Source: Xanthomonas sp. NCPPB 1128 (GTDB taxonomy: Bacteria; Pseudomonadota; Gammaproteobacteria; Xanthomonadales; Xanthomonadaceae). Taken from it: DNA of 64,000 nucleotides. Below are positions 1 through 64,000 of the stretch, piece by piece; position 1 is the first letter of the stretch, and every line of letters starts with the position of its first letter. The translations under genes and the position numbers were made by a program. The DNA lies in assembly GCF_001043115.1 (NCBI RefSeq), contig NZ_LFME01000027.1:1-64000 (forward strand), in the 5' to 3' direction. The notes under the pieces were generated by a model. The model was not told the origin of the DNA. It worked only from the letters and a program-made list of their open reading frames with translations, and made no database searches.

Positions 1-2
1 GA

Positions 3-146
3 GCCGGGATTGGGGATTGGGAAAAGCCTAGCCGCTTTGCCTGGGTGTGCAAGGTCGACGTGGCCGGGCAGCGCACCGGGATGGCGTGCGCCAGCAGCAC
101 CACTGCGATGTGCACGGTCCACCGCAAAGCGCGCGACTGGCTCTAA
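3..146 (+). CDS. Possible C-terminal end of a gene entering from the left
   Basis: An open frame with no start in the window ends at a TAA at 144-146, just before the RDD gene. Its last residues (VDVAGQRTGMACASSTTAM) faintly resemble the final strands of a hotdog-fold thioesterase, but this is a guess. The first 20 bases are the GGGATTGGGGATT-type repeat seen elsewhere between genes, so the frame may instead be non-coding spacer with a chance stop. The sequence left of the window would decide. Confidence 0.25.
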   Translation, partial: AGIGDWEKPSRFAWVCKVDVAGQRTGMACASSTTAMCTVHRKARDWL

Positions 147-155
147 GCTGTGCCG

Positions 156-632
156 ATGAGCGCACCGCCTTCCGCTTCCGCCCCCCGTCCACGCGCGCTG
201 CTGTTGTGGCGGCTGCTGGCACTGTTCTACGACGCCTGGCCGGTGCTGGCGCTGTGGTTCGTGGTCTCGGCGCTGTTCACCCTTGGCTACACGCTGGAGG
301 GCCATGCGCCGCGCGAGAACATCGCGCCGTTCAGCGCGCTGCAGTGGCTGCTGTGGGTGTGCTGCTGGGTGGTCGCCGGCCTGTATGCGACGCTGAGCTG
401 GCGTCGCGGCGGCCAGACCCTGGGCATGCGTCCGTGGCGGCTACGCCTGCACGGTGCCGACGGCAACGCGCCAGGTTGGGGCGCGCTGTGGCGGCGCTAT
501 CTGGTCGGCACGGTGTCGTTGCTGCTGGGCGGACTGGGATTCTGGTGGGCGCTGGTCGATCGGGAGCGATTGACGTGGCACGACCGCGCCAGCGGCACTC
601 GCCTGACGCGGCCACCAAAAGCAAAGCCCTGA
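156..632 (+). CDS. RDD family membrane protein
   Basis: A small integral membrane protein of about 158 residues. Hydrophobic segments lie near residues 15-45, 62-80 and 110-135. The first segment carries the Arg/Asp pattern of the RDD family (LLWRLLALFYDAW), and the loop RRGGQTLGMRPWRLRL before the last segment is also typical. The molecular role of RDD proteins is not settled; transport roles have been proposed for some. A GTG at 150 is an alternative in-frame start two codons upstream, and neither start has a clear Shine-Dalgarno sequence. It faces the methyltransferase gene tail to tail. Confidence 0.75.
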   Translation: MSAPPSASAPRPRALLLWRLLALFYDAWPVLALWFVVSALFTLGYTLEGHAPRENIAPFSALQWLLWVCCWVVAGLYATLSWRRGGQTLGMRPWRLRLHGADGNAPGWGALWRRYLVGTVSLLLGGLGFWWALVDRERLTWHDRASGTRLTRPPKAKP

Positions 633-760
633 CGTCAGCACAGGGCATAGCTGCACCTCGACGTGTGCGCCCTATCCAATGCCGCAGCGGCACGGCGACG
701 ACGCACCGCTGTTGCATCGCCCTCACGCACGATCCAACGCGAGAACACGGCACGCCGCGC

Positions 761-780
761 TGCGCCAATGCATTAGCGCA
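761..780. repeat. 20-bp near-perfect palindrome
   Basis: TGCGCCAATGCATTAGCGCA reads the same on both strands except for one mismatched position pair. It sits in the 159-bp gap between two converging genes, 12 bp past the end of the methyltransferase. It could be a bidirectional transcription end or a protein-binding site; there is no T-tract to make it a clear intrinsic terminator. Confidence 0.45.
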
Positions 781-791
781 GCGGAGCGGAA

Positions 792-1481
792 TTAGACCTT
801 GGTTTGCCCGGTCACGACCCGTTCGATGACTGCCAGCCGCACCCTGTCCTCGGGCGAATCGCTGAGGTTCAGGAATCCTTCGACGCCATGCTTGGTGCCA
901 TTGCGGAAGTCCTGGAACGTGTCCAGGATCCGCGTCGGATAGCGATCGAGGTGCTGCGCATCCTTCAGGAAGACCGTCACGCAGTCGTTCCATTGGTCCA
1001 GGTGCTGGTTGCTGACATAGGACTCGAGCAGCACCGCATCGATCTTGTTCCACTTCGCCCAGGTGACCAGCGCCTGGCCGGCGTCCGGATAGAAGCGCCA
1101 GCAATCGACCGGATACCGATGGAAATCGCCGTTCGACGGCGTATTCAGGTAGCACAGCCCGCCTGGCTTGAGGACCCGCAGGATCTCCAGGAACACGACC
1201 CAGAACATTTCCGAATGTTCGAGGCAGCTGCTCGACAGCACCATGTCGATGGAGGCGTCGTCGAACGGCAGCGAGTACGGCGAATCCAGCACGACATCGA
1301 CGCCGTCGCCGCTCGCGAAATCCACACCGATGTACTCGAACGGCTCCGGCGTGACCTGGCGCAGGGTGCCGTTGAAATTCCTGGATCCGATCTCGACGAC
1401 CTTGACGCTCGATTGGCTTTTGAATGACTCGGAGTAAGCGTCAAAGAAACGCTGGCCATTGCTCATTGCAGTGGGATGCAT
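792..1481 (-). CDS. Class I SAM-dependent methyltransferase
   Basis: A predicted methyltransferase of 229 residues with a Rossmann fold. The SAM-binding motif I is VKVVEIGSRNFNG (residues 26-38), followed by an acidic motif (YIGVDFASGDGVDVVLDSPY) and a post-motif LRVLKPGGLCYLNTPS. This is the Methyltransf_11 pattern also found in enzymes acting on sugars or lipids; the substrate cannot be read from the sequence. The ATG at 1481 is preceded by GGAAGGG at good spacing; a second ATG lies at 1466. The gene is visibly less GC-rich than its neighbours and stands alone between the RDD gene and lptG, which suggests later acquisition. Confidence 0.75.
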   Translation of the reverse strand: MHPTAMSNGQRFFDAYSESFKSQSSVKVVEIGSRNFNGTLRQVTPEPFEYIGVDFASGDGVDVVLDSPYSLPFDDASIDMVLSSSCLEHSEMFWVVFLEILRVLKPGGLCYLNTPSNGDFHRYPVDCWRFYPDAGQALVTWAKWNKIDAVLLESYVSNQHLDQWNDCVTVFLKDAQHLDRYPTRILDTFQDFRNGTKHGVEGFLNLSDSPEDRVRLAVIERVVTGQTKV

Positions 1482-1586
1482 CGAAAACCCTTCCAGTTGG
1501 CAAATACAACGATTTCAGACTTCATCGAGCCGACGGGCGACGCCACTCGAAAGAGCGCCAGTGCCCGACGCCGCATGTACCCCGCG

Positions 1587-2693
1587 CTAACTGCTGCGTT
1601 TTCGGAACAGCAACCAGGACACGGTGAGCATCACCAACGGCGGCAAGGCATAGGCGATGCGATAGTCGAACTTCAGGGCGCCGGCCATGCGTCCGAAGAA
1701 CAGCTGCAGCAGCCAGAACACCAGGGCGAACAGAATGCCCAGGAACAGGCGCTTGCCCATGCCGCCGCTGCGCAGCGCGCCGAACGCGAACGGGATCGCG
1801 GCGAAGCACAGCGCCAGCACGTTCAGCGGATAGAACCAGCGGCTCCAGTACTGGTCCTCGTAGTCGCGCGCGTCCAGGCCGTTGCGGCGGCGGTATTCGA
1901 TGCTGGTGTGCAGGTCGCGCGCCGACAGGTTGCGCGGCTTGGCCAGGCCCGAGGCCAGTGCCGCCGCATCCAGCCGCGATTGCCACGGCAGGCTGTCGAA
2001 CTTCTCGCGTTGCACCGAGCGCTCAGCGAAGGTGTCGCGGTAGGCCTGCTTGAGCGTCCAGCCGCTGTGCCGGTGCTCGGCAATGGCCGCGTGGGTCAGC
2101 GAGGCCAGCCGGCCGCTTTCGTCCAGCGTGTACAGGCGCACGTCACGCAGTTCCAGCCAGGTGCCGCCGCCGTCCTCCAGGTGCTCTTCGCCAGCCTGCG
2201 CGTTGAGGAAGGTGTTGCCCTCGCGTGCCCACAGCCCCGAATAGCGGGCCATGCTCATGTCGCCGTTGTACTTGGCGTTGGCCTTGATCGCATCGGCCTG
2301 GTTCTGCGCCCACGGCGCCAGGGTCTCGCCGTTGACCACCATCGCCACGGTCAGCACCGCCATGGTCGAGGCCGCGGCCAGGCTCAGCCGGCGCCGCGAC
2401 AGGCCCAGCGCGCGCAGCGCGGTCAGTTCGGAAGTGGCCGCAAGCTGGCCCAGGCCCATCAGCACGCCGATCACCGCGCCGGTCGGGAACAGGGTGTAGG
2501 CGCGGCGCGGCACCGTGTAGGCGACGAAGGCGGCGGCATGCCCCAGGCTGTAGCTGCCAGTGCCGATGACCTTGAACTCGTTGGACAGGGCCATGATCAC
2601 GTCCAGGCCCAGCAGCACCGCCCAAGTCAGCAGCACCGTGCCGAGCACGGCGCGGCCCACGTACACATCGTGCAGGTTCGGACGCAGCCTCAT
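1587..2693 (-). CDS. lptG: LPS export ABC transporter permease LptG
   Basis: One of the two inner-membrane permeases of the LptB2FG complex, which extracts lipopolysaccharide from the inner membrane and pushes it onto the LptC-LptA-LptD bridge. The protein has 368 residues with a first membrane helix near residues 14-36, further helices before residue 130, a large periplasmic domain, and three C-terminal helices. It starts at MRLRPNLHDVY. Its ATG overlaps the lptF stop (ATGA), so the pair is translationally coupled. lptB is not in this window, as is usual. Confidence 0.93.
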   Translation of the reverse strand: MRLRPNLHDVYVGRAVLGTVLLTWAVLLGLDVIMALSNEFKVIGTGSYSLGHAAAFVAYTVPRRAYTLFPTGAVIGVLMGLGQLAATSELTALRALGLSRRRLSLAAASTMAVLTVAMVVNGETLAPWAQNQADAIKANAKYNGDMSMARYSGLWAREGNTFLNAQAGEEHLEDGGGTWLELRDVRLYTLDESGRLASLTHAAIAEHRHSGWTLKQAYRDTFAERSVQREKFDSLPWQSRLDAAALASGLAKPRNLSARDLHTSIEYRRRNGLDARDYEDQYWSRWFYPLNVLALCFAAIPFAFGALRSGGMGKRLFLGILFALVFWLLQLFFGRMAGALKFDYRIAYALPPLVMLTVSWLLFRKRSS

Positions 2694-3775
2694 GCCGGCT
2701 GCCTCCGCGGCCGCGACAACCGGCCATCGCGCAGGTACATCCACACCGACAAGGCCAGCAACGGCAGGGTCAGCCACCACAGGCCGAGCGCGCGCGGCAG
2801 CTTCTCCGTGCTCAGCCATTGCGTGCCGAGGAACATCAGGTTGGTGCCGACCAGATAGGCCAGGAACGCCAGCATGATCCGGCCGTAGCGCTGCTGCCGC
2901 GGCGAACTGCGCGACAGCGGCAGGGTCAGCAGGGCGAAGGCCAGCGCCAGCAGCGGCGGCGCCAGGCGCGCATGCAACTGCGCATTGGCCTGCGGGCGCG
3001 GATCGCCGATCAACTTGCCGGTGGGCAGCAGTTCGGGATCGTCGTCCTTGCGCGCGGCGTTGCGGTCGGGCAGCGCCACGTCGTTGCTGACGAAACGCAT
3101 CATCCGGTAGTCCAGCCCATCGCCGGCCAGCGGCCCCTCGACCCGGTAGCCATCCTCCAGGCGCAGGTAGCGGTCGGCCTTGCCCTCGAAGAACATGGCG
3201 CCGCGCTGCGCGGTGACCACGTCCAGGCGGCCGTCCTTCTGCCGCTGCATGAACACCTTGCTGAGCTTGGTGCCGTCCCCGGACAGGGTGCTGATGTAGA
3301 CGATGCCGCCATCGGACAACGGGGTGAAGCGCCCCGCCTCCAGCCCGGCCATCAGCAGGCTGTGGTTGGCCTCGTCGATCAGCCGGTCGGAGGTACGGTC
3401 GGCCCAGGGGCCCAGCCACAGCGAGCACAGGCCGACCAGGGTCACCACCGGGATCACCAGCATCAGGATCGGCCGCAGCAGGCGCCGCGGGCCCACGCCG
3501 ATGGCGGTGATCACCGCCATTTCCGAGTCGCGGTACAACCGCGCCAGCGCCAGCAGCAGGCCCAGCATCAGCGCCAGCGGCAGGATCAGCGGCAGGTACA
3601 CCACGAACTGCAGGCCCAGCTGTGAAAACAACAACTTGGCCGGGATGCGGCCATCGGCGATGTTACCCAGGATGTCCACCAGCACACCACCGACGCTGAC
3701 CACCAGCAGCACGATCAGGGTGGCCGAGAAGCTCTGGACGAAATCGCGCAGCAGGTATCGATCGAGCTTCGGCAT
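2690..3775 (-). CDS. lptF: LPS export ABC transporter permease LptF
   Basis: Partner permease of LptG in the LptB2FG lipopolysaccharide extractor. It has 361 residues and opens with the typical LptF N-terminus (MPKLDRYLLRDFVQSF), followed by three helices by residue 125, a periplasmic beta-jellyroll region and a C-terminal helix bundle. The cytoplasmic stretch LYRDSEMAVITAIGVG between helices 2 and 3 is the coupling region expected to contact LptB. It is first in the lptF-lptG unit and divergent from pepA, with a 107-bp shared upstream region. Confidence 0.94.
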   Translation of the reverse strand: MPKLDRYLLRDFVQSFSATLIVLLVVSVGGVLVDILGNIADGRIPAKLLFSQLGLQFVVYLPLILPLALMLGLLLALARLYRDSEMAVITAIGVGPRRLLRPILMLVIPVVTLVGLCSLWLGPWADRTSDRLIDEANHSLLMAGLEAGRFTPLSDGGIVYISTLSGDGTKLSKVFMQRQKDGRLDVVTAQRGAMFFEGKADRYLRLEDGYRVEGPLAGDGLDYRMMRFVSNDVALPDRNAARKDDDPELLPTGKLIGDPRPQANAQLHARLAPPLLALAFALLTLPLSRSSPRQQRYGRIMLAFLAYLVGTNLMFLGTQWLSTEKLPRALGLWWLTLPLLALSVWMYLRDGRLSRPRRQPA

Positions 3776-3882
3776 GGGGGTGGGTTGATTTAAACTCTAG
3801 GATTCGTTCGCGGCTGCCCCAGCCTATCCGACTGGGGGTAAAGAGTCCGCGATTGTACGGATTTGCCAACGGAATCTGATCA

Positions 3883-5364
3883 ATGGCCCTGGAATTCACC
3901 CTGAACCACGACGCCCCGGCCACCGCGGCGTTCGACTGCATCGTCGTCGGCGTGTTCGCCGACAAGCGCCTGTCCCCGGCCGCCCAGGCCCTGGACGCGG
4001 CCAGCGGCGGACGCCTGACCGCGCTGGCCGAGCGCGGCGACGTCAGCGGCAAGACCGGCGCCACCGCCCTGCTCCACGACCTGCCTGGCGTGAGCGCGCC
4101 GCGCGTGCTGGCCGTGGGCCTGGGCGACGCCGCCAAGTTCGGCGTGCCGCAATACCTGAAGGCGGTCGGCGACGCCGCGCGCGCGCTCAAGAGCGGGCCG
4201 GCGGCCAGCGCGCTGCTGACCCTGAGCGAGCTGGAGGTGAAGGGCCGCGACCAGGCCTGGGCGATCCGCCAGGCGGTGATCGCCAGCGACCACGCCTGCT
4301 ACCGCTACACCGCCACCCTCGGCAAGAAGAAGCCCGACGACAGCGGCCTCGCCCGCCTGGCCGTGCACGGCGACGACGCCACCGCACTGGCCCAGGGCGA
4401 GGCGATCGCCGCTGGTGTGAAATTCGCCCGCGAACTGGGCAACCTGCCGCCGAACCTGTGCACCCCGGCCTACCTGGCCGAGACCGCGGCCGCCTTCGCC
4501 CAGGGCGTGGACGGCGCCGAGGCCGAGATCCTCGACGAGACGCAGATGCAGGAACTGGGCATGGGCTCGCTGCTGGCGGTGGCGCGCGGCTCGGCCAACC
4601 GGCCGCGGCTGCTGGTGCTGAAGTGGAATGGCAGCGGCGACGCCCAGCCCTACGTACTGGTCGGCAAGGGCATCACCTTCGATACCGGCGGCGTCAACCT
4701 GAAGACCCAGGGCGGCATCGAGGAGATGAAGTACGACATGTGCGGTGGCGCCAACGTCATCGGCACCTTCGTCGCCGCCGCGACCGCGCGCCTGCCGCTG
4801 AACCTGGTGGTGGTGGTGCCGGCGGTGGAGAACGCGATCGACGGCAATGCCTACCGCCCGTCCGACGTGATCACCAGCATGTCCGGCAAGACCATCGAGG
4901 TCGGCAATACCGACGCCGAGGGCCGCCTGATCCTGTGCGACGCGCTGACCTACGCCGAGCGCTTCAAGCCGGCGGCGCTGATCGACGTGGCCACCCTCAC
5001 CGGCGCCTGCATGGTCGCCCTCGGCCACCAGACCGCCGGCCTGATGAGCAAGCACGACGACCTGGCCGCCGAACTGCTGGCCGCCGGCGAGCACGTGTTC
5101 GACCGCGCCTGGCGCCTGCCGCTGTGGGACGAGTACCAGGGCCTGCTGGATTCCAGCTTCGCCGACGTCTACAACATCGGCGGCCGCTGGGCCGGCGCGA
5201 TCACCGCCGGCTGCTTCCTGTCGCGCTTCACCGAAGGCCAGCGCTGGGCGCACCTGGACATCGCCGGCGTGGCCAGCGACGAAGGCAAGCGCGGCATGGC
5301 CACCGGCCGCCCGGTGGGCCTGTTGTCGCAGTGGTTGCTGGACCGCGTTGCGGCCGGGAATTGA
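3883..5364 (+). CDS. pepA: Leucyl aminopeptidase PepA
   Basis: Cytosolic M17 aminopeptidase of 493 residues that removes N-terminal residues from peptides with two divalent metals. The family signature NTDAEGRL is at residues 342-349, and the metal/substrate segment [15 protein letters not shown] is near residues 260-274. In Escherichia coli the homologue also binds DNA (XerCD recombination, carAB control); whether that holds here is unknown. It heads the pepA-holC-valS cluster common in gammaproteobacteria. The next gene is reached through a 114-bp inverted-repeat spacer. Confidence 0.95.
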
Positions 5365-5477
5365 GAAACGGGAATCGGGAATCGTGAAAAGCGACTTGTC
5401 TGACCCAATCTGGGGCGGCGCACGCGCCGCCACCCGCTGTTCCCATTCCCTATTCCCCATTCCCCATTCCCTGTTCT
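5365..5477 (+). repeat. Inverted GGGAATCGGGAATC / ATTCCCCATTCCCC element
   Basis: The whole pepA-holC spacer is one repeat element. The left arm has GGGAATCGGGAATC (from 5369); the right arm (5441-5477) has five C-runs separated by ATT or TATT. The loop contains a separate perfect hairpin, GGCGGCG/CGCCGCC with a CACG loop, at 5414-5431. The C-runs give a canonical G-quadruplex pattern on the minus strand. The same element type recurs at 5903-6008 and 18344-18454. Confidence 0.75.
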
Positions 5478-5478
5478 G

Positions 5479-5901
5479 ATGCGCGCCGACTTCTATCTGA
5501 TCGCCAAGCCGCGGTTCCTCAACGAACCGCTGCGGCTGGTGTGCGAGTTGGCGCGCAAGGCCAACGACGCCAACCTGTGGACGCTGGTGCTGGCGCGCGA
5601 CATGGCCCAGGCCGAGGAGCTGGACGAGCTGCTGTGGGCGTTCGATGCCGACGCCTACATCCCGCACCAGATCGCCGACGCCGATGCCGACGAAGAAGAG
5701 GCACAGGTGCTGATCGTCCCGCCCGGCGTCGACGCGCCGCAGCGCCCGCTGGTGATCAACCTGCGCGATGCGCCCTACCTGGGCGCCTGCGACCGCGTCC
5801 TGGAAGTGGTACCGGCCGACCCGTCCGCGCGCGACCCGCTGCGCGAGCGCTGGAAGCAGTACAAGGCGCAGGGCTACGCGGTCAGCAAGCACGATATGTG
5901 A
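5479..5901 (+). CDS. holC: DNA polymerase III subunit chi (HolC)
   Basis: Clamp-loader accessory subunit that links polymerase III to single-strand-binding protein through the chi-psi pair. The protein has 140 residues and starts MRADFYLIAKPRF. The characteristic HolC pattern is present: VCELARKAND, then WAFDADAYIPHQ, then PLVINLRDAPY. It lies between pepA and valS as in many proteobacteria. The psi partner (holD) is also in this window, at 11569-12057. ATG at 5479 directly follows the repeat spacer. Confidence 0.92.
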   Translation: MRADFYLIAKPRFLNEPLRLVCELARKANDANLWTLVLARDMAQAEELDELLWAFDADAYIPHQIADADADEEEAQVLIVPPGVDAPQRPLVINLRDAPYLGACDRVLEVVPADPSARDPLRERWKQYKAQGYAVSKHDM

Positions 5902-5902
5902 T

Positions 5903-6008
5903 GGAGCCGGGATTGGGGATTGGGGATTCGGGATGAATTCCTGCCTCGCCCCTCCATCCACGCCGCACAGCAACGAATCCCGAATTACGAATCCCCAATC
6001 CCGGCTCC
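5903..6008 (+). repeat. Inverted GGGATTGGGGATTC element with G-quadruplex motif
   Basis: The holC-valS spacer consists of a left arm (5903-5934) and a nearly complementary right arm (5976-6008) around a 41-base loop. The left arm has four G-runs at 5909-5911, 5915-5918, 5922-5925 and 5930-5932 with loops of 3, 3 and 4 bases, which is a textbook G-quadruplex pattern on the coding strand and thus in the transcript. It ends 3 bp before the valS start. Confidence 0.8.
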
Positions 6009-6011
6009 CCC

Positions 6012-9053
<3,042 letters not shown>

Positions 9054-9063
9054 TGTCACCCCA

Positions 9064-9130
9064 GTTGTAGGAGCGGCTTCAGCCGCGACCTCCGTCCCTG
9101 ACGGGTCGCGGCTGAAGCCGCTCCTACAAC
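9064..9130. repeat. REP-like perfect palindrome after valS
   Basis: Two perfectly complementary 27-base arms, 9064-9090 and 9104-9130, surround a 13-base loop. The core is GTAGGAGCGGCTTCAGCCGC, and each arm also contains its own short hairpin (GCGGCTTCAGCCGC). It starts 10 bp after the valS stop. It could end transcription or protect the mRNA 3' end. The same core occurs at 59978-60007 and 60324-60353. The rest of the 9054-9315 gap shows no gene. Confidence 0.85.
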
Positions 9131-9315
9131 ATGAATTCGAGCTCGCTGCGGGAGTGCCGGCATCCTGCACATTGGATCCAGCCGCGACGCCGCATCGTCA
9201 GACACCACGAACAACGCGCCAATTCTCTTACGCCGTCGACCGGCGAAGCGACGACACTGAGCATGACCACACCACGCCGCCGCCCGGCCTTCCAGGCGGC
9301 GGCACAGCGACTCCC

Positions 9316-10470
9316 TCAGAGCTTGCCGGCGCCGGCCTTGGCCTTGACGTCCGCCGCCACCTTGTTCGCCGGCAGCAGCGAATAGGTATACGGCGGGGTC
9401 CAGCCGATGTTGTTGTTCCAGGAACAGGTCAGCGCCTTGCCGTTGAGCAGCGAGCCGAAATCGCGGTAGACGCTGCCGCCGTAGTCGGCCGCGATCTTGT
9501 CGCAGCTGCTCACGCCGCTGATGTCGAAGACGTTGTTCTCGGAGAAGATCTTCGACTCCTTGCCGACGCCGTGCGCATAGGAGAACGGATACACCGCATT
9601 GCTGGTGCTGCCCACATGGTAGTTGTTGTACAGGTGCACCTGGCCGAAGCGCACCCGCGGCGCGCGCGCGGAGATGTTCTCGAATAAGGTGTTGTGGATG
9701 GTCACCTTGAGCTTGCCGCTGTCGGTGCTGGAAGCGCTGTCGCTGGAGCCGATCAGGTTGTTCTTCTCGTGCGACTTGAACGCCGAATAGGACACGGTGA
9801 CGTAGTTGGCGCCCTTCTTGATGTCCAGCGCGCCGTCGTGGTGCTGCTTGGGCCGGCCGTTGGCGGTGCCGTTCTGGTCGTCGGTGCGGCGGCCGTCGGT
9901 GAAGGTCACATGGTCCACCCACACGTTGCTGGCGCCCTCGATGGTCATGCCGTCGTATTCGGAGTTCCAGTTGCCGGCGCTGCCGTCGTTCGGATCCCAC
10001 ACCGGTTGCGGATCCCATGGATTCTCGATGGTGATGTTGCGCACGATCACGTCGTTGGCCTTGACGTAGAAGTAGCCCTCGCGGATCTCGGCGTTGCTGC
10101 CGACGCCGATCAGCGTGGTCTTGGTCGGGATGTCCAGGCGCGCGCGGCTCTTCATGTCCGCGGTGGTGCTGTAGGGCGTGCCTTCGCTGATGTCGATGAT
10201 GCCGTTGATCTTGATGATGCGGCCGTTGCTGCCGGCACTGGCCTTCAGCGCGGCCTTCAGCTGCGCCGCCGTGCTGACGCTGTAGACGTCGGCCGCGGCG
10301 GCCTTGGAACCGCCCTTGGTGCCGCCGTTCTGCGTCGCCCAGCCGGTGCTGGCGACCTCCAGGCTGGCGTCGGCATGGGCGGCGCCGGCGAGGCCGGCCA
10401 GGCACAGGGCCAGGCCGAGCGTGCGCAGCGGCGAACGCGGCGATGAAGCGATGAGGGACTGCGTGGTCAT
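9316..10470 (-). CDS. Secreted pectate lyase, polysaccharide lyase family 1
   Basis: Extracellular enzyme cleaving alpha-1,4-polygalacturonate by beta-elimination, a plant cell-wall virulence factor type. It has 384 residues with a Sec signal peptide and predicted cleavage after AHA (residue 33). The parallel beta-helix domain carries the calcium-site region [18 protein letters not shown] and the catalytic-arginine motif ARAPRVRFG. Start [10 protein letters not shown] is chosen because the signal peptide begins there; frame upstream has no support. A sigma-70-like promoter is about 150 bp upstream. Calcium dependence and type II secretion are inferred from the family. Confidence 0.93.
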
Positions 10471-10617
10471 CCTGGAAACCTCGTGAGCATGCGTGGTTTG
10501 GACGCAGGCGCACGTGCTCCGCGACAGCGGAATGCACGGCGACGCCTGCGCGTTCGCTGTCCCCTCGGACAACTGCGGGTCATGCCTTCGTGGGAGGCAG
10601 GCGCCGAAGAGGCGCGC

Positions 10618-10645
10618 ACTGTAGGGAGCGCGTGGCGCGTGTAAA
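10618..10645 (-). promoter_or_regulatory. Predicted sigma-70 promoter of the pectate lyase gene
   Basis: Read on the minus strand: TTTACA at 10645-10640, a 16-base spacer, then TACAGT at 10623-10618. Transcription would start near 10611, giving a leader of about 140 bases before the ATG at 10470. Confidence 0.45.
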
Positions 10646-10683
10646 GAGGCGACGACAGCACCCCACGATCCAGTCGCACGATG

Positions 10684-10699
10684 TGTGATCCATCGCGCA
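10684..10699 (-). promoter_or_regulatory. Possible Clp/CRP-like binding site
   Basis: On the minus strand TGCGC-N6-TCACA matches 8 of 10 bases of the CRP-type consensus TGTGA-N6-TCACA. Its centre is about 80 bases upstream of the predicted start, a spacing used by class I CRP activators. Clp is known to control extracellular enzyme genes, including a pectate lyase gene, in Xanthomonas campestris. The match itself is imperfect. Confidence 0.3.
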
Positions 10700-11083
10700 C
10701 GAATCGCCTGCGCGCGGCAACGCGCCGCCTCGCCATCGCTGCGGGACAACAACGCTGTCCCACCGACAGGAGGCGACATTGAGGGGATCGCGTGCGAGGG
10801 CGCGAAAACGCCGGGAAAACGCAACAGGCAGGGGCAGTGAGCGCCAGGCCTTGTCGATCGACACGCAGCACACAGGTGCACTCGCCACAGCGAACACCAG
10901 GCCGACAACGCCGACTGCCTGCAGCGGGATCGCCTAGATCAGGTTGCGGCGCGCACGCGGTGCAGTGCCATCGCGGCACAGGCCAGCGCCATTGCCGGTC
11001 GCTTGTGCCGGCAACGTCCGCACACAGGCGGCAGCAGCGCTCAAATGAAACCGCACGTCGCCCGCGGCGAACGCGCAGGGGCC
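10700..11083. other. Long gap with no recognised gene
   Basis: Together with the pectate lyase leader this makes a 613-bp gap up to the rimI stop. Frames across it give arginine- and proline-rich translations without domain character or a ribosome site. Short hairpins such as GCCGG...CCGGC (about 10993-11010) are present but without T-tracts. Confidence 0.5.
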
Positions 11084-11572
11084 TCAGGACATGCCGTCGA
11101 AGAACAGCTCGATCGCCATCACCAGCGCGTCCTCGCGCCCGTTCGCAGCCGGGTAGTAGCGCGGGCGCCGGCCGATCTCGTTGAAGCCTTCGCTGTGGTA
11201 CAGCGCGATCGCGTTGGGATTGGACGGACGCACTTCCAGGAACACCCGACGCGCGCCGAGGTCGACTCCGTACTTGATCAACGCGCGCAGCAGCAGCCGG
11301 CCGTAGCCGCGCGACTGCCGCTCCGGCGCCACGCAGACGTTGAGGATATGCGCCTCGTCGGCGGCGACGCTGATCACCCCGTAGCCGACGATCGTGCCCT
11401 CCTCCACCAGCACCCAGCCCGGATAACCGGCCTGCAGGCAGTCGCGGAAGATGCCGCGGGTCCAGGGAAACGGATAGGCGCGGCGCTCAATCTCCATCAC
11501 CGCATCCAGATCGGCCTCGCGCAGGGCGCGCAGCGTGGCCGCTGGCGCAGGTGCCGACCCGAGCGCGCTCAT
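11084..11572 (-). CDS. rimI: Ribosomal protein S18-alanine N-acetyltransferase
   Basis: GNAT-family enzyme that acetylates the N-terminal alanine of ribosomal protein S18. The protein has 162 residues. The acetyl-CoA motif is VCVAPERQSRGYGRLLLRAL, followed by RRVFLEVRPSNPNAIALYHSEG, which is characteristic of RimI. Start MSALGSAPAP is chosen because its ATG overlaps the holD stop (ATGA). The holD-rimI pairing matches the arrangement in enterobacteria. Confidence 0.92.
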   Translation of the reverse strand: MSALGSAPAPAATLRALREADLDAVMEIERRAYPFPWTRGIFRDCLQAGYPGWVLVEEGTIVGYGVISVAADEAHILNVCVAPERQSRGYGRLLLRALIKYGVDLGARRVFLEVRPSNPNAIALYHSEGFNEIGRRPRYYPAANGREDALVMAIELFFDGMS

Positions 11573-12057
11573 CGCGGCGCCCGCTTGCGCAGCGCGCGCA
11601 ACTGCGGCCACAACGCGCGCTTGGCCGCGGCATTGCCGCGCAGTTCGTCCAGCGGCCAGGTCGCCATCAGCGCCTGCGTGGCCGGATCGTTGGGATTGAG
11701 GCCGGAGGCGCGCAACAAGGCGATCTGCAGCCGGTCGGGCAGGCGCAGGCCGACCCGGCGCGCACCTGCCGCAGGCGCCGCACGTACCGCGTCCGGCTGC
11801 ACCACCGGAGCCGGTGGCGACGGCGCGCGCCGTCGTTCCGGCATCTCGGCGGCTGGCAGTTCGGCGGCGTGACCTCCCCGTGGCGGCGCCGATCCCGGCC
11901 CAGACCGCTGCACCGGCGCCACCGGCGCCTCTTGCGGCGGCGGGGCCGGTTCGATCACGGCTGCGGCATCCACGTACACGGTGTGGCCGAGCGCCTGCAG
12001 CCAGCCGACCTGCTCGGCCGACCACAACGGCGCATCCATGGATGCGTGCTCGCTCAT
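11569..12057 (-). CDS. holD: DNA polymerase III subunit psi (HolD-like)
   Basis: A 162-residue protein with little overall conservation, except a C-terminal segment, WPLDELRGNAAAKRALWPQL, which resembles the LTDLRANPTARAALWQQI end of E. coli HolD. The N-terminus (WSAEQVGWLQALGHTVYV) also fits psi, where it contacts chi. The middle (about residues 35-100) is rich in proline and alanine and probably disordered. The position directly before rimI, as in enterobacteria, supports the call. It overlaps pssA and rimI by ATGA on both sides. Such proteins are often left as hypothetical. Confidence 0.72.
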   Translation of the reverse strand: MSEHASMDAPLWSAEQVGWLQALGHTVYVDAAAVIEPAPPPQEAPVAPVQRSGPGSAPPRGGHAAELPAAEMPERRRAPSPPAPVVQPDAVRAAPAAGARRVGLRLPDRLQIALLRASGLNPNDPATQALMATWPLDELRGNAAAKRALWPQLRALRKRAPR

Positions 12058-12830
12058 GTCGCGTCCGGCACCTTGCGCCAGCGCCGCCACAGCCACAGGC
12101 AGGGCCCGGACAGCGCGTACAGCACGCCGATCGCCAGCAGCGCCCGCGCCAGGTCGATGACCAGCACCGCCAGCACGATCGGCGCCAGCACCAGCATCAG
12201 GAACGGCACCCGGTCGGTGCGCGGGCCCTTCTCGCCGCTGCCCTTGAAGCTCCAGAAGCGGATGCGGCTGACCATCAGCAGCGCTGCGGTCACGGTCAGG
12301 CCCAGCGCCACATAGCGCAGTTGTTCGCCGTCCCAGCCCAGCGAGCCGTCGGCGAAAGACCACACGAACGCCATCATCAGCCCGGCCGCGGCCGGGCTGG
12401 CCAGGCCCACGAACCAGCGCTTGTCGACCGTGCCGACCTGGGTATTGAAGCGGGCCAGGCGCAGCGCGGCGCAGGCCGCGTACAGGAACGCTGCCGACCA
12501 GCCGACCCGGCCGAGCATGCTGCCGTCGAACTTCAGCGCCGACAGCGACCAGTGGTACATCACCAGGGCCGGCGCCATGCCGAAGCTGACCAGGTCGGCC
12601 AGCGAGTCGTACTGCACGCCGAATTCGCTGCTGGTGCCGGTCAGCCGCGCCACGCGCCCGTCCAGCCCGTCCATCACCGCGGCCACGAACACCGCCACGC
12701 TGGCGTGCACGAACTGGCCGTTGGCGGCGGCGATGATGGCGTAGAAGCCGGAGAACAGGCCGGCGGTGGTGAACAGGTTCGGCAGCAGGTAGATGGTGCG
12801 CGAACGGGGGGGCGGTCGGGATGAGTCCAT
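12054..12830 (-). CDS. pssA: CDP-diacylglycerol--serine O-phosphatidyltransferase
   Basis: Integral membrane enzyme making phosphatidylserine, the precursor of phosphatidylethanolamine, from CDP-diacylglycerol and serine. It has 258 residues. The CDP-alcohol phosphotransferase motif is complete: DGLDGRVAR, then G and two Asp residues in EFGVQYDSLADLVSFG. Six or more membrane helices follow. This is the polytopic PssA type (as in Bacillus), not the E. coli phospholipase-D-like enzyme. It leads the pssA-holD-rimI unit and diverges from the DUF4124 gene. Confidence 0.92.
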   Translation of the reverse strand: MDSSRPPPRSRTIYLLPNLFTTAGLFSGFYAIIAAANGQFVHASVAVFVAAVMDGLDGRVARLTGTSSEFGVQYDSLADLVSFGMAPALVMYHWSLSALKFDGSMLGRVGWSAAFLYAACAALRLARFNTQVGTVDKRWFVGLASPAAAGLMMAFVWSFADGSLGWDGEQLRYVALGLTVTAALLMVSRIRFWSFKGSGEKGPRTDRVPFLMLVLAPIVLAVLVIDLARALLAIGVLYALSGPCLWLWRRWRKVPDAT

Positions 12831-12907
12831 CCCGTCAGTCTAATCGACTTGCCAGGCCCGTCGGCGGGTGCTGCAATCGGCGCTCCCGCCGCGCCCTGGA
12901 GACCGAG

Positions 12908-13300
12908 ATGCGCGTCCTGCCCCGGCTTTGCTGCCTGCCCCTGCTCGCCGTCAGCGGCATGCTCGGCGCCACCACCCTGTACCAATGGAAGGACGCGCAG
13001 GGCGTCACCCACTATGCCGAGACCCCGCCCCCCGGCGGCGAGTACCAGGTGCGCAAGGTCGACACCCGCGGCGACGCCCCGGCCGAGACGCCCGCGGCGG
13101 CCCCGGCCGAGAACGGCCAGTGCCTGACCGCGCGCAAGAACCTGGACATCCTCGACAAGCCCGGCAAGATCACCACCGACAGCGATGGCGACGGCAAGCC
13201 GGACGGAGAGCTGGACGAATCCCAGCGCGCCTCGCAGAAGGCCCTGGCCGAGGCCGCGATCAAGGCCTACTGCACCCCGGCCGCCGCACCCGCCAAGTAA
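12908..13300 (+). CDS. DUF4124 domain protein, exported
   Basis: A 130-residue protein with an N-terminal signal peptide (MRVLPRLCCLPLLAVSG) followed by the DUF4124 pattern YQWKDAQGVTHYAETPP (residues 25-41). DUF4124 is a short beta domain widespread in proteobacterial envelope proteins; its function is unknown. The rest is low-complexity and then a charged helix. The ATG at 12908 has GGAG about 7 bases upstream; a longer frame from 12821 would add an unlikely arginine-rich leader. Confidence 0.75.
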   Translation: MRVLPRLCCLPLLAVSGMLGATTLYQWKDAQGVTHYAETPPPGGEYQVRKVDTRGDAPAETPAAAPAENGQCLTARKNLDILDKPGKITTDSDGDGKPDGELDESQRASQKALAEAAIKAYCTPAAAPAK

Positions 13301-13389
13301 GCCAAACGCGCACGGCCGGCCGCGGGCGATGCCCGCAGCGCCGGCAATGACTGGCAAAATGGGCGACCCGCCGTCTGCGAAGCCCCTCG

Positions 13390-15084
13390 ATGCGCCTTTC
13401 CCAGTTCCACCTGCACACCACCAAGGAAACCCCGGCCGACGCCGAACTGGTCAGCCACCAGCTGATGCTGCGCGCGGGCATGATCCGCAAGCTCGCCTCC
13501 GGCCTGTACACCTGGTCGCCGCTGGGCCTGCGCGTGCTGCGCAAGGTGGAAGCGGTGGTGCGCGAGGAAATGAACCGCGCCGGCGCCGTGGAAGTGCTGT
13601 TCCCGACCATCCAGCCGCGCGAGCTGTGGGACGCCACCGGGCGCTGGAGCAAGTTCGGCGGGCTGATGCTGCGCATGCAGGACCGCAAGGACCAGGACTA
13701 CTGCTACAGCCCGACCGCCGAAGAGGCTGCCGCCGATTTCGCGCGGCAGGAGCTGAGCAGCTACAAGCAGTTGCCGGTCAACTTCTACCAGATCCAGACC
13801 AAGTTCCGCGACGAGATCCGCCCGCGCTTCGGGGTGATGCGCGCGCGCGAGTTCCTGATGAAGGATGCCTACTCGTTCCACATCAGCGACGAGGACCTGG
13901 CGCGCGAGTACGAGAACATGAAGGCGGCCTACACCCGCATCTTCACCCGCCTGGGGCTGCAGTTCCGCGCGGTGCAGGCCGATTCCGGCGACATCGGCGG
14001 CGACGCCTCGCAGGAATTCCACGTGCTGGCCGCCTCCGGCGAGGATTCGCTGGCGTTCTCCACCGGCTCGGACTACGCGGCCAATGTCGAAGCCGCCATC
14101 GCCGCAACACCGGCGCCGCGCGCGGCGGCAGGCGAGGAACTGCGCAAGGTCGCCACGCCCGCCCAGAAGACCTGCGAGGCGGTGGCCGAGTTGCTCGGCC
14201 TCCCGCTGCAGCGCACGGTCAAGTCGGTGGCGGTGATGGCCGGCGAGCGCTTCGTGCTGGCGCTGGTGCGCGGCGATCACACGGTCAACGAGATCAAGCT
14301 GGGCAAGGTCGCCGGCCTGGCCGGCTACCGCATGGCCACCGAAGCCGAGATCCTCGCCCACCTGGGCAGCGAGCCGGGCTTCCTCGGCCCGCTGGGCCCG
14401 CGCCAGCCGATCCGCGTGGTCGCCGACCGCGACGTGGCGGCGCTGGCCGACTTCGTGGTCGGCGCCAACGAGCGCGGCTTCCACCTGGCCGGGGTCAACT
14501 GGGGCCGCGACCTGCCGGAGCCGGACGCCGTCGCCGACCTGCGCAACGTGGTCGAGGGCGAGCGCGCCCAGGACGGCGGCGAGATCCGCCTGGCGCGCGG
14601 CATCGAGGTCGGCCATGTGTTCCAGCTCGGCCGCCAGTACGCGCAGGCGCTGGATGCCACCGTGGTGGACGAGAACGGCAAGACCGTGACGCTGGCGATG
14701 GGCTGCTACGGCATCGGCATTTCCCGCATCGTCGCCGCGGCGATCGAGCAGAACCACGACGACGCCGGCATCCGCTGGCCGCAGCCGATGGCGCCGTGGG
14801 CGGTGGCCATGTGCGTGATCAACCCCAAGCGCGATCCGGCGGTCGACGCCGCTGGCGAGGCGCTGCTGGCGGAACTGCAGCAGGCCGGACTGGATGCGGT
14901 GCTGGACGACCGTGGCCTGCGCCCCGGCGCGATGTTCGCCGATATCGAATTGATCGGCGTTCCGCACCGGGTGGTGGTCTCGGAGCGGGGCTTGGCCGCC
15001 GGCACGTTCGAATATCGCGCGCGCAGCGGCGGCGATGCCGAACACCTGGATCGCGCCACCTTGCAGGCGCGACTGCAGGCATGA
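13390..15084 (+). CDS. proS: Proline--tRNA ligase
   Basis: Class IIa aminoacyl-tRNA synthetase of the bacterial type (564 residues), which charges tRNA-Pro. The N-terminal catalytic core runs from [20 protein letters not shown], with motif 2 near [19 protein letters not shown]. The YbaK-like editing domain that hydrolyses Ala-tRNA-Pro is inserted at about residues 230-390. Motif 3 is [10 protein letters not shown], and an anticodon-binding domain ends the protein. A strong terminator follows directly. Confidence 0.96.
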
Positions 15085-15086
15085 CC

Positions 15087-15122
15087 AGAAGGGCCGGGAC
15101 GATATCCCGGCCCTTCTTCTTT
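15087..15122 (+). terminator. Intrinsic terminator of proS
   Basis: A 12-bp perfect stem, GAAGGGCCGGGA paired with TCCCGGCCCTTC, and a 5-base loop are followed by TTCTTTA, 3 bp past the proS stop. Confidence 0.85.
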
Positions 15123-15253
15123 ACGCCACCATCACGCCGCATGAGTGAAACCGGCAAGGTATCTGCGCAATTGAATACGCCGGGCATGAATATATAAGGA
15201 CATATTCCAGGGCATTGCATCCGGAGATACCCGGAAGCGAATAAGCCGGATAT

Positions 15254-15282
15254 TTGTCAAGCCGATTCGGCATCATTATGAT
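15254..15282 (+). promoter_or_regulatory. Sigma-70 promoter of the H-NS-like gene
   Basis: TTGTCA (15254-15259), a 17-base spacer and TATGAT (15277-15282) make a near-consensus promoter. Predicted start is near 15289, about 46 bases before the ATG. Upstream, the DNA is AT-rich and carries the inverted repeats GAATAT/ATATTC (15188-15207) and ATCCGG/CCGGAT (about 15220-15251), possible autoregulatory sites for a nucleoid protein. Confidence 0.65.
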
Positions 15283-15334
15283 TCAGCGCTGCCAGGGAAT
15301 GGCGGAAGGCCACCACCCATTTTCCGGAGTAAAG

Positions 15335-15808
15335 ATGACCATCGATCTCAGCGGCCTGTCGGCCAAGCAATTGGGCGCGCTCATCAAGACCGCCAAGAAG
15401 CAGCAGTCCATCGTCGCCAAGCGCACCCCCATCGCCAAGGTCCGCACCCAGCTGACCCGCCTGGCCAAGAGCCACGGCTACAGCATCGAGGAAGTCTTCG
15501 GCGGCGCCCCCGCCGCGCGCGGCCGCAAGGCCGGCAAGCCGGGTCCGAAGCCGGGCCGCAAGCTGGGCAAGGTTCCGCCGAAATACCGCAATCCCGCCAA
15601 TGCCGCCGAAACCTGGACCGGCCGCGGCAAGCAGCCGCGCTGGCTGGCCGATCTGGTCGCCAAGGGCAAGAAGGTCGACGATTTCCTGATCGCCGGCGGC
15701 GCTGCCAAATCCGCCGCGCCGGCCAAGAAAACCGCCAAGAAAACCACCAAGAAGGCGGTCAAGCGCGTCGCCAAGAAGGCCAGCAAGAGCGCCGCGCCGA
15801 AAGCCTGA
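15335..15808 (+). CDS. H-NS family nucleoid protein with lysine/alanine-rich tail
   Basis: DNA-binding protein of 157 residues. The N-terminal helix (about 1-50) is the oligomerisation region. The H-NS DNA-binding motif is AETWTGRGKQPRWL (about residues 90-103), matching the TWTGxGRxP consensus. After residue 125 a tail of AKK/TKK repeats resembles histone H1 or AlgP tails. H-NS proteins silence AT-rich, often acquired, genes; Xanthomonas relatives (Xrv proteins) affect virulence regulators. Start at 15335 is supported by GGAG 6 bases upstream and its promoter. An earlier TTG-initiated frame overlaps the -35 box and is rejected. Confidence 0.88.
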   Translation: MTIDLSGLSAKQLGALIKTAKKQQSIVAKRTPIAKVRTQLTRLAKSHGYSIEEVFGGAPAARGRKAGKPGPKPGRKLGKVPPKYRNPANAAETWTGRGKQPRWLADLVAKGKKVDDFLIAGGAAKSAAPAKKTAKKTTKKAVKRVAKKASKSAAPKA

Positions 15809-15831
15809 TCCGGCAGCGCCGATCGCAACGG

Positions 15832-15859
15832 AAAACGCCGGTGCATGCCGGCGTTTTTT
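15832..15859. terminator. Intrinsic terminator between converging genes
   Basis: AAAACGCCGG and CCGGCGTTTT form a 10-bp stem around TGCATG, with a T-run on the plus strand and an A-run on the other side. It can end both the H-NS-like gene and the converging exporter gene. Confidence 0.8.
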
Positions 15860-15869
15860 ATTACCGGAT

Positions 15870-17129
15870 TCAAAGATTCTTGCGCGCCGGGATCAACAGA
15901 TTGCCGAACAACAAGCCGGCGACCAGCGCCATCACGATATTGGTGACCGTCAGCAGCGCCGATTGCCCGCCGAGCACGTCCTGCTGCTGGACCAGGGTCA
16001 ACAGCCCGCGCAGGCTGGCACTCCCGGGCACCAGCATGATGATGCCCGGCAACCGCACCAGCGCGCCCGGCCGGTGCACGATGCGGCCGAACAGGTTGCC
16101 GGCGGCGGTCAACACCATCGCCGACAGAAAGATGCCGACCGGGCTGCCCCAGGCATCGCCAGCGAAGCGCGCGACCGCATAACCGGCCACCGATGCCGCC
16201 ATCACGAACGGATAATCGCGCAGGCTGGCCTTGAACAGCAGCGCGAAGGCATAGGCGGCGACCAGCAGCGAGGCCCACTCCACCCAGCCGTGCTGCGGCC
16301 GCGACGCCCGGACCATCGGCTCCAGGCCGAGCAACTGCGCCAGGGTCACCGCGATCACCGCGCCGACGGTCAGTTTGACGACGGTGGTGACCGCGCCGGC
16401 GAAGCGCGCCGTACCCGACACCCAGTGCTGGCTGGTCAGTTCGTTGACGGCATTGGTCAGCGCCATTCCCGGCAGCAGCACCACCAGCGAGGCGATGATC
16501 ACCGTATTGAGATTGAGCGGCGCCACGAAACTGGCCACCAGGGTCGCGACGAAACCGGCCAGCAGCGCGGCCAGTGCGTCGTTGGCTTCCTTGGTCGCCG
16601 GGCGCTTGTCGGTGAGCTGGGTGAGCACGCCGATCAGCAGGCCGATCGCGGTGGCGGTGGCGATGTCCAGCCACGGCAGGCGCCACAGCCCGGCCACGCC
16701 GGCCGCGGCCAGGCCGAAGCCCAGCACCTGCATCGCCATCCAGCGACGTCCCGGCGGCTGATCCAGCTGCCGCAGCGCGGTGTGGCCCTGGGCCACGCTC
16801 ATGCGCCCGCTGGCCACATCGTCGGCGATGCGGTCGGCGACGCTGAGCTTGTGCAGGTCGTTGTCGCCGGGCGCAAGCCGCACCACACGGGTGATGTCGC
16901 TGGAGCCGATCGCCTTGGTCGGGTCGCTGAAGCTGAGGATCAGCCCGGTCGGGTTGGACCAGGGTTCGCAGTCCAGGTCCAGTTGCTGCGCCAGCGCCAC
17001 CACCGCCGCCTCCAGCCGCTGCGCGGTAGTGCCGTAGGTGTGCAGTCGCCCGGCGATGTCGGAGACGAAGGCGATGCGCTGCGCGTAGGTCGCGTTGGCG
17101 GAGGGGCTGACGGTGGGAGCGGCGGGCAT
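15870..17129 (-). CDS. ThrE-family threonine/serine exporter-like protein
   Basis: Polytopic membrane protein of 419 residues combining the two ThrE domains. The N-terminal soluble part (to about residue 130, DUF1212) leads into about ten membrane helices, the second half being the DUF3815 part. ThrE of Corynebacterium glutamicum exports threonine and serine by proton motive force; the substrate here is inferred from the family only. Start MPAAPTVSPS is chosen because frame upstream shows no coding character and overlaps the divergent gene's leader. It converges on the H-NS-like gene. Confidence 0.82.
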   Translation of the reverse strand: MPAAPTVSPSANATYAQRIAFVSDIAGRLHTYGTTAQRLEAAVVALAQQLDLDCEPWSNPTGLILSFSDPTKAIGSSDITRVVRLAPGDNDLHKLSVADRIADDVASGRMSVAQGHTALRQLDQPPGRRWMAMQVLGFGLAAAGVAGLWRLPWLDIATATAIGLLIGVLTQLTDKRPATKEANDALAALLAGFVATLVASFVAPLNLNTVIIASLVVLLPGMALTNAVNELTSQHWVSGTARFAGAVTTVVKLTVGAVIAVTLAQLLGLEPMVRASRPQHGWVEWASLLVAAYAFALLFKASLRDYPFVMAASVAGYAVARFAGDAWGSPVGIFLSAMVLTAAGNLFGRIVHRPGALVRLPGIIMLVPGSASLRGLLTLVQQQDVLGGQSALLTVTNIVMALVAGLLFGNLLIPARKNL

Positions 17130-17183
17130 GTCGGCTAGTATGGCGCGAACGCCGCGCCCGGCCACCCCGTCGCGATCACCACA

Positions 17184-17211
17184 TTTGCAACACGGGCGAA
17201 ACAGGTATGCT
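17184..17211 (+). promoter_or_regulatory. Possible promoter of the MCE transport operon
   Basis: TTTGCA (17184-17189), 16 bases and TATGCT (17206-17211) lie in the 100-bp divergent region. The leader would be only about 12 bases and no Shine-Dalgarno sequence is evident, so confidence is low. Confidence 0.3.
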
Positions 17212-17229
17212 CGCGCACCGGACGCCCCC

Positions 17230-18342
17230 ATGATCGAACCGCAACCGCCCAAACTCAGCCAGGACGACCGAGACCCCTCGCGGGTGCGGCTGACCGGCAG
17301 TTGGACCCTGGCCACCGCACTGGCCTCCTCGGAAGTGCTGCGCGGCATGCCGGCCGGTACCACCGGCATCGACGCCAGCGGCATCGGCCAGCTGGATTCG
17401 GCCGGGGTGCTGCAACTGATGCGTTACGCCACGCGCAACGGCATCGCCCACGAGGCGCTGGATTTCCGCCAGGACCACCGCGCCCTGGTCTCGACCATCG
17501 AGGACGTCGCCGACGATCGCCCCAAGCGCAAGCGCGACTACGGCTTCGCCGCGGCGCTGGAACGCCTGGGCTATGCGGTGCACCGCAATGGCAAGGAAAT
17601 CGTCGCCCTGGTCGGCTTCCTCGGCGAAACCCTGGTCAAGCTGCTGCGGCTGCTGCACGCGCCGCGCCGGTTCCGCATGACCGCCACCGTGCACCACATG
17701 GAGCAGGTCGGCCTGGACGCGGTACCGCTGGTGGCACTGCTGTCCTATCTGGTCGGCGCGGTGATCGCCTTCCTCGGCTCCACGATCCTGCGCGACTTCG
17801 GCGCCGAGATCTATGTGGTGGAGCTGGTCAGCATCGCCTTCCTGCGCGAGTTCGCGGTGCTGCTGACCGCGATCGTGCTGGCCGGACGCACCGCCAGCGC
17901 GTTCACCGCGCAGATCGGCGCGATGAAGGCGCGCGAGGAGGTCGACGCGATCCAGACCCTGGGCCTGGACCCGATGGACCTGCTGGTGATCCCGCGGCTG
18001 GTGGCGCTGCTGCTGATGCTGCCGCTGCTGACCTTCGTGGCGATGATCGCCGGCCTGGCCGGCGGCGTCACCGTCGGCGCTTTCGACCTGGGCATCCCGC
18101 CGCAGATGTACCTGGCGCGCATGCACGACACCATCCAGATCCGGCACATGCTGGTGGGCCTGTCCAAGGCACCGATCTTCGCCATCGTGATCGGCCTGAT
18201 CGGCTGCCTGGAGGGACTGCGGGTGGAAGGCACCGCGCAGTCCGTCGGCGAGCGCACCACCTCCAGCGTGGTGCAGACGATCTCGCTGGTGATCATCATC
18301 GACGCGATCGCCGCGCTGTGGTTCATGAACATGGGGTGGTGA
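17230..18342 (+). CDS. MlaE-type lipid ABC transporter permease with N-terminal STAS-like domain
   Basis: Inner-membrane permease of an MCE lipid transport system, 370 residues. Residues 1 to about 105 form a STAS-like region (GIDASGIGQLDSAGVLQL is its helix-forming part). The MlaE permease domain follows, with the coupling helix region AGRTASAFTAQIGAMKAREE and about five membrane helices. In E. coli the STAS subunit (MlaB) is a separate protein; here it is fused. It is first of four genes with mlaF-like, mlaD-like and lipoprotein genes. Confidence 0.88.
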   Translation: MIEPQPPKLSQDDRDPSRVRLTGSWTLATALASSEVLRGMPAGTTGIDASGIGQLDSAGVLQLMRYATRNGIAHEALDFRQDHRALVSTIEDVADDRPKRKRDYGFAAALERLGYAVHRNGKEIVALVGFLGETLVKLLRLLHAPRRFRMTATVHHMEQVGLDAVPLVALLSYLVGAVIAFLGSTILRDFGAEIYVVELVSIAFLREFAVLLTAIVLAGRTASAFTAQIGAMKAREEVDAIQTLGLDPMDLLVIPRLVALLLMLPLLTFVAMIAGLAGGVTVGAFDLGIPPQMYLARMHDTIQIRHMLVGLSKAPIFAIVIGLIGCLEGLRVEGTAQSVGERTTSSVVQTISLVIIIDAIAALWFMNMGW

Positions 18343-18343
18343 T

Positions 18344-18454
18344 GGAGCCGGGATTGAAGATTGGGCATTGGGGATTCGTTGAAGCCGGGCGCTACGCGCC
18401 TGGGCGGGAGCGGTTGCGTTGACCAATCCCGAATCTCCACTCCCGAATCCCGAG
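18344..18454 (+). repeat. Inverted GGGATTG.../AATCCCGAATC element
   Basis: The left arm (18344-18378) has GGAGCCGGGATTG and GGGGATTCG. The right arm (18421-18454) has CCAATCCCGAATC and CCCGAATCCCGAG. The loop includes GGCGCTACGCGCC. This is the third copy of the spacer element also seen at 5365-5477 and 5903-6008. Its right arm overlaps the start of the next gene. Confidence 0.75.
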
Positions 18455-19240
18455 CAGGAACTGGCCATTTCCGTGCGCGGCCTGGTCAATCGCTTCGGCA
18501 GCCAGACCGTGCACGAGGACCTGGACCTGGACGTGCGCCGCGGCGAGATCCTCGGCGTGGTCGGCGGGTCGGGCACCGGCAAGTCGGTGCTGATGCGCAC
18601 CATCCTCGGCCTGCGCGACCCCGATGCCGGCAAGATCCAGGTGCTCGGCGTGGACACCGATTCCGGCCGTCGCGCCGATCGCCTGCACGTGGAGCGCAAT
18701 ACCGGCGTGCTGTTCCAGGACGGCGCGCTGTTCTCCTCGCTGACCGTCGGCGAGAACGTGCAGGTGCCGCTGAAGGAGCACTTCGGCGAACTGCCCGACA
18801 GTTGGCACTACGAACTGGCGCTGCTCAAGGTCAAGCTGGCCGGCCTGCCTGCCGACGCGCTGAACAAGCTGCCTTCGCAGCTGTCCGGCGGCATGCGCAA
18901 GCGCGCCGGGCTGGCGCGTGCGCTGGCACTGGACCCGCCACTGCTGTTCCTGGACGAACCCACCGCCGGGCTGGACCCGATCGGCGCGGCCGCCTTCGAC
19001 CGGCTGATCCGCACCCTGCAGGAAGCGCTGGGCCTGACCGTGTTCCTCATCACCCACGATCTGGACACCTTGTACGCTATCTGCGACCGCGTGGCGGTGC
19101 TGGCCGACCGCAAGGTCATCGCCAACGCGCCGCTGGCCGAGATCGAGCAAGTGGACCATCCGTGGATCCAAGAGTATTTCCACGGCCCGCGCGCCCGCGC
19201 CGCGCGCGATGCCAAGACCGCCTGGACCGAGACCCCCTGA
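18419..19240 (+). CDS. MlaF-type lipid ABC transporter ATPase
   Basis: ATP-binding subunit of the MCE transporter, 273 residues. Walker A is GGSGTGKS, the Q-loop is LFQDGALFSS, the signature is LSGGMRKRAGLARALA and Walker B is LLFLDEPTAGLDP, all typical of MlaF. The best start is TTG at 18419, since no ATG occurs until far inside the domain. The first 12 residues (TNPESPLPNPEQ) are encoded by the right arm of the intergenic repeat, so the translated N-terminus is repeat-derived. Confidence 0.9.
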   Translation: MTNPESPLPNPEQELAISVRGLVNRFGSQTVHEDLDLDVRRGEILGVVGGSGTGKSVLMRTILGLRDPDAGKIQVLGVDTDSGRRADRLHVERNTGVLFQDGALFSSLTVGENVQVPLKEHFGELPDSWHYELALLKVKLAGLPADALNKLPSQLSGGMRKRAGLARALALDPPLLFLDEPTAGLDPIGAAAFDRLIRTLQEALGLTVFLITHDLDTLYAICDRVAVLADRKVIANAPLAEIEQVDHPWIQEYFHGPRARAARDAKTAWTETP

Positions 19241-19244
19241 GCCC

Positions 19245-20171
19245 ATGGAAACCAAAGCCAATTACGTGCTGATCGGCGCCTTCACCATCGTGGTGGGGAT
19301 CGCGCTGCTGCTGTTCGGACTCTGGGCCGCCAAGTACTCCTCCGACCGCACCTGGCAGGAATACCGCGTGGTGTTCCGCGAGGCGGTGACCGGCCTGTCG
19401 GTCGGCAGCCCGGTGCAGTACAACGGCATCGCGGTGGGCTCGATCACCGAGCTGACCCTGGCGCCGAACGACCCACGCCAGGTGGTGGCGCGGATCCGAG
19501 TCAACTCGACCACGCCGATCAAGAGCGACACCCGCGCCAAGCTGGGCATCACCAGCCTGACTGGCCCGTCGATCATCCAGCTCTCCGGCGGCACCCCGGA
19601 AGCACCGACGCTGACCTCGATCGACAACAGCGATGCGCCGATCATCCAAACCACGCCCTCGGCGCTGCAGAACATCACCGACACCGCCAACCGCATCGTC
19701 GAACGTCTTGACGAGGTGCTCAGCGACCGCAACGTCGCCAGCATCACCGCCACACTGCACAACCTGGAGACCATCAGCGGCGGCCTGGCCGACCGCGACC
19801 AGGGCATGCAGTCGCTGATCGTCAGCGCGCGCGACGCCGCGCGCAACCTGGACACCACGCTCAAGACCACCAACGGCACCATCCAGCGCCTGGACCAGAA
19901 CCTGGTGCAGCAGTTGCCGCCGATCCTGGACAAGCTGGAGGACACGCTGAGCAAGCTGGATTCGGCGGCCGGCAATGCCGACAAGATCCTTGGCGAGAAC
20001 CGCTCGGCGATCAACAGCTTCGCCAACGACGGCCTCGGCCAGCTCGGCCCGACCCTGACCGAACTGCGCGGCCTGATCCGCGACCTGCGCCGGGTCAGCG
20101 ACCGCCTGGACAACAACCCCGCGCGCTACCTGCTCGGCCGCGACGCCCCGAAGGAGTTCAAACCCAAATGA
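19245..20171 (+). CDS. MCE domain lipid-binding protein (MlaD-like)
   Basis: Membrane-anchored periplasmic subunit that forms a ring channel for phospholipids. It has 308 residues: one N-terminal membrane helix (about 7-28), the MCE domain (about 38-120, core VTGLSVGSPVQYNGIAVG), then a long helical tail with heptad character (about 140-290). It is longer than E. coli MlaD (about 180), so the tail may build a longer periplasmic needle as in PqiB/LetB-like proteins. It starts 4 bp after the ATPase gene and overlaps the lipoprotein gene (ATGA). Confidence 0.9.
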   Translation: METKANYVLIGAFTIVVGIALLLFGLWAAKYSSDRTWQEYRVVFREAVTGLSVGSPVQYNGIAVGSITELTLAPNDPRQVVARIRVNSTTPIKSDTRAKLGITSLTGPSIIQLSGGTPEAPTLTSIDNSDAPIIQTTPSALQNITDTANRIVERLDEVLSDRNVASITATLHNLETISGGLADRDQGMQSLIVSARDAARNLDTTLKTTNGTIQRLDQNLVQQLPPILDKLEDTLSKLDSAAGNADKILGENRSAINSFANDGLGQLGPTLTELRGLIRDLRRVSDRLDNNPARYLLGRDAPKEFKPK

Positions 20172-20842
20172 AGCCGATGCGCGCCTTCTTCCTGCTCGCC
20201 GTGCCGGCCCTGCTGCTGACCGGCTGTTCGCTGCCCGGCGGCAGCAAGGAGCCGGTGACGATCTACGCGCCGGACGTGCGGGTGACCGCGGACCCGGCCT
20301 GGCCGACCGTGAGCTGGCAACTGGCGCTGACCAAGCCCAGCGCCGCGCGCGTGGTCGACAGTTCGCGCATCGCCGTGCGGCCGACGCCCGACGAACTGCA
20401 GGTGTACGGCGGCGTGAGCTGGGCGCAGCCGGCCACCGACATGCTCGAGGACATGCTGCTGCGCGCGTTCGAGGATTCCGGGCGCATCCCCGGCGTGGCC
20501 CGACTCGGCACCGGCATCCGCGCCGACTACAAGCTGCTGCTGGACCTGCGCCGTTTCGAATCGGACTACGCCGGGCGCGCGGTGCCGTCGGCCACCATCG
20601 AACTCAATGCCAAGCTGCTGTACAGCGCCGACCAGCGCGTGGTCGCCTCGCGCACCTTCCTGGTGACCCAGCCTGCCGCCGGCACCGCCGAATCGCAGGT
20701 GGTCGACGCCTTCGGCCAGGCCATGTCGCAACTCGGCCATGACGTGGTCGGCTGGACCCTGCAGCAGGGCCAGGCCGACGCCGCCACCGCGCTGGCGCCC
20801 AGCGTACCGCCGCCCGCCAGCCCGAAGCCGCCGCGACGCTGA
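20168..20842 (+). CDS. ABC-type transport auxiliary lipoprotein (PqiC/DUF330-like)
   Basis: Predicted outer-membrane lipoprotein of 224 residues. The lipobox is LLTGC with the lipidated Cys at residue 20. The mature part fits the ABC-transport auxiliary domain found with MCE systems (PqiC, YmbA), with TIYAPDVRV near the start. It probably connects the MCE tail to the outer membrane. No MlaC-type periplasmic carrier is encoded nearby, so this system resembles the Pqi design more than Mla. Confidence 0.8.
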   Translation: MKPMRAFFLLAVPALLLTGCSLPGGSKEPVTIYAPDVRVTADPAWPTVSWQLALTKPSAARVVDSSRIAVRPTPDELQVYGGVSWAQPATDMLEDMLLRAFEDSGRIPGVARLGTGIRADYKLLLDLRRFESDYAGRAVPSATIELNAKLLYSADQRVVASRTFLVTQPAAGTAESQVVDAFGQAMSQLGHDVVGWTLQQGQADAATALAPSVPPPASPKPPRR

Positions 20843-20845
20843 TGG

Positions 20846-21117
20846 CTCCCCTCTCCCACCGGGAGAGGGGTCGGGGGTGAGGGTGCGGTGGCCGCGGAGC
20901 CGTCTTCCCCAGACACGTCCCTAGCCATCCGCCCCTCATCCGCCCCTTCGGGGCACCTTCTCCCAAAGGGAGAAGGGATCACAGCTTCGCTCCCCTCTCC
21001 CATCGGGAGAGGGGTCGGGGGTGAGGGTACGGCGGCCACGGCGTCATCTCCAGACACAGCCCCAGCCACCCGACCCTCATCCGCCCCTGCGGGGTACCCT
21101 CTCCCGGAGGGAGAAGA
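20846..21117. repeat. Two direct copies of a composite CTCTCCC/GGGAGAGG repeat
   Basis: Copy 1 spans about 20846-20968 and copy 2 about 20990-21117. Each begins CTCCCCTCTCCCAYCGGGAG (a hairpin), continues GGTCGGGGGTGAGGGT, and closes with CTCATCCGCCCC and a TCTCCC/GGGAGA hairpin. Copy 2 runs into the alkB coding end. Such modules are scattered in many high-GC proteobacteria; here two sit in tandem. Confidence 0.8.
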
Positions 21118-21694
21118 GAGGCGCAATGCGGCGGAACGTCAGATTGATCCGCTCCCCCACCGGCCTGGCGGTGCGCGGCAGGGCGTGCCGGTACAGGCGC
21201 TGGGTGTCGCCCGCCATCAGCAGCAGTCCGCCGGAGGTCAGTTCCAGCGTCTGGCGCAGCGCCGGCTGCTGGCGATGGCGCAGCACGAAGCGACGCGTAG
21301 CGCCCAGGCTCAACGAGGCGATCACCGGCGCCGGCCCCAGTTCGCGCTCGTCGTCGCTGTGCCAGCCCATGGCGTCGCGGCCGTCGCGGTAGCGGTTGGC
21401 GAGCACGCTGTTGAACGCCACCCCGGTCTCGGCGGTCAGCCGCGCACGCAGCGGCAGCAGCGTCGCCGGCCACGGATGCGGCGCGAAGCGGGTACCGGAA
21501 TAGCGGTAGCTGGCGTCGGCGTCGCCGATCCAGCAGCTCAGCCGCGGCGAATCGACCAGCTTGCCGAACAGCCGGATCCGGTGCACTTCCCATGGCACCT
21601 CGTGCAGCAACTGCGCGCACAGCGCCGCCGCCGCGGTCGGGTCCAGCCATTCGGGATACCAGCGCAGATCGGCGCCGGGCAGGTCCAGTTCCAT
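21077..21694 (-). CDS. alkB: AlkB-type alpha-ketoglutarate-dependent dioxygenase
   Basis: Iron(II)/2-oxoglutarate enzyme, probably removing alkyl lesions from nucleic acid bases. It has 205 residues. Iron ligands are H112 and D114 (MGWHSDDERELG) and H170 (LYRHALPRT); the 2-oxoglutarate arginines are in RINLTFR (182-188). It is closer to the short AlkB/ALKBH2-3-like class than to E. coli AlkB. The last dozen residues (SLRERVPRRGG) are encoded by the composite repeat, so the stop codon has been replaced by one inside the repeat. Confidence 0.87.
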   Translation of the reverse strand: MELDLPGADLRWYPEWLDPTAAAALCAQLLHEVPWEVHRIRLFGKLVDSPRLSCWIGDADASYRYSGTRFAPHPWPATLLPLRARLTAETGVAFNSVLANRYRDGRDAMGWHSDDERELGPAPVIASLSLGATRRFVLRHRQQPALRQTLELTSGGLLLMAGDTQRLYRHALPRTARPVGERINLTFRRIAPLFSLRERVPRRGG

Positions 21695-21808
21695 CGCGCC
21701 ACGCTAGCATGCCGGCGGCCACCGTACGCCGGCGTGCGGAATTTGCCCCTTCACGCGCAAACCCTGAAAATGCAGGCAGCCAGAACGAGCCAAACGGGAG
21801 CGGAGCAG

Positions 21809-23452
21809 ATGACGGGAACCGAGGGCGGCGCCAACGCGCCGGAGCCAGTGGAGCGCGACGTCATGGAGTACGACGTGGTCACCGTCGGCGCGGGCCCGGC
21901 CGGGTTGGCGTTCGCGATCCGGCTCAAGCAGCTCAACCCCGACATCTCGGTCTGCGTGATCGAGAAGGCCAGCACCATCGGCGCGCACATCCTGTCCGGC
22001 GCGGTGATCGAACCGGCGCCGCTGGACGCGCTGCTGCCGGGCTGGCGCGACAACCCGCCGCCGATCTGCGTGCCGGCGGCCGAGGACGAGTTCTGGTACC
22101 TGAGCAAGGACGGCGGGCACAAGTTCCCGATGGTGCCGCCGGGCATGCGCAACCACGGCAACTTCATCGTCAGCCTCGGCGCGATGTGCGCCTGGCTGGC
22201 GCCGCAGGCCGAAGCACTGGGCGTGGAGATCTACCCCGGCTTCGCCGCCACCGAGACCTTGCACGCCGAGGACGGCACGGTGCTGGGCGTGCGCATCGGC
22301 GACATGGGCGTGGCCAAGGACGGATCGCACAAGCCCGGCTACACCGCCGGCATCGACATCCGCGCCAAGGTCACGGTGCTGGCCGAAGGCGCGCGCGGAC
22401 ACCTGACCAAGCGCCTGATCGCGCGCTTCGCACTCGACGCCGGCCACGATCCGCAGGCGTTCTCGATCGGCATCAAGGAGCTGTGGCAGCTGCCCGAAGG
22501 CCGCGTCAGCACCGGCAAGATCGTGCACACCCTGGGCTGGCCTGCCAACAGCAAGACCTATGGCGGCAGCTTCCTGTACCACCTGGAGAACAACCAGGTG
22601 GCGCTGGGCTACGTCAGCGGCCTGGACTACCACGACCCCGAGTACCGCCCCTGGGAGGCCTTCCAGCAGTGGAAGAACCACCCGATGATGAAGTCGCTGC
22701 TCGACGGCGGCACCATCCTCTCGGCCGGCGCGCGCGCCATCGCCAGCGGCGGCTGGCAGTCGCTGCCGAAGGTGGAGATGCCCGGCGCGCTGCTGATCGG
22801 CGACACCGCCGGCCTGCTCAACGTGCCCAAGATCAAGGGCACCCACCAGGCGATCCGCAGCGGCATGCTCGCCGCCGAACATCTCGCCGCCGGCGCCGCG
22901 CTCGACCCGGCCGGCTTCGACGCACGCCTGCGCGGCTCGGAGGTGATGGCCGAGCTGCGTCAGGTGCGCAACATCAAGCCCGGCTTCAAGAAGGGCCTGT
23001 GGTTCGGCCTGCTCAACGGCGCCTGGGAGACCCTGGTCAAGGGCGCCTCGCCGTGGACACTGAAGGTCGGCGCCGACTGGAAGAGCCTGGACCGGCTGGG
23101 CGAGCACGAGCAGCCCAAGCGCGACTACGTGCAGCGCGAGCTGGCCCCGCGCGACCGCCTGCAGGGCGTGTACTTCGCCGCCACCGAGCACGACGAGGAC
23201 CAGCCGGTGCACCTGCACGTGCTCGATCCGCAGATCTGCGTGACCCGCTGCACCGAGGAATACGGCAACCCCTGCACGCGCTTCTGCCCTGCGGCGGTGT
23301 ATGAGATCGTCGACGACGCGGCCGGCAAGCGCCTGCAGATCAACGCCGCCAACTGCGTGCACTGCAAGACCTGCGACATCAAGGATCCCTACGCGATCAT
23401 CGACTGGGTGACGCCGGAAGGCGGCTCCGGGCCGAACTACCAGAACCTGTGA
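21809..23452 (+). CDS. Electron transfer flavoprotein-ubiquinone oxidoreductase
   Basis: Membrane-associated FAD and [4Fe-4S] enzyme that passes electrons from ETF to ubiquinone. It has 547 residues. The FAD motif is VGAGPAGLAFAIRL (about 26-39). The C-terminal cluster cysteines are in CTRFCPAAVYE and NCVHCKTCDIKDP. Start at 21809 has GGAG a few bases upstream; ATGs at 21770 and 21863 are alternatives. Its partners etfB and etfA lie 10 kb away at 33611-35298. The next gene's GTG overlaps its TGA. Confidence 0.94.
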   Translation: MTGTEGGANAPEPVERDVMEYDVVTVGAGPAGLAFAIRLKQLNPDISVCVIEKASTIGAHILSGAVIEPAPLDALLPGWRDNPPPICVPAAEDEFWYLSKDGGHKFPMVPPGMRNHGNFIVSLGAMCAWLAPQAEALGVEIYPGFAATETLHAEDGTVLGVRIGDMGVAKDGSHKPGYTAGIDIRAKVTVLAEGARGHLTKRLIARFALDAGHDPQAFSIGIKELWQLPEGRVSTGKIVHTLGWPANSKTYGGSFLYHLENNQVALGYVSGLDYHDPEYRPWEAFQQWKNHPMMKSLLDGGTILSAGARAIASGGWQSLPKVEMPGALLIGDTAGLLNVPKIKGTHQAIRSGMLAAEHLAAGAALDPAGFDARLRGSEVMAELRQVRNIKPGFKKGLWFGLLNGAWETLVKGASPWTLKVGADWKSLDRLGEHEQPKRDYVQRELAPRDRLQGVYFAATEHDEDQPVHLHVLDPQICVTRCTEEYGNPCTRFCPAAVYEIVDDAAGKRLQINAANCVHCKTCDIKDPYAIIDWVTPEGGSGPNYQNL

Positions 23453-25515
23453 GCGCAGGCCTGCTCGCGCGCCTGAAGACCGCGCTGTACCTCACGCTGC
23501 GCGCGGGCTTCCGCGCCCTGCCGCTGGCGCCGGCGCAGCGCGACCGCCTGCGCGCGCGCTTCCTGGAGCGCCATGCGGATCTGGTGCCGCCGCCGCCGCG
23601 CGGCCGCGCCACCGACGGCTACCGCGAACGCCGGCCGCGCGCGCGCGCCGACGAACGCGCGATCGGTCATGTGTCCGCGCAGCAGGCGCCGTTGCCCACG
23701 CCGCTGCCGGCCACCGTGGTGGCGTTCTACCTGCCGCAGTTCCACCCGATCCCGGAGAACGACGCCTGGTGGGGCGCCGGCTTCACCGAATGGCGCAACG
23801 TCAGCCGCGCGCTGCCGCAGTTCGAGGGGCATGTGCAGCCGCGGCTGCCGGCGGACCTTGGCTTCTACGATCTGCGCAACCCGGACAGCATGCGCCAGCA
23901 GGTGGCGCTGGCGAAGCAGTACGGCGTCGGCGCGTTCTGCTTCTACTTCTACTGGTTCGGCGGCAAGACCTTGCTGGAGACGCCGCTGCGGCAGTGGCTG
24001 GACGATCCCACGCTGGAGCTGCCGTTCTGCCTGTGCTGGGCCAACGAGCAATGGTCGCGGCGCTGGGACGGCCGCGGCGACGATGTGCTGATGGCGCAGG
24101 CGCACAGCGCGCAGGACGATCTGGACTTCATCGCGCACGTCGCCGACTACCTGCGCGATGCGCGCTGCCTGCGCGTGGACGGCCGGCCGATGCTGCTGGT
24201 GTATCGCCCGCATCTGCTGCCGGATCCGCAGGCCACCGCCACGCGCTGGCGCGATTGGTGCCGGCAGCACGGCATCGGCGAACTGCACCTGGCCTACGTG
24301 CAGGGCTTCGAGCGGCCGGACCCGCGCGACATCGGTTTCGACGCAGCGGTCGAGTTCCCGCCGAACATGAGCAATCCGCGCTCGCTGGCCGCCGACCAGC
24401 AACTGCTCAATCCCGACTACAGCGGCGCCGTGCTGGATTGGCGCGCCCTGGCCGCGGAGATCGCCGCGCGCCCGCTGCCCGAGTACCTGCTGTATCCGGG
24501 CGTCAACCCGGGCTGGGACAACGAAGCGCGCCGTCCCGGCGCCGGCCGCGTCTATCTGCACGCCTCGCCGCGCGGTTACGAGGACTGGCTGCGGAGCACC
24601 ATCCACACCCGGCTGCAGGGCCGCCGCGCCGAACAGCGCCTGGTGTTCGTCAACGCCTGGAACGAGTGGGCCGAAGGCGCCGTGCTGGAACCGGATGCGC
24701 GGTTGGGGCACGCCTATCTCGACGCCACCCGCCGCGCGCTGGCGCCGTTGCCGGCACGCGACGCGACGCCGCACGCGATCATCCACGCGTGGTATCCGGA
24801 CGTGCTGCCCGAACTGCTGGCGCAGCTCGCCGCGAGCGCCCTGCCGTGGCGTCTGCTGGTCACCACCTCGCCCGACCAGGCCGATGCGGTGCGCACGCAC
24901 CTGCGTGCGTGCGCGTTGCCGTCCGAGGTGATGGTGCTGGAGAACCGCGGCCGCGACATCCTGCCGTTCCTGCACGCGGCCGAACGGCTGCTGCGCGACG
25001 GCGTGGACGTGGCGCTGAAGCTGCACACCAAGCGCAGCACCCATCTGCGCAACGGCGATGCCTGGCGCAACGAACTGCTGCAACGCTTGGCCGGCACCGA
25101 CCGCGCCGCGCGCGTGCTGCAGGCCTTCGCCGAGGATCCTGCACTCGGCCTGGTCGCGCCCGAAGGCCATCTGCTGCCGTTGGCCGACTTCTGGGGCGGC
25201 AACCGCGCCGCCGCCGACTATCTGCTGCGCCGGACAGGCTACAGCGACGCTCCCCTGGAGCAGGCGCAGTTCGTCTCGGGCAGCATGTTCTGGGCACGCT
25301 TGAACGCGCTGCGGCCGCTGCTGGACAGCGGCCTGTACCCGTCGGAGTTCGAGGCGGAGCAGGGTCAGCTCGACGCCACCCTGGCGCATGCGGTGGAACG
25401 GCTGGCGGCGCCGCTGGCAGAGCGCGTCGGCTATCGCGTCACCACCGTGGCCGACCTGCTCGGCCAGCCACTGCCGGCAGCCGCCGACTACGCCTACGCG
25501 CAGCGCAGCGCCTGA
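23449..25515 (+). CDS. GH99-like (WbsX) plus RgpF-like surface polysaccharide protein
   Basis: Two-domain protein of 688 residues. Residues about 85-430 match the WbsX/GH99-like domain common in O-antigen clusters (FYLPQFHPIPENDAWWGAGF, FCFYFYWFGGK, VNAWNEWAEGAVLEPD). Residues about 440-680 match RgpF rhamnan-synthesis proteins (NRGRDILPFL, LKLHTKRSTH). A role in building or modifying a rhamnose-containing polysaccharide is inferred. The GTG start overlaps the ETF-QO stop (GTGA), so translation looks coupled to an unrelated respiratory gene. It stands apart from the main LPS island. Confidence 0.8.
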   Translation: MSAGLLARLKTALYLTLRAGFRALPLAPAQRDRLRARFLERHADLVPPPPRGRATDGYRERRPRARADERAIGHVSAQQAPLPTPLPATVVAFYLPQFHPIPENDAWWGAGFTEWRNVSRALPQFEGHVQPRLPADLGFYDLRNPDSMRQQVALAKQYGVGAFCFYFYWFGGKTLLETPLRQWLDDPTLELPFCLCWANEQWSRRWDGRGDDVLMAQAHSAQDDLDFIAHVADYLRDARCLRVDGRPMLLVYRPHLLPDPQATATRWRDWCRQHGIGELHLAYVQGFERPDPRDIGFDAAVEFPPNMSNPRSLAADQQLLNPDYSGAVLDWRALAAEIAARPLPEYLLYPGVNPGWDNEARRPGAGRVYLHASPRGYEDWLRSTIHTRLQGRRAEQRLVFVNAWNEWAEGAVLEPDARLGHAYLDATRRALAPLPARDATPHAIIHAWYPDVLPELLAQLAASALPWRLLVTTSPDQADAVRTHLRACALPSEVMVLENRGRDILPFLHAAERLLRDGVDVALKLHTKRSTHLRNGDAWRNELLQRLAGTDRAARVLQAFAEDPALGLVAPEGHLLPLADFWGGNRAAADYLLRRTGYSDAPLEQAQFVSGSMFWARLNALRPLLDSGLYPSEFEAEQGQLDATLAHAVERLAAPLAERVGYRVTTVADLLGQPLPAAADYAYAQRSA

Positions 25516-25531
25516 GCGGCGCGGCGCGTCC

Positions 25532-26164
25532 TTATCCGCGCCGGAACGGCACGCCGGTCTTGGCGACCAGTTCGGCCTCGTCCACGCTCTCCGCGGTCTC
25601 GACCAATATCAGGCCGCTGTCGGTGACGTCGAACACCGCCAGGTCGGTGATGATGCGGTCGACCACGCCGACGCCGGTCAGCGGCAGGTCGCAGGCCGGC
25701 AGGATCTTGTGGCTGCCGTCCTTGGCCACGTGTTCCATCAGCACGACCACGCGCTTGACCCCGGCCACCAGGTCCATCGCGCCGCCCATACCCTTGACCA
25801 TCTTGCCCGGCACCATCCAGTTGGCCAGATCGCCCTTCTCGCTGACCTGCATCGCGCCGAGGATGGCCAGGTCGATATGCCCGCCGCGGATCATCGCGAA
25901 GGAATCGTGGCTGCCGAAGTAGCTGGCGCCGGCGCGGGCGGTGACGGTCTGCTTGCCGGCGTTGATCAGGTCGGCGTCGACCTCGTCCTCGCTGGGGAAC
26001 GGGCCGATGCCGAGCAGGCCGTTCTCCGACTGCAGCCACACGTCCACACCCTCGGGAATGTGGTTGGCGACCAGGGTCGGCAGGCCGATGCCGAGGTTCA
26101 CGTAGGCGCCGTCGGTGAGTTCGCGGGCGGCGCGCTGCGCCATGTCGTCGCGGGTCCAGGCCAT
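25532..26164 (-). CDS. scoB: 3-oxoacid CoA-transferase subunit B
   Basis: Beta subunit of a succinyl-CoA:3-oxoacid CoA-transferase, which moves CoA between succinyl-CoA and acetoacetate. It has 210 residues; the catalytic glutamate is in SENGLLG (E47). It begins 1 bp after the stop of the alpha subunit gene. In X. campestris the equivalent pair beside the LPS genes was named lpsI/lpsJ, although a direct LPS role is doubtful from the enzyme family. Confidence 0.92.
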
Positions 26165-26165
26165 G

Positions 26166-26903
26166 TCAGGCGTCCTTCTGGCGCAGGGTGCGCTGTTCGA
26201 TGCGTTTTTCGGGATGCGGGTTGTGCACGATGCGGTCGACGTAGATGCCGGGCAGGTGCACCTGATCCGGATCCAGGCTGCCGGTCTCCACCACTTCCTC
26301 GACTTCGGCGATGCAGAGCTTGCCGGCCATCGCGCAGGCCGGGTTGAAGTTGCGCGCGGTCTTGCGGAACACCAGGTTGCCGGCGGTATCGGCCTTCCAT
26401 GCCTTGACCAGGGCCACGTCGGCGCGCAGCGCGGTCTCCAGCACGTAGTGCTTGCCGTCGAATTCGCGGATCTCCTTGCCCTCGGCCACCACCGTGCCGT
26501 AGCCGGTGGCGGTGAAGAACGCGGGGATGCCGGCGCCGCCGGCGCGCAGGCGCTCGGCCAGGGTGCCCTGCGGGTTGAATTCCAGTTCCAGTTCGCCGGC
26601 CAGATACTGGCGTTCGAACTCCTTGTTCTCGCCGACGTAGGACGAAATCATCTTGCGGATCTGCCGCGTCGCCAGCAGCTGGCCAAGGCCGAAGCCGTCG
26701 ACCCCGGCATTGTTGGAGATCACCGTGAGTCCGCTGACGCCGCTGTCGCGCAGGGCGGCGATCAAGGCCTCGGGGATGCCGCAAAGGCCGAACCCGCCGA
26801 CCGCCAGAATCTGTCCGTCCGCCACCACGTCGGCCAGCGCCGTGGCCGCATCCGGGAAAAGCTTGCCGCGCCGTCCGCCCGCAGGGGTAGAGGTGTCGCC
26901 CAT
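26166..26903 (-). CDS. scoA: 3-oxoacid CoA-transferase subunit A
   Basis: Alpha subunit of the CoA-transferase, 245 residues, with the oxyanion/CoA motif GGFGLCGIP and the conserved [18 protein letters not shown]. Start [10 protein letters not shown] has GGAG 10 bases upstream; a longer frame would run into the divergent xanA gene. It shares a 133-bp upstream region with xanA. Confidence 0.92.
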
Positions 26904-27036
26904 TCGCCAGCTCCGCGTTGGAATGTAGACAGCTAGTTTAGCCGCTCGGGGACTGCGACCCCCGCCGCACCGCCGCAACGACCGATTAAGCGCCGTAACG
27001 TTACACTCGGGTTTCCCCCAACTAGGACCCTCTTCC

Positions 27037-28383
27037 ATGTCGCTTCCCGCATTCAAGGCCTACGACATCCGCGGCCGCGTTCCCGACGAACTGAACGAGG
27101 ACTTGGCCCGCAGGATCGGCGTGGCGCTGGCGGGGCAATTGGGCAGCGGGCCGGTCGTCGTGGGCCACGACGTCCGCCTGGCCAGCCAGGGGCTGCAGGA
27201 CGCGCTGTCGGCCGGCCTGCGCGCCAGCGGCCGCGAGGTCATCGACATCGGCCTGTGCGGCACCGAGGAAGTGTATTTCCAGACCGACCACCTGCAGGCC
27301 GCCGGCGGCGTGATGGTGACTGCCAGCCACAACCCGATGGACTACAACGGCATGAAGCTGGTGCGCGAGAACGCGCGCCCGATCAGCTCCGACACCGGCC
27401 TGTTCGCGATCCGCGACACCGTCGCCGCCGATACCGCGCCAGCCGTTGAGCCGACCGCCGCCGAGCACCACCGCCCGGACAAGAGCGCCTACATCGAACA
27501 CCTGCTGAGCTATGTCGACCGCGCCACGCTCAAGCCGCTGAAGCTGGTGGTGAACGCCGGCAACGGCGGCGCCGGCGCCATCGTCGACCTGCTCGCGCCG
27601 CACCTGCCGTTCGAGTTCGTGCGCGTCTTCCACGAGCCGGACGGCCACTTCCCCAACGGCATCCCCAACCCGCTGCTGCCGGAGAACCGCGCCGCCACCG
27701 CCAACGCGGTCAAGCAGCACGGCGCCGACTTCGGCATCGCCTGGGACGGCGACTTCGACCGCTGCTTCTTCTTCGATGCCGACGGCCGCTTCATCGAGGG
27801 CTACTACCTGGTGGGCCTGCTGGCGCAGGCGATCCTGGCCAAGCAGCCGGGCGGCAAGGTCGTGCACGACCCGCGCCTGACCTGGAACACGATCGAGCAG
27901 GTCGAGGAAGCCGGCGGCATCCCGGTGCTGTGCAAGAGCGGCCATGCCTTCATCAAGGAGAAGATGCGCAGCGAGAACGCCGTGTACGGCGGCGAGATGA
28001 GCGCGCACCACTATTTCCGCGAATTCGCCTACGCCGACTCGGGCATGATCCCGTGGCTGCTGATCGCCGAGCTGGTGTCGCAGTCCGGCCGCTCGCTGGC
28101 CGACCTGGTCGAGGCACGCATGCAGAAGTTCCCGTGCAGCGGCGAGATCAACTTCAAGGTCGCCGACGCCAAGGCGGCGGTGGCGCGGGTGATGGAACAC
28201 TTCGCCGCGCATGCGCCGACGCTGGACTACACCGACGGCGTCAGCGCCGAATTCGCCGACTGGCGCTTCAACCTGCGCAGTTCCAACACCGAACCGCTGC
28301 TGCGCCTGAACGTGGAAACCCGCGGCGACGCAGCCCTGCTGGAACAGCGCACGCAGGAGATTTCCGAGCTGCTGCGCGACTGA
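27037..28383 (+). CDS. xanA: Phosphomannomutase/phosphoglucomutase XanA
   Basis: Cytosolic enzyme interconverting the 6- and 1-phosphates of mannose and glucose, feeding GDP-mannose, UDP-glucose and dTDP-rhamnose for xanthan and LPS. It has 448 residues. The phosphoserine is S97 in TASHNPMDYNG, magnesium is bound by DGDFDR (near residue 246), and the phosphate-binding loop is RSSNTEPLLRLN. A TACACT at 27002-27007 is a candidate -10 box. It is 44 bp upstream of xanB and probably co-transcribed. Confidence 0.95.
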   Translation: MSLPAFKAYDIRGRVPDELNEDLARRIGVALAGQLGSGPVVVGHDVRLASQGLQDALSAGLRASGREVIDIGLCGTEEVYFQTDHLQAAGGVMVTASHNPMDYNGMKLVRENARPISSDTGLFAIRDTVAADTAPAVEPTAAEHHRPDKSAYIEHLLSYVDRATLKPLKLVVNAGNGGAGAIVDLLAPHLPFEFVRVFHEPDGHFPNGIPNPLLPENRAATANAVKQHGADFGIAWDGDFDRCFFFDADGRFIEGYYLVGLLAQAILAKQPGGKVVHDPRLTWNTIEQVEEAGGIPVLCKSGHAFIKEKMRSENAVYGGEMSAHHYFREFAYADSGMIPWLLIAELVSQSGRSLADLVEARMQKFPCSGEINFKVADAKAAVARVMEHFAAHAPTLDYTDGVSAEFADWRFNLRSSNTEPLLRLNVETRGDAALLEQRTQEISELLRD

Positions 28384-28427
28384 TCCCACCACCCTCCCCC
28401 TAGACGCACTATGGAGTTCCCCCGCCC

Positions 28428-29831
28428 ATGAGCGACGTCCTTCCCATCATCCTGTCCGGCGGTTCCGGCACGCGCCTGTGGCCGTTGTCGCGCGAGTCGT
28501 ATCCCAAGCAGTTCCTGCCGCTGGTCGGCGAGCAGAGCATGCTGCAGGCCACCTGGCAGCGCGCGGCACCGGTTGCCGCGCACGCACCGATCGTGGTCGC
28601 CAACGAGGAGCACCGCTTCGTCGCGGCCGAGCAGTTGCAGCAGATCGGCGTGAAGCCGCATGCGATCCTGCTCGAACCCAAGGGCCGCAACACCGCGCCG
28701 GCGATCGCCGTGGCAGCGTTGGAGGCCTCGCGCGATGGCGCCGATCCGCTGTTGCTGGTCCTGCCCTCCGACCACGTGATCGGCGACGAAGCCGCCTTCC
28801 AGGCCGCGGTGCGCGTGGCTGCCGTCGCGGCCGAACAAGGCAAGCTGGTGACGTTCGGGATCAAGCCGACAGCGCCGGAAACCGGCTACGGCTACATCAA
28901 GGCCGCCGCCGGCGACGGCGCGCGCGCGGTCGAGCGCTTCGTCGAAAAACCCGACCTGGCGACCGCAAAGAACTACCTGGCCTCTGGCGAGTACTACTGG
29001 AACAGCGGCATGTTCCTGTTCCGCGCCTCGCGCTACCTGGAAGAACTGCGCAAGTTCCAGCCAGCCATCGCCGATGCCTGCACCACCGCATGGCAGGCCG
29101 CCAAGCGCGATGCCGACTTCACCCGTCTGGACAAGGACGCCTTCGCTGCCAGCCCCTCCGACTCCATCGACTACGCGGTGATGGAGAAGACCGCCGACGC
29201 GGTGGTGGTGCCACTGGACGCGAAGTGGAGCGACGTCGGCTCGTGGTCGGCGCTGCTGGACGTGTCGCCACAGGATGCCAACGGCAATGCGCACCACGGC
29301 GACGTGATCGAGATCGATTGCCGCAACACCTACGCCTACGGCTCGCGCCTGATCGCGATGGTGGGCCTGCAGGACGTGGTGGTGGTGGAGACCGACGATG
29401 CGGTACTGGTCGGCCATCGCGAACGCATCCAGGAAGTGAAGGACATCGTCGGCAGGATCAAGGCCGATGGCCGTTCCGAGGCGACCTGGCACCGCAAGGT
29501 GTACCGTCCGTGGGGTGCCTACGATTCGATCGACAACGGCCAGCGTTTCCAGGTCAAGCGCATCACCGTCAAGCCCGGCGCCACGCTGAGCCTGCAGATG
29601 CATCACCACCGGGCCGAGCACTGGATCGTGGTCAGCGGCACCGCCGAGGTCACCCGTGGCGACGAGGTGCTGCTGCTCACCGAGAACCAGAGCACCTACA
29701 TCCCACTCGGGGTGACGCATCGTTTGAAGAACCCCGGCAAGCTGCCGCTGGAGTTGATCGAAGTGCAGTCGGGCAGCTACCTGGGCGAGGACGACATCGT
29801 GCGCTTCGAGGATACCTACGGGCGTACCTGA
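28428..29831 (+). CDS. xanB: Mannose-1-P guanylyltransferase/mannose-6-P isomerase XanB
   Basis: Bifunctional enzyme of 467 residues making GDP-mannose. The N-terminal nucleotidyltransferase has [20 protein letters not shown] (residues 8-27) and FVEKPD. The C-terminal type II phosphomannose isomerase cupin has the metal site [15 protein letters not shown] (about 400-415). The product feeds xanthan and, in LPS, mannose-derived sugars. It has GGAG about 12 bases before the ATG and ends at a strong terminator. Confidence 0.95.
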
Positions 29832-29854
29832 GTCCGGCGCAGGCCGCAAACGCA

Positions 29855-29887
29855 AAGAGCCGGGCACTGCCCGGCTCTTTGTTTTTC
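29855..29887 (+). terminator. Intrinsic terminator of xanAB
   Basis: A 12-bp perfect stem (AAAGAGCCGGGC / GCCCGGCTCTTT) with a 3-base loop is followed by GTTTTT. It separates xanB from the converging rmlD. Confidence 0.9.
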
Positions 29888-29917
29888 GGCTGCGTGGTGT
29901 TCTGGCGGGATAACGGA

Positions 29918-30832
29918 TCAGGCGGCCGGCGTTGCCGCAGCGAGTTCGCCGATCACCTGGCGCAGGCCATCGCGCCACTGCGGCAGTTCCAGCGCGAAAT
30001 CGCGCTGCAGGCGCGACACGTCCAGGCGCGAATACGCCGGGCGCTTGGCCGGGGTCGGATACTCCACGGTGGTGATCGGCAGCACCCGCGGCGCGCGCGA
30101 CAACAGGCCCGCCGCCACCGCCTCGGCGACGATCGCCTCGGCGAAGCCGTGCCAGGTGGTCTCGCCGGCCGCGGTCAGGTGCCAGGTGCCGGACGGCAGC
30201 GTCGCGCGCTGCGCCAGCACCCGCGCGGTGACGTCTGCGATCAGCGCCGCCGGGGTCGGCGTGCCGACCTGGTCGGCGACCACCTTCAATTCGTCACGGT
30301 CGGCACCGACCCGCAGCATGGTGCGCAGGAAGTTGTGTCCATGCGCGGCGTACACCCAAGCGGTGCGGAAGATCAGATGCTGCGCACCGGAGGCGCGGAT
30401 CGCCTCTTCGCCGGCCAGCTTGGTGGCGCCGTACACGCCCAGCGGCGCGGTCGGCGCGTCCTCGGCATAGGGCTGCGTGCCCTGGCCGTCGAATACGTAG
30501 TCGGTGGAGTAATGCACCATCGGCACGCCATGCGCAGCGCACCAGGCAGCGATCGCCGCCGGCGAGTCGGCATTGGCACGGTGCGCCGCTTCGGCATCCT
30601 GTTCGGCGCGGTCGACCGCGGTGTAGGCCGCGGCATTGACCACCGCCGATGGCCGCAGCCGGTCCAGCAGTTCGCCCAGGGTCTGCGGCTGGTCGAAATC
30701 GGCGCGCTCGCAGGCGCTGCCGTCGGGCAACTGGCCACTGCGCGTGGTCGCGACCACCGGCCCCTGCTCGGCCAGCGCCCGCAGCAGTTCCTGCCCGACC
30801 TGGCCGTTGCCGCCGAACACCAGCACGCTCAT
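29918..30832 (-). CDS. rmlD: dTDP-4-dehydrorhamnose reductase
   Basis: Final step of dTDP-L-rhamnose synthesis, reducing the 4-keto group with NAD(P)H. It has 304 residues. The nucleotide motif is GGNGQVG at the N-terminus, HYSTDYVFDG precedes the catalytic tyrosine, and YxxxK is YGATK. Last gene of rmlB-rmlA-rmlC-rmlD; its ATG overlaps the rmlC stop. Confidence 0.95.
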   Translation of the reverse strand: MSVLVFGGNGQVGQELLRALAEQGPVVATTRSGQLPDGSACERADFDQPQTLGELLDRLRPSAVVNAAAYTAVDRAEQDAEAAHRANADSPAAIAAWCAAHGVPMVHYSTDYVFDGQGTQPYAEDAPTAPLGVYGATKLAGEEAIRASGAQHLIFRTAWVYAAHGHNFLRTMLRVGADRDELKVVADQVGTPTPAALIADVTARVLAQRATLPSGTWHLTAAGETTWHGFAEAIVAEAVAAGLLSRAPRVLPITTVEYPTPAKRPAYSRLDVSRLQRDFALELPQWRDGLRQVIGELAAATPAA

Positions 30833-31386
30833 GGCTGGTAGACCGGCAGGCGCTCGACCGGGATGTCGGCCAGGAACGGCGCGACAGCGTCCTTGCCCGA
30901 CAGCACGGGCTCGGAGATCGGCCAGTCCACGCCGATCGCGGCATCGTCCCAATGCACGCCGGCATCGGCTTCCTTGACGTACACGTCGGTGCACAGATAG
31001 CTGAACACCGCGCGCTCCGACAGCACCGCAAACCCATGCGCGAAGCCTTCCGGAATCCAGAACTGCTTCTTGTTCTCCGCGCTCAGCACCACCGCGGCCC
31101 AGCGGCCGAAGTGCGGCGAGCCGTGGCGGATGTCGACGGCGACGTCGTACACCTCGCCCTCGAGCACGCTGACCAGCTTGCCCTGCGGCCGCGGCCACTG
31201 GTAGTGCAGGCCGCGCAGCACGCCCTTGGCCGAGGTGGAGACGTTGCTCTGCACGAACTTCGTGGGCAGCCCATGCTCGCCGAAGCGCTCGGCGTTCCAG
31301 GTCTCGAAGAAATAGCCGCGCGCGTCGCCGAACACCGCCGGCTCGATCACCACACAACCGGGCAGATTGGTTTCAATCACTTTCAC
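30829..31386 (-). CDS. rmlC: dTDP-4-dehydrorhamnose 3,5-epimerase
   Basis: Cupin-fold epimerase, 185 residues. The catalytic His is H61 in RGLHYQ, with the acidic partner later in [10 protein letters not shown]. The start is GTG at 31386, overlapping the rmlA stop as GTGA; no ATG serves better. Confidence 0.95.
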
Positions 31387-32270
31387 GGAACGGTTCCTCG
31401 TACAGCCAATTCATGCAGGTAGGTGCCATAGGCGTTCTTGCGCAGCGGAGCGGCAAGTTTCTCCAGCTGCGCCGCATCGATCCACCCGTTCCCGAAGGCG
31501 ATCTCTTCCGGGCAGCAGACCTGCAGGCCCTGTCGCGACTGGATGGTCTCGATGAAATTGGACGCTTCGTGCAGCGACTGGTGGGTGCCGGTATCCAGCC
31601 AGGCATAACCGCGGCCCAGCGCTTCCAGGTGCAACTCGCCGGCTTCCAGATAACGGCGGTTGAGATCGGTGATCTCCAGTTCGCCGCGCGGCGAGGGCTT
31701 CAGTTCCGCCGCATGGTCGCTGGCCTGGCCATCGTAGAAATACAGGCCGGTGACCGCGTAGTGGGAGCGCGGCTTGGCCGGCTTTTCCTCGATGTCGATG
31801 ACCTTGCCGGACGCATCGAACTCGGCCACGCCGTAGCGCTCGGGGTCGTTGACCCAGTAGCCGAACACGGTGGCGCCCTGTTGCCGCGCGTCGGCGCGGC
31901 GCAGGGTCTCGGTCAGGCCGTGGCCGTGGAAGATGTTGTCGCCCAGCACCAGGCAGCTCGGCTTGCCGGCGACGAAGTCGCGGCCGATCAGGTAGGCCTG
32001 CGCCAGCCCGTCCGGGCTCGGCTGCACCGCGTACCGGATGTCCATGCCCCACTGCGCGCCATCGCCCAGCAGTGCCTGGAACAGCGCCTGTTCGTGCGGG
32101 GTGTTGATGATCAGCACCTCGCGGATGCCGGCCAGCATCAGCACGCTGAGCGGGTAGTAGATCATCGGCTTGTCGTACACCGGCAGCAGCTGCTTGCTGA
32201 CGCCCTTGGTGATCGGGTACAGCCGCGTGCCGGAGCCGCCAGCGAGGATGATGCCCTTGCGTTGTGTCAT
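31383..32270 (-). CDS. rmlA: Glucose-1-phosphate thymidylyltransferase
   Basis: Makes dTDP-glucose from glucose-1-phosphate and dTTP, first step to dTDP-rhamnose. It has 295 residues with the signature [20 protein letters not shown] (residues 7-26) and the downstream LGDNIFHG and EEKP motifs. It is separated from rmlB by 58 bp; the frame upstream of MTQRKG is not supported. Confidence 0.96.
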
Positions 32271-32328
32271 GAGGTACTTCCTTTGGACGTCCGCATGTGG
32301 ATGTGCGGGCGCATGCGAGGGACGCGGG

Positions 32329-33384
32329 TTATGCCGCGGTGCCGATCCGTTCCAGCCGATAGCTGCCATCGAGCACGCCCTGCACCCAGTCCTGATGGCT
32401 CAGGTACCAGTCCACGGTGAGCGCGATGCCCTGTTCGAAGGTGTACTGCGGCTCCCAGCCCAGTTCGTTCTTCAGCTTGGAGGCGTCGATCGCATAGCGG
32501 CGGTCGTGGCCGGGCCGGTCGGCGACGTAGGTGATCTGGCTGGCGCGCGGCTTGCCGTCTTCGCGCGGACGTCGCGCGTCCAGCAGCGCGCAGATCGCCT
32601 GCACCACTTCGATGTTCTGCTTCTCCGAGTTGCCGCCGACGTTGTAGGTCTCGCCGACCTTGCCCTTGGCCAGCACGGTGCGGATCGCCTCGCAGTGGTC
32701 GCCGACGAACAGCCAGTCGCGCACCTGCTTGCCGACGCCGTACACCGGCAGCGGCTCACCGGCCAGCGCCTTGGCGATCACCAGCGGAATGAGTTTTTCC
32801 GGGAAGTGGTACGGGCCGTAATTGTTGGAGCAGTTGGTGGTCAGCACCGGCAGGCCGTAGGTATGGTGGAACGCGCGCACCAAGTGATCGGACGCGGCCT
32901 TGGACGCCGAGTACGGCGAGTTCGGCGCATACGGGGTGGTTTCGCTGAACTTGCCGGTCTCGCCCAGCGTGCCGTAGACCTCGTCGGTGGACACGTGCAG
33001 GAAGCGGAACGCATCGCGACGGTCCTCCGGCAACGCCTTCCAGTGATCGCGCACCGACTCCAGCAAGCCGAGGGTGCCGACCACGTTGGTCTGGATGAAG
33101 GCACCGGGGCCGTCGATCGAGCGGTCCACGTGGCTTTCGGCGGCGAAATTCACCACCGCGTCGGGCTGGTGCTCGGTCAGCAGACGGCGCACCAGGTCGC
33201 GGTCGCCGATATCGCCGTGCACGAACACGTGGTCGGGGTTGCCTTCCAGCGACGCCAGCGTGTTCAGGTTTCCGGCGTAGGTCAGTGCGTCCAGGTTGAT
33301 CACACGGATGCCGCGCGCCACCGCCTCGAGCACGAAATTGCCGCCGATGAAACCGGCACCGCCGGTTACGAGCCAAGTCGCCAC
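32329..33384 (-). CDS. rmlB: dTDP-glucose 4,6-dehydratase
   Basis: NAD-dependent SDR of 351 residues that forms dTDP-4-keto-6-deoxyglucose. The nucleotide motif is GGAGFIG (8-14), the active-site motif HVSTDEVYG, and the catalytic pair is in YSASK. First gene of the rml operon; AGGAG lies 8 bases before the ATG. It diverges from etfB. Confidence 0.96.
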
Positions 33385-33610
33385 TGTGTGTTTCTCCTGA
33401 TTGGGCGCGGTCAGCGCCTAATGTCCAAACCACACAGGATATACGCTTTGTATGAACCGGTCGTGGTCGCCGCACGCGGCGATCGCGCCCCATCGAAGAC
33501 CCCACCATACGCCCTCGCATGGTCCCCTGCGCCCGGTTAGAATCCTCCGACTGCCCCGTGCCAGCCGCCGCGGCCGGGCCTTCCCGCACTGCTGAAGGAT
33601 CTCGTACACG

Positions 33611-34357
33611 ATGAAAATCCTCGTCGCCTACAAGCGCGTGGTGGACTACAACGTCCGCATCCAGGTCAAGCCGGACGGCTCCGGCGTGGTCACCGAGGGC
33701 GTCAAGCTCTCCGCCAACCCGTTCGACGAAATCGCCCTGGAAGAAGCGCTGCGCCTGCGCGATGCCGGTATCGCCAGCGAGGTGGTGGTCGCCACCATCG
33801 CCCCGGCCGACGCCGCCGCCGCCCTGCGCAACGGCCTGGCGATGGGCGCCAACCGCGCCATCCACGTGGTCGCCGACGCGGCGATCCAGCCGCTGACCGC
33901 CGCGCGCACCCTGCTCAAGCTGGTCGAGCAGGAGCAGCCGGACCTGGTGATCCTGGGCAAGCAGGCGATCGACGACGACGCCAACCAGACCGGGCAGATG
34001 CTGGCCACGCTGTGGGGCCGGCCGCAGGCGACCTTCGCCGGCAAGCTGGTGGTGGCCGACGGCAAGGCCACGGTGACCCGCGAGGTCGACGCCGGCCTGG
34101 AAACCCTGGAAGTGGACCTGCCGGCAGTGGTCACCACCGACCTGCGCCTGAACGAGCCGCGCTTCATCAAGCTGCCGGACATCATGAAGGCCAAGAGCAA
34201 GCCGCTGCAGACGCTGGCGTTCGCCGATCTGGGCGTGGAGGCCAACGACAGCCTCACCACCACCCACTACGCCCCGCCGGCCAAGCGCAGCCGCGGCGTG
34301 ATGGTCAAGGATGCCGCCGAACTGGTGGCCGCACTGAAGAACAAGGGGTTGCTGTAA
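33611..34357 (+). CDS. etfB: Electron transfer flavoprotein beta subunit
   Basis: Small subunit of ETF, 248 residues, which binds AMP and helps carry electrons from acyl-CoA dehydrogenases to ETF-QO (21809-23452). The ETF-beta signature lies at VEANDSLTTTHYAPPAKRSR. A TAGAAT at 33538-33543 is a weak candidate -10 box. It overlaps etfA by one base (TAATG). Confidence 0.95.
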   Translation: MKILVAYKRVVDYNVRIQVKPDGSGVVTEGVKLSANPFDEIALEEALRLRDAGIASEVVVATIAPADAAAALRNGLAMGANRAIHVVADAAIQPLTAARTLLKLVEQEQPDLVILGKQAIDDDANQTGQMLATLWGRPQATFAGKLVVADGKATVTREVDAGLETLEVDLPAVVTTDLRLNEPRFIKLPDIMKAKSKPLQTLAFADLGVEANDSLTTTHYAPPAKRSRGVMVKDAAELVAALKNKGLL

Positions 34358-35298
34358 TGGCCAAGATCCTCGTCATCGCCGAACATCTCAACGGGCAGCT
34401 CAACGCCGCCACCGCCAAGTGCGTCAGCGCCGCGCAGGCGCTGTCGGCCGAGGCCATCGACATCGTGGTGCTGGCGTCCGATCCGGCCGCGGTGGCAGCC
34501 CAGGCCGCGCAGATCGCGGGCGTCGCCCGCGTCCTCACCGTCGCCAATCCTGCCAACGAACACGCCATCGCGCAGGTGCTGGGCCCGCAGATCGCTGCTC
34601 TGGCGGCGGGCTACACCCACGTGTTCGGCCCCTCCACCACCTTCGGCAAGGACCTGATGCCGGTGGTGGCCGCCCTGCTCGGCGTCAACCAGATCTCCGA
34701 CCTGATGGCGGTGGACGGCGAGTACGCGTTCAAGCGCCCGATCTACGCCGGCAACGCCATCATCAGCGTGCAGGCGCCGGCCGACCAGATCGTGGTCGCC
34801 ACCGTGCGCAGCGCCTCCTGGCCGGAAGCGGCGCAAGGCGGCAGCGCGGCGGTTGAAGCGGCCAGCGTGGACGCGTCGCTGCCGAGCCACACCCGCTTCG
34901 TCGGCCTGGCCGCCGGCAAGTCCGACCGTCCCGACCTGCAGAGCGCCAAGCGCGTGGTCTCCGGCGGCCGCGGCGTCGGCTCGGCGGAGAACTTCCAGAT
35001 CGTCTACCAGCTCGCCGACAAGCTCGGTGCGGCGGTCGGCGCCTCGCGCGCAGCGGTCGACGCCGGCTACGTGCCCAACGAACTGCAGGTAGGCCAGACC
35101 GGCAAGATCATCGCGCCGGAGCTGTACGTGGCGATCGGCATTTCCGGCGCCATCCAGCATCTGACCGGCATCAAGGACGCCGGCACTATCGTCGCGATCA
35201 ACAAGGACCCGGAATCGCCGATCTTCGAGATCGCTGACATCGGCCTGGTCGGCGACCTGTTCACGGTGCTGCCGGAGCTGGAAAAGGCGCTGGGCTGA
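34357..35298 (+). CDS. etfA: Electron transfer flavoprotein alpha subunit
   Basis: Large FAD-binding subunit, 313 residues. The C-terminal FAD domain has [14 protein letters not shown] and the signature [16 protein letters not shown] with [13 protein letters not shown]. In Xanthomonas etfA marks one border of the variable LPS island, and here the island begins 20 bp after its stop. Confidence 0.95.
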
Positions 35299-35318
35299 GC
35301 CGTCGCAGAGGCCCGGGG

Positions 35319-36296
35319 ATGATGCCGCACGGCGCCGATGGCGTGCCCGCGCCGCGCCACCGTGCGGATCATCTGGCGTTGTTCGTCGTGCTGTTGTGCG
35401 GCGGCTACCTGGCCGCCCTGTGGTGGATCGACCGCGGCAACGGCACGTTCGCCCGGCTCGGCGCGATCTGGCCGTTGCTGGCGCTGGCGGTGCTGCCGGT
35501 CTCGGCCAGTTACCTGTGCCGCTTCTGGCGCTGGCGCTGGTTGCTGCAGCGACAGGGCCATACGGTGCCGTTCGGTCTCGGATGGACCGCCTACCTGGCC
35601 GGCTTCGCATTGACCGCCACCCCCGGCAAGGCCGGGGAGTTGCTGCGCATCCGCTATTTCGCGCGCATGGGCGTGCCGGCGGGGCGCACGCTGGCGGTGT
35701 TCGTGTTCGAGCGCGCCTCCGACCTGCTGGTGATCCTGGCGCTGTCGCTGCTGGCCGCACCGGTCTTCCCCACCCTGGGCACGCTCGCCGCAGTGGTGCT
35801 GGGCTTCGTCGCCCTGCTGTTCGGCGCCGCCGCCTGGCCGGCTTTGCTGGCGTGGCTGGAGAGCGTGGGCCGGCGTCTGCCCGGCCGCTGGCTGCGGGGG
35901 GCGGCGCAGTTCGCCGTGTTCGCCGCCATGGAGCTGCGTGCCTGCCTCGGCACCGCGCAGATGGTGCGCAGCCTGATCGCGGGCGCGGGCGCCTGGGGCC
36001 TGACCTCGGCGGTCTTCGTCGGCTTGTGCCACGGCCTGGGCCTGCATCTGGACCCGCTGGTCGCGTTCGGCATCTACCCGCTGGCGATGCTGATCGGCGC
36101 GCTGTCCTTCGTGCCCGGCGGGGTCGGCACCACTGAACTGGCGATCGTGCTGATGCTGGACCGGCTGGGCGTCGCCACCGCCGATGCGATCGCGGTCGCG
36201 GTGGCCGCACGGCTGGTGACGCTCTGGTATGCGGTCGCCGTGGGCGCCCTGGCAATGGGCACGACCGAATTCCTGCAGCGGCGCCAAGCCGGCTGA
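35319..36296 (+). CDS. Flippase-like membrane protein (LPG synthase TM-region/UPF0104 family)
   Basis: Integral membrane protein of 325 residues with about eight helices and the conserved segment [20 protein letters not shown], plus [12 protein letters not shown] near the end. Relatives include AglD and the flippase-like region of lysylphosphatidylglycerol synthases, many linked to polyprenyl-linked sugar pathways. A role in moving or using a lipid-linked sugar is inferred from its place before the arabinose-type genes. It may be read from the etf promoter. Two adjacent ATGs (35319, 35322) could serve as start. Confidence 0.72.
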
Positions 36297-36319
36297 GCGG
36301 GGCCAGAGCGTGTCACAGG

Positions 36320-36325
36320 TATAAT
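36320..36325 (+). promoter_or_regulatory. Perfect TATAAT -10 box before the HAD-UbiA gene
   Basis: TATAAT sits 33 bp before the ATG at 36358, but no good -35 hexamer lies at the expected distance, so an activator or another sigma factor may help. Confidence 0.4.
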
Positions 36326-36357
36326 CGCGGCCCCGCTATGCATCGCCAGGCCGCAGC

Positions 36358-37806
36358 ATGTCCCTTCCCCCCAGCTCTCCCGCCGACCGCCCGGCTGTCT
36401 CAGGGCGCGCGCTCTGCGTGGATCTGGACGGAACCCTGCTGAATTCGGACATCCTCTACGAGTCCCTGCTGGCACTGCTGGCCCGCAATCCGCTGTACGT
36501 GTTCATGCTGCCGCTGTGGCTCCTGCGCGGCAAGGCCGCGCTGAAGCGCGAACTGGCCGCGCGGGTCACGCTCCCGGCCGAGACGCTGCCCTACAACGAA
36601 CACGTCCTGGAGCTGCTGCGCACCACGCCGCAGCGCCCGCGCGTGCTGTGCACCGCCTCCGACCAATTGCTGGTGGCGCCGATCGCCGCGCACCTGGGCC
36701 TGTTCGAAGAGGTCATCGCCAGTGACGGGCAACGCAATCTGTCCGGCCGCAACAAGGCCGATGTGCTGGTGCAGCGGTTCGGCGAAGGCAATTTCGACTA
36801 TGCCGGCAATGGCCGCGTGGACCTGCACGTGTGGGACAAGGCCGGTGGCGCCTGGGTGGTCAACAACGGCAACGGCTTGCGTGCGGCCGCCGCACAGCGC
36901 ACCACCGTGCATGGGCACTGGCCGGCGCCGCCGCGCGCCCGCGCCTGGCTCAAGGCGCTGCGCCTGCACCAATGGCTGAAGAACCTGCTGGTGTTCGTGC
37001 CGCTGCTGACCTCGCACCGTTTCCTGGAGGGCGAATCGGTGCTGCAGTCGGTGATCGCCATGGTGGCGTTCGGGCTGTGCGCCTCCGGCGTCTACGTCCT
37101 CAACGACCTGCTCGACCTCACCCCCGACCGCCAGCATCCGCGCAAGCGCAAGCGGCCGTTCGCCGCCGGCCGGCTGCCGCTGCTGCAGGGCCTGTTCGCC
37201 GCGCCCGCCCTGACCGTGGCCGGACTGGCCCTATCGCTGGCCTGCAACCTGCAGTTCACCCTGGTGCTGCTGGCCTACTACGTGATGACCCTGGCGTACT
37301 CGCTGCGGCTCAAGCGCATCGTGATGATCGACGTGGTGCTGCTGGCCGCGCTGTACACCGTGCGCATCATCGGCGGCGCGGTGGCCATCGACCTGGAACT
37401 GTCGTTCTGGCTGCTGGCGTTCTCGATGTTCATCTTCCTCTCGCTGGCGCTGCTCAAGCGCTATACCGAACTGCACGCGATGCTCGGCAGCGGCAAGACC
37501 AAGGCCAGCGGGCGGGCCTATTCGGTGGAAGACCTGGTGCTGCTGCAGTCGATGGGCGCGGCGGCCGGCTACATCGCGGTCATGGTCATGGCGCTGTACA
37601 TCAACAGCCCGGAAAGCGTGCAGTTGTATCGGCATCCGAAGCTGCTGTGGCTGATCTGTCCGGTACTGCTGTACTGGGTCAGCCGGGTCTGGATCGTGGC
37701 GCACCGCGGCGACATGCACGACGACCCCATCGTGTTCGCCGCCACCGACCGGGTCAGCCAGGTGGTCGTGGTGCTGTGCGGACTGTTCGCGCTGAGCGCC
37801 ATCTGA
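36358..37806 (+). CDS. HAD phosphatase-UbiA prenyltransferase fusion (DPPR synthase-like)
   Basis: Fusion protein of 482 residues. Residues 18 to about 185 are a HAD-type phosphatase with the nucleophile motif DLDGTLLNSD (D22, D24). From about 195 onward is a UbiA membrane prenyltransferase of the decaprenyl-phosphate phosphoribosyltransferase group: motif one NDLLDLTPDRQHPRKRKRP (about 250-268) and motif two around YSLRLKR, with eight or nine helices. In mycobacteria Rv3806c joins phosphoribose to decaprenyl phosphate and a separate phosphatase removes the 5-phosphate; the fusion could do both. The dprE1-like gene overlaps its stop by one base. Confidence 0.82.
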   Translation: MSLPPSSPADRPAVSGRALCVDLDGTLLNSDILYESLLALLARNPLYVFMLPLWLLRGKAALKRELAARVTLPAETLPYNEHVLELLRTTPQRPRVLCTASDQLLVAPIAAHLGLFEEVIASDGQRNLSGRNKADVLVQRFGEGNFDYAGNGRVDLHVWDKAGGAWVVNNGNGLRAAAAQRTTVHGHWPAPPRARAWLKALRLHQWLKNLLVFVPLLTSHRFLEGESVLQSVIAMVAFGLCASGVYVLNDLLDLTPDRQHPRKRKRPFAAGRLPLLQGLFAAPALTVAGLALSLACNLQFTLVLLAYYVMTLAYSLRLKRIVMIDVVLLAALYTVRIIGGAVAIDLELSFWLLAFSMFIFLSLALLKRYTELHAMLGSGKTKASGRAYSVEDLVLLQSMGAAAGYIAVMVMALYINSPESVQLYRHPKLLWLICPVLLYWVSRVWIVAHRGDMHDDPIVFAATDRVSQVVVVLCGLFALSAI

Positions 37807-39113
37807 TGGCCGATGCCGGGCAGTCCTGGGGACGCTACCCGCACGCGACGCAGACGCTGCTGCCGATCGCCGACCGGGCGGCCACCCTGCCGGCCTTCGC
37901 CGGCAACGCGCTGCCACGTGGAAACGGCCGCAGTTACGGCGACAGCTGCCTCAATCCGGACGGCACCCTGCTGTGCGCGCGCGGTCTGGACCACTTCATC
38001 GGCTTCGACCCCGCGTCAGGCCGGCTGCGCTGCGAGGCGGGAGTCACGCTCGCCGAGATCATCGATCTGGTCCTGCCGCAGGGCTGGTTCCTGCCGGTGA
38101 CGCCGGGCACCCGCTACGTCACCGTGGCCGGCGCCATCGCCAACGACGTGCACGGCAAGAACCATCACCGCACCGGCAATTTCGGCCACCACGTGCTCGC
38201 CTTCGAGCTGCTGCGCAGCGACGGCAGCCGTCGCCTGTGCACGCCGGACGCCGATGCCGACGGCTGGTTCGCGGCGACGGTCGGCGGACTCGGCCTGACC
38301 GGGCTGATCACCTGGGCGGAGATTCAGTTGCGCCGCGTGCCGAGCCCGGTGCTGGAGACGGAGAACATCCGCTTCGGCTCGCTCGACGAGTTCTTCGCGC
38401 TGTCCACCGCCTCCGCCGACAGCCACGAGTACAGCGTCGCCTGGATCGACTGCCTGGCCAGCGGCCGCGCCCGCGGCCGCGGCCATTTCACCCGCGCCGA
38501 TCATTGCGCCGGCCTGCCCGATGAGCGCCCGGCCTCGCCCGGCAAAGGCCTGGCGATGCCGTTGACGCCGCCGGTCTCGCTGGTCAACACGCTGTCGCTG
38601 CGCCCATTCAACGCCCTGTACTACTGGCGCCAGCCCGCGCGCAGCAAGCGCCGGCTGAGCCACCTGCTGCCGTTCTTCTATCCGCTGGACGGCATCCGCC
38701 ACTGGAACCGCATGTACGGCCCGCGCGGCTTCCTGCAGTACCAGTGCGTGCTGCCGCCGGCCACCGCACGCGACGGCGTGGACGCGCTGCTGGCGGAAAT
38801 CGCCCGTAGCGGCAGCGGCTCCTTCCTGGCCGTGCTGAAGGAGTTCGGCGACCTCCCCGGGCGCGGCATGCTGTCCTTCCCGCGCCCGGGTACCACGCTG
38901 GCGCTGGACTTCCCCAACGATGGCGCCGACGTGCTTCGCCTGCTGGAGCGGCTGGACCGCATCGTCGACGCCGCCGACGGCGCTCTGTACCCTGCCAAGG
39001 ACGCGCGCATGTCTGCCGCCTCGTTCCAGCGTGCCTATGCCCGCTGGCAGGACTTCAGCCGCTATCTCGATCCCCGCTTTTCTTCCGGCTTCTGGCGCCG
39101 GGTCACGGAGTGA
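37806..39113 (+). CDS. dprE1: DprE1-like polyprenylphosphoryl-ribose 2-oxidase
   Basis: FAD-dependent oxidase of 435 residues. The FAD motif is PRGNGRSYGDSCLN (about 38-50). The DprE1 hallmark NDVHGKNHH is at 113-121 and the C-terminal YPAKDAR holds the catalytic-type lysine (about K398). It would oxidise the 2-hydroxyl of polyprenylphosphoryl-ribose as the first half of the epimerisation to arabinose. The residue aligned with mycobacterial Cys387 (in GWNICVDFP) is Ala (about 366, GTTLALDFP). Translation is coupled to the HAD-UbiA gene (TGATG). Confidence 0.88.
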   Translation: MADAGQSWGRYPHATQTLLPIADRAATLPAFAGNALPRGNGRSYGDSCLNPDGTLLCARGLDHFIGFDPASGRLRCEAGVTLAEIIDLVLPQGWFLPVTPGTRYVTVAGAIANDVHGKNHHRTGNFGHHVLAFELLRSDGSRRLCTPDADADGWFAATVGGLGLTGLITWAEIQLRRVPSPVLETENIRFGSLDEFFALSTASADSHEYSVAWIDCLASGRARGRGHFTRADHCAGLPDERPASPGKGLAMPLTPPVSLVNTLSLRPFNALYYWRQPARSKRRLSHLLPFFYPLDGIRHWNRMYGPRGFLQYQCVLPPATARDGVDALLAEIARSGSGSFLAVLKEFGDLPGRGMLSFPRPGTTLALDFPNDGADVLRLLERLDRIVDAADGALYPAKDARMSAASFQRAYARWQDFSRYLDPRFSSGFWRRVTE

Positions 39114-39115
39114 AC

Positions 39116-39844
39116 ATGCAACGCGTCCTCATCATCGGCGCCACCTCGGCGATCGCCGAGGCCACTGCCCGGCACTACGCCGCGCGCGGCGCGGCCCTCC
39201 ATCTGCTCGGCCGCCAGGCCGCGCGCCTGGGCGCCATCGCCTCGGATCTGTCGGCGCGCGGCGGCAAGGCCAGTTGCGGCGTGCTCGACGTCAACGACAG
39301 CGCCGGCCATGCGGCGGCCTTCGATGCCGCATGGGCCGCGCTGGGCGGCGTCGACGTGGTGCTGATCGCCCACGGCACGCTGCCCGACCAGGCCGCGTGC
39401 GATGCCTCGGTCGACCTGTCGCTGCGCGAGTTCGCCACCAACGGCACCTCGACGATCGCCTTGTGCGCCGCGCTGGCGCCGCGCCTGCGCGCGGGCGCGA
39501 CGCTGGCGGTGATCTCGTCGGTGGCCGGCGACCGCGGCCGCGCCAGCAACTACCTTTACGGCAGCGCCAAGGCCGCGGTCAGCGCCTACCTGAGCGGCCT
39601 CGGCCAGCGCCTGCGCCCGGACGGCATCAATGTGCTCACGATCAAGCCGGGCTTCGTCGATACGCCGATGACCGCCGCCTTCAAGAAGGGCGCGCTGTGG
39701 GCCAAGCCCGACCAGATCGCCAAGGGCATCCTGCGCGCCGTCGACGGCCGCCGCGCGGTCGCCTACCTGCCCGGTTTCTGGTGGGCGATCATGTTCGTCA
39801 TCAAATCCATTCCCGAATTCGTTTTCCGCAGGATCAAGCTCTGA
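39116..39844 (+). CDS. dprE2: DprE2-like short-chain reductase
   Basis: Short-chain dehydrogenase of 242 residues expected to reduce the 2-keto intermediate made by DprE1, giving polyprenylphosphoryl-arabinose. NAD(P) motif IIGATSAIAEA is at the N-terminus; the catalytic Ser and YxxxK are in VISSVAGDRGRASNYLYGSAK. The C-terminal IPEFVFRRIKL matches the IPRSIFRKL end of mycobacterial DprE2. The ATG at 39116 has GGAG 5 bases upstream; a GTG at 39110 overlapping the dprE1 stop would add two residues. Confidence 0.87.
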   Translation: MQRVLIIGATSAIAEATARHYAARGAALHLLGRQAARLGAIASDLSARGGKASCGVLDVNDSAGHAAAFDAAWAALGGVDVVLIAHGTLPDQAACDASVDLSLREFATNGTSTIALCAALAPRLRAGATLAVISSVAGDRGRASNYLYGSAKAAVSAYLSGLGQRLRPDGINVLTIKPGFVDTPMTAAFKKGALWAKPDQIAKGILRAVDGRRAVAYLPGFWWAIMFVIKSIPEFVFRRIKL

Positions 39845-39845
39845 C

Positions 39846-40790
39846 ATGACCGACAAACACGCCAAGATCGTCATCACCGGCGCCGCGGGACTGGTCGGGC
39901 AGAACCTGATCGTCGAACTGGAGCAGCAGGGCTACACCCAGTTGGTGGCGATCGACAAGCATGCGCACAACCTGCAGATCCTGCGCGAGCTGCACCCGGC
40001 GGTACGCGTGGTGGAGGCGGATCTGGCCGAGCCCGGCGGCTGGGCCCGCGAATTCGAGGGCGCAGCCTGCGTTGCCCAGTTGCACGCGCAGATCACCGGC
40101 AAGACCACCGACCTGTTCACCCGCAACAACCTGACCGCGACCGCGCACGTGCTCGACGCCTGCCGCGCGGCAAACGTGCCTTACCTGGTGCACATCAGTT
40201 CCTCGGTGGTGAACTCGGTGGCCAAGGACGACTACACCAACACCAAGCGCGCCCAGGAAGAAATGGTGGTCGCCAGCGGCCTGCGCCACTGCGTGCTGCG
40301 TCCGACCCTGATGTTCGGCTGGTTCGATCCCAAGCACCTGGGCTGGCTGTCGCGCTTCATGGCCAAGACGCCGGTGTTCCCGATCCCGGGCGACGGCCGC
40401 TTCATGCGGCAGCCGCTGTACGAGCGCGACTTCTGCCGTTGCATCGCCAAGTGCATCGAACGCGAACCCGAGGGCGATGTCTACGACATCGTCGGCGATA
40501 CGCGCGTGGACTACGTCGACATCATCAAGACGATCAAGCGGGTCAAGAAGCTGCACACCCTGATCGTGCATATCCCGATCGGCTTCTTCGCCTTCCTGCT
40601 GCGCGTGTACTCGCTCTTCAGTTCCAAGCCGCCGTTCACCGCCGACCAGTTGAATGCGCTGAGCGCCGGCGACGACTTCAAGGGCGTGGATACCGAAGCG
40701 GTGTTCGGCGTGCGCCAGACGCCGTTCGAAGACGCGATCCGCGAAAGCTATACCGACCCGCGCTACAGCCACATCGTGCTCAAGCGCTGA
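39846..40790 (+). CDS. NAD-dependent epimerase/dehydratase (extended SDR)
   Basis: Protein of 314 residues with the motif ITGAAGLVGQNL at the N-terminus, a serine region SSSVVNSVAK and YxxxK as YTNTK (about 136-140). A hydrophobic stretch near residues 240-255 (VHIPIGFFAFLLRVY) suggests membrane contact, which would suit a lipid-linked sugar substrate. The exact reaction cannot be read. It lies 1 bp after dprE2. Confidence 0.75.
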   Translation: MTDKHAKIVITGAAGLVGQNLIVELEQQGYTQLVAIDKHAHNLQILRELHPAVRVVEADLAEPGGWAREFEGAACVAQLHAQITGKTTDLFTRNNLTATAHVLDACRAANVPYLVHISSSVVNSVAKDDYTNTKRAQEEMVVASGLRHCVLRPTLMFGWFDPKHLGWLSRFMAKTPVFPIPGDGRFMRQPLYERDFCRCIAKCIEREPEGDVYDIVGDTRVDYVDIIKTIKRVKKLHTLIVHIPIGFFAFLLRVYSLFSSKPPFTADQLNALSAGDDFKGVDTEAVFGVRQTPFEDAIRESYTDPRYSHIVLKR

Positions 40791-40812
40791 ACCGTCATAC
40801 GAGACCAGAACC

Positions 40813-42108
40813 ATGAGTACATTCGCGATCGTCGGCAGCGGCCCCATGGGCCTGATGGCTGCCATGGAACTGCTGAAGACAGGCCATCAGGTCGACGTCT
40901 ACGAACGCGACGACCGCATCGGCGGCATGTCCGCGGACTTCGATTTCGACGGCCTGCGCATCGAGCGCTACTACCACTTCATCTGCAAGACCGATTTTCC
41001 GCTGTTCAAGCTGCTCGAGGACCTTAAGCTGTCCGACCGCCTGCACTGGACGGACACCAAGATGGGGTACTACTACCAGGGCAAGCTGCACAAGTGGGGA
41101 ACGCCGTTCGCACTGCTCGGTTTCCCGCACCTGGGGTTGGTCGACAAGATCCGCTACGCCCTGCACGTCATGCACACCAAGGGCATCAGCGACTGGACTG
41201 CGCTGGACAAGGAAAACGCGCGCGACTGGATCACCCGCTGGATCGGCCCCAAGGCCTACAAGGTGATGTGGGAGAAGGCCTTCGCGCTGAAGTTCTTCGA
41301 GTACCAGAACGACCTGTCCGCGTCGTGGATCGGCACCCGCATCAAGCGCGTGGCACTGTCGCGGCGCAACCTGTTCAACGAAAGCATGGGCTATCTGGAA
41401 GGCGGTTCGGCCGTGCTGCTGGAGCGTATGGCTGCGGAAGTGACGCGCCTGGGCGGACGCATCCTGCTGTCGCAACCGATCGAAGAGGTCGCCTCGGTCG
41501 ATGGCAAGGTCACCGGCATCCGCACCCGCGACGGCCATCATGCCTACGACGGCGTGGTGTCGACGGCACCGATCCAGTACGTGCCCGGCATGGTGCCGGG
41601 CCTGCCCAGGACCTTCGCCGACCAGGTCGCCGCGATCGAGAACATCCCGGTCGCCTGCGTGATCCTGAAGCTGTCCAAGCCGGTCAGCGAGAACTTCTGG
41701 ATGAACATCAGCGACGAGCGGATCTCCATCCCCGGCCTGATCGAATACAGCAACCTCAACCCCGGCAAGGGCCCGGGCGAGCACATCGTGTATGCGCCCT
41801 ACTACATGCCCAAGACCCATCCGAAATGGCAGTGGAGCAACCAGCAGCTGATCGACGAAGTCATCAGCTACTTGCCGATGATCAATCCGGACTTCAAGCC
41901 GGAATGGATCCGCGCCACACATTGCCATCGCTACGAGTACGCGCAGACCATCTGCCCGCCGGGGTTCCAGGACATGCTGCCGCCGATGAAGACGCCGCTG
42001 GCGGGCTTCTACATGGCCGATACGGCCTACTACTACCCGGAAGATCGCTCGATCAACGAAAGCATCGACGTCGGCAGGCGCCTGGCCGAGGTCGCGACGA
42101 CCGCATGA
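40813..42108 (+). CDS. FAD/NAD(P)-dependent oxidoreductase, protoporphyrinogen-oxidase-like
   Basis: Flavoprotein of 431 residues with the N-terminal dinucleotide motif IVGSGPMGLMAAMELLKTGH, the second FAD contact ERDDRIGGMSADF and a C-terminal FAD segment GFYMADTAYYYPEDRSINES. This is the amine-oxidase-like superfamily (COG1232), which also contains sugar mutases and polyprenyl- or carotenoid-acting enzymes. Members near glycan clusters are common but uncharacterised. The gene overlaps the gtrA gene by ATGA, supporting a joint role in lipid-linked sugar chemistry. Confidence 0.72.
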   Translation: MSTFAIVGSGPMGLMAAMELLKTGHQVDVYERDDRIGGMSADFDFDGLRIERYYHFICKTDFPLFKLLEDLKLSDRLHWTDTKMGYYYQGKLHKWGTPFALLGFPHLGLVDKIRYALHVMHTKGISDWTALDKENARDWITRWIGPKAYKVMWEKAFALKFFEYQNDLSASWIGTRIKRVALSRRNLFNESMGYLEGGSAVLLERMAAEVTRLGGRILLSQPIEEVASVDGKVTGIRTRDGHHAYDGVVSTAPIQYVPGMVPGLPRTFADQVAAIENIPVACVILKLSKPVSENFWMNISDERISIPGLIEYSNLNPGKGPGEHIVYAPYYMPKTHPKWQWSNQQLIDEVISYLPMINPDFKPEWIRATHCHRYEYAQTICPPGFQDMLPPMKTPLAGFYMADTAYYYPEDRSINESIDVGRRLAEVATTA

Positions 42109-42497
42109 TCAGCAAGCGGTTCTTCTTCTTCCTGCTGTCCGGCGGCATCGCTGCCGCCGCCAACTTCGGCTCGCGCATTCTCTTCAGCCATTGGCTGCCG
42201 TATGCCGCCGCAATCGTGCTGGCCTATCTGGTCGGCATGACCACGGCCTTCATCCTGATGCGCAAGCTGGCGTTCAAGGAAACCTCCAACACCCAGCGCA
42301 CGCAGATCGCCTGGTTCGTCGTGGTCAACGCCGTCGCCCTGCTGCAGACCCTGGCGATCAGCCTGTTGCTGGCGAAGTGGGTGTTCCCCTGGCTCGGCAT
42401 CCGCTATCTGGACGAAACGATCGCCCACGCGATCGGCGTCGCCGTGCCCGTAGTAACCAGCTACCTCGGCCACAAGTACCTGTCCTTCAAGAACTGA
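42105..42497 (+). CDS. GtrA family membrane protein
   Basis: Small four-helix membrane protein of 130 residues with the GtrA pattern: FFFLLSGGIAAAANFGSR at the start, RKLAFK after helix 2 and HKYLSFK at the end. GtrA proteins are proposed flippases or partners for polyprenyl-linked sugars. Mycobacterial Rv3789, next to dprE1-dprE2, belongs here and has been tied to decaprenylphosphoryl-arabinose use. The same genes are together in this cluster. Confidence 0.87.
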   Translation: MISKRFFFFLLSGGIAAAANFGSRILFSHWLPYAAAIVLAYLVGMTTAFILMRKLAFKETSNTQRTQIAWFVVVNAVALLQTLAISLLLAKWVFPWLGIRYLDETIAHAIGVAVPVVTSYLGHKYLSFKN

Positions 42498-42571
42498 TCC
42501 GCTTCCCGCCTTGCCGCTGTATGGCGGATGGCCTTCGACCTCCGCGCCATCCGTCACCGAGCAGGTATGTC

Positions 42572-44047
42572 ATGACGTTTTCTTCCCAACTTTCCCGGCA
42601 AGGCGTCATGCGTTTCGCAAGGAGATTCCTGGTTCCCTGGCTGGCGCTGACGTTCTTTCTGGGAGCGTTTTACCACTGGTCCGGATTGAACATTCAACCG
42701 TTCAGGGCCGAGTCCGGGCGCTTTATCGCCTGGGCGCACAGTGGTGACCTTTCGGAGTTTCTCGACACCCATATCTATGCGTCGTACAGCGGCCACTACA
42801 CGCCACTGTATTTCGCCGCCGAACTCCTGCAAGCAAGGTGGTTTGGCGCCAGCGAGCAGTTATGGTTCTGGCGGCAGATACTGCTGCTCGGCCTGCTCGG
42901 CACCGCACTGGCGTCTTTGGCACGCACGACGCTGGATGCCCTGGGCACGGACCGCAACGTGTCCCGGATGGCGAGCTATCTGCTCGCCGTCGTATTCTTG
43001 CTGCAGCCGGCGATTGCAGAGATGGTGACCTGGCCGTTCATGGCCGGACAGTTCCTCTGTCTCGCCTGCGCAGCGATGGGCCTGCGTTATCTGATCCGCG
43101 CCAGCGGCCTGGGCGACGAGCACGCCTTACCGTGGGCGATGGCCTGGAGCTACGCCTCGATGCATTTTCTCGGCGTGGGCTTCGTGATCAGCGCCACCAC
43201 CCTGATCACCTGCTGCGTGCTGATGTGGAGTCAGCGGCTTCCGCATCGTCTCTGGCGCATCATCGCGATCTTCACGGTGCTGACGGCCCTGCACGGCGCC
43301 ATGATGACCTATGGTGCGCCCACCCAGGAACTGGCGGTGCCGCTGCAGACATTGGTGAAACGCTTCGGCGCGCTGTACATGGGCCTCGTGCATGGCGGGC
43401 TGCAGTCGTTATGGGCCAGTGGACGCTTCCGCTGGCCGGACGTGGAAGCCTTCCCGGTTGATGCCATCTACGGCCTGGCGCTGCTCGCCGCACTGCTTGC
43501 CTCCGCAATTGCCTTGGCCCAGCGTGCGCGCGCGCAGTCGCGGCCATCACTGATGCTGGCCAGCATCGTGGTCGGCTTCCCAAGCCTCGCACTGGCGCTG
43601 TATAGCGCGCTTCCGGTGCTGCGGACCAAGGGAACCCTGGACCCGCACAGCCTGGACGGCTACCTGTTCGGCACCCGCTATCTGATCTTCGCCACCTTTT
43701 TCGCCTACGTGCCGATCAGTGCGCTCGTCGGCATCGTGGCGCGCAAGCTCGGAAAGCCGATGCTGGTGCCGCTGCTGCTCCTGTCGCTTGGATCGGCGGC
43801 AGGTACGGCGGCCTTCATTCGCGTCATCATTCCGCAGATCTGGCCCTACCTGCTTACTCCCTCGGACGTGCTCTGGGCCAACGTCGTCAAGGAAGCCGAG
43901 GTGCAGCAGCAGACACTGGGCTACGTGAAGGATCGCCCGTTAACGGAACTGGATCGCGAGTTCAATCCGCCCATGCACCTGTATGCGCCGCTCATCGAGC
44001 AGGATCTGGGTTGCACCAAGTGCATCCATTTCAAGAACAATCCCTGA
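42572..44047 (+). CDS. Polytopic GT-C-like membrane protein, candidate glycosyltransferase
   Basis: Membrane protein of 491 residues with about ten helices. After the first helix a periplasmic loop carries an acidic stretch (NIQPFRAESGRFIAWA), as in GT-C enzymes that use polyprenyl-phospho-sugars, and HYTPLYF follows. No close family is recognised. As last gene of the arabinose-type unit it is the best candidate for the transferase. The start at 42572 is the second of several possibilities (42520, 42608). The region is visibly less GC-rich than the flanking core genes. No gene was seen in the 284-bp gap after it. Confidence 0.6.
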   Translation: MTFSSQLSRQGVMRFARRFLVPWLALTFFLGAFYHWSGLNIQPFRAESGRFIAWAHSGDLSEFLDTHIYASYSGHYTPLYFAAELLQARWFGASEQLWFWRQILLLGLLGTALASLARTTLDALGTDRNVSRMASYLLAVVFLLQPAIAEMVTWPFMAGQFLCLACAAMGLRYLIRASGLGDEHALPWAMAWSYASMHFLGVGFVISATTLITCCVLMWSQRLPHRLWRIIAIFTVLTALHGAMMTYGAPTQELAVPLQTLVKRFGALYMGLVHGGLQSLWASGRFRWPDVEAFPVDAIYGLALLAALLASAIALAQRARAQSRPSLMLASIVVGFPSLALALYSALPVLRTKGTLDPHSLDGYLFGTRYLIFATFFAYVPISALVGIVARKLGKPMLVPLLLLSLGSAAGTAAFIRVIIPQIWPYLLTPSDVLWANVVKEAEVQQQTLGYVKDRPLTELDREFNPPMHLYAPLIEQDLGCTKCIHFKNNP

Positions 44048-44331
44048 CCACAGATTCCCGCAGTTCCAGATCCTTGGCCGATCAAGCCAGCGCCTGCACG
44101 CGATACGTCCGCGATACAGGGTGCATGCGCGCTCAGGCACACACAAGGCGTACCGCAGCACAGGAAGTTGGCAAGAGTTGGCGCCGGATCAGGCACCATC
44201 AAAGGCGTTGACGGCGTATCCGCGGCACGCACGGACAGATGATCGGCCACAACGGCAGGAGGCAGCGCGACGTGCATGCGAGGCACCCCGACGAAGGAGA
44301 TGCCCCGTCCATGCGCGTCGGCCGGAATGCG

Positions 44332-44859
44332 CTAGCGCTGATACAGCATCAGATTAAGCACCTTGCTCTCCGCATTGCCGTTGAGCATCAGCGACTCCTT
44401 GCCCTGCGCCGGATAGATCCAGACGACCAGCTTGTCGTCCCCGGACTCCCGCGCTAGTTCGTAGCGCACCACGCCACCGGTCTGGCGCATGGCAAACTCG
44501 GACTCCAGCGTCACCGCCAGATAATCGTTGTCCCTGGAGCCGGCGAGGTCCGCACGCCCGATCGTGCAGCGCTCATCCTGGCAGAGCTTGAGCGAAATCT
44601 TGCCCTGCGCGGCACCACCGCTGTTGCCGATCTGCACAGCGGCTCGCTTGATCTGCAGAGTGGCCGGAGGCGCAAATGTGCCGGCAAGCACCTGCCGATC
44701 GTTCAACGGGATCGCAGCATTGGAGGAGTCGTCCAACGGAACGCGGACGGAGACGTCACCTGCCGCGAGGTACTTTTCGCATTCGCTGGCAGGATACTGC
44801 CTGCAGCCGGCCAGCACCCACAGGACGGAGGCCATCGCCAGCATGGAACGCACACGCAT
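44332..44859 (-). CDS. Predicted lipoprotein of unknown function
   Basis: Protein of 175 residues with lipobox VLAGC (Cys 19). The mature part is mostly beta-strand-like with cysteine pair CQDERC. No family is recognised. It is last in the minus-strand LPS unit, 23 bp after the membrane protein gene, so a role in the same surface structure is only a guess. Confidence 0.65.
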   Translation of the reverse strand: MRVRSMLAMASVLWVLAGCRQYPASECEKYLAAGDVSVRVPLDDSSNAAIPLNDRQVLAGTFAPPATLQIKRAAVQIGNSGGAAQGKISLKLCQDERCTIGRADLAGSRDNDYLAVTLESEFAMRQTGGVVRYELARESGDDKLVVWIYPAQGKESLMLNGNAESKVLNLMLYQR

Positions 44860-44882
44860 TTCGCTTCTCCTCGATTTCCACG

Positions 44883-46484
44883 TCAGGCCGATGGCAGCAA
44901 GGCGCGTGCCCGCACCCACAACAAGCCAAGATTGAGCAATAGCTGAAGAATCACACAGGCTAGCGCGACCCGATGGTTCATCCGTTCCTGCATGAACTTC
45001 ATCGCGAACACGCACAACACGATACCGATGGCCTGCAGGCCATGGACCGCAGGAATCGCCGGCGCACTGAACACGCCCACCAGCAGTGCACAGGGCAAGA
45101 GCACGAAGGCGAAGAGTTCCTTGGGCCGGCGACTGCCGTAAATCCATGCGCCCGCATACGCCTGGGCAATCAGCAACACGCCCATAGCACCGGTGATGGA
45201 CACCAGTAACTCCTGGAAGAGTTGATTCGGCACCAACGGATAGGTTCCGAGATACATCGGCAGGAATGTCCGGGCCGCGTTGGCGACGCGGATCCAGATC
45301 AGATCTATCAGGCTCGCCGAGCTCAGCAGGTTCTGCGCCACCAGGTCCGACGGAATCTGCAAGTACCACCGCGTCCACAGCCACCAAGGCAGCACGCAGG
45401 CGGCCAGCGCCAGCCCATAGGCAATCACGTTGCGCACGCACTGTGGCTTGAATCCATCGCGCAGCAGGATGTACAGCCCGAAACATCCGGCAAAGACGAT
45501 CGCGTAGGGGTGGGACCAGTACGCCATGCCCGCCAGCACGCCGGCGACGAAGGCAGAACGCCGCGACAGCAAGGTGTAGGCACCGAGGATGAGGAAGAAG
45601 CCGCCCAGGGATTTCGGCCAGGTGAACAGGGTCTGTGCGATGAAGTACGGGCTGCTGACCACAAGCAGCAATCCGGCCAGCACATACGCGCCGCGCAGTC
45701 CGGCGCGCATGAGCAACAATGCCGCACCGAGCAACAGCGTGCTGTTCAACACGATGCCGACAGCCAGAAACTGCCGGAACGCGTCGTCGTCGCCCAGACT
45801 CCCGACGTCCGGCCAATCCTGGCCGACATAGCTGAATCTGGGCAGGGCACGCGCCTGCTTGGCCGGCGGATCCAGGACGGCACGGAACGGCACGTTCACC
45901 AGCGACATCAGAATGGGGCGGTTGGACAGCTCCTGCCCGGGCATGAGCGGCCGCTCGAACGCGAACTGGATGTCCCGCAGCAGGAACTCGCTGGACAAGT
46001 ATGGCAAATAGTTGTCGGCCGGAAACGCTCCCATCATCACTTGCACCTTGACGTGCAGATGGTGGTTCTTGATCACGTACGGCCCATCCGGCAACTCGCC
46101 GGGAAAGCGCACCGGCATCGACACGATCGCCATGCACGACAGCGCCATGCCGATCCACGCGGCGAAGCCAAGGACGGTCAGCCGCCAACGCCCCGCCAGC
46201 AGCTTGCCGAGCACGCCGTGGCGATACCACTGCCAGCAGGAGAGTGCGTACAGCAGCGCGAACCCGATGCAGGCATTGAGCCGGTTGTCGCTGGGAAGCG
46301 AGACGACGAATACGCCAAGCGCACCATGCCCGACGACGCCGACAGCGACGGAATACGCCAGCAGTTCCAGGCCGTGCAGCCGCCGTCCGGCCTCGGTGAG
46401 CGACAGCAATCCCGCCCCCACGCCGAGCAACGACAACGCCACCGCGACGCAAAGCGCCAAGCTTCCCCACAACTCCACTGCCAC
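44883..46484 (-). CDS. Large polytopic membrane protein, GT-C-like
   Basis: Protein of 533 residues with about twelve hydrophobic helices. A long extracytoplasmic loop near residues 125-220 contains NHHLHVKVQVMMGAFPADNY and LPYLSSEF. The layout resembles GT-C glycosyltransferases or O-antigen processing proteins, but no diagnostic motif is certain. It lies between the glycosyltransferase genes and the lipoprotein gene, all read the same way. Confidence 0.6.
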   Translation of the reverse strand: MAVELWGSLALCVAVALSLLGVGAGLLSLTEAGRRLHGLELLAYSVAVGVVGHGALGVFVVSLPSDNRLNACIGFALLYALSCWQWYRHGVLGKLLAGRWRLTVLGFAAWIGMALSCMAIVSMPVRFPGELPDGPYVIKNHHLHVKVQVMMGAFPADNYLPYLSSEFLLRDIQFAFERPLMPGQELSNRPILMSLVNVPFRAVLDPPAKQARALPRFSYVGQDWPDVGSLGDDDAFRQFLAVGIVLNSTLLLGAALLLMRAGLRGAYVLAGLLLVVSSPYFIAQTLFTWPKSLGGFFLILGAYTLLSRRSAFVAGVLAGMAYWSHPYAIVFAGCFGLYILLRDGFKPQCVRNVIAYGLALAACVLPWWLWTRWYLQIPSDLVAQNLLSSASLIDLIWIRVANAARTFLPMYLGTYPLVPNQLFQELLVSITGAMGVLLIAQAYAGAWIYGSRRPKELFAFVLLPCALLVGVFSAPAIPAVHGLQAIGIVLCVFAMKFMQERMNHRVALACVILQLLLNLGLLWVRARALLPSA

Positions 46485-46561
46485 GTTACTGACTCCTCAC
46501 GTACGCGCCCCACGTTCCCCATGGCCGAAGATCGGCCGTTGGCCAAGCCTCGGCCTCCCCG

Positions 46562-47536
46562 TCAACGACCTGCCTGCCACTCCTGCACATGCTGCAGCAT
46601 CGTCTGCGCGCGGTGCAGATAGGTATGTTCGCGCAACGTACGCTGCTGGGCCGCCGTGGCGATCGCCAGGCAGCGATTGCGATCGCCGGCCATGGCCTCG
46701 ACGCACTCGCGGAACTCGCGCACGGAGTTGTAGAGCAGGACCTCGGTGCCGGGCGTGTAGTAATCGACGATCTCCAGGCTTTCGACGAAGAACAGCTGGG
46801 TCGTACCGGCCATCGCCGCCTCGAAGGTGCGCGGGCCCGGCGTGGAGGGATCCAGCTTGAAGCGGTCGTTGGCGTAGTGATAGTCGCGCCCCATGTTCAG
46901 CGTGATCCACGCGCGCGCATACCGATCCGAGAGCTCGTTGTTGGGCAGGCGCTGATTGCGGCAGAACGGCAACTCCGACTCCGGCCAGCCGTCGCCCAGC
47001 ACGACCGCAGCGTGCTCCTGCAACGGCTTTGCCAGATCGCGCAGCAACTTGATCCGGTTGCCGAAGGCGACGCCGCAGAAAAAGATGTTGACGTCCTTCG
47101 TCGCCGAGATCGGACGCCAGTGCGCCCGTTCGCTCGCTGCCAGTGGCAGATGGAACGCGCGCGGATGGTCGTAATGCTCGGCGCACCACTTGTCGTTGCT
47201 GAAGACCAGATCCGCAACGTCCCTGATCTTGTAACTGAAATCGAATTCGTAGGGATCGTCGTGCAGCCAGAACACCAGCGTTGCGCCGGTCTGCGCGCAG
47301 TAGCGCTTGATGCCGCTGTAGTCGGCATCGTCGGGCATGCAAGAACCGAAGCACACCACCAGCTCCGGCCTGGCCGACCAGGCCTTGGTCGCTGCGTGCT
47401 CGAGCGGCACGTTCACCACCAACTCGATCCCACGCAACTGCCAGAAGCCTTCGGCCACGTAGCTGCGCAGCACCACGTTGCGATTCTGATTGTCCGGCGA
47501 AGCGCCGCAGACCAGGACGCGAGAGGGCATGCTCAT
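46562..47536 (-). CDS. CgeB-type glycosyltransferase
   Basis: Cytosolic glycosyltransferase-like protein of 324 residues. N-terminal DUF3880-like half: LVFWLHDDPYEFDFSYKI. C-terminal Glyco_trans_1_2 half: DPSTPGPRTFEAAMAGTTQL, the nucleotide-sugar site region, and later REFRECVEAM. Sugar and acceptor are unknown. The start at 47536 overlaps the upstream stop (ATGA). It is similar in design to the first half of the upstream gene, suggesting duplication. Confidence 0.78.
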   Translation of the reverse strand: MSMPSRVLVCGASPDNQNRNVVLRSYVAEGFWQLRGIELVVNVPLEHAATKAWSARPELVVCFGSCMPDDADYSGIKRYCAQTGATLVFWLHDDPYEFDFSYKIRDVADLVFSNDKWCAEHYDHPRAFHLPLAASERAHWRPISATKDVNIFFCGVAFGNRIKLLRDLAKPLQEHAAVVLGDGWPESELPFCRNQRLPNNELSDRYARAWITLNMGRDYHYANDRFKLDPSTPGPRTFEAAMAGTTQLFFVESLEIVDYYTPGTEVLLYNSVREFRECVEAMAGDRNRCLAIATAAQQRTLREHTYLHRAQTMLQHVQEWQAGR

Positions 47537-50049
47537 TTCGCAGCTCCAGAGAGGCGGCGCACGACTTCGGAGGCGAGCCTGCGTGCCGTGTTCATCGCGC
47601 CGTTCTTCCTGAAATACCGGTATAGCCGGCGCACTCGTCCCGGCTCTGGCGTCGGCACCAACTGCGCAACCTCGTTCACCACGACGGTCGCACCTTGCGG
47701 CTGGATGGTCCACTCTCGATCCATCAACAACACGCCGATCTCCTTGAGCGTATGCCCACGCGGCGGGGTCCCTGCGTCACGCGCGCGCCACGGCGGTAAC
47801 TGCGCCAGCAAGCCGTGGTAGAGCCCGCTGAGCCACTGCATGTGTTCCTGGTGACCGACACCGAGCCCGGCATGCACGTTCGCGCGCACGCGCTCGACCT
47901 CTGCGCGATCGACGATCAGCCGCCGGACCAGCGAGACGATGGCGCCAGACTCCCCCATTGGCAGCTTGAATCCGTTGAGGCCATCGGCCACCCGCTCGCC
48001 GAGTGCGCCGGTGTCCGATACGATCGGCACCAGCCCCGCGCTCCACGCCTCGGACAGGCTGATGCAGTAGGTCTCGGGCCAGATGGAGAAATGCATCGAC
48101 ATCGAGAAGCCGGCCAGTATCTGCGGCAGGCTGCCTGGGCGGTAGGCGCCATGCACACGCAGGTTCGGGATCTTCAGCACGTTGAAGATGTCGTTGTACG
48201 GCTCGGAAAGCCGCCCGATCACCGTGAATTCGACATTGTCCGTACGCAACTGGTTGAAGGCATGGACCAGTTGGTCGCCGCCCTTGTTCTTGGTGAAGTT
48301 GCCGACGATGGCGATCCGCAGCGGCGCATCCGGCATTTCCGGCGGGTGCTGCGGCACCTTCGCACGCTCGTCGCCAAGCGGCATCGGCACGCCCATGACC
48401 CGAAGCTTCTCGCTTCCTTCCAACAACGGATACATGGTCCTGAACAGCGATGCCACGCCCTCGGTGTTGGCATGGAGCGCGTCCATCGCCAACAACATGC
48501 GGCCGAAGAAGGCCCTGCGCTTGGCCTGGCTTCCCGCTCCAAGGCCATGCGCCGCGTTCAAGCACACATCGCAGGTCTCCGCCGGCAGCGCGGGGATGTT
48601 GCAGTACACCCCGCGGTAGTCCAGCAGGTTGAAGCGCGAGCAGACGACGTAGTAGTCATGCAGGCTCAACACCGCGGGAATTCCGAGCGCCGACGGAATG
48701 AAGCCGAGAGATGGCACATGGCCGATCAGATGCTGGAAATGCACCAGGTCGATCCGGAACTTCTCCAGCAACCTGGAGAACACCTGCTCGCGTTCGGGGC
48801 AGGACAGCAGCGAGTCGTCGAGCGTCGAAGCGCAGTCGAAGCTCTGGACCACCTGCATCGCCTCGTTGTACACCACGTAGCGCATGCCAACCGGCGTCAC
48901 CGTCCGATCGGGAACGTAGAAGAACAGCTCGAATTCGTCCCCGATCGCCTGGCGCACGGAATCCTGATAGACCTCCACGCCGCCATAAGGCTCCACGCCG
49001 AGTATGTTGTGCGACACCATCATGATGCGCCGGCGCGCCTTGGGCGCCGGCTGCAGCGAAGGCACCGACACCGGCGCCACCGCCAGCGCCTCCAGTTCGG
49101 CGAACAGTGTCTGCACCCGATTGGCGTACAGGTGTTCGGTCATGGCGCGCTGCTGCGCGGCGCGCGCGATCGCCAGACGCTCCTGCGGATAGGCCAGGTA
49201 ATGCTCCAGCTTCTGGATGCACTCCTGCACGCTGGAGAAACCGACGTACTCCTTGCCTTCGGTGAAGAAGTCGTCCACCCGAATTTCGGGGATGGAGGTA
49301 TCCACCAACTGGAAGCCACCGGCCAACGCCACTTCGAAGAAGCGCGGTCCCGGCGTATGTGCGACCGGATCGTTGCCCGAGGAGGAGAACGCACGGTGCA
49401 GGGTCAGCACCGAGCGGCTGCGATTGGCGAACTTGGCGAACTCGGTGTTCGGCGTGCGCCAGTCGTATTCGCTGAGCTCCATGCCGAGCTTGGGCGCGGG
49501 GATGTACGGATTGGCGGGCAACGCCAACTTCAACCGGATATCGGGAATCGCGGCCTGCAGCTTGCCGAGAAACTCCGACCGGTTCGGCCAGGCCGTGCCC
49601 GCGAAGAACAGATCGTAGAAGTAGTGCCCGTCGTCTGCCTCGGGCAGTGCATGGAAATGAAAATGCTCATCCGCGGCGAAGGGCAGATGCCGTCCCTTGG
49701 CGCCGTATCCAGCGACGCTACCGGCATCGTTCGTGAACACCAGATCGAACAGATCCGAATTCTTCACGTTGATGCTGCGCTCGTAAGGATCCTCGGTGAC
49801 CCAGAGCACAGCGCGACCGCACACATCCACCAAGCGCTCGACCACCGAGCGATCCAGCTCCTCGCCGTCGAAGGCGAGCAGCAGGTTGCATCCATGCCGC
49901 TGCGCCTGCGCGATGGCCGATCCGTAGTCGGCCTTGATCATGCATTCGACACCGCCGTGTTGCTCGAGCGCCCTGGCGATGGCCAAGCAAATGTAATGGT
50001 TGGGATTACTCCGCTTGGTGTCGAGGAGCAGGACGCGCCATGGCTTCAT
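47533..50049 (-). CDS. Two-module glycosyltransferase: CgeB-type plus GT4
   Basis: Protein of 838 residues carrying two catalytic modules. Residues 1 to about 330 are CgeB-like (VLWVTEDPYERSINVKNSDL, then HTPGPRFFEVALAGGFQL). Residues about 340-760 are a GT4 enzyme with an acceptor-side SHNILGVEPYGGVEVYQDS and donor-side SLSEAWSAGLVPIVSDTGA. A CxxC in AETCDVCLNAAHG could bind metal. Two linkages of the O-antigen may thus be made by one protein. The start is the ATG at 50049; a TTG one codon earlier is possible. Confidence 0.8.
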   Translation of the reverse strand: MKPWRVLLLDTKRSNPNHYICLAIARALEQHGGVECMIKADYGSAIAQAQRHGCNLLLAFDGEELDRSVVERLVDVCGRAVLWVTEDPYERSINVKNSDLFDLVFTNDAGSVAGYGAKGRHLPFAADEHFHFHALPEADDGHYFYDLFFAGTAWPNRSEFLGKLQAAIPDIRLKLALPANPYIPAPKLGMELSEYDWRTPNTEFAKFANRSRSVLTLHRAFSSSGNDPVAHTPGPRFFEVALAGGFQLVDTSIPEIRVDDFFTEGKEYVGFSSVQECIQKLEHYLAYPQERLAIARAAQQRAMTEHLYANRVQTLFAELEALAVAPVSVPSLQPAPKARRRIMMVSHNILGVEPYGGVEVYQDSVRQAIGDEFELFFYVPDRTVTPVGMRYVVYNEAMQVVQSFDCASTLDDSLLSCPEREQVFSRLLEKFRIDLVHFQHLIGHVPSLGFIPSALGIPAVLSLHDYYVVCSRFNLLDYRGVYCNIPALPAETCDVCLNAAHGLGAGSQAKRRAFFGRMLLAMDALHANTEGVASLFRTMYPLLEGSEKLRVMGVPMPLGDERAKVPQHPPEMPDAPLRIAIVGNFTKNKGGDQLVHAFNQLRTDNVEFTVIGRLSEPYNDIFNVLKIPNLRVHGAYRPGSLPQILAGFSMSMHFSIWPETYCISLSEAWSAGLVPIVSDTGALGERVADGLNGFKLPMGESGAIVSLVRRLIVDRAEVERVRANVHAGLGVGHQEHMQWLSGLYHGLLAQLPPWRARDAGTPPRGHTLKEIGVLLMDREWTIQPQGATVVVNEVAQLVPTPEPGRVRRLYRYFRKNGAMNTARRLASEVVRRLSGAAK

Positions 50050-50105
50050 CAAAAGTTCCGGGTACGAAGATCCGTGCGCGCGGATCGATTACCACAATAT
50101 TAACA

Positions 50106-51206
50106 TCATTGAGCACCGGTGAACATTCGCTTCATCGCCCGCAACGGCGCCATCAGGCGCCAGCTGAACGAGGCGCGCATCCGCTCCAGCGCCACTTCGT
50201 GCTGCTGCTTTTCCGCTTGAATGCGCTGCATTTCCGCCTCCTTGGCCGAGAGCATTTCGGTGAGCTGCACCAGCTCTTCCTGAAGGCGCCCCATCAACAC
50301 CGGGACTTCCGCCACCTTCGCCGAAAGCTCAGCGCTATGCGTCACTTCATTGCGATAAGCGATGGCCTGTTCATCCAACTTCGATTGCAAGGCGGCATGC
50401 GTTTCGCGCAAGCCGGCAAGCTCGGCGGAGATGTCGCCCTTCGCCGCTTCGCTCTCGTTCAACAATCCTGCCAGCCTGCCCTGCTCCCGCGCGAGCGTGC
50501 CGATGTCCAGCTTGGTCGAGATCAGCTGCCCGACATGCTCGAACAGGCGATTGATCAGGATCGGCGCACCGTCAACCGCAGTGAATGCGCAAAGCTGGCG
50601 CAGCGCCTCGGGCTGGTCCTCGCCCACCAGCAGCACGCCCAGACCATGGGTGTGGGTGAATTCGAACGACGGATAGCGCTGGCGGATCTCCGCCCAATAG
50701 CGCCACACGCCGAAATCGCGCTCTCTGACGTTGATGTCATGGAACAGCACCACCGCACGCTTGGATAGCTTGCTCGCCCAGGTTTCGAAATCGTTGCGGA
50801 CCGCGTCGTAGGTATGCAATCCATCGATATGCAGCAGATCCACGCTGCCGTCCTCGAAGTACTCCACCGCCTCCTCGAAGCGCATGCGCATCAAACGCGA
50901 AAAATCCGCATAGTTGCGCTGGTGGTAGTCCAGCAACGTAAAGAACACCTCGTCGCCGTAGACGCCCGCGTGCTCGTCGCCTTCCCAGGTATCGACGGCA
51001 TAGCACTTGGCCTGGACAGCGCAGCCTTGCACCGCCTGACAGAACGCCAGGTAGGACGCACCACGATGCGTCCCCAGCTCGACCAGGATTCCCGGGCGCA
51101 TTTCCTCGATCAACCATCCGGCGAACGGAATATGCCCCATCCAGGCACTTTCCGGAGTGCACTGCGGATGCAGGAACATCGTATTGTTAATAGGAAAATT
51201 GATCAC
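50106..51206 (-). CDS. SAM-dependent methyltransferase with long coiled-coil tail
   Basis: Protein of about 366 residues. Motif I is VELGTHRGASYLAF (about residues 43-56), and DLLHIDGLHTYDAVRNDF marks the Methyltransf_24-type fold. From about 232 to 341 is a coiled coil, ending in the basic SFSWRLMAPLRAMKRMF helix common in LPS enzymes. This layout recalls WbdD of E. coli O9a, where a methyltransferase caps the O-chain and a coiled coil sets its length, but the kinase domain is missing. Chosen start is GTG 51206 with GGAG 8 bases upstream; ATG 51179 and GTG 51248 are alternatives. Confidence 0.72.
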   Translation of the reverse strand: MINFPINNTMFLHPQCTPESAWMGHIPFAGWLIEEMRPGILVELGTHRGASYLAFCQAVQGCAVQAKCYAVDTWEGDEHAGVYGDEVFFTLLDYHQRNYADFSRLMRMRFEEAVEYFEDGSVDLLHIDGLHTYDAVRNDFETWASKLSKRAVVLFHDINVRERDFGVWRYWAEIRQRYPSFEFTHTHGLGVLLVGEDQPEALRQLCAFTAVDGAPILINRLFEHVGQLISTKLDIGTLAREQGRLAGLLNESEAAKGDISAELAGLRETHAALQSKLDEQAIAYRNEVTHSAELSAKVAEVPVLMGRLQEELVQLTEMLSAKEAEMQRIQAEKQQHEVALERMRASFSWRLMAPLRAMKRMFTGAQ

Positions 51207-51268
51207 GATTGTGCTCCGTACACGACATTCCCGAAGGGATATGCACACTACGCATCACGCTGGATGCG

Positions 51269-51829
51269 CTACTGGAACTGGGCGATGAAGGCATCGACAT
51301 CGTCCTTGCATAGCAGATGCTGGCAGGCATGGATCTTTTCGATCGGCCAATCCCACCAGCGGATGGCGAGGAGCGCTTCGATCTGCTGTTCGGAAAAGCG
51401 TTTCCGGACGAATTTGGCGGGATTGCCGGCGACGATCGCATAAGGCGGCACATCCTTCGCGACCACGGCACCCGCGCCGACAATGGCGCCATCGCCAATG
51501 CTGACGCCGGACAGCACCATCGCACCGTGCCCCAGCCAGACGTCGTTGCCAATACGGGTCGGCCCCTTGTTGGCCGGGAGGCCGTCGCGCTTGGCGAGCG
51601 GATCGCCAAAGGCGATGCGCAGCGGGAACGTCGTCACCCAGTCGCTGCGGTGTTCGCCACCACCGAAGATGACCACATCGTCGGCAATCGAACAGAACGC
51701 GCCGATGGCAATGGACTCGTCTTCGGCCCACACCTTCAGGGCCGGCGTGCCATAGGTGAACCGTCCCACGCTGATGCGCGGATCGTCGCTGCTCAGCAGC
51801 GCGATCCTGCTTTGGTAGGTATCGCTCAT
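51269..51829 (-). CDS. Left-handed beta-helix acetyltransferase (CatB/Vat-like)
   Basis: Hexapeptide-repeat transferase of 186 residues. Repeats run through [20 protein letters not shown] and [20 protein letters not shown], with the catalytic-type histidine in GGEHRSDW. Although related to streptogramin and chloramphenicol acetyltransferases, its place in the LPS unit points to O-acetylation of a sugar. The start overlaps the wzt stop by ATGA. Confidence 0.83.
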
Positions 51830-53163
51830 TGGGATTCCGCCACCTTCATCTGCACCCGCTCGAACGGAATGCCGACCAATCCGTAGCGCAGGGACGGCGA
51901 AGACACCTTGAGGATCACCGCATCGTGCAGCCAGTGGTGCTGCGTATTGGTCAGAGGATCGCCTTCGGCGACGGAGACCGTCATCGAGTAATCCCCGTTC
52001 GGCAGCAATGGCAGGTGGAAGACGAACTCTGCTTCCAGCAGATTGCCTGCGGCCACCTCCAGCGGCGGCTGCACATGGGTGAAGGTGTGCTCGCCGAACA
52101 GCGATTGCCCCAGGCTGTCCTTGACGAAAAAGCCCAGGATGGGACTCTTCATGTCGCGATGCACCTGAGCGACGATGCGCAGCGCGACATGCTCGCCACC
52201 AAAGAAATACGGCCGGCCTGGATCGTCGAGGTTGGTGAGCACCACAGACGCGATGCTGGCGGCACCCGATTGCCAGCCATCGGAGTGGGCGATGTTGTCG
52301 AACAGCTCGAGCTTGATCTCCTCCACGGGCTTGGCCACCGGACGCGGGCCGATGACCTTGCCTTCGCGCTGATCGAGCGCCTGCAGCTTCACCTCGTCCC
52401 CATAGCTTTCCTGCGCGCAGTACTCGATGTAGGCCTGGGTGGTTTCCTGCGCTGAGGCATGCATGCGCATCACACCCTTGTCCAGCCACAGCGCCGATTG
52501 GCAGAAGCTCAGGACCGAACCGGTATCGTGGCTGACGAACAGCAGCGTGCCGCGCTCGCGGAAGGCGCGCAGGAAGCGCATGCACTTCTGCACGAACACC
52601 GCATCGCCGACCGCCAGCGCCTCGTCGACCACCATGATGTCGGCGTCCACGTGTGCGATCACCGCGAACGCCAGGCGCACGTACATGCCGCTGGAATAGA
52701 CCTTGACCGGCTGATCGACGAAATCACCGATGTCGGCGAACGCCAGGATGCGGTCCAGGCGTGCCTCGATCTCCGCATGGGTCAGGCCCAGGATGGACGC
52801 GCTCATGAACACGTTCTCGCGCCCGGTGAACTCGGGGTTGAAGCCCGCGCCCAGCTCCAGCAACGCGGCCACGCGCCCGTTCACCTGGATCGACCCGGAC
52901 GTCGGCGACAGCGTGCCGCAGATCATCTGCAACAGGGTCGACTTGCCCGAGCCGTTGCGGCCGATGATGCCCACGGTATCGCCACGGCGCACCTCGAAGG
53001 ACACGTCCTGCAGCGCCCAGAATTCCTTGAAGTACTTGCGCGAGGCAAGGCCCAACGAACGTCCGACCCGCGGAAACAACGCCTGCTTGATGCGGTCGTG
53101 CGGTTTGTCGTAAACCTGATAGCACTTGGAGGCGCCAGAGACGCGAATCGCCAATTCCGACAT
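51826..53163 (-). CDS. wzt: O-antigen ABC transporter ATPase Wzt with C-terminal domain
   Basis: ATPase of the O-antigen exporter, 445 residues. Walker [10 protein letters not shown], signature [13 protein letters not shown], Walker [11 protein letters not shown] and the H-loop SHD are present in the first 245 residues. The second part (about 270-430) is a Wzt C-terminal beta-sandwich of the type that recognises the capped end of the O-chain before export. Start [10 protein letters not shown] is chosen because the upstream frame is unsupported. Confidence 0.92.
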
Positions 53164-53203
53164 GATGGACCTTTGAAATCGAAGCGAATGCTTCAGCGAG
53201 CGA

Positions 53204-54022
53204 TTAGACGACGTCCGCGAAACCGCGGCGTACCAGTTGGAACCAGTAGTAGCCCACGTAGGCGACGACAAGGCTGCCAATGGAATATTTGAGCAAGCCC
53301 ATCCAGTCCGGCGGCAGCCCCCACATCAAGACATTCCGGGACTGTTCGATGATGAAGGTCAGCGGATTGAGATAGATCCACTTGCGCATGCCTTCCGGCA
53401 GCGAGGTGATCGGATACAGCGCAGGGCTCATGAACAGCAGCACGGTCGCCAGCAGGCCGGTGATCTGGCCGATGTCGCGGTAGTACACGCCCAGCGCGGC
53501 GAAGAACCAGGTCACTCCCGATGCGACCATCACCAGCGGCGCGATCACCAGCGGGAAATAGAGCACCGTCAGCGGCAGCCGATGCAGCAGCAGGAACTGC
53601 GCGATCAGCAGGACCGACAGGGTGATCAGCATGTGGAACAGCGACGAGGCGACCGCCGACCAGGTCAGGATCTCCAGCGGGAACACCACCTTCTTGACGT
53701 AGCTGGCGTTGGCCAGGACCAGCATCGGCGCACGGCTGATGCACTCGGAGAGGAAGCCGTGGACCATGATGCCGGCGAACAGGATGATCGCGAACTCAGC
53801 GCGGTTGGTTTCCACCGAACCGCCCCAGCGTGCATTGAACACGTAGGAAAACACGAAGGTATAGACCGCCAGCATCAACAGCGGATTGAAGAACGACCAG
53901 GCCAGGCCGGCGATGGAACCGCGGTAGCGGCCCAGCACCTCGCGCTTGGCGAGCTGGTAGATCAGCTTGCGGTGCTGCGCGAAGCTGCGCAGCGCCGATG
54001 CCGGCGAAAGAGAGTTGCTCAT
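53204..54022 (-). CDS. wzm: O-antigen ABC transporter permease Wzm
   Basis: Inner-membrane permease of 272 residues with six helices and the ABC-2 pattern: cytoplasmic KREVLGRYRGSIAGLAWSF, then VYTFVFSYVF and YYRDIGQI. It exports finished, undecaprenyl-linked O-polysaccharide with Wzt. First gene of the minus-strand island unit, 24 bp after the metB stop, so readthrough from metB is possible. Confidence 0.92.
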   Translation of the reverse strand: MSNSLSPASALRSFAQHRKLIYQLAKREVLGRYRGSIAGLAWSFFNPLLMLAVYTFVFSYVFNARWGGSVETNRAEFAIILFAGIMVHGFLSECISRAPMLVLANASYVKKVVFPLEILTWSAVASSLFHMLITLSVLLIAQFLLLHRLPLTVLYFPLVIAPLVMVASGVTWFFAALGVYYRDIGQITGLLATVLLFMSPALYPITSLPEGMRKWIYLNPLTFIIEQSRNVLMWGLPPDWMGLLKYSIGSLVVAYVGYYWFQLVRRGFADVV

Positions 54023-54046
54023 CAGGAAGTCGCCTCGTGGAACAGG

Positions 54047-55246
54047 TCAGTTGTGGCACACGGGCGCAAGCGCCTGCTCGAGGTCATGGCGCAAATCCCC
54101 CACATCCTCCACCCCCACGCTCAGCCGCACCAGCGCGTCGCTGATGCCGAGCTGCTCGCGCCGCGTGACCGGCACCGAGGCATGGGTCATCACCGCGGGG
54201 TGGTTGACCAGGCTCTCGACGCCGCCGAGGGATTCGGCCAGGGTGAACAGGCGGGTGCGTTCGCAGAAGCGCTTGGCCGCGTCGAAGCCGCCCTTGAGCA
54301 CGATCGAGACGATGCCGCCGTAGCCTGCCATCTGCCGGCCGGCCAGGGCGTGCTGCGGGTGCGAGGACAGGCCCGGGTAGATCACCTTCTCCACCGCCGG
54401 GTGCGTCTGCAGCCACTGCGCCAGCGCCAGGGCGTTGTCGCAGTGCGCGCGCATGCGCAGCGGCAGGGTCTTCAGGCCGCGCAGCGCCAGGAAGCTGTCG
54501 AACGGACCCTGCACGCCGCCCACCGAGTTCTGCAGGAAGGCCAGTTGTTCGGCCAGTTCGGCGTTGTCGCCGACCACGGCCATGCCGCCGACCATGTCCG
54601 AGTGGCCGTTGAGGTACTTGGTCGCCGAATGCACCACGATGTCCGCGCCCAACGCCAGCGGCCGCTGCAGCATGGGCGAGGCAAAGGTATTGTCGACCAC
54701 CACCAGCAGGCCCTGCTTGCGCGCGATCGCGGCGATGGCGGCGATATCGACGATCTTCAGCATCGGATTGGTCGGGGTCTCGATCCACACCATCTTGGTG
54801 GTCGGGCGGATCGCGGCCTCGAACGCGGCCGGGTCGGTCAGGTCGACGAAGCCGAACTCCAGCGCGGCGGTGCGCTTGCGCACGCGCTCGAACAGGCGGT
54901 AGCTGCCGCCGTACAGGTCGTCCATGGCGATCACGTGGCTGCCGCTGTCCAGCAGCTCGATCACCGTGGCCGTCGCCGCCATGCCCGAGGCGAAGGCGAA
55001 GCCGCGGCTGCCACCTTCCAGGGCCGCCACACAGCGCTCGTAGGCGAAGCGGGTCGGGTTGTGGGTGCGCGAGTACTCGAAACCCTGGTGCTCGCCGGGG
55101 CTGGACTGGGCGTAGGTGGAGGTCGCGTAGATCGGCGGCATCACCGCGCCGGTGGACGGGTCCGGGTGCTGTCCGCCATGGATGGCCAGGGTCGCCAGCG
55201 CCAGCGCAGGGCCGTCGCCATGGGGGTTCGACGTGTTGTCCGTCAT
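54047..55246 (-). CDS. metB: Cystathionine gamma-synthase/lyase family PLP enzyme
   Basis: PLP-dependent trans-sulfuration enzyme of 399 residues. The PLP lysine is K210 in VVHSATKYLNGHSDM, and SRTHNPTRFAYE is the neighbouring-subunit phosphate contact. Sequence alone does not separate synthase from lyase, and cystathionine beta-synthase directly upstream favours a reverse trans-sulfuration role; xanthomonad practice names it metB. It marks the second border of the variable LPS island. Confidence 0.9.
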   Translation of the reverse strand: MTDNTSNPHGDGPALALATLAIHGGQHPDPSTGAVMPPIYATSTYAQSSPGEHQGFEYSRTHNPTRFAYERCVAALEGGSRGFAFASGMAATATVIELLDSGSHVIAMDDLYGGSYRLFERVRKRTAALEFGFVDLTDPAAFEAAIRPTTKMVWIETPTNPMLKIVDIAAIAAIARKQGLLVVVDNTFASPMLQRPLALGADIVVHSATKYLNGHSDMVGGMAVVGDNAELAEQLAFLQNSVGGVQGPFDSFLALRGLKTLPLRMRAHCDNALALAQWLQTHPAVEKVIYPGLSSHPQHALAGRQMAGYGGIVSIVLKGGFDAAKRFCERTRLFTLAESLGGVESLVNHPAVMTHASVPVTRREQLGISDALVRLSVGVEDVGDLRHDLEQALAPVCHN

Positions 55247-55330
55247 GAGGGGTTACCGGAAAAGGGGCGTGATTCTAGCAGCGCGGTCTGAACGGCCCCA
55301 TGCAGCGCGGGGCCGTGCCGACCGCAGGGA

Positions 55331-56701
55331 TTACTGCACCCGGCGGCGCAGGTAGTTGAGCAGGTCGATGCGGGTGATCAGGCCGAGGAAGGCGCCCTCG
55401 TTCATCACGATGGCGACCTGGCCGCGGTCGAACACCGGCAACAGGGCCTCGATCGGCGATTTGACGTCCAGGCGGTCGAGCTTGCTGACCATGGCCGTGG
55501 CCACGGGGTCGCGGAACCGCGCTTCGTCGCCGTACACGTGCAACAAGACGTCGCTTTCGTCGACGATGCCGACCAATTGGTCGCCTTCCATCACCGGCAG
55601 CTGCGACACGTCGTACAGCTTCATGCGCTGATAGGCGGTGGTCAGCAGATCCTTGGGGCCGACCACCACGGTGTCGCGCTGGCTGTAGGGGCGCAGGATC
55701 AGGTCGCGCAGGTCGCCGTGCTGCGGGCGCTCCAGGAAGCCGTTGTCCAGCATCCAGTAGTCGTTGTACATCTTCGACAGATACTTGTTGCCGGTGTCGC
55801 AGACGAACACCAGCACGCGCTTGGGCTCGGTCTGTTCGCGGCAGTACTTCAGCGCCGCCGCCAGCAGGGTGCCGGTGGAGGAACCACCGAGGATGCCCTC
55901 CTTGGCCAGCAGCTCGCGCGCGGTGTGGAAGCTCTCGGCGTCGCTGATCGAATAGGCCTTCTTGACTCGGCTGAAATCGGAGATCGCCGGCAGGAAGTCC
56001 TCGCCGATGCCTTCCACCAGCCAGCTGCCGGACTTCTCGCTGACCGTCCCCTGCTCGATGTACTCGGTCAGGATCGAGCCGACCGGGTCGGCCAGCACCA
56101 GCTCGGTCTGCGGCGAGGCGGCGGCGAAGGCACGCGACAGGCCGGTCATGGTGCCGGAGCTGCCGCAACCGAACACGATCGCGTCCAGCCGGCCATCCAT
56201 CTGCCGCAGGATCTCCGGGCCGGTGCCGAACTCGTGCGCGGCCGGGTTGTCCGGGTTGCCGAACTGGTTGATGAAATAGGCGCCGGGGGTCTCGGCGGCG
56301 ATGCGCGCGGCCAGGTCCTGGTAGTACTCGGGATGGCCCTTGGCCACGTCGGAACGGGTCAGCACCACCTCGGCGCCCATCGCCTTGAGGTTGAAGATCT
56401 TCTCCCGGCTCATCTTGTCCGGGACCACCAGGATCAGCTTGTAGCCCTTCTGCTGGGCGACCAGGGCCAGGCCAATGCCGGTGTTGCCGGCGGTGCCCTC
56501 GACCAGCACCGCGCCGGGCTTGAGATCACCGCGGCGCTCGGCCGCCTCGATCATCGACAGGCCGATGCGGTCCTTGATCGAGCCGCCGGGATTGGCGCTC
56601 TCCAGCTTCAGGTACAGCTCGCACACCCCGGTGTCGAGCTTGCTGGCCTTGACGATGGGGGTGTCGCCGATCAGGTCGAGGACGGAGGCATGAATGGTCA
56701 T
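55331..56701 (-). CDS. Cystathionine beta-synthase with CBS domain pair
   Basis: PLP enzyme of 456 residues forming cystathionine from serine and homocysteine (or acting as a cysteine synthase). The PLP lysine is K43 in NPGGSIKDRIG and the PLP phosphate loop is GCGSSGTMTG. Two CBS domains fill about residues 335-456 (VSQLPVMEGDQLVGIVDESD and the final ITRIDLLNYLRRR). There is no N-terminal heme domain. It is 84 bp upstream of metB on the same strand. Confidence 0.92.
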   Translation of the reverse strand: MTIHASVLDLIGDTPIVKASKLDTGVCELYLKLESANPGGSIKDRIGLSMIEAAERRGDLKPGAVLVEGTAGNTGIGLALVAQQKGYKLILVVPDKMSREKIFNLKAMGAEVVLTRSDVAKGHPEYYQDLAARIAAETPGAYFINQFGNPDNPAAHEFGTGPEILRQMDGRLDAIVFGCGSSGTMTGLSRAFAAASPQTELVLADPVGSILTEYIEQGTVSEKSGSWLVEGIGEDFLPAISDFSRVKKAYSISDAESFHTARELLAKEGILGGSSTGTLLAAALKYCREQTEPKRVLVFVCDTGNKYLSKMYNDYWMLDNGFLERPQHGDLRDLILRPYSQRDTVVVGPKDLLTTAYQRMKLYDVSQLPVMEGDQLVGIVDESDVLLHVYGDEARFRDPVATAMVSKLDRLDVKSPIEALLPVFDRGQVAIVMNEGAFLGLITRIDLLNYLRRRVQ

Positions 56702-56793
56702 CGGGTCCGAATGCGTCGCGCCGCGGCAGCGGCTGGACCGGCCATTATCCGCGCTCGGGGGTGGAAAGTCAGAGAATGCGCCCGACCCAGACG

Positions 56794-56814
56794 AAAAAGG
56801 CCGCGAACGCGGCT
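56794..56814 (-). terminator. Intrinsic terminator of the DUF465 gene
   Basis: On the minus strand GCCGC-GTTC-GCGGC is followed by CTTTTT, about 77 bases after the DUF465 stop. Confidence 0.7.
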
Positions 56815-56890
56815 TCTGGAGGGGATGACGCGGACGGTGGCAAGCCGACGAGGAGGCCAGCCACCGCCCGCGACAAGGGGAAACGGGACG

Positions 56891-57109
56891 TCAGTGCGGC
56901 TTCTGCTCGTAAAGGCGCAGCAGTTTTTCCTTGGCGGCGAGCTTTTCGCGCTTCATCTGCGCCAGGGTGACATCGTCGATCGGCAGCACGCCGAGCTCGG
57001 CGTCCATGCACTTCTTGTCCAAGGTCTTGTGGCGCTGGTAGAGCTGCTTGAACTCCGGATCGGACTTGATCAACGCGTCGATTTCGGTCTGCGGTTGCCC
57101 TTCGAACAT
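56891..57109 (-). CDS. YdcH/DUF465 family small protein
   Basis: Protein of 72 residues, mostly helical and charged, with the DUF465 pattern DPEFKQLYQRHKTLDKKC and LKREKLAAKEKLLRL-like end. Function of the family is unknown; members are widespread small cytosolic proteins. A strong AAGGAGG lies 8 bases before the ATG, and a hairpin precedes it by 30 bases. Confidence 0.85.
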   Translation of the reverse strand: MFEGQPQTEIDALIKSDPEFKQLYQRHKTLDKKCMDAELGVLPIDDVTLAQMKREKLAAKEKLLRLYEQKPH

Positions 57110-57138
57110 AGGAATAGCCTCCTTCAGCTGGAAACAAG

Positions 57139-57168
57139 AACGCCCCGGCCGCTGCGGCACGGGGCGTT
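57139..57168 (-). promoter_or_regulatory. Strong hairpin in the DUF465 leader
   Basis: AACGCCCCG and CGGGGCGTT pair over 9 bp around a 12-base loop that itself contains GCCGC/GCGGC. On the minus strand it is followed by CTTGTTT, then the Shine-Dalgarno. It could be an attenuator or an mRNA-stabilising stem. Confidence 0.45.
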
Positions 57169-57443
57169 GCCTGGGAGCGGAAGCGCGCGAGCCGCCGGCT
57201 GCACCGCCACACCGCCTGGAACCACGGTTCCTGCGACGTCGGACTGCGGTGCGCGCCACTGCGTCATCGGCTCGGACTCCTCCGTTGGCACCAGGCGGCG
57301 GGAGTGCCACCTGGAGTACCGACCCTACGCCTCCCCACCGCCGCGGACAAGAGAAGCAGGCCCGCTTTGTCGCATTCAGTTGCTCGGCGCTCAGGCCCAG
57401 GGAAAAACCCCGTTAAACGCCGACGCAAATGGGCACGACACGC
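57169..57443. other. Gap without recognised gene
   Basis: Part of a 334-bp gap between the DUF465 gene and the OmpA-like gene. It must hold the DUF465 promoter but no clear hexamer pair stands out. Frames here are short and arginine/proline-rich. GGGAAAAACCCC at about 57399-57410 is a short hairpin. Confidence 0.4.
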
Positions 57444-58337
57444 TCAAGGCGCGATCACGACTTCGGCCGAGCGAGCCTTGGTCGAGGGTCCCTTCTTGCC
57501 GACCGCCTGCACCCGGTTGGCGGGCACGCCACCGCTGACCAGGGCCGCGCGCAGGGCATCGGCGCGCTTCTGCGCCACGCCGGCGTCGCTGTCGTAGGCC
57601 TCGATCCGCACCTTGCCCTTGCTGATCTGCAGGTACTGCGACAGGGCCTTGGTCTGGTTGGTGGCATCGCCCGACAGCGCGGCCTTGCCGGCACCGAAGG
57701 CCGCGCCGGAGAAGGTGAAGACCTCCCCACGCGTGTCGAAACGCGAGGCCGGCAGCTTGGTACCGGCGACCAGCTCGGCCTCCTCGCGCGCCAGCTTGGC
57801 CGACTTCTGCTGCGCGGCGCTGAGCTTGGCAGTCTGCTGCCCGGCGACGCTGGCCAGGGCCGCATCGGCGTCCGCGCGCGCGGCCTGCTCGGCTTCGGCG
57901 GCCTGGCGCAGGCTCTCGGCCTCCTCGGCCTGGATCTGCGCCTGCACGCGCAAGCGCTCGGCCTCCTGGCGGGCGCGTGCGGCCTCGCGGCGGCTGGCCT
58001 CGATCAGCAGGTCGCTGCGGGTCTTTTCCAACTGGTCGACCTGGCGCCGGGCGATTTCCGCGCGGGCCATGGTCTCGGCGATCTCGACCCGGCGCTCGGC
58101 CAGGTAGCGCGCCTCGTCGCGCTCCTTGCGCTTGGCGTTGGCGAAGTTGGCCACCGCCTGCTGCGCCTGCAGGCGCTCGTAAGCGGCGACATCGGCATTG
58201 AGCGGATCGGCCTGCAGCGCCACCAGGCGTTGGTTGAGCACGGCCAGTTCCGGGTCGTCGGCCGCGATCGCGCCCAACGGCGCCAGCAGCAACACCAGCA
58301 GGGCCAGGCGGCGCATTGCGTGCAGGGCGCGGCTCAT
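57444..58337 (-). CDS. OmpA-family envelope protein with long coiled coil
   Basis: Protein of 297 residues with a signal peptide (to about residue 25). Residues about 30-205 are a long charged coiled coil rich in ARA/EAE. The C-terminal part (VFTFSGAAFGAGKAALSG to the end) is an OmpA-like domain. The usual peptidoglycan-binding core is shortened around SDAGVAQKRADALRAALVSGG, so binding may be altered. The ATG overlaps the stop of the DUF4398 gene, forming a coupled pair. Confidence 0.8.
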   Translation of the reverse strand: MSRALHAMRRLALLVLLLAPLGAIAADDPELAVLNQRLVALQADPLNADVAAYERLQAQQAVANFANAKRKERDEARYLAERRVEIAETMARAEIARRQVDQLEKTRSDLLIEASRREAARARQEAERLRVQAQIQAEEAESLRQAAEAEQAARADADAALASVAGQQTAKLSAAQQKSAKLAREEAELVAGTKLPASRFDTRGEVFTFSGAAFGAGKAALSGDATNQTKALSQYLQISKGKVRIEAYDSDAGVAQKRADALRAALVSGGVPANRVQAVGKKGPSTKARSAEVVIAP

Positions 58338-58726
58338 GGACGGCCCTCCCCGGTGCCCAGGGTCTGTTGCAGCTGGGCCACCTCGGCCTGGCGCTGCTTC
58401 AGTTGCGCATTGGCCACCGCCTCCTCGCTGCGGGCGCGCGCCAGGTCGGCATCGGCGGCCACGCGCAGCGCCAGCTGCGGCGCGGTCTTGCGCTGGCGGC
58501 GGTCGAGCGCGGCCTGTTGCGCCTGTTCCAGGCCCTGGCGAGCGCTGGCCAGCAGGTCCGGCGCGTACTGGTCGGCATCGGCCTGGATCGCACGCTGCAC
58601 CGCCTGCTGGGCAGACAGCAGCTCCGGCGAGGCCACCTGGGCGAACGCGGCCGGCGCGGCGAACAACGCCAATGCGCAGGCCATCACATACTGCTGACAA
58701 CGGAAGTGTGCGAAGCTAGTTTTCAT
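58334..58726 (-). CDS. DUF4398 domain protein, exported
   Basis: Protein of 130 residues with a signal peptide (cleavage after AFA, residue 29) and a helical domain with PELLSAQQAVQRAIQADADQ, YAPDLLASARQGLEQA, the DUF4398 pattern. The family typically lies beside OmpA-like genes, as here. Probably periplasmic or outer-membrane-associated; function unknown. Confidence 0.82.
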   Translation of the reverse strand: MKTSFAHFRCQQYVMACALALFAAPAAFAQVASPELLSAQQAVQRAIQADADQYAPDLLASARQGLEQAQQAALDRRQRKTAPQLALRVAADADLARARSEEAVANAQLKQRQAEVAQLQQTLGTGEGRP

Positions 58727-58825
58727 CTAGGGGGGCCGTGGACGGAGACGTCGGTCACGGCCATTGTCGGAAGCCTGTGGCGCGCTTGCAACGGGCGATT
58801 GCGGATCGTTGGGGAACCATTGCGC

Positions 58826-59965
58826 ATGGATATCGGCTATTTCCTGAAGCTGATGACCGAAAAGAACGCCTCGGACATGTTCCTGACCACGGGAGCACCG
58901 GTCTATATCAAGATCGAAGGCAAGCTGTACCCGCTCGGCGCCACCGGCCTGCCGCCGGGCATGGTCAAGAAGATCGCCTATTCGCTGATGGACGAAGGCC
59001 AGGTGCCGCAGTTCGAGCGGGACCTGGAATTGAACATGGCCATCGCCCTGCAGGACGCCGGACGCTTCCGCGTCAACGTGTTCAAGCAGCGCGGCGAGGT
59101 CGGCATGGTGATCCGCGCCATCCGCAGCAAGATCCCCAGCATCGAGGAACTGCACCTGCCGCAGGTGCTCAAGGACGTGATCATGACCCCGCGCGGGCTG
59201 GTCCTGGTGGTCGGCTCGACCGGCTCGGGCAAGTCCACCTCGCTGGCGTCGATGATCGACTACCGCAACAGCACCACCACCGGCCACATCCTCACCATCG
59301 AGGATCCGATCGAGTACCTGCACAAGCACAAGCTGTCCATCGTCAACCAGCGCGAGGTCGGCCTGGACACCCACGCCTTCCACAACGCGCTGAAGAACGC
59401 GATGCGCGAGGCACCGGACGTGATCCTGATCGGCGAGATCCTGGACGCGGAGACCATGGAGGCGGCGATCGCCTTCGCCGAGACCGGGCACCTGTGCCTG
59501 GCCACCCTGCACTCCAACAACGCCGACCAGACCATCGAGCGCATCCTCAATTTCTTCCCCGAGAGCGCGCACAAGAACGTGCTGATGAACCTGTCGCTGA
59601 ACCTGCGCGCGGTGATTTCGCAGCGCCTGGTCAAGGACAGCAGCGGCCGCCGCCGGCCGGCCTCGGAAGTGCTGCTGAACACCCCGATGATCCGCGACCT
59701 GCTGCGCCGCGGCCAGGTCCACGAGATCAAGCAGGCCATGGAGGAATCGCTAGAGGAAGGCATGGAGACCTTCGACCAGTGCCTGTTCCGCATGGTCAAG
59801 CAAGGCCAGATCGAGCAGGAGGAGGCGCTGCGCGCGGCCGACTCGCGCGACGGCCTGGCCCTGAAGTTCCGCCTCTCCGAAGGCGGCAGCGGCGAGCACG
59901 ACCCCTACGCCGACTACGACAGCGGCCCCAGCGCGGCGCCGCGCATCACCCACGGCTTCGTCTGA
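58826..59965 (+). CDS. pilU: Type IV pilus retraction ATPase PilU
   Basis: PilT-like hexameric ATPase of 379 residues that helps pull back type IV pili. Walker A is GSTGSGKST (about 129-137), followed by the Asp box, Walker B-type ILIGEILDAETMEAAIAFAETGH and a His box ATLHSNNA. The long C-terminus (SGEHDPYADYDSG) and the MDIGYFLKLMTEKNASDMF start are typical of PilU rather than PilT. pilT is not seen nearby. Confidence 0.92.
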   Translation: MDIGYFLKLMTEKNASDMFLTTGAPVYIKIEGKLYPLGATGLPPGMVKKIAYSLMDEGQVPQFERDLELNMAIALQDAGRFRVNVFKQRGEVGMVIRAIRSKIPSIEELHLPQVLKDVIMTPRGLVLVVGSTGSGKSTSLASMIDYRNSTTTGHILTIEDPIEYLHKHKLSIVNQREVGLDTHAFHNALKNAMREAPDVILIGEILDAETMEAAIAFAETGHLCLATLHSNNADQTIERILNFFPESAHKNVLMNLSLNLRAVISQRLVKDSSGRRRPASEVLLNTPMIRDLLRRGQVHEIKQAMEESLEEGMETFDQCLFRMVKQGQIEQEEALRAADSRDGLALKFRLSEGGSGEHDPYADYDSGPSAAPRITHGFV

Positions 59966-59977
59966 GCCGTCCCGCTT

Positions 59978-60353
59978 CGTCGTAGGAGCGGCTTCAGCCG
60001 CGACCGGGCGTTCGCAGACGCTGGTCGCACTGGTCCCACAGCGACGGCGGTAACGGCGAACCGGAGGCCCAGTGGCGGTCGCCGTAGGGTCGCCCTTGCG
60101 AGGGCAAACGCCACTTCACACACCCCGCGTCGGGACTGAAGTTCCTCCCACAGTCCACCCAGCGAGTGCGCCGCAAGCGCGTGTGGGAGCGACTTCAGTC
60201 GCGACGCGTGGAGGCCGAAGTGTCCGTAAAACTGCAGTCGGGACTGAGGTTCCCCCACGTCCTAATGCTCACCGATGCGGCAGGGATGGCGGCAGCTTCG
60301 GCCGATCGGGCATCACCGGCGCACCGGTCGCGGCTGAAGCCGCTCCTACGACG
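59978..60353. repeat. Nested REP-like inverted repeats after pilU
   Basis: Outer arms 59978-60007 and 60324-60353 are perfect 30-bp inverted copies with the core GTAGGAGCGGCTTCAGCCGC. Inside, 60128-60152 (CGGGACTGAAGTTCCTCCCA) and 60182-60206 (TGTGGGAGCGACTTCAGTCG) form a second imperfect pair, and 60235-60261 adds another related unit. The 399-bp pilU-maiA gap holds no gene and is essentially a cluster of these units. Confidence 0.8.
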
Positions 60354-60364
60354 ATATTCCCAGC

Positions 60365-61021
60365 TCACTGAGCGTCGGGCTGATTCTCCGGGCGCGCCGC
60401 CTCGAACGCCGGCAACGCCAGGCAGGCGCGCTCGATCCGCTCCAGGGTCGGATAGACCTGCAGGTCCACGCCGAAGCGGCGCGCGTTGTACAGCTGCGGC
60501 ACCAGGCAGCAATCGGCCAGGCCCGGCTGCTCGCCATGGCAGAAACTGCCGGTATCCGGCGACTCGGCGAGCAACTGCTCCAGCGCATCGAAGCCGGTCT
60601 GCATCCAGTGCCGCATCCATTCCTCGCGCTCGGGCTGCGGCACGTTCCAGGCGCTCTCGAAGAACTGCGCCACGCGCAGGTTGTTGAGCGGGTGGACGTC
60701 GCAGGCGATCAGTTGCGCCAGGCCGCGCACGCGGGCACGGTCGATCGGCGCGTCCGGCAGCAGCGGCGGCTCCGGCCAGCGTTCGTCCAGGTATTCCAGG
60801 ATCGCCAGCGACTGGCGGATCGGCTGACCGTCGTGGCACAGGGTCGGCACCAGCTCCTGCGGGTTCAGCCGCGCATATTCCGGCGAATGCTGCTGCCCGC
60901 CGTCGCGCACCAGGTGCACCGGCAGCGACTGGTAGGCCAGGCGCTTGAGCTCCAGCCCGATGCGCACCCGGTACGCGGCGCTGGAGCGCCAGTAGGTGTA
61001 AAGCTGCAGTGCCTCGTCCAT
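60365..61021 (-). CDS. maiA: Maleylacetoacetate isomerase (zeta-class GST)
   Basis: Glutathione-dependent isomerase of 218 residues in tyrosine breakdown, converting maleylacetoacetate to fumarylacetoacetate. The N-terminal active motif is SSAAYRVRIGLELK, followed by NPQELVPTL and the glutathione-site QSLAILEYL. Start MDEALQLYTYW is chosen over an in-frame GTG/ATG 27 bases upstream. The partner fahA is 89 bp upstream on the same strand. Confidence 0.92.
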   Translation of the reverse strand: MDEALQLYTYWRSSAAYRVRIGLELKRLAYQSLPVHLVRDGGQQHSPEYARLNPQELVPTLCHDGQPIRQSLAILEYLDERWPEPPLLPDAPIDRARVRGLAQLIACDVHPLNNLRVAQFFESAWNVPQPEREEWMRHWMQTGFDALEQLLAESPDTGSFCHGEQPGLADCCLVPQLYNARRFGVDLQVYPTLERIERACLALPAFEAARPENQPDAQ

Positions 61022-61110
61022 GCCCGCCTCCGTCTGCGCAGTCGACAACGATACCGGTGGACACCGGCGGCGCGGCGCCGCCGGTCGCCCAGGTAGCGCC
61101 GCCGGCCGGG

Positions 61111-62100
61111 TCAGGGCAACGGCGCCTGCTCGATGCGCTGCTCGATCGCGCCGAAGATGCTCACTCCGTCACGGTCCAGCATCTCGATCCGCACCACGTC
61201 GCCGAAGGACATGTACGGCGTGCTCGGCTTGCCGTCGCGCAGGGTTTCCACGGTGCGCTGCTCGGCGAAGCAGGAGGCGCCGCGCGTGGTGTCCTGGTTG
61301 GCGATGGTGCCCGAGCCGACCACCGCGCCGGCCGCCAGTGGCCGGGTCTTGGCCGCGTGCGCGACCAGCTGCGCGAAATCGAACTGCATGTCCTCGCCGG
61401 CTTCCGGCGCGCCGAACCAGGCGCCGTTGATGTGGGTCAGCAGCGGCAAGTGCACCTTGTTGCCTTGCCAGGCCTCGCCCAGTTCGTCGGGGGTGACGAA
61501 CACCGGCGACAGCGCCGAGCGCGGCTTGGACTGCACGAAGCCGAAGCCCTTGGCCAGTTCCGGCGGGATCAGGTTACGCAGCGACACGTCGTTGACCAGG
61601 CCGATCAGTTGGATGTGCGCGGCGGCCTGCGCCGGGCTGACCGCCATGGGCACGTCGTCGGTGACCACCACGATCTCGGCTTCCAGATCGATGCCGTAGT
61701 CCTCGCTGACTACCTTGACCGCATCGCGCGGGCCGTAGAAACCGGCGCTGACCGCCTGGTACATCAGCGGGTCGGTGTAGAAGCTCTCCGGCACCTCGGC
61801 GCCGCGCGCGCGGCGCACGCGCTCGACGTGCGGCAGGTAGGCGCTGCCGTCGAGGAACTCGTAGGCGCGCGGCAGCGGCGCGGCCAGCGCCGCCATGTCC
61901 AGGTCGAACTGGCCATCGGCGCTGCCGTCGTTGAGCGACTCGGACAGCGCGTTCAGGCGCGGGGCGAGATTGCTCCAGTCCTCCAGCGCGCGCTGCAGGG
62001 TCGGTGCAATGCCGGTGGCGCGCACCGCGCGGGTCAGGTCGCGGGACACGACGATCAGGGTGCCGTCGCGACCGCCTTCCTTCAGGGAACCTAGCTTCAT
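61111..62100 (-). CDS. Fumarylacetoacetate hydrolase family protein
   Basis: Protein of 329 residues expected to split fumarylacetoacetate into fumarate and acetoacetate. Metal ligands fit [18 protein letters not shown], with GSGTIANQD downstream. It is shorter than eukaryotic FAH but matches the bacterial form paired with maiA. The acetoacetate product could enter the CoA-transferase reaction of ScoAB, also in this window. Confidence 0.9.
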
Positions 62101-62180
62101 GTCCGTCCAGTGCTGGGGGGCTGAGCCGGCGATTGTACGGCCAGACGGCGGCTTGGTTTCAACTGAAACGGACCCGCATT

Positions 62181-62208
62181 TTGTGCAGCGCGCCAATTCA
62201 GGTACACT
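62181..62208 (+). promoter_or_regulatory. Predicted promoter of rhlE with a long leader
   Basis: TTGTGC (62181-62186), 16 bases and TACACT (62203-62208) suggest a start near 62215. The leader before the rhlE ATG would be about 230 bases. No other gene was seen in the 346-bp gap. Confidence 0.5.
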
Positions 62209-62446
62209 GCGCCGGTCTGCATGCGGCCGTCCGTTTCCCTCAGGGACCGCCGGCGAGGCCAGGATCGCAACGATCCGACTCGCCCGCCCCGCCCGACGCC
62301 TTTCGTGGTGCCGACGAACCCCAGCCTCGCGCTGCGGGTTGATCCACCCTCTCGCAGCGCGGTTCACGGGAACGCTCCGAGCCTCACCTACTTGCGCCTG
62401 CGCGCCGGGTCCGTCCCGGCGTCGGCGCGTTATCCGGAGCATTCTC

Positions 62447-63814
62447 ATGTCGTTCGAATCCCTGGGCCTTGCGCCCTTCCTGCTGCGCGCGTTGGCCGAG
62501 CAGGGCTACGAAACCCCCACCCCGATCCAGGCGCAGGCCATTCCCGTCGCCCTGGAAGGCCATGACCTGATGGCCGGCGCGCAGACCGGCACCGGCAAGA
62601 CCGCCGCGTTCGGCCTGCCGCTGCTGCAGCACCTGGGCACCTCGCCGCAGTCGGTGGGCGCCGGCCCGCGCAAGCCGCGCGCGCTGATCCTGACCCCGAC
62701 CCGCGAACTGGCCACCCAGGTCCACGACAGCCTGCGCGGCTACAGCAAGTACCTGCGCATTCCCAGCACCACCATCTACGGCGGCGTGGGCATGGGCAAC
62801 CAGCTCGACGCGCTGCGCCGCGGCGTGGACCTGCTGATCGCCTGCCCGGGCCGCCTGCTCGACCACCTCGAGCGCCGCAGCGTGGACCTGTCGGGCATCG
62901 AGATCCTGGTGCTGGACGAGGCCGACCGCATGCTCGACATGGGCTTCCTGCCGTCGATCAAGCGCATCCTCGCCAAGCTGCCCAAGCAGACCCGGCAGAC
63001 CCTGCTGTTCTCGGCCACCTTCGAGGAAGGCATCAAGCAGCTGGCCCGCGAGTTCATGCACGACCCGCAGGAAATCCAGGCCACCCCGAGCAACACCGTG
63101 GCCGACACCATCACCCACCGCGTGCATCCGGTGGACGGTGCGCGCAAGCGCGAACTGCTGCTGCACCTGCTGGCCGCCGACTCGCGCAAGCAGACCCTGG
63201 TGTTCGCCCGCACCAAGCACGGTGCCGACAAGCTGACCATGTTCCTGGACAAGTCCGGGCTGAAGACCGCGGCGATCCACGGCAACAAGAGCCAGGGCCA
63301 GCGCCTGCGCGCGCTGAGCGACTTCAAGGCCGGCCGCATCACCGTGCTGGTGGCCACCGACATCGCCGCGCGCGGCATCGACATCGACCAGTTGCCGAAG
63401 GTCATCAACTACGACCTGCCGATGGTCGCCGAGGACTACGTGCACCGTATCGGCCGCACCGGCCGCAACGGTTCGACCGGCGAGGCGATCTCGCTGGTGG
63501 CGCAGGACGAGGCCAAGCTGCTGCGCGCGATCGCGCGCATGCTCAAGCGCGAGATGGACATCCGCGACGTGCCGGGCTTCGAGCCGGTCACGCCGATCCG
63601 CTGGGGCAACAACAACCCCCCGGACGAGCGTCCGGGCGGCCAGCGTCCGCCGCGTCGCGGCAGCCACGCCCGTCGCGGCCATGGCGATGCGCCGGCGCAC
63701 GCCCACGCCGGCAGCAAGAAGCCCGGCGGCAGCCACGCCGACGGTGCCCGCCGCCAGGGCCAGGGCCGCCGCCACGGCAACGGCGGCGGCAACCGCCCCG
63801 TCGCGCCGCGCTGA
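62447..63814 (+). CDS. rhlE: DEAD-box RNA helicase RhlE
   Basis: ATP-dependent RNA helicase of 455 residues. Motifs in order: Q motif ([13 protein letters not shown]), [30 protein letters not shown], and HRIGRTGR. A low-complexity basic tail of about 80 residues ([12 protein letters not shown] and similar) probably binds RNA. RhlE proteins act in ribosome maturation and cold-related RNA handling. GGAG lies 8 bases before the ATG. A terminator follows. Confidence 0.94.
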
Positions 63815-63848
63815 GCCATCCGCGGCCACGCGCTCCGCACGCACCCAG

Positions 63849-63873
63849 GCCGCCCTTCGGGGCGGCTTTTTTT
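63849..63873 (+). terminator. Intrinsic terminator of rhlE
   Basis: GCCGCC-CTTCGG-GGCGGC with a run of seven T. Confidence 0.9.
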
Positions 63874-63978
63874 GTCCGCACCACCGGCATCGCGTGCGGG
63901 TCGCACGCCCTGCAGCACGACGGCAACGCCGTCGTTGCGCGCGTCCAGTACCGCGCCATGCCACTCCACCCCTGACCG

Positions 63979-64000
63979 TACAATGCCTCTCATGGATATC
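63979..64000 (+). promoter_or_regulatory. Possible promoter and start of a next gene
   Basis: TACAAT (63979-63984) lies just before ATGGATATC at 63992. There is no good -35 box and no Shine-Dalgarno sequence, and only three codons are inside the window, so this is tentative. Confidence 0.2.

Follow-up and report, generated by a model that had tools for sequence, protein, structure and literature searches.

Among the closest described relatives of the locus studied here are the O-antigen systems of Citrobacter youngae O1 and O2, for which Kelly et al. (2024) described a Gram-negative 'three-component' route of extracytoplasmic pentofuranose addition (PMC11127046). In the O2 system, ORF13 is an SDR epimerase with TGxxGxxG and YxxxK motifs that converts Ribf to Xylf, while Araf-containing systems are accompanied by DprE1/E2 homologs, and the mycobacterial and Glc/Gal systems rely on exporters of the SMR type (PMC11127046). 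The same paper's discussion also points to more complex systems in Xanthomonas, in which several epimerases or GT-Cs occur and whose 'functional significance ... warrants investigation' (PMC11127046). In 2007, a row of genes matching the one described below had been listed, with no function assigned, for the LPS regions of X. oryzae pv. oryzae BXO8 and X. citri 306, and xanthomonad LPS loci were noted to be flanked by etfA and metB (PMC2238763).

The window, meaning the whole 64,000-nt stretch of DNA analyzed here, comes from Xanthomonas sp. NCPPB 1128 (assembly GCF_001043115.1, contig NZ_LFME01000027.1, positions 1-64,000). Its list of open reading frames contains a cassette of six forward-strand genes (36358-42497), in the order HAD-UbiA, DprE1-like, DprE2-like, Epim, FADox, and GtrA (Table 1), separated by -1, -4, 1, 22, and -4 bases, respectively. 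The original prediction placed four of these genes together on one strand with overlaps or tiny gaps; the frames and strand were correct, but the four are not contiguous, as Epim and FADox had been omitted. The three motifs on which it drew are all present, with NDLLDLTPDRQ... (the UbiA motif) beginning at residue 249 of HAD-UbiA, NDVHGKNHH at residue 113 of the DprE1-like protein, and IPEFVFRRI forming the C-terminus of the DprE2-like protein. The etfB-etfA proteins adjoin HAD-UbiA in the Xanthomonas loci compared (84-98% identical), and the LPG_synthase_TM/flippase-like protein is a common neighbor, retrieved from 25 of 80 named loci. A phage origin was rejected, given that only one of 50,697 phage records held a HAD-UbiA relative (31% over half the length).

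Table 1. Features in and around the cassette, with positions in the window.
Feature	Position	Strand	Basis
etfB-etfA, left boundary shared by xanthomonad LPS islands (conserved)	33611..35298	+	ORFs
LPG_synthase_TM / flippase-like membrane protein (candidate)	35319..36296	+	PF03706 1.3e-38
HAD-UbiA, HAD + UbiA fusion, 482 aa	36358..37806	+	NF006088, 8j8j, conserved residues
DprE1-like FAD oxidase, 435 aa	37806..39113	+	4aut, conserved residues
DprE2-like SDR reductase, 244 aa	39110..39844	+	NF053786, NF005489, YxxxK
Epim, extended-SDR epimerase, FADox partner	39846..40790	+	PF01370, motifs, co-occurrence
FADox, flavoenzyme of amine oxidase / phytoene desaturase / UDP-galactopyranose mutase fold	40813..42108	+	NF005560, AF2, Foldseek, VIA-align, co-occurrence
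GtrA-type small membrane protein, 130 aa	42105..42497	+	PF04138
Polytopic membrane protein, candidate GT-C transferase	42572..44047	+	8 hydrophobic segments
Small lipoprotein-like ORF between the two polytopic proteins	44332..44859	-	lipobox-like LAGC
Polytopic membrane protein, second candidate GT-C transferase	44883..46484	-	11 hydrophobic segments
O-antigen region glycosyltransferases	46562..50052	-	PF13524, PF00534
Wzt-like ATPase (frame 51826-53280) and Wzm-like ABC-2 permease (53204-54022)	51826..54022	-	predicted ABC-transporter O-antigen export

The first gene of the cassette shows high similarity to NF006088 via profile search (681 bits, cut-off 351) and to the structure of decaprenyl-phosphate phosphoribosyltransferase (8j8j, E 2.5e-27), with the HAD domain (residues 22-131) preceding the UbiA domain (229-448) in the Pfam matches. 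In an alignment for which 67 of 80 named loci passed sequence extraction, the HAD nucleophile D22 is kept in 67 of 68 rows (the remaining row being a gap), and N249, D250, D253, D257, R368, and E371 of the UbiA loop (NDxxDxxxD, R, E) occur in 68 of 68. These catalytic positions equal those of C. youngae ORF15 (N247/D248/D251/D255/R366/E369; PMC11127046) plus a constant offset of 2, and together with the HAD-first fusion they are the marks of a PRP-PPPRS of the ORF15 type. This supports the assignment of HAD-UbiA as a putative polyprenyl-phosphate 5-phosphoribosyltransferase and 5'-phosphatase, which would yield polyprenyl-P-ribofuranose from PRPP.

The DprE1-like protein matched the solved DprE1 structure 4aut (E 5.5e-72) and, below the curated equivalog cut-off of 500, NF053785 (E 1.7e-108, 363.7 bits). 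Aligned to 4aut, its H116 and K118, which we take to be the His and Lys of the DprE1 FAD site, and K398, presumably the C-terminal Lys, are kept in 71 of 71 rows; it thereby shows the FAD-site His/Lys and C-terminal Lys expected of a DprE1 homolog in the broad sense, although Ala stands in place of the Cys of the solved DprE1 (NxCxDFP stretch). The DprE2-like protein exceeded the cut-off of NF005489, reached 165.9 bits (E 1.3e-48) against NF053786, below the curated equivalog cut-off of 250, and has Y150/K154 (YxxxK) in 70 of 70 rows. The assignment of the DprE1-like and DprE2-like proteins as a C2 oxidation/reduction pair, which would convert polyprenyl-P-ribofuranose to polyprenyl-P-D-arabinofuranose, is supported by homology and conserved residues.

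Epim, the next gene, matches PF01370 (2.6e-21) and has G12, G15, and G18 of TGAAGLVG as well as Y130xxxK134 in 54 of 54 rows, which are the TGxxGxxG and YxxxK motifs of an extended SDR sugar epimerase (GalE/ORF13 type). Epim and FADox of Pseudoxanthomonas composti GSS15, a harmless relative, are 98% identical to those of the window. FADox scored 549 bits against NF005560, and its AF2 model (pLDDT 86.9) has the fold shared by amine oxidase, protoporphyrinogen oxidase, phytoene desaturase, and UDP-galactopyranose mutase (UGM), with none singled out by Foldseek or VIA-align. Phytoene desaturase comes out on top in both the profile and the fold comparisons of FADox, and UGM ranks third among the 22 PDB sequences matched in a single-sequence search. 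The GLF family (presumably PF03275, UDP-galactopyranose mutase) is absent from the seven Pfam matches of FADox (E<=0.001), placing its likeness to UGM at the level of the superfamily.

We compared 69 named loci with sufficient flanking sequence, counting Epim and FADox matches of at least 45% identity on the same strand, and noted a nested ladder: 56 loci have all six genes, 8 have HAD-UbiA, DprE1, and DprE2, 1 has HAD-UbiA and DprE1, 4 have HAD-UbiA alone, and none has any other combination, with Epim and FADox never found apart or without DprE1. The 8 loci with HAD-UbiA, DprE1, and DprE2 only indicate that the Araf half of the pathway stands alone elsewhere. Among 369 genomes of the window's class, DprE1 occurs in 69, Epim in 13, and FADox in 16; Epim and the strong FADox matches fall in the same 13 genomes, all of which have DprE1, and the 3 weak FADox relatives (27-30%) are in genomes lacking Epim and DprE1. 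A Cupriavidus 16S sequence matched 58 of 158 genomes of this class, and betaproteobacteria seemingly lie outside this sample, since the best full-length match (86%) was in the window's own family. Among 155 genomes of the phylum, the 5 with strong Epim are the 5 with FADox and are nested within 26 with DprE1, 2 of the 5 being common to both samples. One genome (G681) has DprE1 but no FADox, along with a 28% relative of Epim bearing two in-frame TAG codons. While the first half of the pathway is of a published kind (PMC11127046), the nested ladder is new here, and given that Epim and FADox are nested within the DprE1 set, polyprenyl-P-D-arabinofuranose is probably an intermediate rather than the end product.

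Taken together, the six genes likely constitute one cytoplasmic pathway to a polyprenyl-phosphate-linked pentose for a surface glycan. By homology and conserved residues, HAD-UbiA would load the D-ribose unit of PRPP onto polyprenyl phosphate, its HAD domain would cleave off the 5-phosphate, and the DprE1-like and DprE2-like enzymes would oxidize and then reduce C2, giving polyprenyl-P-D-arabinofuranose. Co-occurrence suggests that FADox and Epim would jointly convert this product further, in a step dependent on the DprE enzymes. We infer that GtrA would then flip the product, and that a neighboring strain-specific membrane transferase would attach the pentose to the exported O-polysaccharide. 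The original prediction of a mycobacteria-like pathway stands as to the synthase/phosphatase and the DprE1/DprE2 pair, with conserved catalytic positions, in an LPS island; the pathway is instead of the Gram-negative 'three-component' pentofuranose kind (PMC11127046), with a fused HAD phosphatase unlike Rv3807c. The polyprenyl-phospho-pentofuranose that it foresaw as the product probably accounts for the first half but not the whole.

For the joint step, L-xylose being the C4 epimer of D-arabinose, our preferred but tentative reading by analogy is that FADox may be a mutase of the furanose/pyranose type that yields polyprenyl-P-D-arabinopyranose, which Epim, as a GalE-like C4 epimerase, would turn into polyprenyl-P-L-xylopyranose. 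However, the fold of FADox picks out no mutase, and some strain data are contrary. We propose this product because partial L-xylose side chains have been reported in Xanthomonas and Ralstonia O-antigens, namely non-stoichiometric beta-L-xylopyranose on rhamnose in the O-polysaccharide of R. solanacearum (PMC10450222) and, by the title of a work cited in PMC5786101, a 'partially L-xylosylated L-rhamnan' in X. campestris pv. begoniae; being non-stoichiometric, such side chains are compatible with late periplasmic addition. An L-xylose donor pathway (Xanthomonas, Stenotrophomonas, polyprenyl) was absent among the literature matches listed, which is weak evidence given that few subscription journals were covered. 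By the same tentative reading, bacteria could obtain the L-xylose of their surface glycans through this cassette, with a D-pentose turned fully into an L-pentose while attached to the lipid, before it is flipped and transferred, and no nucleotide sugar involved.

Four other readings were weighed. It is unlikely, though the best of these, that FADox and Epim form a second oxidase/reductase pair, yielding the C3 and/or C4 epimer of the furanose through a 3-keto intermediate. This would mirror the logic of DprE1/DprE2 (FAD oxidase and NAD(P) reductase) and explain the pairing, yet we know of no oxidation of sugar hydroxyls in the FADox superfamily, which counts against it. Moreover, R. solanacearum carries its side-chain L-xylose in pyranose form (PMC10450222).

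We give a slightly lower probability to polyprenyl-P-D-arabinofuranose being the end product, with Epim and FADox a separate activity that merely adjoins, although the company of DprE1/E2 homologs and Araf-containing systems (PMC11127046) favors it, as do the 8 loci in which that half of the pathway stands alone. Against it, neither the class sample (369 genomes) nor the phylum sample (155) nor the 69 named loci held a close relative of Epim or FADox without DprE1, and the association survives both reordering (locus L160) and separation of the genes (genomes G277, G528, and G589). The identical six-gene order also occurs in the four plasmid records examined (Burkholderia, Rhizobium, Agrobacterium, and a Rhodobacteraceae strain), and this linkage across alpha-, beta-, and gammaproteobacteria points to one pathway. 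Chance clustering was rejected on the recurrence of the gene set and its order.

That FADox modifies the polyprenyl chain (by desaturation, isomerization, or reduction), leaving Epim alone on the sugar, is improbable: its closeness to phytoene desaturase, an isoprenoid enzyme, suits this reading, but the reading gives no reason for the restriction of FADox to genomes with Epim and DprE1, and the three distant relatives outside such genomes are uninformative about substrate. Least probable is that Epim is a C3 epimerase like ORF13, producing xylo- or lyxofuranose with FADox as a helper or unrelated, since the motifs common to both (ORF13 being compared by description; PMC11127046) are outweighed by ORF13 working in a cluster that has neither a flavoenzyme nor DprE1/E2, while no close relative of Epim was seen that lacked either of these. 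Epim as a stand-alone C3 epimerase was rejected, as close Epim never occurs without FADox in the class and phylum samples or the 69 loci.

The final gene of the cassette, GtrA (PF04138, 4.4e-17), is presumed from homology to be the flippase of the lipid-linked sugar; the MATE family was absent from the Pfam matches of 19 island proteins scanned, and GtrA occupies the cassette instead. Neither polytopic protein downstream had a Pfam match over the cut-off. The AF2 model of the first, built from three sequences, has a pLDDT of 47, too low for fold assignment, and the second matched 1 of 72,556 plasmid records (E<=1e-20), in Agrobacterium, adjoining the same cassette. The lipoprotein-like ORF between them has no Pfam family.

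The conserved two-enzyme module enlarges a recently characterized way of making lipid-linked pentofuranoses, and the nested ladder (Ribf, Araf, third sugar) offers a rule by which the genome of an alpha-, beta-, or gammaproteobacterium could predict the pentose of its side chains. If the preferred L-xylose reading is true, it would account for a sugar found in O-antigen side chains of plant pathogens, one whose donor had no described route in the literature searched, and FADox would be, to our knowledge, the first mutase on a polyprenyl-phosphate sugar.

UGM and GalE-type C4 epimerases, the proposed analogs of FADox and Epim, share their superfamily folds but use nucleotide sugars, and FADox, unlike UGM, has no GLF match and a lipid-linked mutase activity that is proposed by analogy. 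The mycobacterial decaprenylphosphoryl-arabinose pathway (Rv3806c, Rv3807c, DprE1, DprE2, and Rv3789) has homologous UbiA, DprE1, and DprE2 and a small exporter, and its first four reactions are expected to be equal; here, however, the phosphatase is a fused HAD domain and not a relative of Rv3807c, there are two extra enzymes, and the DprE proteins diverge as described above. P. aeruginosa PA7/Pa5196 likewise has a PPPRS in a Gram-negative, but there it serves pilin Araf with a separate phosphatase, and Epim and FADox go unmentioned in the excerpted text (PMC11127046). The cassette shares with C. youngae O1/O2 the HAD(PRP)-UbiA fusion, with equal domain order and catalytic residues, an SDR epimerase as diversifier, and an ABC-transporter O-antigen, and differs in having GtrA rather than a MATE flippase (ORF14) and four sugar-converting enzymes rather than none or one; Epim and FADox are left unexplained there (PMC11127046). 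The BXO8 and X. citri 306 loci share the prenyltransferase, oxidoreductase, dehydrogenase, epimerase, phytoene-desaturase-like, and GtrA genes, with BXO8 differing by an inserted methyltransferase and a rearranged ORF (PMC2238763).

The window, part of contig C27 in a 4.95-Mb assembly, carries a tightly packed gene row on the forward strand, with gaps from HAD-UbiA to the polytopic membrane protein behind GtrA of -1, -4, 1, 22, -4 and 74 bases, in order. The original prediction had claimed a HAD-UbiA, DprE1, DprE2 and GtrA set making lipid-linked arabinofuranose; its sequence motifs were found, while an extended-SDR epimerase (Epim) and a flavoenzyme (FADox) were missing from its gene list. 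Among the best 80 of 350 relatives, Xanthomonas sp. F10 and X. albilineans have HAD-UbiA proteins 97% and 93% identical, respectively, to the one in the window, which places the host among the Xanthomonas of this group. Many Xanthomonas and Stenotrophomonas loci have an LPG_synthase_TM-type neighbour immediately ahead of HAD-UbiA.

Features of the cassette, its surroundings and one plasmid relative
Feature	Record	Position	Strand	Remark
etfBA	window	33611-35298		left of cassette
Flippase-like LPG_synthase_TM protein	window	35319-36296		directly before HAD-UbiA
HAD-UbiA	window	36358-37806	+	
DprE1-like	window	37806-39113	+	
DprE2-like	window	39110-39844	+	
Epim, extended SDR	window	39846-40790	+	
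FADox, flavoenzyme	window	40813-42108	+	
GtrA	window	42105-42497	+	
Polytopic membrane protein	window	42572-44047	+	
Polytopic 11-segment membrane protein	window	44883-46484	-	
438-aa frame, C-terminal hexapeptide acetyltransferase-like domain (about 290-435)	window	51269-52585	-	O-antigen region
O-antigen region containing Wzm/Wzt	window	51826-54022		right of cassette
Relative of the 11-segment protein	L175	10369-11958	-	conjugative Agrobacterium plasmid

HAD-UbiA scored 681 bits against NF006088 (cut-off 351), and its UbiA part matched 8j8j, a decaprenyl-phosphate phosphoribosyltransferase of solved structure, with E 2.5e-27. The portion of PMC11127046 dealing with C. youngae ORF15 describes formation of farnesyl-P-ribofuranose from PRPP, proven by assay; a D18 mutant (HAD part) gave mostly the 5-phosphate product with some farnesyl-P-ribofuranose still, N247, D248, D251 and D255 of the UbiA part were required in vitro, and the active-site residues R366 and E369 were dispensable. 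In the window, HAD-UbiA has D22, N249, D250, D253, D257, R368 and E371, of which the last six are invariant in the 68 rows of an alignment with 67 orthologs and D22 is kept in 67, with one gap. The 80 named loci supplied the orthologs, of which 67 HAD-UbiA, 70 DprE1, 69 DprE2 and 53 Epim sequences passed extraction (70% coverage, ATG start, no stop, length within 60 aa). The DprE1-like protein matched solved DprE1 at 5.5e-72, with H116, K118 and K398 present in 71/71 rows, and the YxxxK of the DprE2-like protein is retained in 70/70. Both fall below their NCBI equivalog cut-offs (364 vs. 500 and 166 vs. 250, respectively), and the claim that they would catalyze the same reactions is made from homology, not equivalog-model membership. 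The predicted first four steps, assigned to HAD-UbiA, DprE1 and DprE2, are well supported by homology. The Cys in the NxCxDFP stretch of solved mycobacterial DprE1, which is the covalent benzothiazinone site, corresponds to an Ala (A366) in all 71 DprE1 rows.

The distribution of Epim and FADox is nested within that of DprE1. Among 369 genomes drawn evenly from the class (limits of E<=1e-50 for DprE1 and FADox, and E<=1e-30 for Epim), DprE1 was found in 69, Epim in 13 and FADox in 16. The 13 Epim genomes, which span 10 families, are the same 13 that have strong FADox matches (E no higher than 2e-138), and DprE1 is present in every one of them (p about 1e-10, hypergeometric, kinship ignored); the remaining three FADox matches (27-30% identity) come from genomes that lack both Epim and DprE1 at these limits. 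In the phylum sample (155 genomes), strong Epim matches and FADox occur in an identical five genomes, all among the 26 with DprE1; the class sample shares two of these five, the window's own genome and G610. The phylum sample also has a sixth Epim relative, a weak one (28%, two in-frame TAG; G681:C43:14792-15676, L189), in a genome with DprE1 and without FADox. The genes are also linked: in 12 strong-FADox regions from other class-sample genomes, the same stretch has Epim in 11, DprE1 in nine and HAD-UbiA in seven, and the three regions without a nearby DprE1 have one elsewhere in the genome. At one locus (L160), gene order is altered with content unchanged. FADox was found in 8 of 72,556 plasmid records (E<=1e-40), seven at 44-47% and one, from Embleya, at 29%. 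Four of the seven closer records, from Burkholderia stagnalis, Rhizobium tumorigenes, Agrobacterium salinitolerans (a conjugative plasmid) and a Rhodobacteraceae strain, were inspected and have the order HAD-UbiA, DprE1, DprE2, Epim, FADox, GtrA; the other three have a DprE1 match at most 3 kb from FADox.

Gene content was also counted in those of the best 80 of 350 HAD-UbiA loci (mainly Lysobacteraceae and Rhodanobacteraceae, mutually non-independent) with 11 kb or more counted from where HAD-UbiA starts (69 loci), requiring the HAD-UbiA strand and 45% coverage, plus 45% identity for Epim and FADox. The full set (DprE1, DprE2, Epim, FADox and GtrA) was present in 56/69, DprE1 and DprE2 only in eight, DprE1 only in one, and none of the five in four; Epim or FADox without its partner, or without DprE1/E2, was seen in 0/69. 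Of the 11 shorter loci excluded, three show all five and eight show DprE1, three of these with DprE2, and no other member of the set is seen in the eight. Given this nested co-occurrence and linkage, we conclude that Epim and FADox act together with DprE1/E2, and probably after them; on co-occurrence, the extension as a joint DprE-dependent step is well supported.

The four loci with HAD-UbiA only (L086, L092, L095 and L125) are predicted to add ribofuranose, in agreement with a mention of alpha-ribofuranose for Stenotrophomonas LPS in PMC11127046. One locus titled Bacillus subtilis (L084, JAHREJ010000003.1) has the cassette with xanthomonad etf neighbours (HAD-UbiA 75%), and its assembly is probably mislabelled or contaminated. 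Dyella jiangningensis SBZ 3-12 (CP007444.1) has the region twice (L130 and L131), with identical gene positions at two chromosomal places, which is either a duplication of considerable size or an artefact of assembly.

Epim has an intact TGxxGxxG/YxxxK site and a mean column identity of 79% over 24 sequences, and its profile matched general SDR enzymes only in the PDB (best E 3e-11). The FADox model is confident (pLDDT 86.9) and has the fold common to phytoene desaturase, protoporphyrinogen oxidase, amine oxidases and UDP-galactopyranose mutase (UGM). Phytoene desaturase ranked first and UGM 23rd of 27 in a profile search, while UGM ranked third of 22 in a single-sequence search; a mutase is singled out neither by fold nor by sequence. 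A single change of ring form plus a single inversion at C4 would turn D-arabinofuranose into L-xylopyranose; these are reactions of UGM-like flavoenzymes and GalE-like SDR enzymes, respectively, both on nucleotide sugars. On this chemical and comparative argument, L-xylose may be the product of Epim and FADox. R. solanacearum is described as having partial side chains of L-xylopyranose (PMC10450222), and a title cited in PMC5786101 names partial substitution with L-xylose in X. campestris pv. begoniae. Such partial side chains fit the pathway, since late periplasmic addition gives this pattern, as described for the C. youngae side chains (about 50%; PMC11127046). Against L-xylose, the gene row is present in X. 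citri 306 (PMC2238763), but a review gives a rhamnose polymer as the O-antigen of an X. citri strain (PMC8042644); X. translucens has xylose, its configuration unspecified in the PMC8042644 account, but 0 X. translucens records are among the best 80 of 350 HAD-UbiA loci; and the xylose of Xylella is reported as D (PMC5786101). Rival chemistries for this step overlap with the general statement of a joint step, and their confidences do not add to one.

GtrA presumably acts as the flippase. Of 59 FADox-bearing named loci, 57 have one or more ORFs of at least 250 aa with at least six hydrophobic segments; in 10 of the 57 the list also includes HAD-UbiA or upstream ORFs (HAD-UbiA having been lost in extraction), and each of these also has a downstream multi-segment ORF. 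The neighbouring membrane proteins vary by locus, the one directly behind GtrA in the window being recognised in few, as expected for acceptor-specific GT-C enzymes; they could be such enzymes or other membrane proteins. The 11-segment protein showed no Pfam family over cut-off and no credible PDB relative. Its relative in 1/72,556 plasmid records (45-46%) lies beside the same six-gene cassette, and it is a candidate transferase of the cassette sugar.

The pathway is real, widely conserved and of a known kind, with a two-enzyme extension. The same genes were already listed in 2007 in X. oryzae pv. oryzae BXO8 and X. citri 306, labelled there, without function, as prenyltransferase, oxidoreductase, dehydrogenase, epimerase, phytoene-desaturase-like and GtrA (PMC2238763). 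The relevant part of PMC11127046 mentions more elaborate systems in Xanthomonas, with multiple epimerases or GT-Cs, leaving their significance open, alongside three-component systems that attach lipid-linked pentofuranoses to O-antigens and candidate systems of arabinofuranose-containing glycans in which DprE1/E2 homologs occur.
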